This document shows positions 1 to 64,000 of a stretch of 64,000 bases of DNA, piece by piece. Position 1 is the first letter of the stretch, and every line of letters starts with the position of its first letter. Both the position numbers and the translations under genes were made by a program. The stretch is taken from NCBI GenBank assembly GCA_948567375.1, contig OX419759.1, positions 287,303 to 351,302 of the forward strand. Reading direction: 5' to 3'. The notes beneath the pieces were generated by a model, which saw nothing but the letters and a program-made list of their open reading frames with translations, searched no databases and was not told the DNA's origin. Source of the stretch: Lunularia cruciata. Taxonomy: Eukaryota; Streptophyta; Marchantiopsida; Lunulariales; Lunulariaceae.

Positions 1-1580
1 CCCTGTTAGCAAATATATCTAGTGAAAGGCATCTTCCTTTGTGAAACCCCCTTAATTGCTTCCTCTTACATAGTCATAACTTACTTATATTTCTCTTAGC
101 TTCCATACTTGTATATTTAAGTACACCAAAATAATGTTTCGTTGAGTTGAGAGGGACACTAATTCTTAAGTACACTTGACTGGAGTAGCCTTTAGGCATG
201 TTTGGTTTGTCCTCTTTAAATTATGTTTGTGGAATACACATGATTTGATGGTTTGAAGTATTTTCAAAGTAGTAAACCAAATTAAAACACTAAAGAATAC
301 ATTTAAAGTTACCAAAAATGGAACTAGGATATGGTGTAGTCCCCTCAAGTGACCAGAAACTTACCAAGATCTGCCTTTATGCCTACACAGGCACTTTGAT
401 CTATGTAATAGCTTGGGTGACTTGTTCTCTTCCTAATCATACTTAGCAAAGGAATTCCAACAAAGGTACTTTGTTTTGCCTCAATGTACAATTAAAAGGA
501 ACTAGAGAGAATACCACACACAAAATAGAGGTAGGAATTCCACTCAAGCACTGTAAGCTTGACATAGAAACTAAGCATAAAACTTATGCCACCCAATGGT
601 TTCCCCTAAACTCCTTTTCCAAGGTACTATAATGCATCTTGGTCCCTTGGGTAAGTAGCTAGTATTTCTTGTTACTTCTAATGATCAATTAATATCAACC
701 TCTCTTCCATGACAATGAACTATGGAGAGTTTGTTCTCGAATATTATTTGGAGTGTATGGATAATTGAAGAGTTAAGAAGGAAAAATACCCACAAAGCAA
801 AGACCAAAGTAAGACTCCCTAAGTAGCTCATGCTAACAAGCATAAAATATTACCATTAACACTAGATAGGGACGGTAGCAAGTATGGTTACACACCTCCT
901 ATAGATCTATGAAACCTTGACCAAGAGGAAGACTTTATCCAAGTACTCTAGCCTTTCTTTAGAATGTTAAATATAATGATCATGAGAGCAACCTGCTTTT
1001 AAACTATAGCCATCGTAAACTACATTTTGAGGTAGTCATTGAGAACTCCATAAACTACATTTTTCTTTTGCCTACAAACTCAAAATTACTAAGAACTTCA
1101 ATTGACAATTTGAGCTCTCACTTCACGACATAAATTGATATGGTACTTAGGTCACATAGACCTATACATCAAAATCACCATCCAACAAATTTGGAAACCA
1201 TAATGATAAAATAAAAATCAATGTGCATTTAAATCAAGTGAGAAGAATAACTCAACATTCAATTGAGGTTGCTGAATGCAAATACAATAGTGAAACTCTG
1301 CACTACTAAGCTAAGGTTAACCACAAACTAATAATTGATATTTCTAAGGATTATGACTCTTGTCATCTAGAATAGTGTCTATCAAAGTAACAACCTTGCA
1401 TCCTAAAACACTACAAACAAAATCAATTGACTACTATATTTGAATTACTTCCTTGACTCTATATAATGCTTGGTCAAGTTTTAAACTTCATATGATTGTG
1501 TAAGTGGATATTAAGTCTTGAAAAATAGTGGTTAATTGGTAAAGCAACTTGTGATTTCTCATAAGTCTTGTCTGGCCTTT
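1..1580. other. Unannotated AT-rich sequence
   Basis: No coding region, terminal repeat or structural RNA was recognised on either strand. The open frames here are short, with no family signature. The stretch borders the rearranged 3' end of element A and may be genomic sequence or very old repeat. Confidence 0.5.
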
Positions 1581-1687
1581 GTCGTGCATATATACATTGC
1601 TCCATAACATACATCATTGGCAATATCATACACTATAGAAGCCCAACTCACACATAAGTCATACATAGACTCTAAAGTGCCACAATA
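1581..1687. repeat. 105-bp direct repeat, copy 1 (outer)
   Basis: About 105 bp that recur at 2139-2243 in the same orientation, at roughly 85-90% identity by eye. The two copies bracket the 3' LTR fragment of element A. The right edge (gactctaaagtgccacaa) is identical in both. This is too long and too diverged for an integrase target-site duplication. Confidence 0.8.
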
Positions 1688-2135
1688 ATCAGATTGTTTA
1701 CAACTCTCAATTACACTCAACTTAGATCAGTACTTGATCTGTCACTCTATAAACTGCAAACAATTGGGCTTTGATTACAATCAAGCCACACCCACTCTAG
1801 CTAAGAGAATCTAGGTGACGCTTGCCGGCCTCTGTCCACCATAGCCATGAACTTGAAGGCTCAACATCAAAGAAGTGAGTTCTCTGGAGCTGCACTTTAA
1901 GAGTATACCCCTTGGACTCAAGCTAGGTCTAAAACCCTAATGGTCTCACTGACAGCACAATTGATGGTGTAGAGGGTGCAAAGTGACGATAGGCCCACCG
2001 CAAAGTTAGTACCCCAAACAAAAAATCTGATTGTCGGAAAGTAGTCTTTGAGAAACTATTGAAATAACTCTAACTACTATCATTGGAACTCTAGTGTTTG
2101 AGCAATCTAGATACAACATTAAAAATGACATGACA
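1688..2135 (-). repeat. Element A 3' LTR, first ~450 bp only
   Basis: Matches 10956-11404 along its length and starts, on the minus strand, with TGTCA, as do the other LTRs of this family (11404 and 40922). Only the U3-side third of the LTR is present. The remaining ~1 kb found in the 5' LTR is absent and is replaced by the 105-bp direct repeat. Confidence 0.85.
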
Positions 2136-2138
2136 GCT

Positions 2139-2243
2139 GTCGTGTGTATATACATGGATACACAACATACATTGTTGTCAACATCATACACTATAGAAGC
2201 CCAACTCACACATAAGTCATACATAGACTCTAAAGTGCCACAA
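2139..2243. repeat. 105-bp direct repeat, copy 2 (inner)
   Basis: Second copy of the repeat at 1581-1687. It lies between the likely polypurine tract and the 3' LTR fragment of element A, where such a tract would normally abut the LTR directly. This implies a rearrangement at the element's 3' end. Confidence 0.8.
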
Positions 2244-2255
2244 TTGCCTCCCTAG
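2241..2255 (-). promoter_or_regulatory. Candidate polypurine tract of element A
   Basis: The minus strand reads CTAGGGAGGCAATTG, a purine run downstream of the PHD-finger coding block. That is where plus-strand DNA priming would start. The expected LTR start is displaced by about 105 bp because repeat copy 2 intervenes. Confidence 0.4.
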
Positions 2256-2411
2256 TTGGCGGTTAGGTCCCTCTAACTCTAGATAGACATCTACTCCAAG
2301 TATATGGTATACTCTATGATGGGCCAAGATCAAGAGGCCGGGTGCTATGGAGCCCCATCGTTAGTTGCCTATCTGCAATCTATACCATATAAAGAATGAA
2401 CTAGCTATAGG

Positions 2412-3990
2412 TCAAGTACATTTAGGACATAACCACTGTCCTTGAGGAATCACCATGAGAGGAGGAGTCAAACATGCCATATGCCATCCTCTCAAACAGC
2501 TATCACACACTAACATAATAGTAGCTCCACCAGAAGAGCCACATAACATACACCTCAAGCCTACACATACAAGTGCCAAGCTTGGATCCATAGTACCATC
2601 AATGTTTGGGAGGTGGTATAGCGTACAATTGCGCATATGATCCTTCCAAAAAACACTATCACGTCCTTCTAACACAAGGACTCTAGATGGCAAAACCTCA
2701 TGCACTTTCAAGATAGTGTGGCATGTCAAAACATCAATTGTTGTCAATGTTGTGTGCTATAGATATACATAGTCTCTTGGATGAAATCAACAGATCAAGG
2801 GTCTATAACCTCCTTCTCAAATGGTAGCATAGCATAAAATATCTCTATGTTGAGCAATTGCGAAGTTCTCAAAGGCCATCAACATCACTCTCTAAAAGAT
2901 CTCTGCCCATTGAGAACATGTGCTCATCCATACATCTAGGTCATCCAAGTCCAAAACTCTAGTAGCATCTTGACAAATGGCTGCAAGTAAATCTGGATCT
3001 CATCCATAGAGTAGGAAGTAAGGAGAGAAGGATGCTAAGGAGGCTTGCCAACTGAATTGATAACCCATGGCCAACCAAGGTAATTGGAGATCCCAATCTC
3101 CCAAGTGGACTCTCTGCAAAGCATACATTTGCAATCCTTTCTTCACCGTCTGAACCACTCTCTCTGCTAAGCCAGTTGCCTCAGGGTGATCTCAAGATGT
3201 AGTATGATGATCAATCAAAGCCTTTTCACACAAGACCTAAAACTCCCCCAAGAATTATGTACCTTGATTAGTCAAAACCTCAATTGGTGCACCAAAATGA
3301 CTAAGAACTGGATCCAGGAATGAGTAAGTGGTCCCTTTACTAGACTTGTCAGGAAGTGCCACCACCTCAATCCACTTGGAGAATTGCTCCACCATCATCA
3401 AGACATATCAATGATGTCTCATAGTCAACAGTAAAGGTCCAATGAAGTCCAAACTCCAACGGTAACCCAATCTCATGATAGGTAATGGGTGTAACTATGG
3501 TGTAAGAGCATTGAATGATGCTCTAACTTGATCACAAACCACACATTTGGCAACAAACTAATGTACCTTGGTCTACATACCGTGCCACCAATAATGACTC
3601 TGGAGTAAGCTATATATATGCTTTACTCCAAAATTTCCTAGCTCCTCATGAGCATGATGGACCGACTATGGTCTCTAAGATGGAAGTGGTACTACTCGCA
3701 CTCTACCATCTTCCCATACATGCAAAAGGTGTTTGCCCTTCAATCTAAACCATCTGGCTTGCTGAAGAACACGGTCTCTCTCCTTGGCCCCAACTATGCC
3801 ACCCACAACACCAATGCAAAGATAGTCCATCACTAAGACATCATCATGAATGTCTCGCTGAACTATACCAATATCTTCACTCTCAAGATCTATGACCTCA
3901 ATACCTCCTCTTGTATGCATTGAGAGAGATACCACCAAAGCCTCTAAAAATATACATAGAAAAACCAATGCATGCCAACTTGGCACCATC
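2412..3990 (-). pseudogene. Element A integrase with C-terminal PHD finger
   Basis: The N-terminal zinc-binding and linker part lies near 3990-3650. An integrase core with gypsy-type signatures follows to about 2950. A PHD finger occupies 2552-2418. In the 111-residue open frame ending at 2412 the finger is C66-x2-C69-x11-C81-x2-C84-x4-H89-x2-C92-x14-C107-x2-C110, a complete Cys4-His-Cys3 set, with Trp two residues before the seventh ligand (QWLC). PHD fingers commonly bind histone H3 tails. Placed after the integrase, this one could guide integration as chromodomains do in chromoviruses, but that role is inferred. The integrase itself is broken. Confidence 0.85.
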
Positions 3991-4129
3991 TCCTCATTTG
4001 TCTCATCATGCCAACATGCTCCGGTCTGATCCTGCTAACTGGGACATGGGTTTCTACTCAACCCATTTGCATCATGATTCACCACTCCAGGTCTGTGAAC
4101 AACCATGAAATCATACTCCTATAAAATCA

Positions 4130-5420
4130 ATGCCCATCGTGCAAGCTTCCCTAAAAGCTTGTTGGACTCCATCAACCACTTCAATGGCTAATGATCAGTG
4201 ATGAGAGTGAAAGGGTTACCAAATAGGTAACATCAAAAATGTGCTACTACCCAAATTGTTGCCAAGCACTCTCTCTCATATGAACTATACTTTGCCTTTG
4301 CTGAATTTTTGCAATGACTAGCACAGGCCACCACAAACACCTTCTCCTCATCATCATGTTGGGTGAGCACTACTCCAAGCCCCAACATACTCCAATCAGT
4401 ATGAACCTAAAATGGTCATCCTTTGATCGGTCTCCTCAAAATAGGAGTAGATGTCAACCTCTCCTTGAGCTCTACAAAAGCTCTCTCCTTCTCATCTCCC
4501 CAACACCACTCTTGTGTAAGCTTGGTCAACTTCATCAAGGCCTTGGCAATGGCACTAAATCCTCTAACATAACGGCTATAGAAGTTTGCCAACCAAGAAA
4601 TGCTTGCACTTTGCTCACATCCGTTGGCCAAGGAATATGTGCAATAGCCTCCACCTTGGTCTGCTTAACACCAAGTCCTCCAAGGTAGATAGTGTGACCC
4701 AAATACTCAACTTGCTCATAGAAGAACCTACACTTCTCAGGATGTAATTTGAGTCCATGAGATCTCAATCTCTCAAACACCTCCAACAATTGTCTCTCAT
4801 GCTCCTCCACAGTAGTGCTATAGACCAAAATGTCATCAATATAGCACTGAGCAAAATCCAATCCAGCTAGGATCCTATCCATGACCCTTTGGAACTCAAC
4901 AAGAGTGTTCTTTAACCCAAATGGTAAGAATCTCCATTGATATAACACATCCTTACCGTGAGGATCAATAGCCCAAAATTTTGTCTTGGACTTATCTTCC
5001 TCCTTGATCGGCAATTGATGATATCCCGCTCAAAGATCCAAATTATTGAAGACCTTTGCATGCCCAATTGCATCAAAAATCTTCTTCAGTGTAGGCATGG
5101 CATACCGATCAGCCTTGGTATGTTGGTTGATCAAATGGTAATCTCCACACATCTGCCTATCTGTGTAGTTGCCATGCATATCCTTCTTGGCTGGCATCAT
5201 TGTTGTTGACGCAGACTCTCCATGTGAGATCTCTACCAAACCAACCTCAAAAAGGTCACTACTCTTGCTCTGAATCAATGTCCTCTCCATTTCACTATAT
5301 TGATAAGGATGTTGGAAAACTAATGTATAGCTAGTCAGCTCAATCCGTATACTAGGTCCCTTCAGAGCACCCAAATCCTTTATATAGAAGGCAAAACAAC
5401 TTGTGTGGCTCCTCAAGAAC
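4130..5420 (-). pseudogene. Element A reverse transcriptase and RNase H
   Basis: Reverse transcriptase runs from about 5420 to 4600 on the minus strand, with the MCGDY, PFGLKN and YIDDILVYS signatures of the Ty3/gypsy palm. RNase H runs from about 4500 to 4130. The region aligns with the better preserved block of copy B at 46950-48360. It once copied element RNA into DNA and removed the RNA strand in the particle. It is broken in several places. Confidence 0.88.
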
Positions 5421-5819
5421 CTCCAAACCCTTTGTCTTTCCTCTCTAGTAAGCTTGGGTCCAAGACTTGGCTCCCAAGTATCCTCTGTACCTATCGTAGG
5501 AGTGGAAGACGTATTGATTGGGTGCTACACTGAGGCCTTAGGAGCAATAATGTCATGCCTCCGACCACTAGAGATCCCAATCTCTATGTGAAAAACTCCC
5601 TCCACTCTAGTTGCAAGCTCTACACGTCCTCTAGCTGCATCCCAAGTGGACCAAGGGTGTAATCCAAGTAGCCCACGCTCACCTGGATGAACTCCAAGTA
5701 GACCACTCTCTCTAGTACTACTAGTTGTGTCCCAAGAATATCATGTACACTCGGTCCATTGCCCCTAGCATGTGCCTGAATCATCTTGATAGGCACAGGG
5801 CTCACAAGTGTTTGAGTGG

Positions 5820-6830
5820 TGATGCCTATCAAGCACATCCTACGCTGCTCTGCCAAGCCAAGGCTCACAATCTAGGTCAAACAATTCAGGTCCATAGCCT
5901 GACCTAACACTTGATGCTTGGATGCCTTTGACACTATTGGAATAGTGGTAAAACCGGTGCAAAAACCCATTGCCCGCTCTCTCTCATTGGCATTGGGATC
6001 CACCAACTGCTATAACTATGAGTCCCAAACAAGTCCAAGTCCTCCTTCTCAAAAAGCATAAGAGCCTAGGAAACTCATGAGTGTGAGAAATGCGGCTCTA
6101 GGTTGTCCAACTAGGTTCACCATTGCCATAGGTGACCTATCAGCCACTACCACTATTTGAGACTGACGCCCAACATCCAAGATATCATCAACAAGGATGT
6201 GATCAAGTCATTGAATCCCATCATAAGCACATTTTAGAAACTCTATGGGTAAGAGGTTTGTCCACCAAAGACAAAGACAATGAGCTTGTGATCCCACTTT
6301 GGTTGCATCCAACAATACATTAGGTCCCATCCAAGAATGGACTTGATGTGTATTCGCCACCACTCTAGTGCAAGAATCATGCATCAAAGGAATGTTCTCT
6401 CATTGGAGAAATGGACTGATGAACTTGGAGATGTTATAGTATTTGTAACATCTCCCAAAACACACCAGAACAAGGATCTTGAAGACCCAAACCTTGGCCA
6501 ACACCTGTATGTCCCTACCATGGCCATCTAGAAATCACCAAGTGAATAGGACCATGTCTCTCCAGATCATGCACCCTCTGTAAGAAAATGTCTGCTGGTA
6601 GGACCTTCTGGTAACCTTTGACTATTGACATCAATAATAACTCTGGATACCAATAGGCCAAGTGTGCCACATGATGTAGAGAGACTCGCCTAGCAATCTC
6701 ATCTCTCTCTACATACAAGTACCTCTGTACTTATATACCCACCTGTAATACCATGGCTAGTCCGGTGCTAATCCCACTAAACAACTCCAATAGACATATC
6801 CCTCTACTAGATACTACCAAGCAATGAGTG
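5820..6830 (-). pseudogene. Element A cytosine-5 DNA methyltransferase domain
   Basis: Same position as in copy B, between protease and reverse transcriptase. The minus strand carries a motif I block (LLELFSGIS) near 6800, then the segment beginning YVERDE near 6718-6515 that matches copy B, and a block near 5820-5990 matching the motif IX/X region of B. It is more decayed than B. Its presence in a second, clearly older insertion shows that the domain belongs to the family rather than to one captured copy. Confidence 0.82.
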
Positions 6831-7192
6831 TGGTATCTAGAGGTGTCAAAGTAATTGACTCTAGAGGCTCATCCTCACACTCATCTCTTGATGGTACGAA
6901 GGCTCCACTCCAAGCCTATTGCACCAACTGATCTGCATGTTGCTACAATGCCTCCTCTGAACTCCACAATGGAACATCCAAGGTGGATGGACAATCCCAC
7001 TCGTACTCCAAATCTGAGTGATCTCCTCTTTGGAGTATCCTTTACATAGGTGTTCCTCTCCAACAAGTCACCAGTCCAAGTAACTGTACCATTGAAAGGT
7101 AAAACTGATGATGCCATGGTCTCGGACTGTAGTGAGCTAAGATTACCACTACTAAAGCATACTGGTAGGCGACATACCCGCCCCTCACCAGA

Positions 7193-7860
7193 CTACCAAC
7201 CTGGTCTATAGGAGGTTGTCTCCTCCCAATAGTAAATATTGAAGCCCATGGGGTATAGCATTGCTCTCCCAACTAGCACATCATATGACTTAGCTATTGT
7301 TGCAATAGCTCTCACCACCAAGCTATCAATCGGATAACCAGGCTGAACCTGGACAACAAGCTCCCCACATGTGATATATTGTGTTGAACCACCACCTAGA
7401 GATGTATGGATTTGAAATGGACAACTCTCTACATCAATGTTTTGTAACTCCAGACCAATTACTATAGCCTTTCCCAACATAAGGGGTTGTGCACTAGAGT
7501 CTAACAAGACTCTCTGTGGTGTATAGACCTTCCCTAAAGGTCCCACCAAGTGGAACATCCCCCTTTGGTTATCCAATAGGACAACACTAGGTGTGAACCG
7601 TGCTCTCTCAAAGGTTGGTCTAGCTAGCAACCCTTCTAGTCTAGCCACTGTTGCTTGCCATAAACCACTGGTCATTGAATGGATCCCATGCTCCTCAACC
7701 AAATCAGCTCCACTACCAACCACCTCTGCTCTAGTAGTAAGAACCACATCATCTTTACTCTCATAAAGCATGGCAACCAATCAAAACACTAGGGCCGGAT
7801 CAACTCCTAATGTAAACATGTCACTAGCTAAAAACAAAGGGCACCGCATAATCAACTGAG
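7193..7860 (-). pseudogene. Element A aspartic protease
   Basis: Minus-strand open frame at 7780-7193 with the retropepsin active-site region (LLDS, then A and hydrophobics) about two-thirds along and a downstream hydrophobic-Gly block (VLVGRAMLYPMGF). It aligns closely with copy B 44508-45190. It would have processed the gag-pol polyprotein in the particle. Confidence 0.82.
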
Positions 7861-8029
7861 CCGCTCCTAACATTGTGCTATACTCAATCTATATAGTAGC
7901 AGGTGGCTGACTAGTAGGTAGTTGATCATGCACTCCATCACCACCTACCACACTTGCACTGGGACATCTAGGAGCCATGGATGTCATCTGCAATGCCTCA
8001 CATAGCATGAAAGATTGGGGAAGTCTGAC

Positions 8030-9510
8030 CTATCTCCCAACCTCTCCTCTTTGTGGGTCCAACTCCACTGATACTCCTCTAGGCTCTGGAGCACGTACTG
8101 TACTCCTAGTCATTATTGCAGATGCATCTACTTGAGTTGTTCCATACATGAAGTCTAAAGCATCTCTATCACGAGCATATGAGATGGAAGCCTCAACACC
8201 CAAATCTGATCTCCTTTGAGCAATGGCCATACTAGCCTACCTTTGCTCCAACTACTCAATCCAAGTAGCCATAGTTGTATCAAAAGTAAGGGTAGGTATT
8301 GCACCTCTACTAGGTGTAGATCCTCTACCACCACCTCTACCACCTCTTTTTTCATGAACTAGAGCTCCTCTACTACTTTCCATAGTAGCCCTACCACTCC
8401 TTAACTCCGGGTGTAGGTCAAAGCATCAATCACTAGTGTGACCAAATCTGTGGCAATGCTCACACTACCTCTGTGTTGGCTATGATGCACCAAAAGTATC
8501 AAGTCCGTTGTCCTAAGTACACTCTCTCCTATGTTGAGGTCCACCACAAGTCCAACAAGCAACGCCATTACTCACTGATTGTTGTTGACCCACTAATGAA
8601 GGTAAGGGTCTAGCTCCACTAGGCCCTCCACTTGCTCCATAGGATCTAGGCCTTCCACCTTGTCCTCAAAAAACAACTAGGCATGGTGCACTCTACTGCA
8701 CTCTAGAAGAAGTCAGAGCAAGATCTCCCTACCAAATCCAAATGTCACCACTCTCTCCTCCACCATGTTGAGTGCAATACGCTCAACCAAACCAAAGACC
8801 ACTGCCAAAGTAGGCAAAGTAGCCTATAACAACATAGCATCATGAACTCTATGTCATAACTCCATGTACAATATCCTATACCAAAATTGGATTGCCTGGG
8901 CCTCAGTAACTCCTTGAGCTCCACCAACACTACTCAAGCTAGAACTTGTAGGTATAGCTGATCTACTCTTGGCCACCAAACTTGAAGTGAAGAGACATAG
9001 TTTGGAGACCAATACTGTCTCCAGAACTCAATCTTCTCCAAATGAGCTCTCATGAACTCATGGTAGTCATCCACTAGTGGACCCTCTAAATGCTAACAAC
9101 CTTTTCCATGCCATGAAGGGTGTAAACAAAGTCAGGTTCCATATCTACTACAGATCACACCAACTATCAAACTCATGGATGAAGTCATCCAACTCAATGG
9201 TACCCACTATACTAGAGTAACGTTTAAGGCCTATGGAGGCCCTATAAATATTGTCCATGTCTCATAACAACGGTGCGGACACACCAAATGCACTCTCAAT
9301 TGAATCAGCTCTTGTGTCAAACTCCAACTTAGAGTTAATCTCCTCCCTCATTGGGACCTTTGATATAGGCTGATACCAAGTCCCACTCCAAGTAAACCCA
9401 CTATGTATTGTAGGGCTAACTCCTTTGGAATCCCCAACAAACTCCATCGTGACAAAGTAACCACAACTGCAACTGCAAACCGGAACCACAAACAAGTACC
9501 CCACCAACTG
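8030..9510 (-). pseudogene. Element A gag with zinc knuckles
   Basis: The start region (MEF, then GDSKGVSP) lies near 9447 and matches B at 42708. The capsid-like part follows to about 8700, and Cys/His knuckles lie near 8540-8420. The tail is Gly/Arg-rich with a short coiled-coil stretch near 8250. It would have formed the particle shell and bound RNA. Heavily decayed. Confidence 0.78.
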
Positions 9511-9872
9511 CCAACACCATCAAGTGCCAACACCAACTAAGCACCACCAAGTCCAAATACCCATGGAACACCACCCACTAATGTAACTCTAATGAAGATA
9601 ACTACACTAGGAGAAAGTGCAACCTATAACTTGTCATCACAACACGCACTCTCACAATCTGCAAATCATCACTCCTATCTCACTAGAGAGAAACAAAGGT
9701 AGTGTAATTGGTCATCACTCCAACCTCACTACTAGAGCCCACTAGAGCACCAACGCTCAAAAGTCAGTGCATCTCATACAAACATGGTGCACAAACAGGA
9801 AGTAGAGAAAAGAGGGGGTCAATTCATAAGAAATCTTAACAAATACCCTCTATCCTATAAAACAACACAAGA

Positions 9873-9887
9873 CTGACTCTGCTACCA
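9873..9887 (-). promoter_or_regulatory. Element A primer-binding site (tRNA-iMet)
   Basis: The minus strand reads TGGTAGCAGAGTCAG, close to the plant initiator-Met tRNA complement TGGTATCAGAGCCAG. It begins 2 bases after a TGCCA LTR end. Copy B has the same site at 42292. This fixes the family's LTR at about 1.4-1.5 kb, rather than the 0.45 kb that the two LTR copies of A alone would suggest. Confidence 0.75.
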
Positions 9888-10024
9888 TTTGGCATTTGAC
9901 ATAAGAGAAGTTTGTATCAAAGTCCTAAGCTACCAGGATCACCAAGAATAAGATCAAATTGCCTCTCCTAGCCAAAGCTACAAGTGTATAGATAACAATG
10001 GCATAATTGCTAGGACAACAAGTG

Positions 10025-10095
10025 AGGGTGGACCAGTTGGCTAGGGTACCAATCTAGGAACAAGAGATCTAGGGGTCAAATCCTATTGTGCGCAA
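10025..10095 (+). repeat. tRNA-like segment inside element A LTR (antisense)
   Basis: On the plus strand a Pol III A-box-like TGGACCAGTTGG (10029-10040) is followed about 32 bases later by a B-box-like GGGTCAAATCC (10073-10083). The spacing and identity resemble a tRNA or the head of a tRNA-derived SINE. The same segment sits antisense in the LTR of copy B. No acceptor-stem closure is evident, so it is not called a working tRNA gene. Confidence 0.5.
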
Positions 10096-10224
10096 TCTAG
10101 CAATATGGGCGGATTTTGCCAACCAATGACCAAGATCTACTCTAAACTAGCTAGCCTCACACTAGCAAGTTGGCTCTTCTAGGCCTTTGTAGCCTCTTAA
10201 TTCCCACAACCCTCTACCTGAAAG

Positions 10225-10650
10225 CCTCTAAACACCAAATGATGCCTTTCTTCTTGCCACTTTGAACCTCCTCCAAAATCTGGTAAAACTCCTCCAAGTT
10301 GGCACAACAATTCCAAATCTTGGTTGACCGCCAAATCCTTTGCTAACTCTTCACTTGAGCCAAATTGAAAACATGGGTTTCTCCAAATCACAAATTCACA
10401 CTAAAATTCAGCCAAATGAGGCCTTTCTTCTTACCACTTTGAACCTCTTCCAAAATCTAGCAAGACTTCTCCAAACTTGCAAAACTCCTCCAAGTTGGCA
10501 AAACTCCTCCAAATCTGGCCAAAATCAGATGTAAACTCCAGCAAAATTTGACATAAACCCTAAATTTGGCTGACCACCAAATCCTCTGCTAACTATTCAC
10601 TCAAGCCAATTTGAAAACACAAGTTTCTCCAAATCACAAATTCACAAGAA
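10225..10650. repeat. Internal partial duplication in element A 5' LTR
   Basis: Blocks such as GCCTTTCTTCTTGCCACTTT (near 10230 and 10413) and the phrase around CCAAATCC..GCTAACT (near 10330 and 10574) occur twice, at offsets of about 180-245 bp. Copy B has a single version. The duplication accounts for the longer LTR of A. Confidence 0.65.
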
Positions 10651-11404
10651 TAGCTTCTTAACTCCACCTTCAATTTGACTTTTTGAGCCCAACTCGCAAC
10701 AAATTGGTCTTGTTTCACCTCTTGAGCTCAAATCACAACCAATGCTCAAAAAATGTTTCTTCTTTGCTCAAAAATTGGCCAGCACTTTTGCACATCGTCC
10801 GCCTTATTGCCAAATTTGCATCAAGCAATGAGCTTCTGCACACCAAGAAAAACTGAACTTCATTCAAGCTACCAATGATCCACCAAGCTTGGAGATACCA
10901 CCAACACTCAAAGTTCTTGCACCCAATTTCCCCTTGATTTCACTTCTCTAATGTAATAAAATTATTTATAACTCTCAAATACACTCAACTCAGATTACTA
11001 CTTGATTTGTCACTCTATAAACTGCCAACAACTATGCATTGATTATAGTCAAGCCACACCCACTCTAGCAAAGAGAGTCTAAGTGATGCTTGCCGGCCTC
11101 TATCCACCATAGCCAAGAACTCAAAGGCTTAACATCAGAGAAGTGAGCTCTTTAGAGCTGCACTTTGAAAGTATACCCCTTGGACTCAAGCTAGGTCTAA
11201 AACCCTAATGGTCCCGTTGATGGCACACTTGATGGTGCAAATGGTGCAAAGTGATAGTAGGCTCCACCATGAAGTCAGTACCCCAAACACAAAATCTGAC
11301 CATCAGAAAGTAGTCTCTAAGAAACTACTGAAATAACTCTAACTACTATCACTACAACTCTAGTGTCTAGTCAATCTAGATGTGACACTACAAATGGTGT
11401 GACA

Positions 11405-14400
11405 CCTTCCACAATAACCTATAGATTGGTATCCACTAGGAAGATCCTATAATTCATGTGGTTATGTGGTGATACATGTCAACTTTGCATTGATAGGAGG
11501 TTAAATCCCTAACCATGAGTTAATGATAGACATGATAACCATTGCAGTAACAAATCCACCCTATTTGGGTCTCTATATTTAGTATATGGCTACTTCTATT
11601 CTATTGTTCCAAGATAACTTCCTTCTATCATCTTAGTACCAAACAATATCATATCATCTTTGAATCCAAGATTCTTGGTTGCTTGGCCTTATGGGCACTC
11701 TTCTTAGCCCGAGTGGTCTTCTTCCTTGGTTCTTGCAATCCTTTAGTAGTCTTATTTGTTGTTTTACCTTTTGTTGTTGCTTTTGGCTCTCTAGTTTTGT
11801 CTTGATTGGTTATAGAGCACTCTACTCAAGTTTTGTAAGCATGTCTTCTTCAAAATTGCTTGCTTTCTTTATCCTATTCTTACTTTAAATGAATATCTTC
11901 CTCCTCTTCCTCCTCACCAAAGGTTAGTTGAATAGTTAGAAGTTCTCTCTTAGGGTTTTGATTTTCCCTTGAGATATGCCTAATTCTTGATGTGTAATCA
12001 ACCTTAGCTTTAAGGTTTGGCCATTACACCTTCTTATGTCTTTAATTGGTGATGGTAACGGAGTGGTTACTAGCCGCAAGGATAGACAATTGAACAATTC
12101 TATTTAGATGTCCCTTCAAGAAATGGGAGTATAGTTGTCTTGCATTCATAGCTTCTTTGTACTTTTTTGTAAGTTCTACAATCTTCCCTTTAAGCTTTGT
12201 AATTGCGGGAGTGTTATCTTAATGGAGGTCCAAAATACAAGCTTTAGTTGGAGGTTCCTTTGGATATTGCACCTCCTTTTAAAGAATAAAAGGAAAAGGC
12301 TTTGATAATTTTATCTTCAATCACTCTCATCAACTCAATCTACTTTGACCTTGGACTGCAAATAGACTTTGTGCCAAGCTTGTCTTGCACCCAAAGGATA
12401 CCTCTTATGGTAGTTCTTGTGTACACCATAAGCTAAAAGCAAGAACATAGCTAATATCAAGCACTACCTAAGATAACAACTCCAAAAGGATACTCTCATT
12501 CTCTCCTTAAGTCCCTAATTCCCTCTCTTCTTCCATAAGCTCAACCAAAATAACCTTTAAGAGAAGACTTAATCAATTTCAAACACAAAATTCTTTCAAT
12601 ATAAATTATACTTTTCTTATACTCAAAAAATTGTCCTCTAGAGTTAGAGGTTCTTCCAACATCAACATTATAGTAGTGGTTTTCTCTATTAGAAAATATA
12701 AGTAATAATCATCACAAAACCTCATTCCACTCACTCGTTCCTTTCTCTAAGCTCGATAAGCAAGGAAATCGTTTCACCTCCTAGATTCCCTCTTTGTATA
12801 CTTACCAAAATTACCATACAAAGTTCTTTGGTAAAATCACTACTTCACTTAATTACCAATGGTTGGAAATCTTTGGTCAATATGCCTTTTTGGTCTTGCA
12901 TACCTCCATTTGGAAGCTTCCAAGCATAATTCTTAGGAATTAAGGATATTCTCCTAACAATGCAATATATTCCAAAGTCAAATCAAAACAACCTAACTTG
13001 ATCAATATTACATGTTGGTGCATGTATGCTTTACTAGAATACTTAGTTTAGTATTACCAATAGTTAAAATATATTCTTTACATAAGTTTAACCAAGCTTC
13101 TAAATTAGTCATGATAAGCTAAAGTTAGTCACAACTAATATAGAGATGTTCCTATTTTAGAAGAGCTTAAAGGAGTGAGCATCACCACTTTGGATCTAAA
13201 TGTATTGGTTTTGTATTATTCTTAGATGCTTGGCTTTAAGGGTTGAGAGCTCTTGAATCCCTAAGCCTTTTTTGGGCAAATTTTCATATAATCCAAAGAT
13301 AGCACGTGTGAAGAAAATGTTGATTTAGTGCTAGGTCAATATAAGATCACACACTTATAGGATTATTTACATGAGATTATTTTCATGAGTTTAGATATTC
13401 TTTTGACTTCTAACTTTATATTACTTTTGGCTTAGTAAATTGATTTAAAATAGTAATAATAATTTCCAAGAAATTCACACATATATAAATTATGGATAAG
13501 GTACTCATCAGCATTTTATTTAATCTTTCTCTCTCCCCTTGAGTTCTCTAGTGAAAATGGCTTGAAGCTCTTTTGTAACAACTCAATGATTACCAAATTA
13601 AAGCATTTTGATAAGATACAAGTTGATCTTACAAAGATACTGCTTAAAAGTCTCTATAGATATATAGAAAATTGTAACTTTCTAGCTCTTATTGTTATTC
13701 AGTGTTTAATGTAGAAACTAGTCCTAGAGTAGTATAATGTCACTTTTAAGGAGCAACTACTATGGAAAGTACAAAAAGAAGACTCACAATCACATAGAAT
13801 AAAATTGTTCAAATCTTAACAATTATGATTCAATTTGAAGATTTAAATCTTTTCTTAACAAGAATTTTAGGACCTTTGCCAAGGACACATGTTCTATCCT
13901 TCACCAAAGGCATATGTCTTTGTGAAGATTCCTTTGTCCAAAGAATCTATCTTTATGTGTATTTATCAAATACACAAGGCACTCAACAAATTCAACTACA
14001 AAGATTCATCAATACTACACACTTAAAGAGTAAGACCCTTCACAAATAGATTAAAGAAGCAACAAGTACCCGTGCTCTTTCACTTTATTCACATTTTCCA
14101 TGAATTGAATGTTAAACACTCTGAATGCGTAGCAGAAATAACTAAGTGGATACAGTAATTACATTTCTAAAACTAACTAATAGCTATACATTAACTCCCA
14201 TGAAATCAAATTACCTAAATTGACTAACTTCCTACTTATAATAAATTCAAAAATTAAGATTAATTGGTTCTAAAAAGTGACCTCCTTCTCCTTTTTTGTA
14301 ATCACCTAATTTGAAAGTGATTCTCCTTAATTCTAACTTAAGGTTTTCTCACGTCTTAATAGTGGTTGTTTTTGTTCCTCTATTAATTTTGTTGTGCATG

Positions 14401-14970
14401 AATCAATGGTGAATATTCCTAGATTTCTTCAGTTCCTTCCATGCCAAATTTTCATTCAAGAATCTCAATATTGAGTTTATCTAACTTAAGGCATTTCCAC
14501 CTTTGGCAAAATTCCCTTGTTACGAGTACTCTTACCTCCAAATGTGAACTATTCTGTCCTTTACCAAAAATTATTTGCTTGCATTGCTAGCCCTTTGTCC
14601 CCAATAGTCTAAACAATGTTATGTCAATCCTGTAATGGTAACTCCCTTTTATTTCTCCTCCAGCTCTTGGGTCTTGAACCAAGTTACCTTCAACTTGGAT
14701 GTTGATGAAGCAAGCTCTATATCTTTATATACGCATTTTTTGGAGTTCATCCTTAAGATATAGTTTAAGTTTGACCATCTTCTTATGCCTTGTCTTTGGT
14801 ATTTTTCACTTCTTATTCAATAAGGTGATAACTTTCTCATTTTCTTCATTTGACTTAACAACATTCTCCTTAAATTTAATTAGATCACTATCTAAAAGTT
14901 ATAGTTTCCAATTTCACCTTCTACTCTTTGGTTCAACTATCATTCTCCTTCTAAATTTCTACAATGGTTT
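11405..14970. other. AT-rich sequence, no gene recognised
   Basis: No complete gene or terminal repeat was identified. Around 11680-11930 the plus strand is CT-rich, and the minus strand would encode Lys/Thr/Glu-rich peptide, like a decayed gag or nuclear-protein tail. No motif supports a name. The rest looks like old repeat or spacer. Confidence 0.4.
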
Positions 14971-14975
14971 CTACC

Positions 14976-16032
14976 TTATCTACTTGTGCTCTTTGATTGC
15001 TTCCAACTTGTTCTTTGTCTTATTGGGATTCTTATAGAGTAGCTCTTTGTTTGCTTTATGATAGTATGAAGTTGAATTTTTTTTCTTCTCACCAAGTGCA
15101 TGTAGTCATGCATATCCAACCATTGCTCAACATATTCAAGATAGGTAGAATCTACAAAATCAAAGATTAAAACAAGTTTTGGTCTCACATTCTCAATAGA
15201 TGTCACACTAAACCTATTCTCACCAAAGCTACTTCTTTGGTTATATTTTGGGTTTCTTTGTCCCATGGCAATGACCTCTAATTCAAAGTGTGGAATCAGA
15301 ATTTTGACCTCCTAATGCATGCCTTTGTCTTCTACCTATGTATTTCTTGGTACTTTAGGCAATTTACTTCTTGGTACTATGCCTTTGTCTTCTACCTATT
15401 CCCTTTCTAATTGAGGGACTTCCCTTCCCCATCAGACTTGGTGCTCTCTCTATCCCTCAACTCCAAAGCTGAGGAGGAGACTACTTGGAATTTGTGTTCT
15501 TCTATGACAAACTTCTTCTATCTACTAACCATGCTCAAAGGTTCTTCATCAACATTTTGCTTGGTCAAAAACACTCTTTGTTCCAATTTTTTCCTCCACT
15601 TAGTAGGCTCTTTAGGTATATTGGACTCTCCCATCTTCAAGAAGTGCATACTCTTCTCCTTGATAGACTTCAACATATCTTGCACTCTTGGCATACTTAC
15701 ATCACGAGCATTTGAGCTTTGGTCCACAATGCCTTGGTTATAGTGGCAGGTATAGTGTCAAGGAAGCAAAATTTTGCAAGGCTAGCAATACACATGAGTA
15801 CCAAATACCCAAAAATTCAAAATGATCTTCAAAGAATATCTTTTATGTTTCTTTTTAGTAGTTTCTTTCTTACATGAAGCGAATAACAAATAGAACTAGG
15901 TAGCATGTTCCTTTTCTTCAAATGCACCATATAATTTTGAGTGTAATGGTGAAATATACTTGCACAATCTACATTCTTTCTTGCAAAGATGTATTCAAAG
16001 AATATTGCTTGATGATGGTCATGTAAGTTCAC
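14976..16032 (-). pseudogene. Unidentified minus-strand coding relic (Lys/Glu-rich)
   Basis: Several minus-strand open segments (16032-15829, 15727-15518, 15266-14976) have protein-like composition, with Lys/Glu-rich helices and Trp/Met-containing phrases such as PKEPTKWRKKLEQ. They lie among gypsy fragments, and a gag-like or accessory retroelement origin is likely. No catalytic motif is seen and I do not recognise the family. Confidence 0.35.
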
Positions 16033-17433
16033 TATCCAAAAAATTCATGATTGCTATTGCAAACATTCTCTTTGTAGGATCTCCATACATTGACACCTTA
16101 AAACCATTACTTGATGTGTGGGTTTGAATCCGACTCCTGCCAAAAAAGGTGATGCTGAGAAAAAAAATGCAAAAAATAAACAACCCACCCACAAAACACG
16201 AGGTCCGGTTCTAGATATAACTTTTCTGATTTCCTTTCCTGCCTGGGGCTTCTCCTGGAATCTGTGGGCATGGGATATCTTCCACTTGAGATATCTCGAT
16301 CTTATAAGGTAATTTAGATACACAAAATATATCTGGTGAGAAATCTTCCACTTTCTCAGTTTCATGAATGCCACTTCTAACTTCTTTGTCATCTATGATG
16401 TCTCTTTCTTTTGGGTGTTGATAGTATGGCTGCCCAACAGACCTACATCTTTTGCTAATACTTGGTATCAATGTTCCCCATTCATTTTGGAGGATTCTTT
16501 CTAAGTATATTACACCTCCAATTTTACCCTTGCTTAATTTCTTGAGCTACATACACAAAGATGTGACTCTAATCCTACTAAAAAAATTCAGATAGGTGTA
16601 ATATAGGTTACTTTATATCACAATTTCCTATTTCTCCATTGAAAGAGCAATTTGTTTTAACCTCCTCATGGCATTCTTTCCACCTTGCATATACATCATA
16701 CCTATTTTCTTTCAATTTTTATAACAACCTTGAATCTCTTCACTCATTTTTACACTCCATGATTACATCTCCTAGATTATTCTAAGCTTTTGCAATTGAT
16801 TATAATTTCACTCAATTTTGACTTTATTGCAAACTCTCTTTTTGCAAGGATTAGTTATGTTGATGAAAATGATCCTCTTCATGTGGATTGTCAATCTATT
16901 CTCCAAGCTTGATTTTTTCACCTCAATGTATCAATCCTCCTCCATCCCACTCACGTGTGACATGATTGGGCACTTCCTATGATGGCCATCAATGGAACTC
17001 AAAATGTCATTGAATGAATCTAGTTTCCCATACCTTCCATTATTCATCCTTTGTCTTTGGCCAACCACTCTTTGCTTTTGACATACATTCCTTCATCTTG
17101 TGTTCTCATGATAGTCCTTTGTTCTTAGCATCTTTGGATTTTGCTTCAAGTCAGTCCAAACACTTGAACTTCCGATAACTAAACTTCTCTCTTATGAAGT
17201 ATACAAAATAAAGGGATTTTTTCCTAAACCCACAATGTCAATACATATCAAGAATTATAAGTAAAGCAAAAAGAAAGTTTTTTACATGGAAATTCCTAAT
17301 ACCACACCCTTAGAGTTTTAGTGTTATAATAGTATTATAGCATTTGGTTTGCCACAACTCTTAGTCCATGTTACAATACCTTAATATCTATATGAAGTTC
17401 ATCTTTAATACCGATATAAGTTTGGCTCACAAC

Positions 17434-18260
17434 TCAAGCAATAAGAGCACAATAAGTATGGCTTATAGAGAGTTTCTTTATGGTATAAGTGCCAAAATAC
17501 TTAAGTAAAAATATTTGTTTTCTCTTATACCAAGGTGTATTAAAGAACATTGCTTCCTTGAAATGTGGTTTTCTTTTCTTTAGAAATTTCTTGCTAAGAA
17601 CCCTCTTTTGTTGAGCTTGAGATCTTTTGATTTGAACCAAATCAGAGCTTTTACTTCCTCTAAATCCATAAGTGTTACTTGTATCACCTCTTTGTATCTT
17701 TTGCTTGCACTTCTTCTAAGTCAGCTTGAAGAGTTTGAAGCTTTTGGAGATTAAATTGAATTATTATTTTAAACCATACACCATCTTAAAAGGAGAATAT
17801 CCTTGTCAAGCCTTCATAGTAATGCAATGCTCCAAAATTATTGCAGATCGTAATTTATCCTGGTTGTGCCTTGTACCTTTGATATCAATATCCTTGACCA
17901 ACATTATGCATAAGGTGTAGTTGGTAATATTTGTAAGCTTATTTGGGTTTGGCTTCTGTGTTGTTTACATCCTTGCTTGATTGAGTAGTAGACACATTGT
18001 TGTAGTCATACTCCCACCAAATTATCCTCCATGATCATATAAACTAAAGATGACAACTAAAACGAGTAATACACTCTCATATAGACATTTCCTCACTTGA
18101 GATTTGTTGATGGCCTTCAAAGGTCTTGCTTCTACCTACTTGGTCAAGTAATCAATAGCCATACAATATATATACTTGCTAAAAGGCGCTACAAAGTCAA
18201 TACCTCACTTTTCAAAAGGTCATACCACAAGCATACTAAGTAATATTGAATATAAAAAAA
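17434..18260 (-). pseudogene. Gypsy integrase fragment
   Basis: Near 18250-18130 the minus strand carries integrase-core phrases (GIDFV, then YCMAIDYLTK and VEARPL), and further on FKMVYGL, a typical end-of-core phrase. A basic C-terminal part ends near 17434. The style resembles Tat/Athila-like gypsy integrase rather than the chromoviruses elsewhere in the window. No reverse transcriptase or LTR could be assigned to it. Old and broken. Confidence 0.6.
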
Positions 18261-18599
18261 CTAAAGTTAATTGAATTAATATTTATAGGGAGTTGAAGCT
18301 TAAAATAGTACTCCCTACTTGGACTGAAGAAGATTAATGGTGGAGGAAGTGCAAAGATCTACCAAGATTGTACTTCCTTGAATCTATATATTATATAGAT
18401 GTATCTTATCTTATCTTTCTGATTTTTGCCTAGCTAATTGTTATTCATGTGGCTTGGTAAGTTATTTGCTTTTCCCCAAAGATATTTTACTTTTGTCATC
18501 TTGGGAATTCATAATACTCCAAAGATTATAACTACAAAGATTTACAACTAAGAATAACCATTAGTGAAGGGTCTTTGACACTAGACTACTTCAAAAAAC

Positions 18600-20900
18600 T
18601 TCCTTCACCACTAGGTTTTCTACTATCTGTAACACTAGAGAATCATATGATTCTATGAATTTCCCATCTACATGTTCCCTAATCTTGATCAATGCTCTAT
18701 CTATCTTTGGGTCTTTGCAAGCCTTTCCTTCCAAAATTTATACATGAAATTTGAGCTCATGTATCTTTGTCTTGGTCATCCTACACATTGTTGCTTCTTC
18801 CTGATTGCTATCAATTGTCCCAAAGATCCTACAACTTTTTGGTAATCTTAGTTATCTCTTTCTTTGAATGGTTATAAGCTCCTTGCACTTTGGCTATTTT
18901 ATCAATCACCATCTTGGACCTTATGGTAGCTTGTTCTTTGTGTTCCTTTTTCAACTCTACTTGTAGGACCCCAACCAAAGGCTGGTCTCTTCAATGTATT
19001 TGTCAAACATAGCTTGCATGGTAGCTTACTTACCATGATCAATCTCTACTTCTTGTTTAAGGTAAAAGAGCTATGTACTTTGGTTCCGCAATTTTACCTC
19101 CAAGCTACTTTTGTCAAAAAAACATCCATCTCCTCTTGTAGTCTTCAGATCTCCAAGTCTTGATCCTTCTTTGCACTCTCCAACAAAGTCTTCTCTCTTT
19201 ATGTGCTCTACATCTTATAATAATGTATCTCTTCTCTTACACACCTCTTTGTATAGGACCTTGTACTTTTCTGCTTTGCCTTGCCCATGGCCTTTTGCAC
19301 CTTTATTGCAAACTTATTCATGTTTAGTTTCTTTACTAGCAACATGCAGTTCTTCACTTTTGGCCAATCCTCTTGATATTGTAGAAGAATTGCCTAAGGT
19401 TTAAAATATGTTAATAGAACTAAGTAAAATGATGCTTCATCAAATATTGGTGTTGACTATACTATGGTTACTACCATTTTCCCCTTGTACCAAACTCCCC
19501 TAGGGACATCCTCTACTTGGATATCAATCTCTTTGTCTTTGACCAATACTTTTTTGGCCTCCTTTGCTCCCAATTTTGAAGGTGATCTTGATTGCACAAG
19601 AGTGGTTGGTTCTTTTTCTCAAATGTCTCCTTGATCTTAGGCCTCATGATTCCTTTCACTTTGCAAGGCAAAATACGCATCAACATATTCCTTGTTTCTT
19701 TTGGTCTCTATATGTCTGTCCTACCTGATCAATTGATCATCTTCCTCTTCTTCAACTTCCTTGTCTCTAGATTTGCCCTCATCCAAAGAAACATCTTTCA
19801 TGTTTGGATTCTTCTTCATCTTTTTTGTAGGCCATTTTGGTCTCGAGAAATGAGTAGCACTCTTCTTGTTCAAGATAGTGTCCTCCTTCACCTCCACAAC
19901 CTTACTGGAAGTAGGAAACTACATGTTTGCTTCTTGGATCATCTTCATCGCTCCCTTCCTTTTAGGTTGTAATTCAAAATAACCTTTGGAGTAGAAGTGA
20001 CCAGAGAATTTCATTCTCTCTTCCTTGTAATTCAAAATAACCTTTGGAGTAGAAGTGACCAATGAATTTCATCCTCTCTTTCTTACTCAATATGTTGACA
20101 CCCACAAAGAAATGGATTGGAAAAAGAGTGAAGTAGGTAGCTACTTTTTCCTCCTATAATCCTCAAATCATTGACCAAGTATGTGATAAAACATATATAC
20201 CCAATTTTTTGCTACTCTTTTATACACTTGGTTGAGGAAGATAGCTTGATTGATCATCAAGTAAGTGGGCCTTTTGAGTCAAAATAAATCTATGAGCAAG
20301 GATACTATTACTTTGTGGGCTAGGTCCTTGTAATTGCAAACCCGCTAGTTGTTGCTAAGGTTTCTTGGTTCAGCAAAAAATTGGTTATTTTGGTGTTGAC
20401 CTTCTCACCCATATCCCCAAACTTGGTATCTACTGTGAGATCTTCCAATGGCATACTTCTAGCCCAAGGACCATCCTCTAGTGTTCTTCACTCCACTCCT
20501 TTGGATTACCTCTTAAATTGCCACTCCCATGATTCTTACTTCTCATCTCATGTACCATTCAGAGTGAACTAAAATCTCAATTCTAGAGCAAGGTGGTCAG
20601 ATGCTTGCTCTAAAGAAATTTGCTCCTAACATAGATTTTCCACTTATCCACCGTTAGATATCAGAAGATTACTACTAGAACTCTCCTTATCACTCCTTCT
20701 CCTCTTAGCATATTGACTATTTAAGAATTTTCTAACACAAAGGCTGTTTACCAACAAAAATTCTAAGTTTTTACTCTCTTTAGTTTATACTCAAAGCTTT
20801 CCTTGCCATTTTTGCAAGGAATTTGTAGAAGAAAGAATTACTTGCCCTATTCTCAATTTTATAGTCAAGAATATTTTGCCAACTATCCTTCGTATGTGCA
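18600..20900 (-). pseudogene. Decayed minus-strand coiled-coil / gag-like region
   Basis: The plus strand is strongly CT-rich, and the minus strand reads as stretches of Lys/Glu-rich heptad-like peptide (for example near 19150-19050 and 19950-19700). Upstream, near 20330-20030, is a Trp/Tyr-containing globular-looking segment. Plus-strand open frames here are shadows. It may be the gag end of a gypsy element or a relative of the coding region in E4. Neither is established. Confidence 0.35.
19969..20084. repeat. 58-bp tandem duplication
   Basis: Two adjacent units, 19969-20026 and 20027-20084, each starting GTAATTCAAAATAACCTTTG and differing at only a few bases. It looks like a recent local duplication within the decayed minus-strand coding region. 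Confidence 0.85.
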
Positions 20901-21339
20901 TAATCCCTATCCATACACACACAAAAGAACTCCTTGGCAACTACCAATGGTTCTTGGCAACAATTTTTTCCTTGTCCATGGAAGGAGAGTTTTGATTTTC
21001 AATAAGGTCTTTGATTCCAAAATTCACTGGCAAAGAGCCTTCATACCTTCCTTGTTTTCTCAATATCTTTGTATTTGATCTATTTTCATACCCTTCTTCC
21101 TTGCATTCTTGCTATATAAGGAGATAGATCCAAAGAATCCCCATTTGCAAATTATTTTCCCTTCATATAGGAAAGGAAAACTCTTAAATCTAATAAAAAT
21201 AACAAATTATTTTAAATGTGTGCACTACATACACTCTCATTGAAATTTGAGCATCCTCACAAACACAAGGACTACCCTCTTCTTTGGATCTAAGCATAGT
21301 ATATTTGGACTCACTAACTATGTACTTGAGTCAAGAAGA

Positions 21340-21560
21340 GGTTTCCTTTTATGTCAGCTAATTCTAGGGAGTTATTATCAAGAACTTGTACTACCTTGTA
21401 AGTTCCAATCCATCTTAATTGTAACTTGCCTAGAGAGAACATATATTGCCTAATAGAACTAAGTCACCTTCTTTCATAACAACTTGTTTGATCTTCTTAT
21501 CATGTTGCTCCTTTCTTTGTAGTTGATTCCTCCTTGTATGCTTGTACTAGTTATCTCTCT
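21340..21560 (-). pseudogene. Gypsy integrase C-terminal fragment
   Basis: At 21545-21454 the minus strand encodes RKEQHDKKIKQ followed by MKEGDLVLL, the hallmark that opens the integrase C-terminal domain in many plant gypsy elements. No LTR or catalytic domain is preserved beside it. It may belong to the same old element as the coding relic to its left. Confidence 0.6.
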
Positions 21561-22199
21561 TCTCTTCAGGGTACATCAATTGCTGCATCAAAAGGTCTTG
21601 ACTCTCTTCTCATCACCATCAACTTCTATTGTGTATTCCCTTGCATAGGTGCTACCTGATGCAAAGGCCTTATAGTTACCTTTTTCCTTGTTGCCAACCT
21701 TTTGTGGAGCTTTGTACTCCCTTATCTCCACAGATCTTGCATTTTATGTTTGAATTTTCTTCATGACCCTAGTACCTACAACTTGAGTGGCAAAGTAGCT
21801 TTTTAGCATAGTGTGACTAGGGAACAAACACATCCTTATCCATTGGGGTTAATGTATCTACTTTGATGTAGAAAAATATGGCAAAGGGTACCAATTAGTT
21901 TCCCTTTCTTGTCAAAGAAAAAGACTCCTCTAATTAACCAAACTTTGTTCCCAAAAAGGAATAGTAAACAAAAGATATCCTTATAATACATTAAAAAATC
22001 CCTACTTTAAAAAAATTGACTGGAAATAAAATTCAAATTAATTAAAAAGAGTCAACATTCCAAGTACCAAAATTTGACTAAGAGAAAATAAAGGAGAAAG
22101 AAGCAAAAGAAGACTTAGAGCTCTCTCTGATTTGGTACAAGTTTTCTATAACTTAAATAAAAGTTTACACATAATGCACAATCTTAATATCATTTGAGG

Positions 22200-22640
22200 T
22201 TATGTATGTAATATTTGCTATAGTTTTTTAAATAGACTTTATTGGAACAGGTTCTACTCTAGATGTAAGAATACCAAGTTAGTCTATGCTAAGTATAGTT
22301 AAAAGAATATAAAACTAGCATACATCTGGGAATTTTAAGAATATTCTCAAAGCATCCAAGAAGCTTCTTGTTGAGAAGATTCTATAAACTTCCATAAGAT
22401 TGAGTAGCTTGTATGCCAAATAAACTGCTAGCTTAGCTTAGACTCCAAGAAAGATGGCTTCTACAAGAAAACTTCTTTGGAAGCTTCCTTAGGAATCTTG
22501 TACATAGTTTGCCTATAAGTAACTAAGCCCAAGTTGAGTCTAGGTATTTGGAATTTCCCTCAATTGAGAGTTTTCAATTTGATCTTACATCCTCTTATTT
22601 TTCTCTTAGTTATATTATTAGAATAAAATATCTGAATAGT
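22200..22640 (+). repeat. Decayed LTR resembling those of element F, opposite strand
   Basis: Shares the architecture of the F LTR: an AGCTTCT/GAAGCTTCC-rich U3, a CCTATAAGTA TATA-like box near 22510 and a TTCCCTCA phrase downstream. It lies on the plus strand. Boundaries are vague and no coding region accompanies it, so it may be a solo LTR or a truncated end. Confidence 0.45.
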
Positions 22641-22649
22641 TATTTTTAA

Positions 22650-25142
22650 TATTTTCCTATCTTTATCTATGGTCCAAATTTCACTCCTCAAAGATTGATA
22701 TAATATAAAAAATAAAAATCTAAACATGCATTGAAATTTGTAAAAAAAGCTTTTTTTTACTCACATTTCATATTATTTTATCAAAATCTAGAAGTATAAC
22801 TTGATATCTTGTCCTTAATTCTTGCTAAGAAATTTAATGGAATTAAGGAGTCTTGTTTTTAGCAAACCAACAAGTTTTAAATTTTCACTTTGCAATAAGG
22901 ATTTTATGAGAAAGTGAAAATGGATTTACATTATGTGGCAATAGATGGTTTATAAACAAGCATTGTGTAACAATTTAAGAGATGCATTGTGTAACAATAA
23001 GATAGCTCAATTGACATATTTAAAGTAAATTGATGCATTTATATGGTCATCAAGAATCTTTTTATTATAATTCAATATTTATCCTTTAAAATCAAGTGTC
23101 ATCATGAATCTATACATAATAACAGATCTTTAATCTTCTTGATAATTTAACTAAGAAGGGGTTTTATGAACACTACAAGCTCATAAAATGTGGATAGCAA
23201 TGGTCAAATAGGGTGATATAGTTTAGCATATTCTAAAGATATGATGGAACAAATTTTCAAATGTCAAATTTCTACATGAATATCACTTTTTCTATGCACA
23301 TTACATATGAAATTAAAAGCTAAAAGATTGTGTTGACTTAGTTTGGATAATATACATGATATATATCTTACTTTCTACATAAGAAATTAATTTATTTTAT
23401 GTTCTTATAGTTGACTCTCTTTTTTAGGATAATTAAATTTATGCTTTATTTGATTAAAAAATCTACTTGTGCTTAATTCACTTGGAAGGTTTGAAAGTTC
23501 TTCATGCATAATGACAAGTCATATTCTATGCCTAATCATATGATTGAACATCCAAGTTATTACATTTTTTAATAGGATTTGCAAGGTATAAACTTCATAT
23601 GCATCATAATGAGGAAAGTGCTTAATTCCTAAGAATTCTCATAACAATTATTTTGAGAGATAAATATTTAGGAGTAGTAGTAGATTAACTGACCAAGACA
23701 AAACCTCCACTACATATTTTCCTTTTACACCCAAGAAATCTGAAATATTTATGATTGGAGTGAGTGTTTTTGGTTTTTGGTTTTTGGTTTCTTATCTTCA
23801 GTCGAGTATATATCATACATGTAATTTTGAAGAGTGATGCAAACTTGACAACCCTATAATTTAAAGCAAGATTGTAAAATATATATTTTTATATTTATAG
23901 CTAGATGATAAAACAAAAAATAAGATATAATTTTCTATTTTACTTCCTTGTATAGATATAGATATTCAGGAGAATCAATGTTTGTTTTTACTTTGTTAGA
24001 TAAATCCATCACCAAGATGATTAGATGCTTAGATGTATAAGTAGACAATCAAGATGAAAGAAATGTTTCACCTTTGTGGTTTGATAATTTCTATATAGAA
24101 ATGATATCATCCTAAATAAGAAGTTATTATACTAGATCAAATAAAGTACTCAAAAATATTTCTAAATATTCAATCTTAGTACTTCAACCAATATATTATA
24201 TTAAATTTAACCAAAAACTCAAGCTCCAAATGAGAGGGGAATGGCTTTAGAGTAAGCAAATTCTTCCAATGAATTAAATGGTTCAAAGACTTGGTAAAGA
24301 AATGGTGATAACAATTTCTTACATACTTTTTGCAAAGTCCTAACTTTAAATTAAGTGCTCCTATAGAGAAGGAAGATTGATTGATGCCTTATTTTTTGGG
24401 ATAATTTTAAAAACAGTGTATTATTTATGCCTATTTCAGGTATTTTGATAATGAGAAAATTCTATAAAATTAAGCACATTAGATGGTTTCATTTCAGATA
24501 TTTTTGAGAATAAGAAACTTTTCTTCATTAAAATAAGCACTTTAGGAGGTTTTAGAAATGCCTTTTGATCTCCATAGAGATCCCATAAATAATCTTTTAT
24601 GGGAGATCTACTAGAGGTCCTACAAATTTGTATGGTATGCATGGAGGTGGGTAGGTGGGTTTTATGGACAGAAGTCTCATAGCCATTGGTAAATTTATGG
24701 GCGGTGAAAAACATGATGTATAAATTTATAAGCTTGCATAAAACTTAATAAGAAAACATTTAGTTTGAGATCTATACACTTCACAAAGTTATCCAAAACT
24801 CTAAAATTTTATGGGAATGTTTAAAGAAAAGCTTGATTTGGGTTAAAGGTCCCATCAAAGTATTTATGGCAACTTTACATGAACAAAAAATTTCTATAAG
24901 GTTCCCATAAAATTAATTTTTGAAACCCCTGTTGCATATTACGTTAAGCATATTAGGATTATGATATTTTCATTAAAAACATACACAATTTTAAAAGGTA
25001 AAAAACTTGGTAAAAAATATCAAGTTTACTTTGTTAGGTTTTGATGTTGTGCTTCTCAAAAGAAATATTTGAGAATTCTACTTATAAAGCTAACAAGGCT
25101 ACCATGCTTACTTATCAGTGAAAAGCTAACAAATTACCCATT
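22650..25142. other. AT-rich spacer
   Basis: No coding region, LTR or RNA gene was recognised. The open frame near 24436-24714 has no recognisable features. The last five bases (CCATT) are the left target duplication of element F. Confidence 0.45.
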
Positions 25143-25245
25143 TGTAAAAGACCAAGACCAAGGGGAGATATAGGAGAATGGAAGCTCAGATTGGGATGCT
25201 TGAATGAGGGAAAAATCTAAATGCCTAGCATGAGCTTTGGCTTTG

Positions 25246-25257
25246 GTATTTATAGGT
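25246..25257 (-). promoter_or_regulatory. TATA box in element F 3' LTR
   Basis: CCTATAAATACC on the minus strand, a strong plant TATA box, conserved in the other F/H LTRs (31833-31844 and 51119-51130). It lies downstream of the heat-shock-element-like array and should mark the U3/R region. Confidence 0.8.
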
Positions 25258-25274
25258 AGCATACAAAGCCCTTG

Positions 25275-25490
25275 AAAAGCTTCTCAAGAAGTTTCCTTGA
25301 GCCGCTTTCTTAGAGTGCAAGCCAAGTTGACTAGGAAGCTTCCCAAGAAGCTTCCTTCTAGAAACCGCCTACTTGGCATGCAAGCTAAGCTAGTTAGAAG
25401 CTTCTAGAAGCTTCCTTCTAGAAGCTACCCATTTGGAGCGCAAGTTAACTAGTTGGGAAGCTTCCCAAGAAGCTTCTTAGATGTTTCTAG
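25275..25490 (-). promoter_or_regulatory. Heat-shock-element-like array in element F LTR
   Basis: Dense alternating GAA/TTC pentamers. At 25397-25414 the sequence GAAGCTTCTAGAAGCTTC has four units in perfect 5-bp register, followed by another TTCTAGAA. Further GAAGCTTCC groups flank it. Heat-shock factors bind such nGAAnnTTCn repeats. The array lies upstream of the TATA box in element orientation. Function is inferred from the motif. Confidence 0.6.
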
Positions 25491-25570
25491 CATATTCTAG
25501 GCTAATTTGGCTTATTCTCTATTTTGTTAACCTTACTAACTACGTTGCTAAACTCCATATTGTTACATAT

Positions 25571-25580
25571 TCCCCCACCG
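25571..25580 (-). promoter_or_regulatory. Element F polypurine tract
   Basis: CGGTGGGGGA on the minus strand, three bases from the LTR start, the standard place for plus-strand priming. H has a matching tract just beyond 51439. Confidence 0.8.
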
Positions 25581-25589
25581 CTAGTTGGT

Positions 25590-27100
25590 GACATCCTTGT
25601 CGCCATTGAAGCTTCAAACTCCTAGATGGCTGTTTGTGCATTGTGGAGGTGAGAAAGAGGTTCCTATGTGGCAACATGAAGGGGATACCCTTTCCAAATG
25701 ACTTTGTACTCTGTATGTTGTTGGCGTCCTTGTTGGATGTGGTGATGCACGAGGATACAATAAACTTCATACGCCTCTGATCATTGATAGGGATAGGAGG
25801 ATGAGGAGGTTGGACTCAAGAGGAAAAATAAGAGAGGTTAGGAACAAAGGGTTTTAACTTGGAAACATGAAAGATAGGATGGATGAGCATATGAGAAGGC
25901 AAGGCAAGTTGATAAGCAAAAGGAGAGACAATTTTGGTGACATCAAAGGTCCTATCCAATTAGGGGCAAGTTTACAAACTTGGATATCAAGTGGGAGGGG
26001 TAGATTACTAGAGGATAGCATAGCTTTATCACCAACTTCAAAGGTGAGATCATGATGATGGTTGTCCGCATATTGTGTTTGATGTTTTTGAGCAACAAGG
26101 AGGTGAGATTTGGCTTGTTAGAGAGATTTGGATATGGTGGTCAAGAAGGTTGAAGTACGAGGGACCTGAGATGGGAGAGGAGTAAGAAAAGAATCTGGGA
26201 CAAGCGGATCTTGGCCAAAATTGAGAAAGAAAGGAGGCAATCTGGTGCTTGCTTGTTTAGAATTGTTCTATGCAAACTCCGTAACTTCATCAACATTCAT
26301 CCCAATTGGTATGGTGAATGTTGATGAAGGCACAAAGCATATCTTCCAAGGTAAGCTTTGCACATTCAGTTTTTCCATCAGTTTGAGGATGATAGGTAAT
26401 GGACATAACAAGTTTGGTATCAAGTATCTAGAAGAGGGCTTGGGACTTTTTGATGAAGCAAGGATCACGGTCGGAGATGAGTACACATGGCATCTCATGA
26501 TGCTTGAATAGATTACCAAAGTAGAGTTGCGCCAAGTTTGGAGCATCCGTAGTATCAACCGTTGGTGCCAAATGGATTTGCTTATTAAGCTTATCCACAA
26601 ACACCACAATTGTTGTGTGACCTTATTGTGTCTTAGGCAAGGAGGTGATGAAATCTAAGCTCACATGTTTCCAATGAGTAGTTGGAATGGGAATTGGTTG
26701 AAGGAGTCCACTTGGCTTCTAGTTACTGGCCTTGTTGCATTGAAAACTCTCATACAATTGACTAAACTCCCAAACATCTCATGTCATGTTGGGCCACCAA
26801 TATTGGCATTGGAGGGTACCCAAGGTCTTGTCCACCCCCATATGACCAACTATTGGTAGATCATGGGCTTCCTAAAGGCACACAAGTTGGAGATCACCTT
26901 TGGCTGGAACATAGATCCGATCCGCATGGAATAGAAGGCCTTCCTTGAAGGACAAGGTGTTGTACTCCTTGTTGCCTACTATCAAATGACCATGTACCAT
27001 TTGGAAAAAGGGATCTTGTTGTAGAACTGACCAAAACTTGTTATGGACCTTAGGGTCAATTGACACCATCATAATTGCCGCCGTGATGAGAGGAAGAGAC
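25590..27100 (-). pseudogene. Element F integrase with chromodomain
   Basis: The zinc-binding N-terminus lies near 27072-26872, the integrase core near 26700-26100 and the C-terminal domain to about 25800. A chromodomain at about 25760-25600 is marked by IWKGYP followed by ATWEP. Chromodomains of chromoviruses bind methylated histone H3 and steer integration to heterochromatin. The region is broken. A homologous 3' part is present in H. Confidence 0.82.
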
Positions 27101-27109
27101 TTAAAATCT

Positions 27110-28380
27110 GGTCATTGTGATAGAGCATCAGAGATGACATGGAACCGATCTGATTTGTATTCAAGTTTGATGTCAAACAATTTGAGTTGCTCTTCCCATC
27201 AATGATGTCAACTCTTCATGTGCTCCAAGTGCAAGGTCTAAAACAATGGCTTGTGATCAATTCACATGATCACTTGTTTCTCCAAGAGATAATGCCTCCA
27301 TACCTTGGTGGCATATACCATTGCAAGTTGTTCCCGATCTTGAGTAGAATAATTTCTTTCAGCTGTATTTAGTTGGTGAGATACAAAGGCAATGGGATGT
27401 AGTCCACTGGGGAATTCTTGTTGCAACACAACTCCAATTGTAAAGTTAGAAGCATCAAAATCAGCCATACAAGGTAGTTGAGGATCATATGGTTGAAGAA
27501 TGGGTCTTGAAGACACCATATGCTTTAACTTCTAGAATGCTTCTTCATGCTTGGTGGTCCATTGGAAGCTCAAGTTCTTTCCCAAGAGGTCAATCAATGG
27601 TGCAGCCACATGAGCATAATAGTAGATGAATTGTTGGTAAAAATTGGCCAATCCATTGAATGCATGTACTTCTATAGTATCCTTTGGGGTAAGCCAATAA
27701 ATAATGGCCTTGATTTTCTCTTCTTTCATCTTGATCCCCTCTGATGAGATCTTATGACCAAAGAAGGTAACCTCCTTTTGCCAAAAGGCACACTTTGACT
27801 TCTTGCAGTAAAATTTCCATTGTCATAGTCGTCTTAGGACTTCTCGTACATGATTCACGTGTTCTACCTTTGTCTTACTATAGATTTAAATATCATCCAA
27901 GAACACCACCACGGACCAATCTAATAGTCAATCCAACACCTAATGCATCTAATGCATGAAGACTATTGGAGCATTAGTGAGTCCAAAAGGTAGAACTCTC
28001 CACTCAAAATGCCCATACCTTGTGCGAAAGATAGTCTTTTGCACATCCTCTTTATCAATAGGAATTTGCCAATAGCTATTGCAAAGATCCAACTTGGAAA
28101 AGTAGCGTGCTCCACTTCGTTGATCAAGCAAGTCATCTATCCAAGGCAAGAGATATGCATTCTTCACGGTTTGCTTATTAAGCCCACAGCAATCAATACA
28201 AAAATGAAGTCCTCCATCCTTCTTTGGAACAAATAGTATCGGTGCTCCCCAAGGAGAGGTAATATGTTGTATGAAGTTCTTCTCCAACAACTTTGTAAGT
28301 GTTCTTCTCCAACTCCTTTGGTGAGAGCAAATAAATTGGTCTACTCACTAGAGTACTCCCTGGCAATAACTTGATCTTGA
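27110..28380 (-). pseudogene. Element F reverse transcriptase and RNase H
   Basis: Reverse transcriptase lies at about 28380-27600 ([23 protein letters not shown]). RNase H lies at about 27530-27110 (MADFDASNFTIGVVLQQE and ATKVWRHYL-type phrases). This order is standard for chromoviruses. Broken. Confidence 0.88.
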
Positions 28381-28554
28381 AGGGCATATCTCAATCAAAG
28401 GGTAATCCCTTTGGCAATCATCCAGAAACACATCCGCAAATTCTTGAACTATCCAATCAACCATTGCTTGATGAGGCTCTTGGACCTCCTTAGATTGTTC
28501 TTGTGCAATAGGTTTGATCCCCACTATAAATATAGACTTATCTTCCTCCAAAGC

Positions 28555-29169
28555 TTACTCTATGGCTACTTTACTAACCAAATTTCCTTCCAGGGACTCA
28601 TCTCTCTTCCAAGCTTGCTCCATGGTTGCCTTCTTGGCAAACTTCCCATCTTGGGACTCATCTTCCTTCAAAGTTTGCTCTATGGCTACCTTCTTGAAAA
28701 ACTTTCCGTCTTGGGACTGACTATTCTTAGGTGTCTTACTTAGAGGTGCCAGACAACCTAGTCGGAAATTCTTACCTTGGGGTTGTACTTGAATTTGTTG
28801 TCGGGTCCAATCAAATTGAACCTTATGACGTTCAAGCCAAGGTAGACCAAAAATGATATCATAGTGTAAAGGTGCCACTACAAACCTCATACACTCCAAA
28901 TACTCCTTCCCAATCTTGAAGGTAATAGGTTGTGAGGTACAAAATGCAAAACCTTGTCTACCATTCGCAATCATCAAACTACTTCCAATCATTGGCTTGA
29001 TAGGAATACACAATTCGTTTGCTACTTGCATAGACATAAAATTCTCCAAACTTCTAGAATCAACCACAATCCTACAACCTTGATTAGATATTGTACATTG
29101 CAAGTGAAGCAAACTTGCATAGGTTGAGCCTTCAATCCCATTGAAACTACTCAAGTTCCCAATAGGCAA
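28555..29169 (-). pseudogene. Element F aspartic protease
   Basis: Open frame of 204 codons covering the retropepsin fold. The region around IVVDS is the active-site loop, and FGLPWLERH is the characteristic C-terminal phrase of gypsy proteases. The frame then continues into a Lys/Glu-rich linker made of short near-repeats (SQDGKF, AKKATMEQ) before reverse transcriptase. Confidence 0.8.
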
Positions 29170-29199
29170 CTCAAAATCTCCTATTGGGATTCTTTGTTT

Positions 29200-30185
29200 C
29201 CCTAATCATTTTGTTCCACAAACTCCATCTGGGTAACTTGTTGAGGTCACTCATCCTAAGTGGACATTCAGCAATGTGATGTCCAACTTGGTAGCAATAA
29301 AAGCAACCTATGTTTTGTCACAATCTTTCTCTATCTATTGTACAAAGTGGTTTTCAGTGGATAGCATCAATCTCCATTGGTACTGGTTCTTCCACTCGTG
29401 CGTAGTGTACTAGTAGGCTTTGTGTAGGTCGAGGTCAAGATCAAGTTGTCACAACCAAGGAATCAAAACACTCACCCAATTGCATGGCTTCTTCTACGTT
29501 TTGTGGCTCCCGCATGGTCACCTCTAATTTGGTTCATGACTTCAATCCTCGCACAAATTGATCTAGAACTTCACCTTCTTGAATATTTGAAATTTGCATG
29601 AGGTGTTCCAAAATTGTGTGATGTAGCTCCTTACTAAGCCAATCTGCTTCAACTCTGCCAATTTATCTTGAGTGGCATTTATAGTTTGAAATCGACCAAG
29701 TATTGCATCCTTGAATTCTGCCCATATCAAAATTGGTGCAACAATCTGTCATTCAGCTTGCTCCACTTGGAATCACCACCAAAGTTTTGCCACACCATCC
29801 AATTGGCTAGAAGCCAAGAGAATCTTTTTTGCTTGTCTTGAAGATTGGTCGCTTCAAAGTAACATTCATAGTCAAATACAAAATTCTCCACGGTGCTTGG
29901 AAGATTCTTCAAACACCTTGGATTTTGGAAATCAAATGCAATCTTCTCCATCTCAAACTAGTGCTCTCTCTATATGTTCTTATTGTTGTTGGTCTTGTTC
30001 ATCCAACAATTGAGTAAGATGCTCGATTTGTTGTTGCATTGCAAGGATAACGTCCGGTATTGCCGCCATAGCTATTACTCTATTCCACTACTCTCAATTT
30101 ATCTAATTGATTAGCACATAGGTACAACACGTCTACCTTTCTTGATAAGTTACTACATAAAGTATCAAGGGTTTCTCATACACGG
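29200..30185 (-). pseudogene. Element F gag
   Basis: A CCHC zinc knuckle (CFYCYQVGHHIAEC) lies near 29315-29270, and the capsid-like part with FEATNLQDKQK is near 29870. Insertion of E1 at 30186 separates gag from the leader and 5' LTR. Broken. Confidence 0.75.
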
Positions 30186-31565
30186 TGTGGTACATACATT
30201 TTCATTTTGGACGAGTTTTAAAGAAGAAGTGCCTTGTTGAAACCAAATGGAGAAGAAATGAGGGGAAACCTCTGTTTTGATCAAGCCTGAAGAAGTCAAC
30301 TTTGTATAGGAGGAAGAAGGACTCGGATTGGATCAAACCAAAAGAAGCTTACTTTGTGTCAGAGGAGGGAAAAACTTGGACCAAATGCCGAAGGAAGGTT
30401 TCTTTGCATCGGAATGAAGGTTACAAGTCAGGAATACTATAGGAGCCCTATCTCAATAACCAAAAATCCAAATCAAGTGTGCTATATTGCATTAGAATTT
30501 TCTAATTTAGGGCTTCCTATTGGCACCAAAATTTCAAAGTTTGGAGGCATGTAGAAGAAGTTACAAGTATTTGAAGTTTTGGGAGTAGATGTACATAGTA
30601 ATTTGGTGTCTTCAGGTCAATGTGACTTTGAACTTGAGACTTTGGATTTTGGACTTCAGGTTTACATGACTTTGGGTCTAAAGACTTTACCTCAAGACAA
30701 ACATGATTCAACTCGAGGTAGTCGGACCTTTGAGTGCAGTGAAGGGGACTTTGGAAATCTTACCAAAGGTGTTAGAGGAAGTTAGAGTAAAGAAAAAAGA
30801 TATTTAGAATACCCATCACTTCAATTTCAGTTCTGATTGAAGATAAGATAGAATTAGAAGAGAAATAGCCCTAGTGAATAAACCCAAAGTGTAAGATTAG
30901 ATAGTAAATGTCTTCGGGTCAATTACATGAGCAATTAAGGGAAAGTGGGTTGCAAATTGAAGGTGTAGATAATATATCCATGCTTTCAATTACAATTCTT
31001 GATGATGACATAATAGGATTAGTAAAGGAATTGATAGTAAGTAAAACCTGAAGTAGATGACATAAGAGTGCAGATGACTTTGGAGTTACCATCAAGATGT
31101 TAGAGAAGAGTGGGTCGGGAGATAAGGAGCTAGAAGGATTACACACTAGTGGAATTGCAGATTAGTGAAGAGAAATGTTAGAATTAGTAGAAGATTTAAG
31201 AGTTGTGAAACCCGAGGATAGATTAGTAGTGAGTGAAGTTACTTTGGGGTGGAACACAATTTTGAGGTGAAGTAGTTTTGCAGTGAAGTGTTGTTTTTGG
31301 GAGAGCCTAAATCATCACAATCAAGATTGTTTGGAAAGATTTGATGGAGTTGTGATTAAAGAGTGTTAATTTATGACAAGACTATGAGTCAGTGCTTGTT
31401 ACTCTCTTCTGGGTGTGGTTTCTACCTGAGAGATTAAAGACGCAACCAAGAAGAATTGAAAATTGTTACTGTTTGACTTCATATTTGGAAATTTCTGACC
31501 AGTATCTTTGCGGGAACGGACTTTACTTACTTGATTATCGCAAAAGTGATATTTGGGTTGTCACA
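30186..31565 (+). mobile_element. E1: solo-LTR-like E-family insertion
   Basis: Begins TGTGGTACATACATTTT and ends GGGTTGTCACA. It is flanked by CACGG (30181-30185) and CACGA (31566-31570), a 5-bp target duplication with one mismatch. It inserted into the gag region of F, so it is younger than F. It is about 450 bp shorter than E2, lacking most of the block between 40080 and 40610 of E2. No internal retrotransposon domains. Confidence 0.85.
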
Positions 31566-31717
31566 CACGATGATCATATGCAAAAAAAAAAATCATGCCC
31601 AAAGCGCAAAATGATGAATTGTGTGAAACGATGCTTGGTTTATATTTGGACATGAAAATCCCAATGGTTTGGCGGAAGTGGATTTGGTGGTCCATAAATT
31701 CCATCCATCCTATTCTT

Positions 31718-31729
31718 GCTCTAATACCA
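31718..31729 (-). promoter_or_regulatory. Element F primer-binding site (tRNA-iMet)
   Basis: TGGTATTAGAGC on the minus strand, one base after the 5' LTR. It matches the initiator-Met tRNA complement at 11 of 12 positions. Confidence 0.88.
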
Positions 31730-31730
31730 A

Positions 31731-32141
31731 TGTAAAAGACCAAGACCAAGGAGAGAAATAGGAGAATGCAAGCTCACATTGGGACGCTTGAATGAGGGAA
31801 AACTCCAAATGCCTAGCATGAGCTTTGGCTTTGGTATTTATAGGTAGCATACAAAGCCCTTGAGAAGCTTCTCAAGAAGCTTCCTTGAACCGCTTTCTTA
31901 GAGTGCAAGCCAAGTTAACTAGGAAACTTCTCAAGAAGCTTTCTTCTAGAAGCGTCTACTTGGCATGCAAGCTAAGCTAGTTAGAATCTTCTAGAAGCTA
32001 CCTACTTGGAGCACAAGTTAACTAGTTGGGAAGCTTCCCCAAGAAGCTTCTTAGATGCTTCTAGAATATTCTAGGCTAATTTGGCTTATTCTCTAATTTG
32101 TTAGCTTTACTAACTACATTGCTAAACTCCTTATTGTTACA
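31731..32141 (-). repeat. Element F 5' LTR
   Basis: 411 bp, pairs with 25143-25567. It contains the TATA box at 31833-31844 and a shorter heat-shock-element-like array, including GAATCTTCTAGAAG near 31984. Outer flank CCATT. Confidence 0.93.
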
Positions 32142-32212
32142 CCATTTATGGAGAACTAAGCAATATAAAAGATACAAATCTGGTGATTTTTGAATAAATT
32201 CTCTTTATAATT

Positions 32213-33760
32213 TGACAAAGTAGACAACTCCAAACATGTTCCATCACATCATTATTCATCTTGGGCCAATAGTAATGGTGTTTGATTGCATCCAAGGTCT
32301 TATCTATTCCACCATGACATACAAAGGTAGAATCATGACATTTTGCTAGGATGGTGGTTCTTAGATCCGTATCATCTAGGATTCACAACCTACCATCATG
32401 GTGAGTCCTTGGGTGTTGATGATGCCTTTGGATGATTGAGTACATACAATCTATCGATTAGTTTTTGTTGGAGCAAGAATCCTAGGCTAGAATTCAAGAT
32501 TCATTTTGATTTCCACCACTAAATTGTTTACCATTGGTATTCAAGTGAATGCATCTACAAGTTGCTTCTTGCCTTCCACATATCTGATTTTCATGTTGAA
32601 TTATTGTCTCCATTCTGCCCACCAAATTTTTCAATGAGAAAGATCCTTTTGTGTGTCAAGATAGACTAGAGGTTTGTGGTCCGTCTCTACCACAAATGCC
32701 TTCTCACACAAATAGTGCTTCCAATGCTTATTTGCAAGAACAATGGCCAACTCTTCTTATTTGATGGTGTGCTATTTTCATTTTGCCAATAGCAACTTAG
32801 AAGAGAAACACGCAATTGGGTGCCATCTATCTTGCCATTCTTGTTGTAGGACTGCTCCTATTGCTACGCTTGATGCATCCATACCCATCTTGATTGGAAG
32901 TTTTGGGTCATACCATTTCAAGATTGATGGACATAGTAATATGTCTTTCAACTCTTGAAAGGTCAATTCTTGTGCGGTTCCATATATCTACTTCTTTCCT
33001 TTGCCCAATAGTGTTGTTAGAGGTTGTGCAATCTTGGAGAAGTCCTTGATAAATTGTGATAAACCCCGTCAATCCTAAGGAACTCTTGAGTTGAGTTTGA
33101 TCTTCTAGAGCACTCTATTTTTGAATGACCTCTATTTTATCTATTAACACTTGGATACCCTCTACACTTACTCTATGCCCTAAGTAGTCTACTTCAAATT
33201 TGAAAAACTCACACTTTAAGATTTTGGCATACAATTGATTCTGTCATAGAATTTGGAAGACTTTGCATAGATATTGCTTGTGCTTTATATGTGTCCTATT
33301 GTAGACTAAGATATCAAGAAAAATGATAATAGATTTATACAAGTATGGATGAAATATATCATTCATCAAACCCATGAAAGTGGATGGACCATTAGTGAGG
33401 CCAAACGGCATCACCAAGTACTCAAAGTGACCATACTTTGTTTGAAAAGCCATTTTGTGTATGTCTTCTTCTGCAATCCTGATTTGGTTGTAACCGCTTT
33501 GCAAATCAAGTTTGATGAAGTGCATTGTTCCATTTAGTTGATCGAACAAGTCATTGATGCAAGGTAATGGGTATTTTTTCTTCACCGTTTGTTGATTTAG
33601 TCCTTGGTAGTCAATGCACATGCGTATTGTTCCATCCTTCTTCTTCACAAACAATACAAGAGTCCCATATGGTGATATGTTGTGTTGGATTAACCCCTTT
33701 TGCAACATATCCTTGATTTGAGCCTTACACTCCTCCAACTCATGAGGTGATAGTCAATAT
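32213..33760 (-). pseudogene. Element J reverse transcriptase, RNase H and integrase start
   Basis: Reverse transcriptase at 33738-33120 carries [22 protein letters not shown] and FLDILVYN. RNase H follows at about 33110-32690 (MGMDASSVAIGAVLQQE). The N-terminal integrase part ends abruptly near 32213. Close to the corresponding block of G. Broken. Confidence 0.85.
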
Positions 33761-34099
33761 GAGACCTTACAAGGAGGTGTCTTCCCAAGATGCATCTCAA
33801 TTTGATGATCTACTTTCTTTTTTGGTAGTAAACCTATAGGTAATTCATCTAGAAAGTCATCTTGGAACTCATTGACAATCTTTCAATTTCTCTTTTGTCC
33901 ATTATGTTGTGCACTCTGGACTTCTCTTGTTAACCCATGAAACAACTATTTTTTTAGCAATAGATGTGGTCTTTATGACATACAAAGGCAACTCTTGCCT
34001 TTGTGATCTTCCTTTAATCCCAAAGATCTTTCATTGACTATTTTTCACTACTTTCTTTCTCCAATCCACTATGGGGTTGTAGTGCTCCATCCATGACAT

Positions 34100-36040
34100 A
34101 CCTAAGATTGCATCATAACGAGCTAGTTGTATCACTTGCCACTTGATTGCTTCTTGATACTCTTTTATAGAGAGTATTATCTTTCTAGGTAACAACTCAA
34201 TCCTCTCTATCTAACCATTAGGTAGCTTTTCATTGTCCTTCTCATCCTTCTCTAGTTCTATCTTCAACCTTATTGCAACAAAGTGAGACAAAAAAATCTT
34301 TGTTGCTCCAAGGTCTATTAACACTCTTACCAAATTACCTTCTAGCACTCCATTTACAACAATTAATTGTGTGTTTATCTTCCTCTCTCTTTGCACACTC
34401 TTCTTCTTCCTCCCCATGCTTTTACTCTTCTTCACCAAGCCAATAAGGCAGTGAGGTGCATTTATTAGCAATGTTTGCTTTTTGATGCAATTTCCATATC
34501 CTCCTCTTCAATTTGTCTCTCCATGTGGTTTAGAGGTCACTTAAATAAAGGCTAAGGGCCTCAAAGATGACAAGCATGACAATTAATGGTTATATGCCCA
34601 ATTTGGCTACAATTGTAATATCATGGTTGTTTTGCTCAAGCCCCTTCTCCTTATGGAGCTCTTTCTCTCCTTTCTTTGACCCATCCTCATTCTCCTTAGA
34701 GAGGACTTGCTCCTCTATCTTGGAACTAAATGTTGCCCAATTCCATAAATACTGGTCCACCAAAATGGTGTGTCTTGGTCCAATATTTTTGCATCACTAT
34801 TATTGCTTCACCTTCTCCACATGCCCTTGCTATTCTTTGGATGCAAGTAATGGCTTCAAAAATAATACAAGGATTTTACACCAATACCTCTTGGCAAATC
34901 CGCTCTTTTGATCCTCTCTTGAAATTTTGAGAGCTTTGGCTAGACTCGTATCAATTATCACAACCTGTAGATCCAGAAATACTTCCATATACTCTTGTAT
35001 GCTATTCTTCTACTTCAACCCCCATAGTCTGGTTTGGGCCATTTGCACAAAATCCACAGATTGGAAATTCTTGAGCAACCCTTCTTGCATGGCTGTCCAA
35101 GTGACCTCTCTTCCTTCTATCAACAATGATTATTCCCAAGCATCATACCATGTGAGGGTCTTATTGGTCAAGTACCCACACACAAACACACATGTAGAAT
35201 CCTCAATGATCTCCATTGTGAACAATCAAATAAATTAATTCATTCTTGAAATCTAATTTTCCACTACTTCCATGGAATGCTATCCCTTGTAAGGCTTGAT
35301 GTTGCATGTCTTTTTCATTCGTAGTGACAATGTGGCTTGATTGTTGATTGGAATTGATGTCATTGGCATTCATAACTCTCCAAGTACTTTGAATGTTGGT
35401 GTTGGTTGATGAGACAACTCCCCTTCTTGCATTACTTGATCCTTCTTTATAGCACTTTCTTGATTTTTCAATTCCTCCATGGTCATCTTTATTTCTTGAA
35501 ACTCATTCAACATCCCCTAGATTCCTTGCATCAAGTCCTGCAACTACGGATCCATGATTCCTACACACAACCAATGTTCACTAGCTACTTCTTACTTCAA
35601 TAGAGGGTTAGAATGATCACCAGGGAGGGTGAAAAAACTATGGGGACTACCACTGGAACCTCAAAAGCTATCATTTTTGATAATATTCCTCACTAAAATT
35701 GTGGACTACAAAATCCCTAAACATCCATTTTGGTCTAACTACATAACAGATTTCTACTTGGGTGTTGAAAGGGTGAGGATCCGGTACATTCAGATCCATA
35801 ACCTCATAATAGAATGTAAATTATCAAATCCTCCTCTCTATCATATACCACCACATGTAAAATCAATAGGTTTGGTGAATTCATCACTCTATCCATGAAT
35901 TCTACTCCAAAGTGATAAACTAGCAATACTCTCATTTGCTCATGCTACATATATATAATCTTGATGTGGAATGGATTCAAGAATGGGAAGCTAGGTGTAG
36001 GAAATTGTCCTTGTAGTGCATCCATCTCAGCCGTTCTCTA
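34100..36040 (-). pseudogene. Element J gag and protease
   Basis: Protease at about 34471-34100 has VLIDLGATKIFLS, the retropepsin active-site region as it appears in this family. gag extends upstream to about 36040, aligning with G 58790-60235. Broken. Confidence 0.75.
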
Positions 36041-36151
36041 ACGTCCTTTCCAAGTCTAGCAATTGCAATATGTTCTCTACCTCATATTATTCAATTTCAA
36101 TAGCTTGTGCTCTTCCAAGAGAGATGATCCACTCTCTTGGATTAAGATACC

Positions 36152-36164
36152 CACTTTGATACCA
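36152..36164 (-). promoter_or_regulatory. Element J primer-binding site (tRNA-iMet)
   Basis: TGGTATCAAAGTG on the minus strand, next to the 5' LTR. Close to the initiator-Met complement TGGTATCAGAG used by G. Confidence 0.8.
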
Positions 36165-36165
36165 T

Positions 36166-36902
36166 TGTAATACTCTAAGGAAAAGAGAACTCTTCAAGAG
36201 AGATACAAGAGAGAAAACACAAATTTCACACTCAATCCTCTGATACCCCAAGGAGCACCCTCTCTTTATTATATAGCCAAAGAGGATCTACTCCAAGGAA
36301 GCTCCACCATAGGATTAGGTACATGGATAGGTGACCTATCAGCAAGTACTACCCTAAGTTTACTTGCTTAGATGGGTGATATGTCAATCTTGGTTGCATC
36401 TGGTTGGTCAAACAAGCTTTGACTAGAGGGAGTCTTTTAGAGAATCTTCTTGGAGGAATCTCAAAATCACATGGGTGAAATATTATTGGAAAGCTCTTGG
36501 TGAGAAAAACCAAGCAGGAGGAAAGGCCAACCTCTTCTTTGTTGGGATGAAATTGCACATTTTTAGGTCTAATTCATCCGTTTAGGTCTCCAAAATTACC
36601 TCCAATGTTTTCAGGCCTATTTTGGCTTCTATCCTATTAGCAGAAGTGCTCTTTTGGCAATAATTCTATCTGATCTATGTTCTCCATCATGTGTAACATC
36701 CTCCCAAATGTTAACACCCCAAGTTTCATCTTGAGATCATATGCCTAACTATTGATTCTAAAGTTTCCAAGTTTCTAGTCTATTAGTACTCTTTTGGTAA
36801 TACCTCTATTTTATCTGCATAGTCCATCATGTATAACATCCTTCTACATGTTAGCAAACCAAATTTCATCTCTAGATCATCTATCTACCTATTGATATTA
36901 CA
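36166..36902 (-). repeat. Element J 5' LTR
   Basis: 737 bp with TGTAATACTC at the left edge and GATATTACA at the right. It aligns with the LTRs of G. It contains two diverged copies of a ~140-bp unit built around ATTAGNAGAAG..CTCTTTTGG and TGTAACATCCTNC. Confidence 0.85.
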
Positions 36903-36922
36903 ATTTACCACCCTAGGTCTAT

Positions 36923-36940
36923 CACTACAAGAAATTTTGA
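36923..36940 (+). repeat. Possible CACTA transposon terminus
   Basis: CACTACAAGAAATTTTGA matches the conserved plant CACTA (CMC/EnSpm) terminal start CACTACAAGAAA over 12 bases. No inverted partner or transposase was found to the right, so this is at most one end of a decayed or MITE-like element, or a chance match. Confidence 0.3.
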
Positions 36941-39038
36941 TAGTTGATATTGCATCCTTTCCTTACTATAAGAACCATCCAAACTGTATTATCCATCCAT
37001 GTTCATTTACTCCTTTCTTGATGAGCAAAAGAGATCACTCTACTTTAGTAGGAGATCCCTTGAGAGATCATTAGTTAGGTTTTGAATCGATACCCACTCA
37101 ATTATTGATTTCATGACTGAGGAGTGGATTTTAGGTAAACTTAGAGAGTAGAGCATAGATCCATATGATAGTCTTGTGGTGTCCTTTATGGATCTCCATA
37201 TGTGCCAACCTAAGGGAGGTTGGGATATGGACATATAGTCTGGTATTTTACCATGCATGCCTCTATAGGCGGCTCGAGGAAGCACTAGCACATAGTTGTT
37301 ACCAGCTGCATTAAGATACTTGATAGCTTAGGACTTTATCATATTCAGTGTTTGTGATCACTTGTACATATTTACATTCCTCTTGCATTTCTCATTATTT
37401 TTCATATTTTACATTTATATGCTATACATTGTATATAGAATTGAAATTTGGTATGGTATTAAGATGAATTATATATATATAAGATACACAATATTTTGAA
37501 TTTAAAAATTATACATTATATGGTGTATATATCATTGAGATATGGTATAATATTAAGATAAATTGTATATTATACATAAAAGTTAAGATGAATTGTATAT
37601 TATGTTTAAAACTTAAGATGAAATGTATTATACATGTGACCCAGACTCACATTTTTTAACACCTTAAAAGACCTCTTTGAAATTTTCTAATGTAGAAATA
37701 AAACACACTAAGGGATATATCCAATTGTGCTTCTTTTTAACTTACCTTTAACCACTCTATCTCTCTAATAAAGTTATCATTAAACCCCCTAAATATTACT
37801 ACCCAATAACTTCTGTGCACCTACCACCAGCCACGTCTAGCAGAGATCCGCTCAAATGATTTATAAGATACCCTAAACAACCATTCTTGACCTTTACTAC
37901 TATCCTAACCATTTAATCCATTCAAACTATTTATAACATTTCTCTTTTATTTTTATCATTTGACTCCCAAATTGCTAAAGTAATTCAATTACATATTATA
38001 TTCAACCTTACACATTGTTGCATAATCAGTCTTAAATTTATCACATATATTATATTCTACATGTGCACTTAAACAAAATAGATTGATATGTTGATTTGGC
38101 CTTTAATCTATCACCCCCAATATACCCCTATGGGAACACACTCCAACCCAAATGAACCCCTACTACACCGCACCTGGACCCAAAGAAACCCCAACTACAT
38201 TGCATCTTGACCACAACCCAAACAAATCCCACTAGAATGCATCCACATGCAAACAACCCTTGACCAAAATGCAGACCAACCTCCACTTAAAATAACCCAA
38301 ACTTGACTCATACCCCGGCCTAAGCAAACCCTTGGCCAAAACCCACCAACTCCCCTAGAAGTGCACGTAACCCTTCCAAGTCCAGATAAACCCCTATCTG
38401 ACACCCTACACTCTTTGAAGTCTAGGCAAACCCCTATCTGACACACTAAGCATGACTTTTTCCAAATCTTTTCATTGGACCTCAAAGTTTTGGCTAATGT
38501 TCCATAATCATAACCATACAATGGCCAAACCCAATAAAAAAATAGGACCAAAACCAAAACCACCAAGTGCTCCATTATCCAAGCACCCACTAGAGCAAAA
38601 AAACCTCCTAAAATTTGCAACAAATCCTAATTCAAACCTTCTCAATCCAACCACATAAACCCAACAAAGTCTATTTCTCAACCAATGTATCTGAAAGGAA
38701 CCCAACAAACTCAATTTCACAATCAATGCATCTCAAGAAGGTTTATTTGAAACCGTAAGTTTTTAAGTGGTGTGTTTTGTTCATTTTCCACATCTGGTAT
38801 AAACACCTAATAGACTTTAAAACATATCAATATAAACATATTTAAAACATATCACTAAGTTTAAACACCAAGATGAAAATAGTGGTGTAAACTAAGCATT
38901 CCTATTAAAGTAAAAAACATAAAATGTATAAGTGTCTAGATTGGGACAAAAAACCAAAAGGGTAATCAGTATCACTTGAATTTGACAAGGTAGAGTCATC
39001 TAACATTGGAGATTTGGGGTTTGATGGGGGTAATTAAT
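36941..39038. other. AT-rich spacer, no gene recognised
   Basis: Includes a run of short AT repeats near 37380-37630 and a Pro/Lys-rich low-complexity stretch near 38130-38690, open on both strands without a recognisable domain. Nothing else was identified. Confidence 0.45.
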
Positions 39039-39043
39039 CTAGC

Positions 39044-40878
39044 TGTGGTACCCACATTTTTCATTTTGGATGAGTTTAGAAGAAGAAATGCCTTGCTGAA
39101 ACCAAATTGAAACCAAATGGAAAAGAAGTGAGTGCAAACTTGTGTTTTGATTAGACCCGAGGAAGTCAACTTCATATAAGAGGAAGAAAGATTTGGACTA
39201 GATCAAACCAGAAGAAGCTTACTTTGTGTCAGAGGAGGGAAAAACTCGGATCAGATGTTGAAAGAGGGTAAATCCAAAAAAGAAATAGAAGTTGCAGGTC
39301 ATGATTCTTGTCAGGACCATATCTCAATGACCACAAGTCAAAATCAAGCGTGCTATATCTTGTTGGAAGCGTCTTGTTTAGGGCTTTCCATTGCTACCAA
39401 AATCGAAAAGTTTGGAGGTTTTTAAAAGAAATTACAAGCATTTGAAGTTTTGGAAGTAGATGTACTTCGAGTTGAGGTTCTTTGGGTCAATGTGACTTCG
39501 TACTTCGGACTTTGTATTTTGGGTTTACATGACTTCGGGTCTAAAGACTTCGCCTCAAGATGAAGATGACTAAATCCGAGGTAGTTGGACCTCAGAATGC
39601 AGTGAAAGTGACTTGGGGAATCTTGCGGGAAGGATCAAAGGAAGTTAGAGAAGGGAAAGAAGATAGTTAGAATACCCATGACTTCAATTTCAGTCTTGAT
39701 TAAAGATGGAATATGAATCGAAGGAGAAGTAGCAATAGTGAATAAACCCAAAGTGCAAGATCAGACAATATGTGTTTTTGGGTCAGTTACATGAGTGATT
39801 AGGGGAAAGTGGGTTACAAATTGAAGGTTTAGATAGTGTACCCATACTTTCAGTTACAATTCTTGATGATGACACAATAGAATTAGTAAAGGAATTGATA
39901 GTAGTTAAACCCAAAATAGAGAGATAGGAGTGCAGGTGTCTTCGGATTTGACATTTGACACTTTAGAGAAGAGTGGGTCGGGAGATAGAGATTTAGAAGG
40001 CTTAACTATGATAGAAATTTCATATCAGGAAGGAGAAATGTTAGAATTAGTGGAGGAAGTAGAAGATATGAAACCCCAAGGAAAGAATATTAGGAAGTAA
40101 AATTACTTCGGGTTCGGGTTTGAAAGCCGTAGATATCGGATCGGATTAGTAACAGATTTGAGATTTGAAGAGGCAGATATGAAGAGGTGCATTGTCATTT
40201 CAGATCTACGGGTTAGAAGGGTTGTTGTAGAATGGTATAGTTGTTGGAACTATCAATTGATTCACTACTTAAGAGTGACATTTGCAGTATTATGTTGTTT
40301 AGTGCTCATTATTTCTGAGAATAAATAAAGCGAAGTGCTGTGAAGCAGTGCTCGTCGCTTGAGCTTGATTCCAAGTATCAACTTTGCAATTGTGTTTGTG
40401 AGTGTTTGGAGAAATTTGAAGTGCAAGTCAGTGTGCTTGTTGGATGTTGGATTCCATAGCCTTGATCTTCATTCTGTGTGTTTGATCCTGAGTGAAGTGC
40501 AATTGAAGCAATGCCTTGACAGATTTGAGAGGAATTGTAGTGTTGGTAGTCTTCTACATTTGTGAGTGCAGTGCAATGATGATGTGAAGCAATTTTGATC
40601 AAGGAAGTTGTGCCTTCAGTGGAGGGGTAGAACGCAATTCTGAGGCAAAGTTGTTTTGCAATGAAGTGCTGTTTTTGGGAGAGCCTGAATCATCACAAAT
40701 CAAGATTATTTGGAAAGATTTGATGGAGTTGTGATTATGGAGTGTTAATTTGTGACAAGACTGCAAATCAATGCTTGTTACTTGGAGTGTTAATTTGTGA
40801 CAAGATTGCAAATCAGTGCTTGTTACTCTCTTCTACTTACCCAATTACCGCAAAAGTGATATTTGCCGGGTTGTCACA
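39044..40878 (+). mobile_element. E2: solo-LTR-like E-family insertion with perfect TSD
   Basis: 1835 bp from TGTGGTACCCACA to GGGTTGTCACA. CTAGC flanks both ends (39039-39043 and 40879-40883), a perfect 5-bp target duplication. A TATA-like box with AATAAA near 40320 indicates plus orientation. No gag-pol domains. It sits 43 bp upstream of element B. Several short reading-frame stretches match the coding tail of E4. Confidence 0.9.
40739..40828. repeat. 45-bp tandem duplication inside E2
   Basis: Two adjacent units (40739-40783 and 40784-40828), each starting GGAGTGTTAATTTGTGACAA, differ at two or three positions. E1 and E4 carry one unit, so the duplication arose in this copy. Confidence 0.85.
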
Positions 40879-40921
40879 CTAGCATTGGAAATTGTAGGTC
40901 AAGCATAGAGCTTCCATACAT

Positions 40922-42289
40922 TGTCACGCCATTGGTAGTTCCGCGCCTAGATGCTCGGACATTGGAGTTCCAGTGATGGTAGTTAGAGTTATTCTAGCAG
41001 TTTCTCAGGGACTACTTTCCGATGGTTAGATTTTGTGTTTGGGGTACTGACTTCACGGTGGGGCCCACCGTCACTTTGCACCGTTTGCACCGTCGAGTGT
41101 GCCGTCAGCGGGACCGTTAGGGTTTCAGGGCTAGCTCGAGTCCAGGTGGTATAGTTTCGAAGTGAGCTCTAGAGAGCTCACTTCTTTGATGTTGAGCTTT
41201 CGAGTTCCTGGCTATGGTGGACAGAGGCCGGCGAGCGTCACCTGGATTCTCTATGCTTGAGTGGGTGTGGCTTGACTGTAATCAGTGCCCAATTGTTGGC
41301 AGTTTATAGAGTGACAGATCAAGTACTGATCTGAGTTGAGTTGAGTTGAGAATGTTAAGCAATCTGATTACATCAAAGAAGTGAAGTCAGTTGGAAATCG
41401 GGTGCAGGAACGTTGAGTGTTGGTGGTATCTCCAAGCTCGGTGGATCGTGGTAGCTCGATTCAAGTTCTGTGTTTCCCTAGTGTGCAGAAGCTCGTTCAG
41501 TTGATGCAGATTTGGCAGTTATGCGGATGGTGTACGGAAGCACTGGCCAAATTTCAAGCAAAGAAGGAGCAATTTTTGAGCAATGTTGTGATTTTGAGCT
41601 CAGGAGGTGAAGGCAAGACCAATCTGCTACGAGTTGGGCTCAGAAAGTCAAATTGAAGGTGGAGTTGGGAAGCTCTTCTCATGAAATTGTGATTTGGAAA
41701 AACCTGTTTTGTCAATTTGGCTCGAGTGGAAAGTTAGCGGCGGATTTGGCGGACATCCATCTTTAGGGTTTATGTCAGATTTTACGTCATATTTTTGGGC
41801 CAGAATTGGAGGAGTTTCGCTGTTTGGCTAGATTTGGAGAAGTTTCGCTAGTTTGGAGGAGTTTCGCAGATTTGGAGAAGTTTCGCCAATTTTGGAGGAG
41901 GTTCGAAGTGGCAACAAGAAGGGCCTCATTTGGCTAAATTTTGGCGTTTCGAGGCTTTGAGGCATAGGGCTGTGGGCTATGAGAGGCTACGAAGGCCTAG
42001 AAGGGCCAGCATGCTGGCGTGAGGCTAGCTAGTTTAGTGTAGATCTTGGTCATTGGTTGGCAAAATCTGCCTTTCTTGCTAGATTGTGCGCAACAGGGTT
42101 TGACCCCTAGATCTCTTGTTCCTAGACTGGTGCCCTAGCCAACTGGTCCACCCTCACTTGTTATCATAGTGACTGTGCCACTCTTATCTATACACATGTA
42201 GCTTTGGCTAGGAGAGGCAATTTGATCCCATTCTTGGTGATCCTGATAGGCTAGGACTTAGATACGAACTACTCTTATGTCAAATGCCA
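40922..42289 (+). repeat. Element B 5' LTR
   Basis: 1368 bp from TGTCACGCC to TGCCA, ending 2 bases before the primer-binding site. The first ~450 bp match both LTRs of A, and the rest matches only the 5' LTR of A. The 3' boundary is inferred from the primer site because no second complete LTR exists in the window. Confidence 0.78.
42090..42155 (-). repeat. tRNA-like segment inside element B LTR (antisense)
   Basis: On the minus strand the A-box-like TGGACCAGTTGG (42150-42139) is followed by the B-box-like GGGTCAAACCC (42106-42096). It corresponds to 10025-10095 in A and has the same orientation relative to the element. Confidence 0.5.
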
Positions 42290-42291
42290 AA

Positions 42292-42306
42292 TGGTGGCAG
42301 AGTCAG
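42292..42306 (+). promoter_or_regulatory. Element B primer-binding site (tRNA-iMet)
   Basis: TGGTGGCAGAGTCAG, matching the plant initiator-Met complement TGGTATCAGAGCCAG at 12 of 15 positions. gag begins about 400 bp downstream. Confidence 0.75.
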
Positions 42307-42644
42307 TCTCGTGTTGTGTTATGAGATGGAGAGTTTTCGTTTAGATTTCTTGTGATTGGATCCCCTCCATTCTCTGCTTCCTGTTTGTGCACCATGTTTG
42401 TGTGAGGTGCCTTGAATTTTGAGCGTTGGTGCTTTGGTGTGCTCTCGGTGGTGAGGCTGGAGTGATGACCAGTCAGACTACCTTTGTTTCTCTCCGGTGA
42501 GGTAAGAAGTGATGACTTGCAGACCGTGAGAGTGCGTGTTATGATGGCAGGTTATAGGTTGCCCTTCCCCTAGTGTAGTTATCTTGGTAGAGTTACATTA
42601 GTGGGTGGTGTTTAGTTGGTGTTGGCACGTGGTGGTGTTGGCAC

Positions 42645-44168
42645 TTGGTGGGGTACTTGCGGTTGCAGTTGGTGGTTCGGGTTTGTTGTTGCAGTTACGT
42701 GGTCACGATGGAGTTCTTTGGAGATTCCAGAGGAGTTAGCCCTGTAGTACGCAGTGGGTTTACTCGGAGTGGTGCTTGGTATCAACCGGTATCTCAGGTC
42801 CCAATGAGGGAGGAGATTGACTCTGAGCTGGAGTTTGACACAAGAGCTGATTCAGTTGAGAGTGTACTTGGTGTGTCCGCACCATTGTTGTGGGACATGG
42901 ACAAGATTTATGGGGCCTCCAAAGGCCCTAGGCGTTACTCTGGTACAATGGGTACCATTGAGTTGGATGACTTCATCCAGGAGTTTGATAGTTGGTGTGA
43001 TCTGCAGCAGATGCGGAACCCGACTTTGTTCACACCCTTCATGGCATGGAAGGGGTTGTTTCAGCACTTGGAGGGTCCGCCGATGGACAACTACCATGAG
43101 TTCAAGAGAGCTCATTTGGAGGAGATTGAGTTATGGAGACAATATTGGTCTCCACACTATGTCTCCATCACTTCAGGCTCGGTGGCCAGGAGTAGATCGG
43201 TTGTACCCACGAGTTCTAGCTCAAGTAGTGTTGGTGGAGCTAGTGGAGGTGCACTAGCTGGAGATAGTGCTACTACGAGTGGAGGTACCACTGCAGGAGG
43301 TGGTGTGGTACCGGGGTTTAACCCCATGGTGGAGTTCTTCCTATGTTTGAGGCAGAACTACCAAGGAGTGCGGACTGACAAGCTAAGGAGCTTGCAGGAG
43401 TTCCAGGGGAAGGCTAGAGAGAGCCTACGCGAGGCATATACTTGCATGAGGCGGCTGATCAGTTTCACTTAGGGAGTTACTAAGGCCCAGGCAGTCTAGT
43501 TTTGGTATGGGATACTGGACAAGGAGTTGCGACGTAGAGTTTGTGATGCTACATTGTTGCAGGCTACTTCGCCCACTTTGGCAGTAGTCTTTGGTTTGGC
43601 TGAGCGTATTGAGCTCAACATGGTGGAGGAGAGAGTGGTGACAGCTGGATTTGGTAGAGAGACCTCATCCACAGTTGTGACTTCTTCTAGAGTGCAGTAG
43701 AGTGCACCATGCCCAGTTGGTTTTCGAGGACAGGGTGGACAGCCCAGATCCTATGGAGCGAGTGGAGGGCCTAGTGGAGTTAGACACTTACCCTCATTTT
43801 CGGGTCAGCAGCAGCCAGTGAGTGGTGGTGTTGCTTGTTGGACTTGTGGTGGACCTCACCATAGGAGAGAGTGTACTCAAGGCAGCGGACCTGATACCTC
43901 TGGTGCATCACAGCCAGCACAGAGGCAATGTGAGCACTGCCACAGATTTGGTCACACTAGTGACCGGTGTTTTGACCTACACCCGGAGTTACGGAGTGGT
44001 AGGGCTGCTATGGCAGGTAGTAGAGGAGCTCCAGTTCATGGAGGACGAGGTGGTGGTAGAGGATCTACACCTAGTAGGGGTGCAGTACCTGCCCTTACTT
44101 CTGACACAGCTATGGCTACTCGGATTGAGGAGTTGGAGCAGAGATTGGCTAGTATGGCTATTGCTTAG
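42645..44168 (+). pseudogene. Element B gag
   Basis: Starts at 42645 or more likely at 42708 (MEFFGDSRG), which is shared with A. A capsid-like domain at about 42940-43470 includes LDDFIQEFDSWCD and WKGLFQHLEG. Two zinc knuckles follow near 43835-43965: CWTCGGPHHRREC and a canonical CEHCHRFGHTSDRC. A Gly/Arg-rich linker and a short coiled coil (RIEELEQRLASM) end the region. Expected to form particles and bind element RNA. Broken in a few places. Confidence 0.88.
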
Positions 44169-44507
44169 AGGAGATCAGATTCGGGTGCTGAGGCTTCCAC
44201 CTCATATGCTGGTGATAGAGATGCTTTGGACTTCATGTGCGGAGCAGCACAGGTGGATGCATCTGCAGCAGTGACTAGGAGTGCAGTAAGTGCTCCAGAG
44301 CCTAGAGGAGCATCAGTGGAGTTGGACCCATAGAGAGGAGAGGTTGGGAGACAGGTCAAACTTCCCCAATCTTTCACGCTATCTGAGGCATTACAGACAA
44401 CATCCATGGTTCCTAGACGTCCTAGTGCAGGTATGGTAGGTGGTGATGGAGTACCTGATGGAGTACCTGCTAGTCAGCCACATGCGACTACATAGACTAA
44501 GTATAGC

Positions 44508-45190
44508 ATGATGTTGGGGGCGGCTCAGCTGATTATGCGGCATCCTTTATTTTCAGCCAGTGACATGTTTACATTGGGAATTGACCCAGCCCCAGTGTTC
44601 CGGTTGGCTGCCACGTTGTGTGAGAGTAGGGATGGTGCAGTTCCTACTACTAGAGAAGAGGTGGTTGGTAGTGGAGCTGACTTGGTTGAGGAGCATGGGA
44701 TCCATTCAGCGACCAGTGGTTTATGGCAGGCAGCAGCGGCTAGACTGGAGGAGTTGCCAGCTAGACCGGCCTTTGAGAGAGCACGGTTTACACCTGGTGT
44801 TGTCCTATTGGATAACCAGAGGGGGATCTTTCGTTTAGTGGGACCTTCAGGGAAGGTCTATACACCACAGAGAGTCTTGTTAGACTCTGGTGCACAGCCC
44901 CTTATGTTGGGGAAGGCTGCAGTTGTTGGTCTAGAGTTACGGAAGACCGATGTGGAGAGGTGTCCATTTCAGATCCAGACATCTCTAGGTGGTGGTTTGA
45001 CACAGTACATCACACGTGGGGAGCTTGTTGTCTAGGTTCAGCCTGGTCATCCGATTGATAGCTCGGTGGTGAGAGCTCAGGCTATTGCGACGATAGCTGA
45101 GTCATATGATGTGCTAGTTGGGGGAGCAGTGTTATACCCTATGGGTTTCAACATTGACTATTGGGAGGAGACAACCTCTTATAGACCTGG
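44508..45190 (+). pseudogene. Element B aspartic protease
   Basis: Retropepsin active site LLDSGAQP near 44878, followed by a hydrophobic beta-rich domain and YDVLVGGAVLYPMGF near 45107. The intact DSGA triad region contrasts with the more decayed version in A. It would cleave the gag-pol polyprotein. The methyltransferase begins about 130 codons further on in the same frame. Confidence 0.88.
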
Positions 45191-45559
45191 TTGGCAGCCT
45201 GGTGAGGGACGGGTATGTTGCCTACCAGTATGCTTCAGTAGTGGCAGTCTTGGCTCACTACAGTCCGGGACCATGGCAGCATCAGTTTTAGCTTTCAGCG
45301 GTGCAGTTACTTGGCCTAGTGACTTGTTGGAGGGGAACGCCCATGCAAAGGATACTCCAGTACCAAAGGAGATCACTCGGCTATGGAGTACGAGTGGGAT
45401 TGTTCCATCCACCTTGGATGTTCCATTGTGGAGTTCAGAGGAGGCATTGCAGCAACATGCAGATCAGGACGTGCAGCAGGCTTGGAGTGGAGCCTTCGTA
45501 CCATTAGGGGATGAGTGTGAGGATGAGCCTCCAGAGGCGATTGCTTTGACACCTCTGGA

Positions 45560-46580
45560 TACCACACTCATTGCTTGGCAGTATCCAATAGAGGGGATAT
45601 GTCTATTGGAGTTGTTTGGTGGGATCAGCACCGAACTAGCTGCGGTGTTACAGGCGGGTATCCGAGTACAGAGGTACTTGTATGTAGAGAGAGATGAGAC
45701 TGCTAGGCGAGTCTCTCTACATCATGTGGCACACTTGGCCTATCGGTATCCGGAGTTATTACCGATGTCAACAGTCAGAGGTTACCAGAAGGCCTTACCA
45801 GGAGACATTTCCTTACTGGGGGCGCATGACCTAGAGAGACATGGGCCTATTCACTTGGTGATTTCTGGATGGCCATGTCAGGGACATACACGTGCGGGCC
45901 GTGGTTTGGGTCTTCAGGATCCTCGTTCTGGTGTGTTTTGGGAGATGTTACGGATACTACAACATCTCCAGGTTCATCAGTCTGTTTCTCCATCTTACCT
46001 TTTGGAGAACGTTCCATTGATGGGTGATTCTCGCACTAGAGTGGTGGCAAGTACACATCAAGTCCATTCATGGATGGGACCTGCTGTATTGTTAGATGCA
46101 GCCAGAGTGGGATCACGGGCTCATCATCTTCGTCTTTGGTGGACGAACCTCTTACCCAGAGAGGTTCTACAACGTAGTTATGATGGGATTCAGCGACTAG
46201 ACCACATTCTTGTTGATGATATCTTGGATGCTGGACGTCAGTCTCAGACAGTGGTAGTGGCTGATAGGTCACCTATGGCAGTGGTGAACCTAGTTGGACA
46301 GCCTAGAGCTGCATTTCCCACACTCATGAGTTTCCCAGGCTCTCATGCTTTTTGAGAGGGAGGACTTGGACTTGTTTGGGACTCACAGTTACAGCAGTTG
46401 GTGGAGCCCAATGCTGATGAGAGAGAGCACGCGATGGGTTTTCGCACCGATATTACCGCTGTTCCAGCAGTGTCAAAGGCATCCAGGCATCAGGTGTTAG
46501 GTCAGGCTATGGACATGAACTGTTTGACCTGGATTGTGAGCCTTGGTTTGGCAGAGCAGCGTAGGATGCGCTTGATAGGC
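45560..46580 (+). pseudogene. Element B cytosine-5 DNA methyltransferase domain (DNMT3-like)
   Basis: Motif I LELFGGISTEL near 45603 is the S-adenosylmethionine loop. Motif IV WPCQGH near 45870 holds the catalytic Cys and is followed by RAGRGLGLQDPRS. Motif VI is LENVP near 46005. A motif VIII-like block, DAARVGSRAHHLRLWWTNL, lies near 46095. The IX/X region, DEREHAMGF and then RHQVLGQAMDMN, lies near 46413-46535. The order is canonical, unlike plant DRM enzymes, and the style is nearest DNMT3. The family transfers methyl groups to C5 of cytosine in nuclear DNA. It lies between protease and reverse transcriptase, an unusual place for an extra domain. The key motifs survive although the domain is interrupted. 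Its role may be to methylate element copies or target DNA, which is inference. Confidence 0.92.
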
Positions 46581-46599
46581 ATCACCACTCGAACACTTG

Positions 46600-46950
46600 T
46601 GAGCCCTGTGCCTATCGAGACGATTCAGGCACATGTTGGGGGCAATGGACCGAGTGGACATGGTATTCTTGGGACACATCCAGTAGCTACTAGGGAGAGT
46701 GGTCTACTTGGAGTCCATCCAGGTGAGCGTGGGCTACTTGGATTACACCCTTGGTCCACATGGGATGCAGCCAGAGGACGTATGGAGCTTGCAACCAGAG
46801 TGGAGGGAGTTTTTCACACAGAGGTTGGGGCCTCTAGTGGTCGGGAGCATGACACCATTGCTCCCAAGGGCCTAGTGTAGCAGCCAGTCAATACGTCTTC
46901 CACTCCTACTACAGTTACAAAGGATACTTGGGAGCCAGATCTTGGACCCA
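46600..46950 (+). other. Element B linker between DNMT and reverse transcriptase
   Basis: Short open sequence rich in Gly/Ser/Thr with repeated GVHPGERGLLG- and GLHP-like phrases, matching A near 5620-5760. No domain recognised. Probably a flexible connector in the polyprotein. Confidence 0.5.
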
Positions 46951-48360
46951 AGCTTACTGGAGAGGAAAGACGGAGGGTTTGGAGGTTCTTGAGGAGTCAC
47001 ACGAGTTGTTTTGCCTTCAATATGAAGGATTTGGGTGCTCTGAAGGGACCTGGTATACGGATTGAGCTGACTAGCGACACACCTATTTTCCGACGTCCTT
47101 ATCGATATAGTGAGATGGAGAGGACATTGATTCAGAGCTGGAGTATTGACCTTTTTGAGGCTGGTTTGGAGGAGATTTCACATGGAGAGTATGCATCAGC
47201 GACAGTGATGCCCGCCAAGAAGGATATGCATGGCAACTATACAGATAGGCGGATGTGTGGAGATTACCGTCCTATCAACCAACAGACCAGGCCTGATCGG
47301 TATGCCATGCCTACACCGGAGGAGATTTTTGATGCAATTGGGCATGCAAAGGTCTTCAGTACTTTGGATCTTTGAGCGGGATATCATCAATTGCCAATCA
47401 GGGAGGAGGATAAGTCCAAGACAGCATTTTGGGCTATTGATCCTCACGGCAAGGATGTGTTATATCAGTGGAGGTTCTTACCATTTGGGTTGAAGAACGC
47501 TCCTGCTGAGTTCCAGAGGGTCATGGATAGGATCCTAGCTGGATTGGATTTTGCTCGGTGTTATATTGATGACATTTTGGTCTATAGCACTATTGTGGAG
47601 GAGCATGAGAGACAGTTGTTGGAGGTGTTTGAGAGGTTGAGATCTCATGGACTCAAATTACATCCTGGGAAGTGTAGGGTCTTCCACGAGCAGGTTGAGT
47701 ATTTGGGTCACACTATCTACCCCGGAGGACTTGGTGTCCAACAGACCAAGGTGGAGGCTATTGCACGTATTCCTTGGCCTACGGATGTGAGCAGAGTGCG
47801 AGCATTCCTTGGGTTGGCAAACTTTTATCACCGCTATGTTAGAGGATTTAGTGCCATTGCCAAGGCCTTGACGAAGCTGACCAAGCTTACACAAGAGTGG
47901 TGTTGGGGAGATGAGCAGGAGAGAGCTTTTGTAGAGCTCAAGGAGAGGTTGACATTTGCTCCTATTTTGAGGAGACCGATCAAGGGACGACCATTTCAGG
48001 TTCACACTGATTGGAGTATGTTGGGGCTTGGAGCAGTGCTCACCCAGCATGATGATGAGGAGAAGGAGTTTGTGGTGGCCTATGCTAGTCGCTCCAACAA
48101 TTCAGCGGAGGCGAAGTATAGTTCATATGAGGGAGAGTGCTTGGCAGCAGTTTGGGCAATAGCACATTTCTGATGTTACCTATTTGGTAACCCCTTCACT
48201 CTCATCACTGATCATCAGCCGCTGAAGTGGTTGATGGAGTCTGACAAGCTTTCAAGGAAGCTTGCATGATGGGCTCTGATTTTACAAGAGTATGATTTCA
48301 CGGTTGTTCACAGACTTGGAGTGGTGAACCGTGATGCAGATGGGTTGAGTAGAAACCCAT
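46950..48360 (+). pseudogene. Element B reverse transcriptase and RNase H
   Basis: Reverse transcriptase carries MPAKKDMHGNY, RRMCGDYRPINQ, FLPFGLKNAPAEF and the catalytic YIDDILVYS near 47560. The connection domain (FLGLANFYHRYVRGFS) and RNase H (HTDWSMLGLGAVLTQ, YEGECLAAVWA, ITDHQPLKWLM) follow. These are clear Ty3/gypsy signatures, different in detail from the chromoviruses F, G and J. Broken in a few places. Confidence 0.92.
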
Positions 48361-48539
48361 GTCCCAACCAGCAGGATCAGACCGGAGCACGTTGGCATGG
48401 TGAGACAGATGAGGAGATGGTGCCAGGTTGGCATGCATCGGCCTTTCTGTGTATATTTGCAGAGACTTTGGTGGTATCTCTCTCAACGCATACATGAGGA
48501 GTTATTGAGGTCACAGATCCAGAGAGTGAAGATATTGGT

Positions 48540-48815
48540 ACAGTTCAGCGAGACATTCATGATGATGTCTTAGTGATGGACTATCTTTGCACTGGTGTTG
48601 TGGGTGGCACAGTTGGGGCCAAGGAGAGAGACCGTGTTCTTCAGCGAGCCAAACGGTTCAGATTGGAGGGTAGACACCTTTTGCGTGTATGGGAGGATGG
48701 TAGAGTGCGAGTAGTACCACTTCCATCACAAAGACCACAGTTGGTCCGTCATGCTCATGAGGAGCTAGGACATTTTGGAGTAACATGTACTCGTGTCATT
48801 GTTAGCCGTAACTAT
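48540..48815 (+). pseudogene. Element B integrase N-terminal fragment
   Basis: Linker and zinc-binding start of integrase (VVPLPS, then HAHEELGHFGV), matching A 3850-3630. Homology ends near 48815 and AT-rich unrelated sequence follows. Confidence 0.8.
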
Positions 48816-49775
48816 TAACTAATCTTACTTGTGATATCTATTAATTTCACACTAAGCCATTTGTAAAATGTGCAAAAGTGGACCTTGAAATATCCTAAAA
48901 ATCAACACTCCATGCATAAATTTTTTTACATACATTTCATGTTAAGGGACCACAAGCTTATATAGGTACCAGAAAAAACCTATATAGGGAATGCCATAAA
49001 TTTTTGATAACTTTTGAATTAAAATGCCCTAGTGGATTTGAGATAACACTTGAACTATCCTTGCCTTGTCAAGCATTGACTAGGGCTTCTAACCTTGAAT
49101 GGTTTGCACAAGCATTGCATAGGTTTCTACTCTTTGTGGTATTGTGAGTTTATTTTGATGGTATAATAGGGTACAACTAGTATATACCATAATGTGATAT
49201 ATGAAAATTATGAAATTATCACTTATTGAACAATACTTAAAAAATAGGATAAATAGAAATAATGTACAAAAAGAACATGATTATTATTGCATACAATTAA
49301 AAGAAAACCATTAGAATGGTGGTTTCACTCTCTAATTTTGGTTGCCTTCATAGCTCATTATAGATAGTCCCATAAAGAATAATAGTCCTAACTTATTATA
49401 CTTTAAAAATAAAAAATTATACCTCAAAGTAATCAATATTATGACCAAAGCTTCATTAATTTCTATATTCATAAAAGAATGATTCATATACACAAAAACC
49501 TTATGAATTTCTTAGGTCACAATATATAGGTATTAATGCTAGCTCTAGATTATGAATACAATATAATACAATCTCTCTTTATGCAATTAAGACCATCCAA
49601 GTGATTTATAACAATTTTCACTAATTTTGAATAACTTAGCAAAGAAAATTATACCAATAATATATAGATAAGATTAATACCATTATATTCCATATTCTCA
49701 ATTTACTCCTTTGAAAAATAAGGCTTCTAATCAAGCTCCCACATGACTCCTCCAACCTCTCCCCAATCTTACACA
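48816..49775. other. AT-rich spacer between elements B and I
   Basis: No coding region, LTR or RNA gene recognised. It begins where the homology of B stops and ends where the integrase homology of I starts. Confidence 0.5.
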
Positions 49776-50867
49776 ATGTTAGGAACAAGTAAGCATAGAT
49801 CTGGTTTGTGAATTGCCCAAGACCACCTTTGGGTTTGATTCCATTGTAGTCTTTGTTGACCAACTTAGCAAAATGATTCATGTATGTCCTACCACCAAGG
49901 ATGTGACTGCCCCACAACTAGCTCAGTTGTACTTAGATGTGGTTTTTTCCCATGATGGCTTGTCTTGAGTGCTAGTCATAGATAGAGACACTCACTTCAC
50001 TAGTTTGTTTGGAGAACACTCTTTGGGTTCTTCAAAACCAAATTAGTTATGTCCACAACTTACCATCCACATACCAATGGACAAACAAAGAGGGAAAATT
50101 GCACTATTGAGGACATGCTTTGGGGCTTTACTTTGGATGAGCAAGCAAGTTGGGACACCTTACTCCCATTGGTGGAATTTGCTTACAACAATTCATTGAA
50201 TGCCTCTTCACAAGTCACACCATTTTTCCTCATGTATGGAGAGCATCCTTTCATACCTTCAAGCTTGATGAAGGTCCATCCGGTGGCTACCAAGGTTGAC
50301 ATTGTCAACACTTTTGTTTTTAGAATCCAACAAGGGGTAGAGCATGCCGAGCACAGGTTGCAAATCACCCAAAATTGGCAAAAGCAGTATGAAAATGCAC
50401 ACCGCCAGCAAATGGAGTTCAATGTGGGAGATCAATTCTAGTTGTCAACCACCAACTTCAAGTTCATTGGTCTTCATAAGCTTAGACCTTGTTTTATTGG
50501 ACCTTTCTCCATCCTTTGTCACATCGGCACCGTGGCCTTTCACCTTGAGCTATCGCCACATATGAAGATTCACCCAATATTTTATGTTTCTTTATTATGA
50601 AAATGTACTCCTTGGCCACCCCACTTCTCTTCCATCCAAGAAAGTCAACCTTGTCCAACCCTAGTTGATGATATAGAGGAGTATTAAGTCAAATGCATTC
50701 TCCATAAGCGCATCTAAGGTACTTGCCATCCATGTGTGGAATACTTGGTACATTAGAAAGGGTACTCCTTGTATGAGGCAACATGGGAGCCAACAGCCAA
50801 CTTGAGCTATGCACTAGTGTTAGTGAAATCTTTGAGCAACCGGTTACCAACAAGGATGTTACGTATT

Positions 50868-50880
50868 AAAGTAAGGAGGT
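50868..50880 (+). promoter_or_regulatory. Element I polypurine tract
   Basis: AAAGTAAGGAGGT directly before the LTR start TGTAATACC. It corresponds to the tract of G on the other strand. Confidence 0.75.
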
Positions 50881-50881
50881 T

Positions 50882-51016
50882 TGTAATACCGATAGCTAGA
50901 TAGATGATCTAGAGATGAAATTTGGTTTGGTAACATCAAGAAGGATTTTATACATGATGGACTAAATAGATCAAGTAGAGGCATCACCAAAAGAGTATTT
51001 CTACTAATAGACTAGA
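50882..51016 (+). repeat. Element I 3' LTR, first 135 bp
   Basis: The start matches the G and J LTRs. The rest is cut off by insertion of H, and no continuation is found beyond H in this window. Confidence 0.82.
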
Positions 51017-51439
51017 TGTAAAAGACCGAGACCAAGGAGAGACATATGAGAATGGAAACTCACATTGGGACACTTGAATGTGGAAAACTACAAATGCCTA
51101 GCATGAGCTTTGGCTTTGGTATTTATAGGTAGCATACAAGGCCCTTGAGAAGCTTCTAAAGAGCTTCCTCAAGCCACTTTCTTAGAGTGCAAGCCAAGTT
51201 AACTAGGAAGGTCCTCAAGAAGCTTCCTTCTAGAAGCTGCCTACTTGGCATGCAAGCTAAGCTAGTTAGAAGCTTCTAGAAGCTTCCTTCTAGAAGCTAC
51301 TTACTTGAGGTGCAAGCTCGCTAGCCGGGAAGCTTCCCAAGAAGCTTCCTAGATACTTCCGGAATACTCTAGGCTAATTTGTCTTATGTGCTACTTTGCA
51401 AGCCCGACTAACTTTGTCGCTAAACTCCATATTGTTACA
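51017..51439 (-). repeat. Element H 3' LTR with heat-shock-element-like array
   Basis: 423 bp, same TGTAA...TTACA ends as F. GAAGCTTCTAGAAGCTTC at 51269-51286 repeats the four-unit heat-shock-like motif found in F, again upstream of a TATA box at 51119-51130. Confidence 0.9.
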
Positions 51440-52056
51440 TATTCCCCCGCTACTAGTTGGTGACATCCTTGTTGCCAGTGAAGCTTTGAATTCCTGGATG
51501 GCCGTCTGTGCAGTCAGGAGGTGAGAAAGAGATTCCCACGTAACATCATGAAGGGGACACCCTTTCCAAAGGACCTTGTACTCTATATGTTGGCAATGGC
51601 CTTGTTGAATATAGCAACGTGCAAGGATACGATCAACTTTGTACTCCTCATGATCATTGATAGGGATAGGAAGAGGAGGAGGTTGGACTCAAGAGGAAAA
51701 GGAAGAGGGCTTAGGAATAAAGGGTTTCAACTTGGAAATATGAAAGATAAGATGGATACGCATGTGACAAGGCAAGGCAAGTCAATAAGCAACAAGAGAG
51801 ACAATTTGAGTGATATCAAAGGGTCCTATCTAATTAGGGGCAAATTTATGAACTTGGGTATCAAGTGGGAGATGGAGGTTAGGAGAGGATAACATGACTT
51901 TATCACCGACTTCAAAGGTGAGATCACGATGATAGTGGTCTGCATATTGTTTCTGGCAATTCTGAGCAACAAGGAGGTGAGATTTGGCTTGTTGGAGAGA
52001 TTGGGATATAGTGGTCAAGAATGTAGAAGTATGAGAAACATGAGATGGAGGGGGAG
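51017..52056 (-). mobile_element. Element H: 3' end of an F-family chromovirus
   Basis: Minus strand: LTR 51017-51439, polypurine tract, chromodomain near 51470-51660, and the integrase C-terminal region to 52056, where E4 begins. It aligns with 25143-26170 of F. The remaining integrase, reverse transcriptase, gag and 5' LTR are not found on the far side of E4. Broken and truncated. Confidence 0.88.
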
Positions 52057-54534
52057 TGTGGTGCCCACATTTTTTTTTTGGTTTATTAGCATTTGGAGAA
52101 GAAGTTAGCAAAGAAAGCTGAATTGCAGAAGAAGGAATGGATGGGAGGGTCTTTGGAGGAAATCCAAAGAAGTCAACTTTGGATCCAATGATGGAGGTAC
52201 TCAAGAGAGTAGTACAAAGAAAGAAGTCCAAAGAGCATCATCTTTGGATCAGGAAGCAAAGGCTGATATGAAGACCGTCTAAAAACCTTGGTATGTGGCA
52301 AGAAAGTACACTTCAAGAAACAATGGAGGCAGAAGAAGCATGTCTTGAGAGTGATAGGACAACAACACGTAGAAGAAGGGGAAGTTGATTTTGAAATTGA
52401 CTGAAGAATGACTGCAATTTGGGGTAATATAAAATTATGATTGCATAGGGACAAGTTGAATATGTCAAGTAGATTTCCTATCCCTCTGAGTAGTTGTCTT
52501 GCAGTAATGCATGTCAGGAAGTCGATTGAGAGTGAAATTTTCCAAAATCCAAAAGGGGTTAGAGTGTCTCATGTAGGAGAACGAATAGTTTTCTAGTGCC
52601 AAAGAACAAGAGAGCAGATCATGGCAAGAAGGTCACAAATGCTCTGGTAGTGCAAATTTTTTGCGATTTATAGGTTGGACGTCATAGCAAGGATCAAAGT
52701 CTTGAATAGACTTTGTATTACTTTCTTAGCATGGAATTGGAATTCTAGTTTCTCAAGAGTCATGGTAGAGATAGCTGCCAGTAATTGCAAGGAAGGTCCC
52801 GAAGTCGAGGGGAAGAGAGGAAATCCGGCTCAATGGACTGAGTCGGATTGGAGGTTTGTGTTGGGGAAGGAAGCAAGAGAACCGATTAGGATCACCTTCT
52901 ATCGGAAGTGTGATGTTATAGAGGAGACGGTGGACGTACAAAATTTGTTCTTTGCTCCGTACACAACAAATGGCTACAAGGTGGAGTCCTATCGAGACCC
53001 AACTAAACAAAGTATCATGGAGATGATAATGGCCAAACTAAAACAAACGACTTACATGAACATACAGTAGGTGGTCTTTTTCCACCAGATGTTTGCAGGA
53101 GTGAAGGTGAATTGGGCAAAGTGTTTTCACCAACAAACAAGGCAGATGGTGGTCAACTGGAGGACAAGTTTGCCTCCACATTATTTTTCACCACACTTCT
53201 ACTTCCAATTGAACTTGCTGACAACAAAGGAGAGGCATTGTATGGTGTCACATTTCCATCCTGATTTGAGACGAGAAGCGGAGAAGAGCAACAATATATG
53301 GCACACCTGCGAGCCAGTGATGATCACTTCTTGAAGACGGGACAATGGAAGATGGAAGAAGTCACAAGCCCAAAGAGGAAGAAGAAGTGCAATAAACATG
53401 AAGAAGCAAAGTCACATCCAGCACAAAGGAAGACCCAAAGATTGGTTCTATAGAGTAAGAAGATGGTGAAAGAAACACCGTCGGAAACCAAGTCTGAAGG
53501 GGAGACAAAGTCTTGAGGAGAGGACTCAAAAGAAGACAAACTCACTTTACAAAGTGAGGAATCAAGAAGCAAGAGTGAGGGTGAACACGAGGTTCAAAAA
53601 TTGGTTGGAGTGGGTGAAGCTTGTCATGCAATGATTGACAATGTACCAGGAAAGACAAATCATTGTGTAGCACTGGTTGTGGAAGAGAAAGGGGTTGAAA
53701 GATAGAAAGAGTACCTTGCGGGGCCAAGTTCAGTAGGTAAGGAAGAAGGAAGCTCGGAAACAATGTCTCTGAAGATACAAAGATCACAACTTTGGCAGAA
53801 GGAGCCGATGGAAGAGGCAAAGTACAAAGATGGGGCTGAAGACGAGGAGAACTTTGGCAGAATATAGTATCTATCAAAGATTGTCACTCCATTGTTGGAA
53901 CTATTGAAGGAGCACCAGAAGGTAATTCCCCAAGATTTTATGAAGGTGAAAATTGAGTTGCAAGTAGTGAAGTATCTGCTAGTTGAAGTGAAGGGTTTGC
54001 AGGAGCGTGTAACCCAAAGAGACGAGGAAGTTGAAGAACTTTGGGTGGATGCAATCTTGAAGAAGAAGACTTTCAAGAAGTTGCAAGAGAGTTTTGAGTC
54101 ATGAGGTAAGGAAATGCAGAAGCAAGCCAAAGGATTGAAAGAGCAGGCAATGTTGCTAACCAAGATGAAAGAGGAGGTCAATGATGTGCATATCAAGAGT
54201 ATTCATGTGAAGGCGATGGCCGCAATAATGGAGGAGTTAGAAATCTTGAGGAAGAGTGCAGCCGATGGCAGAGAGAGTTGCCAATCAAGCATCAAGAAGA
54301 AGAAAGATTGCGCGAGCTAGTACAAAGTGCTAAGTTACAGAGTTCTCAGTATGAAGAGGAGAAGAAGATGATGGTTGTTGAGTACAAAGATGAGTTGAAG
54401 ATGTACCACGAAGAGTTAAAGGCATAGCAATCTTGAGGTTATGAGTCGGAATCAATAGGAGAAGTTGTAGGAAAGTTGTGAGCAATCTTGAGCCCGAAGA
54501 CTAAAGGAAGGTTGAAAGAAGTACATCTACACAA
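52057..54534 (+). mobile_element. E4 left part: coding member of the E family
   Basis: Begins TGTGGTGCCCACATTTTT, the E-family start. It is interrupted at 54535 by G, whose CACAA target duplication shows that E4 resumes at about 61115 and ends at 62342. Without G it would be about 3.7 kb, twice E2. The extra length is coding-like sequence that E1 and E2 mostly lack. Its outer flanks do not form a target duplication (GGGAG on the left, ACTAT on the right). Confidence 0.75.
52675..54430 (+). pseudogene. Unidentified coiled-coil protein relic within E4
   Basis: Open segments at 52675-53070 and 53071-53334 encode globular-looking, Trp/Cys-containing peptide (AQWTESDWRFVLG, KVNWAKCFHQQTRQ). Segments at 53892-54104 and 54114-54320, continuing to about 54430, encode Glu/Lys/Leu-rich coiled coil. 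I do not recognise the family. It may be a gag-like protein of the E family or a captured host gene. It is broken, and G is inserted near its 3' part. Confidence 0.5.
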
Positions 54535-55265
54535 TGTAATACTCCAAGGACGAGAAGAGAGAAAACACAGATTGCACTCTCCAACATTCGATGCCCCAAA
54601 GGAGCACCTTCTCTTTATTATATAGACAAAGAGGATCTCCTCCAAGGAAGCTCCACCATAGGATTAGGGACATAAATAGGTGACATGTCAGCAAGCTCCA
54701 CCCTTGGATTACTTACTTGGATGGGTGGCATGTCTGGTCTAGGTCCTATCTGGTTGGTCAAACAACCGGAGGGAATCTTTTAGGGAATCTTCATGTAGGA
54801 ATCTCATAATCACGTGAGTAAGGTACCATTGGAAAACTCTCAACAAGACAAAGCAAGGGGGAGGGAAGGCCAACCTTTCCTTTGTTGGGGGGGGGGGGTT
54901 TGCACATTTTCAAGGCCTAATTCATCCGTTTAGGCCTTCAAAATTGCCTTCAAAGATTTTAGGCATATTTTGGTTCCTACTCTATTAGTAGAAGTCTCCT
55001 TTTGGTGATACCTCTTTCTGATCTGTTTAGTCCATCATGTGTAACATCCTTCCAGATGTTACCAAACCAATTCTCACCTTTAAATCATATGTCTAGCTAT
55101 TGGTTCTAAGGTCTCAAGTTTATTTTGGTTTCTGCCCTATTAGTAGAAGTACTCTTTTGGTGATGCTTCTATCTTATCTATTTTGACCATCATGTATAAC
55201 ATCCTTCTAGATGTTACCAAACTAAATTTCACATCTAGATCATATAGCTAGCTCTTGGTATTACA
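54535..55265 (-). repeat. Element G 3' LTR
   Basis: Left edge TGTAATACTCC, right edge TTGGTATTACA. It contains two ~145-bp related units (about 54985-55110 and 55130-55260) around CTATTAGTAGAAGT..CTTTTGGTGAT, and a ten-G run near 54886. Confidence 0.93.
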
Positions 55266-55267
55266 AA

Positions 55268-55280
55268 CCTCCCTCCTTTT
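55268..55280 (-). promoter_or_regulatory. Element G polypurine tract
   Basis: AAAAGGAGGGAGG on the minus strand, directly before the 3' LTR. Confidence 0.85.
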
Positions 55281-55309
55281 AAGATACAAAGTCCTCGTTG
55301 TGCAATTGT

Positions 55310-56510
55310 TGCTTAAATGCTTGCACCAACATCGGTGCATGTGCCAAATTGGCAGTGGGCTCCCAGGTTGCTTCATAGAGGGTGTAACCTTTCCATTGTA
55401 CTAGATAGTCCACCCGTAGATGGTGAGTACCACGCATGCGTTTTTGGAGAATCCGCTCTTCTTCATATTCCTCTATGCCATCAATGAGTGTCGGACAAGG
55501 TCAAATGTCTTGTGTGGAATGACCCTAGCCTGATCGGGGAGCATATTTGTGTAGTAGGGAAACATGGAATACTGGATGGATCTTCATGTGTGGTGGTCGC
55601 TCAAGGTGATAGGCCACAGCACCGATGCGACAAAGAATCAAGAAAGGCCCAATTAAACAAGGTCTGAGTTTACAAGGTCCAACTAATGTGAGGTTGGTTG
55701 TCGATAGACACACTTGATCCCCAACATTGAACTCCATGTGCCTATAGTGTGCATAACCATACTGCTTTTGTCGATTTTGTGCAATTTGTAATCTGTGCTT
55801 GGCGCACTCCACACCTTGTTGGATTCTAGAAACAAATGTGTTGACTGCATTGACCTTGGTAGCCACAGGACGGATCTTCATCAAGCTAGAAGGTGTGAAG
55901 GGATGCTCACCATACATGAGGAAGAACAAAGTGACTTGGGTGGATGCATTCACTGAATTGTTGTAAGCAAATTCCACCAACGGGAGTAGGGTGTCCCACC
56001 TCTCTTGCTCTTCTAAGGTGAAGCCACGTAACATGTCTTCAATGGTGCGATTAGCCTGCTTTGTTTGGCCATTTGTTTGTAAGTGGTAAGTTGTGGACAT
56101 GGCCAACTTGGTTTTGAAGAAACCAAAGAGTGTTTGCCAAAACAAATTGGTGAATTGGGTGCCTCTATTGGTGATGAGTACTCTAGACAAGCCATGGTGA
56201 GCAAAGACTGCATCTAAGTATAATTGAGCTAGTTGTGGAGCGGTCACCTCCTTGGTGGTAGGGCGTACATGAATCATTTTGCTGAGCCGGTCCACAAAGA
56301 CCACAATGGAGTCAAACCTTGAGGTGGTCTTAGGTAATTCACAAATGAGATCCATACTCACTTGTTCCCATCGTTGGGTCGGAGTGGGGAGAGGTTGAAG
56401 GAGCCTTGCATGAGCTTGATTAGAAACTTTGTTTTTTTGACAAAGTAGGCAGCTACGCACATAGTCCATCATGTTGTTGCTCATCTTGGGCTAATAGTAA
56501 TGGCGCTTGA
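55310..56510 (-). pseudogene. Element G integrase with chromodomain
   Basis: The open frame at 56484-55525 covers the zinc-binding end (CLLCQKNK), the core (VSMDLICELP, RVLITNRGTQF, YHLQTNGQTKQANRTIED) and the C-terminal domain (EFNVGDQV, GPFLIL, HPVFHVSLL). A chromodomain with YLVQWKGY and ATWEP follows at about 55500-55320. It is well preserved over the core, with chromovirus architecture. Confidence 0.92.
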
Positions 56511-56819
56511 CTGCATCCAAGGTCTTGTCCACTTCGACATGAGCTGCAATGGCCGAATCATGACATTTTGCTAGAATGGTGGTGCATAATTTTAGGACAT
56601 TTGGGATCCATAATCTGCCATCCCAAAAGGTGAGTCCTTAGGTGCTGGTGAAACCTTTGGATGATTGTGCCTCTACAATCTGTGGATCAGTTTTTGTAAT
56701 AGCCAGAATTTAGGGTTACTCTTAACCTCTACCACCAAGTTGTTTGCCATTGGCATGCGGGTGAATGCATCTACAAGTTGTTTCTTACCTTCCACGTAGG
56801 TGATTGTCATGTTGAAGCA

Positions 56820-57990
56820 TTGTCACCACTCTGCCCACTGAATTTGGTGACAAGATAGATCCTTTTGTGTCTCGAGGTAGACTAGAGGTTTGTGGTTTGT
56901 CTCTACTACAAATGCCTTCCCGCCCAAATAGTGCTTCCAATGCTTGGTTGCTAGAACAATAGCCAACTCTTCTTGTTCTATGGTGTGGTAGTTGCGCTTT
57001 GCTGGTAACAACTTTTGAGAGAAATATGCAATTAGATGCCATCCATCATGCCACTCTTGTTGTAGGACTGCTCCTATTGCCATGCTTGATGCATCTATAG
57101 CCAACTTGATTGGACATTTTGGGTCATACCACTTCAAAATTGGTGCATGTAGCAAGGCGGCCTTCAATTCTTGAAAGGCCAACTCTTGTGCAGTTCCCCA
57201 TGTCCAGTTCTTCCCCTTGCCAAGTAGTGCCGTTAAAGGCTGTGCAACCTTGGAGAAGTCCTTGACAAATCTACGATAGAATCCCGTCAACCCCAAGAAG
57301 CTCTTAAGTTGAGTATGATCTTCTAGGGCACTCCATTTTTGAATGACCTCTATTTTATCTGTCAATACTTAAATGCCCTCTACACGTACTCTATGCCTCA
57401 AGTAGTCTACTTCAAACTTGCCAAACTCACACTTTGAGATTTTGGCGTACAATTGATTCTGTCTTAGAATCTGGTGGACCTCTCATAGATGTTGTTTGTG
57501 TTCTATCATCATGCTACTATATACTAAGATTTCATTTCAAGAAGACGATAATAGACTTATCTAAGTATGGATGAAATATGTCATTCATTAGACTCATGAA
57601 AGTGGCAGGGGCATTGGTGAGGCCAAAAGGCATCACAAGATACTCAAAGTGGCCATACTTGGTTTGAAAGGCAGTTTTGTACACATCCTCCTCTGCAATT
57701 TGGATTTGATTGTAACCGCTCCGCAAGTCCAGTTTGTTGAAGTATCTTGCTCCATGGAGTTGATCAAACAGGTCATCCATGCAAGGTAAGGGGTATTTGT
57801 TCTTCATTGTTTGCTAATTGAGACCCCAATAGCCAATGAAACATGCGCATTGTACCATCCTTCTTCTTCACAAACAAGACAAGGGCCCCATATAGTGATA
57901 TGCTAGGTTGGATGAACCATTTTTGCAACATCTCCTCAATTTGAGCCTTACACTCTTCCAACTCATGAGGTGATAGGCGATATGGAGCCT
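56820..57990 (-). pseudogene. Element G reverse transcriptase and RNase H
   Basis: Reverse transcriptase at about 57990-57300 has [25 protein letters not shown] and [12 protein letters not shown]. The connection and RNase H (57365-56823) have FLGLTGFYRRFVKDFS, AIDASSMAIGAVLQQE and ETNHKPLVYLE. Close to J. Broken. Confidence 0.9.
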
Positions 57991-58029
57991 TACAAGGAGG
58001 TGTCTTCCCCGGGAGTGTCTCAATTTTGT

Positions 58030-60235
58030 GATCTACTCGCCTTTTTGGTGGTAATCCTGAGGGTAGATCATTGGGAAAGACACTTGAAACTCATCCACCA
58101 CATCCTTCAATTTCTCAGGAATTTGTCCATTGAGTTGTGCACTCTGGACTTCTCTTATTAGACCCATAAAACATCTATCAATATGACATATAGAGGCAAT
58201 TTCTATGACATATAGAGGCAATTTCTGCCTGTGTGATTTTACTTTAACCCCAATGATTGACCATTGGTGGGTTCTCACTACTTTCTTCCTCCAATCCACC
58301 ATAGGGTTGTACTGCTCCATCCATGGCATGCCTAAAATTGCATCATAACGAGCTAACTGTATCACTTGCCACTCAATTGCTTCCTAATATTCTCCTATAG
58401 AGAGGGTTACCCGTCTAAGTAATGATTCAATCCTCTCTGTTTGCCCATTTGGTAACTCTACTTCTTCACTCCCAACTCTCTCTAGATCCATTCCCAATCT
58501 TATTACAACAGAGCAAGACAAGAAATTCTTTGTTGCTCCCAAATCTATTAATACTCTCACTTGATTACCTTCTAGGATTCCATTCACAACAATCCATTGT
58601 GAGATTGCCTTTTCTGGATCTTTGCACATTATTCTTCTTCCTTCCCTTGCTCCTCTACTTCCTTATTGAGCTAGTAAGGCTACAAGGTACATTTACTGGT
58701 GATCTTTATTTTCCAAAGTGATTTCCACCTCCTCCGCTTCAATGTGCCTCTCCATGTTGTTCAAAGATTGCTTGTACGAAGGCCGAGGGTCTCTAGGGAA
58801 ACAAGTGTGATAGCTGGTAGATATGTGCCCAATACGGCCACAATTGTAACAACAGTGTTATTCTCCTCAAGTCCCTTCTCCTTGTGGGACTCCATCTCTT
58901 TGTTCTTCTACTTGTCCCGCTCCCCTTGAAGCGGTCATGCTCCTTGATCCCGGAATCGAAGGTTGCCCAATTCCATCGGTACTGGTCCACCCATGTGGGG
59001 CATTTCTGCTCAATAATGTTGAGGTGGAACTACTCCTTCACCTCCACCTAATGCTCCTGCTATTCTTTGCACACAAGCAATGGCTTCAAATACCGTGCAA
59101 GGATTTTGCACCATGACTTCTTGGCAAATCCACTCTTTTAACCCTCGTTTGAAATTATCAAGAGCCTCTATTGGACTCATGTCGGTAATTACAACTTGTA
59201 GATCCAGAAATACCTCCACATACTCTTGTATGCTATTCTTTTGTCTCAATTCCCATAGTCGGGTTCGAGCCATCTGCACAGAATCCACCAATTGGAAATT
59301 CTTCACCAGTCCTTCTTGCATTGTTGTCCATGTGACTTCCCTTTTCTCTACCAACATGGATTATTCCCAAACATCATACCATGTGAGGGCTTTAACGGTC
59401 AAGTACCCACATGCAAACACACCTGTAGCATGCTCTATGATTTCTGTTGAGAACAATCAGAAATATCAATTCATTCTTGAGATCTAATTTTCCACTACTC
59501 CCATCGTACGTTGCCCCTTGTAAGGCTCGATGTTGCAGATCTTCTTCATCTGGAGTAGCAATGTGGCTTCATCATTGATAGGGTTCATAGGCACGGGTGC
59601 CTCTCTAGTTGCAGGTATTGGGTTTTGAGACGGCTCTTCTTCTTGCATGGCTTGATCGTTCCTGAGGATCTGTAGTTGACTTTGTAATGTCTCCAAATCA
59701 TCTTAATCTCTCAAAATTCATTTAACATCCCTTGCATTCCTTGCACCAGCTCTTGCAATTGCGGATCCATGGTTCCTGCAACACTCAATTGCTAATGTCT
59801 ACTTCAATATAGAGTCAATATAATCACTCTGGAAGGTACACAAACTATTGGAACTACCATTGGGACCGCGGAAGCTATCACTCGTTGATAATACTCCTCA
59901 CCAAAATTCCTAACCACAAAATCTCTAAACATCACTTTCGGTCTCACTACATAACGGATTTCTACTTGAGTATTGAAAGGAAGAGGATTTGGGACATTCA
60001 TATCCATATTATCATAATAGAATGTAGATTGTCAAATCCCACTCTCTGTCATATATCACCACAGGTAGAATCATCGGGTTTGGTGAGTTCATCACTCTGT
60101 CCATGAATTCTACACCAAAGTGATAAACTAGCGATACCTTCATCTGCTCACGCTGGATGTACATAACCTTGATGTGAAATGGGTTTGAGAATAGAAAGCT
60201 AGGTGTGGGAAATTGTCCTCTCAGCGCATCCATCC
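58030..60235 (-). pseudogene. Element G gag and protease
   Basis: The gag N-terminus starts near 60233 or 60007. The capsid-like domain at 59357-59010 includes FLDLQVVITDMSPIEALDNFKRGL. A zinc-knuckle region (CYNCGRIGHI) lies near 58860-58825. Protease at about 58629-58030 includes VRVLIDLGATKNFLS and DAILGMPWMEQYNP. Broken. Confidence 0.85.
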
Positions 60236-60361
60236 TATCCGCTCTCTAAAGTCCGTCCTAAGTCTAGCAATTACTCTATGTTCTCCACCTCAAATTACTC
60301 AATTTTAGTAGTTTGTATTATTCCAAGAGGGGTGATCCACTCTCTTCGACTAAAACACTCA

Positions 60362-60372
60362 CTCTGATACCA
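60362..60372 (-). promoter_or_regulatory. Element G primer-binding site (tRNA-iMet)
   Basis: TGGTATCAGAG on the minus strand, an exact match to the initiator-Met complement, one base from the 5' LTR. Confidence 0.92.
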
Positions 60373-60373
60373 T

Positions 60374-61114
60374 TGTAATACTCCAAGGACAAGAGAAGAG
60401 AGAAAACACAGATTGCACTCTCCAACATTCGATGCCCCAAAGGAGCACCTTCTCTTTATTATATAGACAAAGAGGATCTCCTCCAAGGAAGCTCCACCAT
60501 AGATTAGGCACACAAATAGGTGACAAGTCAGCAAGCTCCACCCTTGGATTGCTTACTTGGATGGGTGACATGTCTGGTCTAGGTCCTATCTGGTTGGTCA
60601 AACAAGCTTTGACTGGAGGGAATCTTTTAGAGAATCTTCCTGATAGGAATCTCATAATCACGTGAGTAAAGTAACATTGGAAAGCTTCGACAAGACAAAG
60701 TAGGGGGAGGGAAGGCCAGCCTTTCCTTTTGGGAAGGGGGAGGGGACATTTGCACATTTTCAAGGCCTAATTCATCCGTTTGGGCCTTTGAAATTGCCTT
60801 CAAAGATTAGGCATATTTTGGTTCCTACTCTATTAGTAGAAGTCCCCTTTTGGTGATACCTCTTTTTGATCTGTTTAGTCCATCATATGGAACATCCTTC
60901 CAGATGTTACCAAACCAATTCTCACCTTTAAATTATATGTCTAGCTATTGGTTCTAAGGTTCTCAAGTCTATTTTGGTTTCTGCCCTATTAGTAGAAGTA
61001 CTCTTTTGGTGATACTTCTATCTTATCTATTTTGACCATCATGTATAACATCCTTCTAGATGTTACCAAACCAAATTTCACATCTAGATCATATGGCTAG
61101 CTCTTGGTATTACA
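60374..61114 (-). repeat. Element G 5' LTR
   Basis: 741 bp paired with 54535-55265, about 4-5% different by eye, with the same internal ~145-bp units. Right flank CACAA is the target duplication. Confidence 0.93.
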
Positions 61115-61119
61115 CACAA

Positions 61120-62342
61120 GTTAAAGTTGCTTGTGTAGGACACTCGGAAGAGGAAAACCAAAGATGTGGATATGAACACTTTACTGATCCGATTAAGGGA
61201 GCAAGTAGATCAGAAGATGTTAGAAGTAGGAGACAATATCAGTCTTAGATTAGATTTGGTCAAGTCCAAGTTAGAGAGAATTAGGAGTAGTGTGATAGAG
61301 GAAAGGAAGTCCAACGTTGCAAAAGTAGGAATTTAGGTGTCTTTGGACTTGTTATTTGACACATTAGAGAAGAGTGGGTCAAGAGAAAAGGAAGTAGATA
61401 GATTACCCATGAGCTTAATTGTAGTTCCTAATGTAGAAGTAATAGAAATAGTGAAGGACTTGGTAATGGTAGATATACCCGAAGAAGGAGGAGTATGAGG
61501 AAGATCATTGGGTTTGAAGCCAATGAGGAGGCAAGAGGACATCAGATCAGGGTAGAAACAGATTTGAGATTTAAAGAGGCAAATATGAAGGGTTGGATTG
61601 TTAGTTCTGATCTGCAAGTTAGAAGAGTTGTTATTTTTGTTATTTAGCTTTGGTATTTTTGTTAGAATTATCGTTTGCTTCACTATTTAAGAGTGGCATT
61701 TGCAGTGAATTGTTGTTCAATATTCATATTTTTGAAGATAGATAAAGTGAAGTGATGTTTTTCAGTGCTCATTTCTTGAGCTTAATTCTGAGTGTCAACT
61801 TTTTGTGTGTGTTTGTGAGTGTGCGGAGAATTTTGAAGTGCAATTCAGTGTGCTTGTTGGATGTTGGATTCCACAGCCTTGATCTTCATTTGGTGTGTTT
61901 GATCTTGAGTGAAGTGCAATCTGAGCATTGCCTTGATAGATCTGAGGGTAATTGTAATGTTGATAGTATTCTGCATTTGTGAGTGCAGCACAAAGTTGAT
62001 GTGAAGCAATTTTGATCAAGGAAGTTGTGCCTTTAGTGGAGGGGTGGAATACAATTTTGATGTGAAGTTGTTTTGTAGTGAAGTCCCATCTTCAGGAGAT
62101 CTAAATCATCATAATCGAGATTTGTTTGGACAGAATTTGCTATGTTGTGATTATGGGAGTGTGCATTCATGACAAATTGTCAAGATTGTGAGCTTGTTAC
62201 TCTCTTTTGGGTGTTAAAGAAGAACCCAAGAAGAACTAATTGTTACTTTGCTTTGTATTTGACCAATTCTGATTTGTATCTCTGCGGGAACAAACTTTAC
62301 TTACTTGATTACCGCAAAAGTGATATTTGTCGGGTTGTCACA
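61120..62342 (+). mobile_element. E4 right part
   Basis: Continuation of E4 after the insertion of G. Coiled-coil-like coding character resumes at about 61120-61330, then sequence matching the 3' part of E2 (AGAGAAGAGTGGGTC, the CTATTTAAGAG box, the GCAAAAGTGATATTTG phrase) leads to the E-family end GGGTTGTCACA at 62342. The right flank is element C. Confidence 0.8.
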
Positions 62343-64000
62343 ACTATGCACTAGAGTCTAACAAGACTCTCTGTAGTGTATAGACCTTCCTTGAAGATCC
62401 CACCAAATGGAAAACCCCCTTCTAGTTATCCAATAGGACAACACCAAGTGTGAACCGTGATCTCTCAAAGGCCGGTCTAGCTGACAACTCCTCCAATCTA
62501 ACCGCTACTATCTGCCATAAACCATTGGTTGATGAATGGATCCCATGCTCCTAAACCAATTCAGCTCCACTATCAACCACCGCTGCTTCAGTAGTAGGAA
62601 CCACATCATCTCTACTCTTACAAAGCATGGCAGCCAATAGGAACATTGAGGTTGAGTCAACTCAAAATAAAAAAATGTCACTAGCTGAAAACAAAGGGCA
62701 CGGCATAATCAGTTGAGCCGCCTCCAACATCATGCTAGACTCAATTTGTGTAGTAGCAAGTGGTTGACTAGCAAGTAGTCTATCATGCACTCCATCACCA
62801 CCTACCACACCTACATTGAGACATTTAGGAGCCATGGATGTCATCTGCAATGCCTCGTATAGCATGAAACACTAGGGAAGTCTGACCTGTCTCCCAGCCT
62901 CTCCTCTTTGTGGATCCAACTCCACTGATGCTCCTCTAGGCTCTGGAGCATGTACTGCACTCCTAGTCATTGTTGTAGATGCATCCACTTGTGTTGCTCT
63001 GCACATGAAGTCCAAAGCATCTCTCTCACTAGCATATGAGGTGGAAGCCTCATCACCCAAATTTGATCTCCTTTGAGCAATGGTCATACTAGCCAATCTC
63101 TGCTCCAATTGCTCAATCTGAGTAGCCATAGCTGTATCAAAAGTCAGGGCAAGTACCACACCTCTACTAGGTGTAGATCCTCTACTACCACCTCATCCTC
63201 CATGAACTGGAGCTCATCTACTACCTACCATAGTAGCCCTACCGCTCCGTAAGTCCGGGTGTAGGTCAAAGCATCGGTCACTAGTGTGACCAAATCTGTG
63301 GAAATGCTCATGTTGCCTCTATGTCGACTGTGATGCACCAGAGGTATTAGGTCCACTGCCATGAGTACATTCTCTCTTATGGTGAGGTCTACCACAAGTC
63401 CAACAACCAACACTACCACTCACTAGTTGCTGTTGACTTGAAAATGAAGGTAAGGGTCTAGCTCCACTAGGCACTCCACTTGCTCCATAGGATCTGGGTT
63501 GTCCACCCTATCCTTGAAAACCAACTAGGCTTGGTGCACTCTATTGCACTCTAGATGAAGTAATAGTTGTGGATGAGGTCTCCCTACCAAATCTAGATGT
63601 CACTACCCTCTTTTCCACCATGTTGAGCTCAATACGCTCAGCTAAACCAAAGACCACTATCAAAGTGAGCAAAGTAGCTTGTAACAATGTAACATCACAA
63701 ACTCTATGTCTAGTATTCTATACCAAAATTGGACTGCTTGGGCCTCAATAACTCCTTGAGTAAAACTGATCAGCCGCCTCATGCAAGTGTATGCCTTGTG
63801 TAGGCTCTCTCCAACCTTCTGTTGGAACTCTTATAAGCTCCTCAGCCTGTCAATCCATACTCCTTGATAGTTCTACCTCAAACACGGGAAGAACTCCACC
63901 GTGGGATTGAACCTTGGTACCACACCACCTCCTACAACTGTACCTCCACTCGTGATAGCACTATCTCCAACTAGTGCACCTCCACTAGCTCCACCAATGC
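62343..64000 (-). mobile_element. Element C: gag-protease fragment of the DNMT gypsy family
   Basis: Minus strand. It enters from the right edge within gag and ends at the protease active-site region, next to E4. Zinc knuckles lie near 63420-63240, the coiled-coil tail and Pro-rich spacer near 63159-62872, and the protease start near 62650-62343. The DNMT and everything downstream are absent, cut off at the E4 boundary. Broken; the rest of gag and the LTR lie outside the window. Confidence 0.88.

Follow-up and report, generated by a model that had tools for sequence, protein, structure and literature searches.

The question raised by this locus of Lunularia cruciata is whether a cytosine methyltransferase is truly part of a gypsy retrotransposon and, if so, how such an element might use it. 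An initial annotation of the window, i.e., of the whole 64-kb (64,000-nucleotide) stretch that was analyzed, had proposed a DNMT3-like methyltransferase within a plant gypsy LTR element, and both the enzyme and its DNMT3-like character were borne out. The DNMT3-type C5 cytosine methyltransferase domain (CMT) was located at 45594–46580 (+). A profile search against methylase families gave a significant match of PF00145 (DNA_methylase; Pfam) to the frame 45036–46355 (+), with an E-value of 1.9e-7 and 31.3 bits against a cut-off of 22, spanning residues 256–335 of the frame (window 45801–46040). Blocks that we take to be motifs I (LFGGI), II (VERD), IV (PCQ with the catalytic Cys, 45873–45881, +), VI (ENV, 46005–46013, +), VIII (GSRAH..LRLWW) and IX/X (NADERE..LGQAMDMN) followed one another in this order in the copy at this locus (copy A), where the motifs shared a reading frame with gag, protease and reverse transcriptase (RT). 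A homology search with the CMT at E ≤ 1e-3 recovered 65 proteins. The top match was 64% identical to the query and covered 97% of it, and the first-ranked named relative for the protease-CMT part was from Calypogeia fissa (64% identity).

Comparison of the homolog P0002 with solved structures placed DNMT3A/B/C as the best 26 of 51 sequences. Human DNMT3A ranked first (E 3.6e-11), then DNMT3B, then 4onj (1.2e-6), an entry titled 'DNA methyltransferase' that is presumably a DRM; further matches were bacterial HaeIII (E 4.5e-5) and, by name, DRM2 (E 0.0039). No DNMT1- or CMT-class name (the latter being the host methylase class, distinct from the CMT domain of the element) occurred among these matches up to E 10. 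A DRM class for the element methylase was ruled out by its unpermuted motif order, the DRM-like genes of the same genome having permuted motifs. By similarity, the host genome held two DNMT3-like loci (L001 and L004) and two permuted DRM-like loci (L002 and L015), and two host DNMT3 exon pieces were just 28 and 26% identical to P0002. Phylogenetic analysis grouped the retrotransposon CMTs in one clade, separate from host DNMT3, human DNMT3A and DRM, with a UFBoot support of 100 in a tree of 16 taxa (160 columns) and 89 in a tree of 41 taxa (330 columns), both built without DNMT1, CMT-class and DNMT2 sequences. An insert of ∼18 residues between motifs II and IV was common to the retrotransposon CMTs of the 16-taxon tree. 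Because of this separate clade and insert, the element CMT is not a recent copy of a host gene. A DNMT3-type CMT almost certainly belongs to a gypsy element as one of its own domains.

The window contained three copies of the element. Copy A (40922–48818, +), which holds the CMT noted first, starts with TGTCACGCC like other copies and is truncated at its 3′ end. Its A1, the 5′ copy of a split direct repeat, was delimited at 40922–41375 (+) from the sequence, by comparison with 13 copies having two A repeats and a 5′ flank. ORF1 (gag-protease-CMT; 42708–46880, +) begins at a putative ATG (42708), ends with a UAG at 46878 and is interrupted in this copy. It includes two CCHC-type zinc knuckles of gag (43836–43970, +; motifs CWTCGGPHHRREC and CEHCHRFGHTSDRC) and a retropepsin-like region (44790–45170, +; LLDSGAQPLMLGKA), both recognized from sequence with no Pfam match; in the homolog P0002, Asp_protease_2 matched under its cut-off. 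A premature TAG at 45033–45035 (+) lies between protease and CMT, where copy B has CAG at the equivalent place, and a premature TGA at 46353–46355 (+) falls inside the CMT before motifs IX/X, with TGA there in 19/47 rows of the family alignment. ORF1 ends in UAG CAG CCA (46878–46886, +), and the start of ORF2, with RT and RNase H (RH), follows at 46881–48173 (+), likewise interrupted (RVT_1, 2.6e-25, and RT_RNaseH_2, 1.4e-27, in 47376–48173). The integrase (INT) begins at 48723–48815 (+; Integrase_H2C2, 1.2e-4, under its cut-off), and the copy breaks off inside it, other sequence being found from about 48819. Since stops occur at 45033, at 46353 and additionally in frame in RT, and the 3′ part is gone after about 48818, copy A is dead. 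The single frame with gag, protease and RT that had been claimed thus holds in that the frame is shared; it is interrupted at 45033, 46353, 46878 and in RT.

Copy B (1580–11404, −), recognized by its inverted match to copy A, is full length and heavily decayed, with A1 from 11404 and the end of B2 at 1580, and is flanked by a 4-bp target duplication (AAGG, at 11405–11408 and 1576–1579). Its CMT region has approximate limits of 5805–6855 (−), based on inverted repeats I5, I8 and I17 and on sequence, and contains many stops; the UAG between CMT and RT, followed by CAC CCA, was read at 5525–5527 (−), and a PHD finger ends the INT at 2418–2552 (−; PF00628, E 2.1e-11). Both CMT-bearing copies of the window are therefore decayed. 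Copy C (62344–64000, −; inverted repeats I1 and I11) consists of the gag part only and reaches the window end. In the 5′ leader of copy A, the minus strand at 42040–42170 resembles a tRNA A box and B box by eye; this stretch had no ARAGORN or Rfam match, and neither program found a tRNA or Rfam RNA elsewhere within the element.

Other elements were also observed in the window. Two copies of another gypsy-type family, parts of which were about 77–83% alike, lie at 32400–37000 and 56600–61200, the second region containing an RNase H at 56826–57368 (−). A gypsy INT with a Tf2-1-like SH3 domain (PF24626, E 2.2e-17) was found at 55528–56490 (−), and a related piece at 49714–50611 (+), 3′ of the truncation point of copy A. 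A retroviral-type aspartyl protease frame of another element occupies 28558–29205 (−; RVP_2, E 2.2e-4), and tandem duplications of 155–156 bp, about two copies each, from another element family were seen at 54966–55259 and 60814–61108.

The genome searched comprised 566 Mb in 74 contigs, of which eight of 60–85 Mb hold about 558 Mb. A 27-mer of CMT motif IV had 3,979 genome sites at ≤3 mismatches, against 0 for the reversed control, and PHD sites numbered 4,979; if every CMT site were a 9.9-kb copy, the family would make up about 39 Mb, or roughly 7% of the genome. Twenty copies of 10 kb each were fetched from 123 scored of 2,161 candidates, 15 for their long frames and 5 others. L031 and L032 had an uninterrupted ORF1 of 1428 codons from stop to stop, ending in TAGCAGCCA, and L035 and L036 had an uninterrupted ORF2 of 1037 codons in the frame of ORF1. 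PF00145 was the sole Pfam match in the ORF1 of open copies, the knuckles and a DSGA protease motif being read from the sequence, while the single 1037-codon frame of ORF2 contained RVT_1, RNase H, Integrase_H2C2, rve and PHD in this order (Pfam). With P0080 as a query, 12 of 74 scored places (13,842 candidates) had stop-free frames of at least 1402 aa, the longest frame being at most 1448 aa, and no second, closer subfamily was seen among these 74. A search of IMG/VR with P0002 gave no relative.

Ty3/gypsy LTR retrotransposons have TG...CA ends and a target duplication of 4–6 bp, whereas DIRS/PAT elements have split direct repeats (A1-body-B1-A2-B2), a tyrosine recombinase and no target duplication. 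Ends were scored in the 13 of 22 copies (the 20 fetched, A and B) in which the two A repeats were present and 5′ flanking sequence was available; L049 was excluded for its missing flank, and the other copies were without a full A pair. All 13 followed the plan A1 (about 450 bp), body, B1 (about 110 bp), A2 and B2, with the terminal bases TGTC at the start and GACA at the end, and GC, in some copies AC or GT, between B1 and A2. The 5′ end is A alone and the 3′ end B1-A2-B2, so that these copies lack identical LTRs at their two ends. The 4-bp flanks were identical in 11/13 copies (exceptions L043 and L035). RT and RH stand upstream of a DDE integrase (rve) in one polyprotein, as in Ty3/gypsy elements, and no Pfam match to a tyrosine recombinase was obtained in the two frames read. 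The family combines split repeats like those of DIRS/PAT elements with 4-bp duplications, the trace that a DDE integrase leaves. The description as a plant gypsy LTR element stood as regards its gypsy domains and needed amending for the split direct repeats, the two ORFs across a fixed UAG and the PHD finger on INT.

The codon at the CMT/RT junction was TAG in 27/27 rows, namely copies A and B of the window and 25 loci from the first 30, of which the remaining five are host methylase genes; it was followed by CAG in 26 rows and by CAR YYA in 24. In the larger alignment, it was TAG in 43/43 rows covering that position, up to three places being counted twice (overlaps L011/L041, L021/L043 and L020/L050). 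The next commonest ORF1 stop was present in 19/47 rows, no other ORF1 codon exceeding 0.40. A 27-base junction pattern with the stop codon left free had 2,734 genome matches at ≤3 mismatches and 0 with the reversed control; among the 100 matches listed, the codon was TAG in 93, TAA in 6 and TTG in 1. On visual inspection of the HPW..WD block, proteins of eight relatives terminate at the corresponding place (P0001 from Calypogeia, P0066 and P0070 from Marchantia, and P0067, P0039, P0047, P0017 and P0052). CMT and RT are in a single frame with no intervening stop in P0161, P0164 and P0215, so the junction stop is a feature of the Lunularia family and some of its kin and is not universal; the remaining listed relatives ended earlier or were cut by contigs or gene models.

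UAG CAR YYA is described as a Type I readthrough signal (PMC2754532; PMC11166343), and the Lunularia element resembles the TMV-type case in having UAG, then CAG CCA and an in-frame extension. According to PMC2754532, the plant readthrough cases verified by 2009 were viral, and rice gypsy elements were named as candidates. Within 133 nt 3′ of the UAG no special RNA fold, and hence no structured readthrough signal, was detected (z 0.32), a result that speaks against readthrough. From the codon context, we infer that ORF2 would be made at a lower level by readthrough of UAG CAG CCA. A rather unlikely alternative is that the UAG does no more than end ORF1, with ORF2 arising from translational restart, from splicing or from an mRNA of its own. 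Restart may indeed bridge the stop elsewhere, because the ORF2-like proteins P0152, P0153 and P0154 begin with Met-Pro at the junction where the Lunularia family has Gln-Pro. The protein models P0069 (Marchantia) and P0078 (Sphagnum fallax) fuse CMT and RT, probably via predicted introns. Against this, the frames of ORF1 and ORF2 are in register across the UAG CAG CCA context, and in the one Lunularia copy read the first AUG of ORF2 is codon 48.

The initial annotation took such retrotransposons as reported only from a few algal and protist lineages, a range that is widened by CMT relatives in liverworts, Sphagnum, Closterium and chlorophytes. The CMT profile matched proteins from Marchantia, Riccia (P0056), Calypogeia, Sphagnum troendelagicum, S. 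tenellum, S. fallax and Closterium, in the last of which gag- and protease-like motifs precede the CMT. The match in S. balticum covered 24 edge residues only, and S. jensenii had matches in gag-protease and no CMT match. A search with INT-PHD, a query favoring PHD-bearing proteins, gave 379 matches; the 120 listed included Haematococcus lacustris, two Volvox species and Riccia sorocarpa (88% identity over 54% of the query). The CMT profile matched 42 of the 119 new proteins from this listing, most relatives being proteins from metagenome contigs. Among the matches listed, the order RT-RH-CMT-INT-PHD was found in 13 proteins and RH-CMT-INT-PHD in 5, while CMT-RT-RH-INT-PHD was found in 2, with the same order lacking a PHD match in P0215; of the new proteins, 20 had only CMT-INT-PHD, 32 RT-RH-INT-PHD and 36 INT-PHD. 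Five proteins were from Haematococcus: in P0244 the CMT is placed between RH and INT, P0255 contains RH and INT without a CMT, and the CMT profile matched none of the remaining three. One of the two Volvox proteins (P0198) contains a partial CMT preceding INT. Six bryophyte models have the CMT ahead of RT, RH or INT (P0046, P0056, P0069, P0072, P0078 and P0079), and Marchantia P0030 joins CMT, INT and PHD. A G-patch domain (PF01585) was observed in some related CMT or PHD polyproteins (P0239, P0191, P0205 and P0227), in P0239 between CMT and INT.

The CMT tree of 41 taxa split the 'before RT' relatives (support 84) from those 'after RH' (92), with several weak inner nodes, and the same two groups were recovered in a midpoint-rooted INT-PHD tree of 117 taxa. 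The CMT may have been relocated once, or inserted twice from a common source. P0218 and P0235, which lack the CMT, nest in the 'after RH' group and, together with Haematococcus P0255, indicate that the CMT is dispensable or can be lost in some lineages. The PHD finger matched 101 solved sequences at E ≤ 0.01; among the 60 listed, the nearest included CHD4, KMT2D/C, PHF12, KDM5B, DPF3, PHF21A and ATXR5. Several of the nearest fingers are presumably readers of H3 unmethylated at K4. Chromoviruses are gypsy elements with an INT chromodomain; the Lunularia element is like them in having a histone-reading module at the C-terminus of INT, and differs in that the module is a PHD finger.

Whether the CMT is catalytic bears on its role. 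In the Lunularia family, the residue preceding LVI.G.PC at motif IV is His in 47/47 rows, whereas relatives have Asp, and the catalytic activity is for this reason uncertain. It is conceivable, if improbable, that the fold is kept for a non-catalytic task (nucleic acid binding, particle structure or recruitment of a host methylase), catalysis being lost or reduced. This would fit the His substitution, as well as the PCV of P0161 and the GWEC that often replaces GWPC at motif IV in Closterium and in the 'after RH' group, whose CMT precedes INT; GWEC is present in P0212, P0244, P0124 and others. It is opposed by the residues that were kept, namely the catalytic Cys in 46/47 rows and the motif VI Glu and Asn, motif I Phe and motif X Asn in 47/47, and by GWPCQ and ENV in bryophyte-type relatives wherever the motif was found.

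Selection on the element was assessed by pairwise dN/dS, pooled over non-independent pairs in three divergence bins and compared with a neutral simulation that used the element's own A1/A2 mutation spectrum and an assumed rate of other transitions. The values were 0.42, 0.42 and 0.48 for CMT (neutral 0.82–0.83), in a sample of copies chosen by PF00145 match and long frames, which favors a conserved CMT. They were 0.37, 0.39 and 0.44 for RT (neutral 0.65–0.70), 0.37, 0.31 and 0.47 for gag (0.71), 0.57, 0.54 and 0.76 for the INT core (0.74–0.77), 0.65, 0.74 and 0.73 for the linker 3′ of CMT (1.11–1.23), and 0.42, 0.59 and 1.37, the last from 19 pairs, for PHD (1.11–1.14). CMT, RT and gag are clearly constrained, as their dN/dS lies below the neutral simulation; for INT and PHD, constraint is weak or absent in the oldest bin.

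C/T differences between A1 and A2 per C sites amounted to 73/508 at CG, 61/703 at CHG and 35/1,707 at CHH, two old copies (B and L035) supplying 94 of the 179 A1/A2 transitions. This pattern looks like the outcome of CG and CHG methylation of inserted copies, a common state of plant transposons. Four other repeat pairs in the window showed the same rank order of contexts, so that the pattern is explicable by host methylation without the element's enzyme, and an element-specific methylation visible in decay was not supported. Divergence between A1 and A2 was 0.2–3.8% in 11/13 copies, which indicates recent activity. These data also bear on another improbable explanation, in which the CMT acts in trans, silencing competing elements or damping its own family and so gaining host tolerance. 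With 3,979 CMT sites in 566 Mb and such low A-repeat divergence, the Lunularia family could have spread in a tolerated state, and a slowing of retrotransposition is among the ideas put forward for retrotransposon DNMTs (PMC5890265); on the other hand, the other repeats in the window differ in the same C contexts.

That the resemblance arose by chance, that the assembly was falsely joined or that a host gene was captured just once are readings to which we attach next to no probability and in favor of which nothing was found. They are refuted by the copies and relatives: a second copy (B) lies in the window, CMT sites number in the thousands with none for the reversed control, the protease-CMT-RT order recurs in several species, and the host DNMT3 pieces are so dissimilar.

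A DNMT3-type domain in a gypsy element has been described in Klebsormidium nitens (KnitGypsy-Dnmt3; de Mendoza et al., 2018, PMC5890265). According to that study, KnitGypsy-Dnmt3 has gypsy domains and a repeat structure as in a DIRS element, and its DNMT is under purifying selection; the enzyme had no activity in yeast, a result the authors regard as inconclusive. Judged against this published description, the Lunularia family is similar in its unpermuted DNMT3-type domain within a gypsy element, DIRS-like repeats and purifying selection on the DNMT, and differs in its occurrence in a bryophyte with 3,979 CMT sites, the fixed UAG in a leaky context 3′ of the CMT and the demonstrated 4-bp duplications. 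It has, moreover, a PHD finger on INT, and the term 'PHD' is absent from the main text of PMC5890265. No protein named as from K. nitens was among the matches listed in three homolog searches. The dinoflagellate elements SymbioDIRS-Dnmt3 and SymbioLINE-Dnmt (PMC5890265) are likewise retrotransposons encoding a DNMT; they use DIRS and LINE machinery, in contrast to the gypsy INT of the Lunularia element, and are treated in that paper as independent of the gypsy case. CG activity was shown for the dinoflagellate enzymes, and methylation of cDNA was proposed for retrotransposon DNMTs (PMC5890265). DNMT3s embedded in retrotransposons, with LTR Copia and DIRS elements named, are also mentioned for streptophytes and dinoflagellates, with reference to 2018, in PMC12344493. 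Among open-access full texts, most subscription papers being outside this scope, no report was found of CMT-carrying elements in bryophytes or chlorophytes, and none of the PHD finger or the UAG.

We propose that the ORF1 polyprotein (gag-protease-CMT) would terminate at the UAG, and that ORF2 (RT-RH-INT-PHD) would follow by readthrough at a lower level. Encoded ahead of the stop, the CMT would be made in gag-like amounts and could enter the particle. There it may methylate the element's own cDNA around integration, such that a new copy arrives already marked, while the PHD finger would bias insertion to H3K4-unmethylated chromatin, where the mark is tolerated. To this chain as a whole, from gag-dosed self-methylation of cDNA through ORF2 readthrough to PHD-guided insertion, we give slightly less than an even chance. 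A wider reading, tentative and more doubtful, is that an ancient gypsy lineage of chlorophytes and streptophytes, with split repeats and a DDE integrase, paired a DNMT3-type writer with an H3K4me0-type PHD reader and marked itself, methylating its cDNA and inserting where chromatin accepts this mark. The methylase would have moved once, separating the algal-type order RH-CMT-INT from the bryophyte-type order protease-CMT-RT, and the stop would have brought gag-level dosage in the Lunularia family and some relatives.

The work of 2018 on a charophyte and on dinoflagellates presented a paradox: retrotransposons there carry an enzyme that normally serves to silence them. The present analysis places the arrangement in a land plant genome, with thousands of sites, and in Marchantia proteins, and connects it with a PHD reader and with a codon by which the dosage of the enzyme could be set. 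An old lineage, and not a single capture event, is suggested by these results. As the arrangement is present in Marchantia, where genetics is available, the question of why a transposon keeps a methylase becomes testable in a tractable host.
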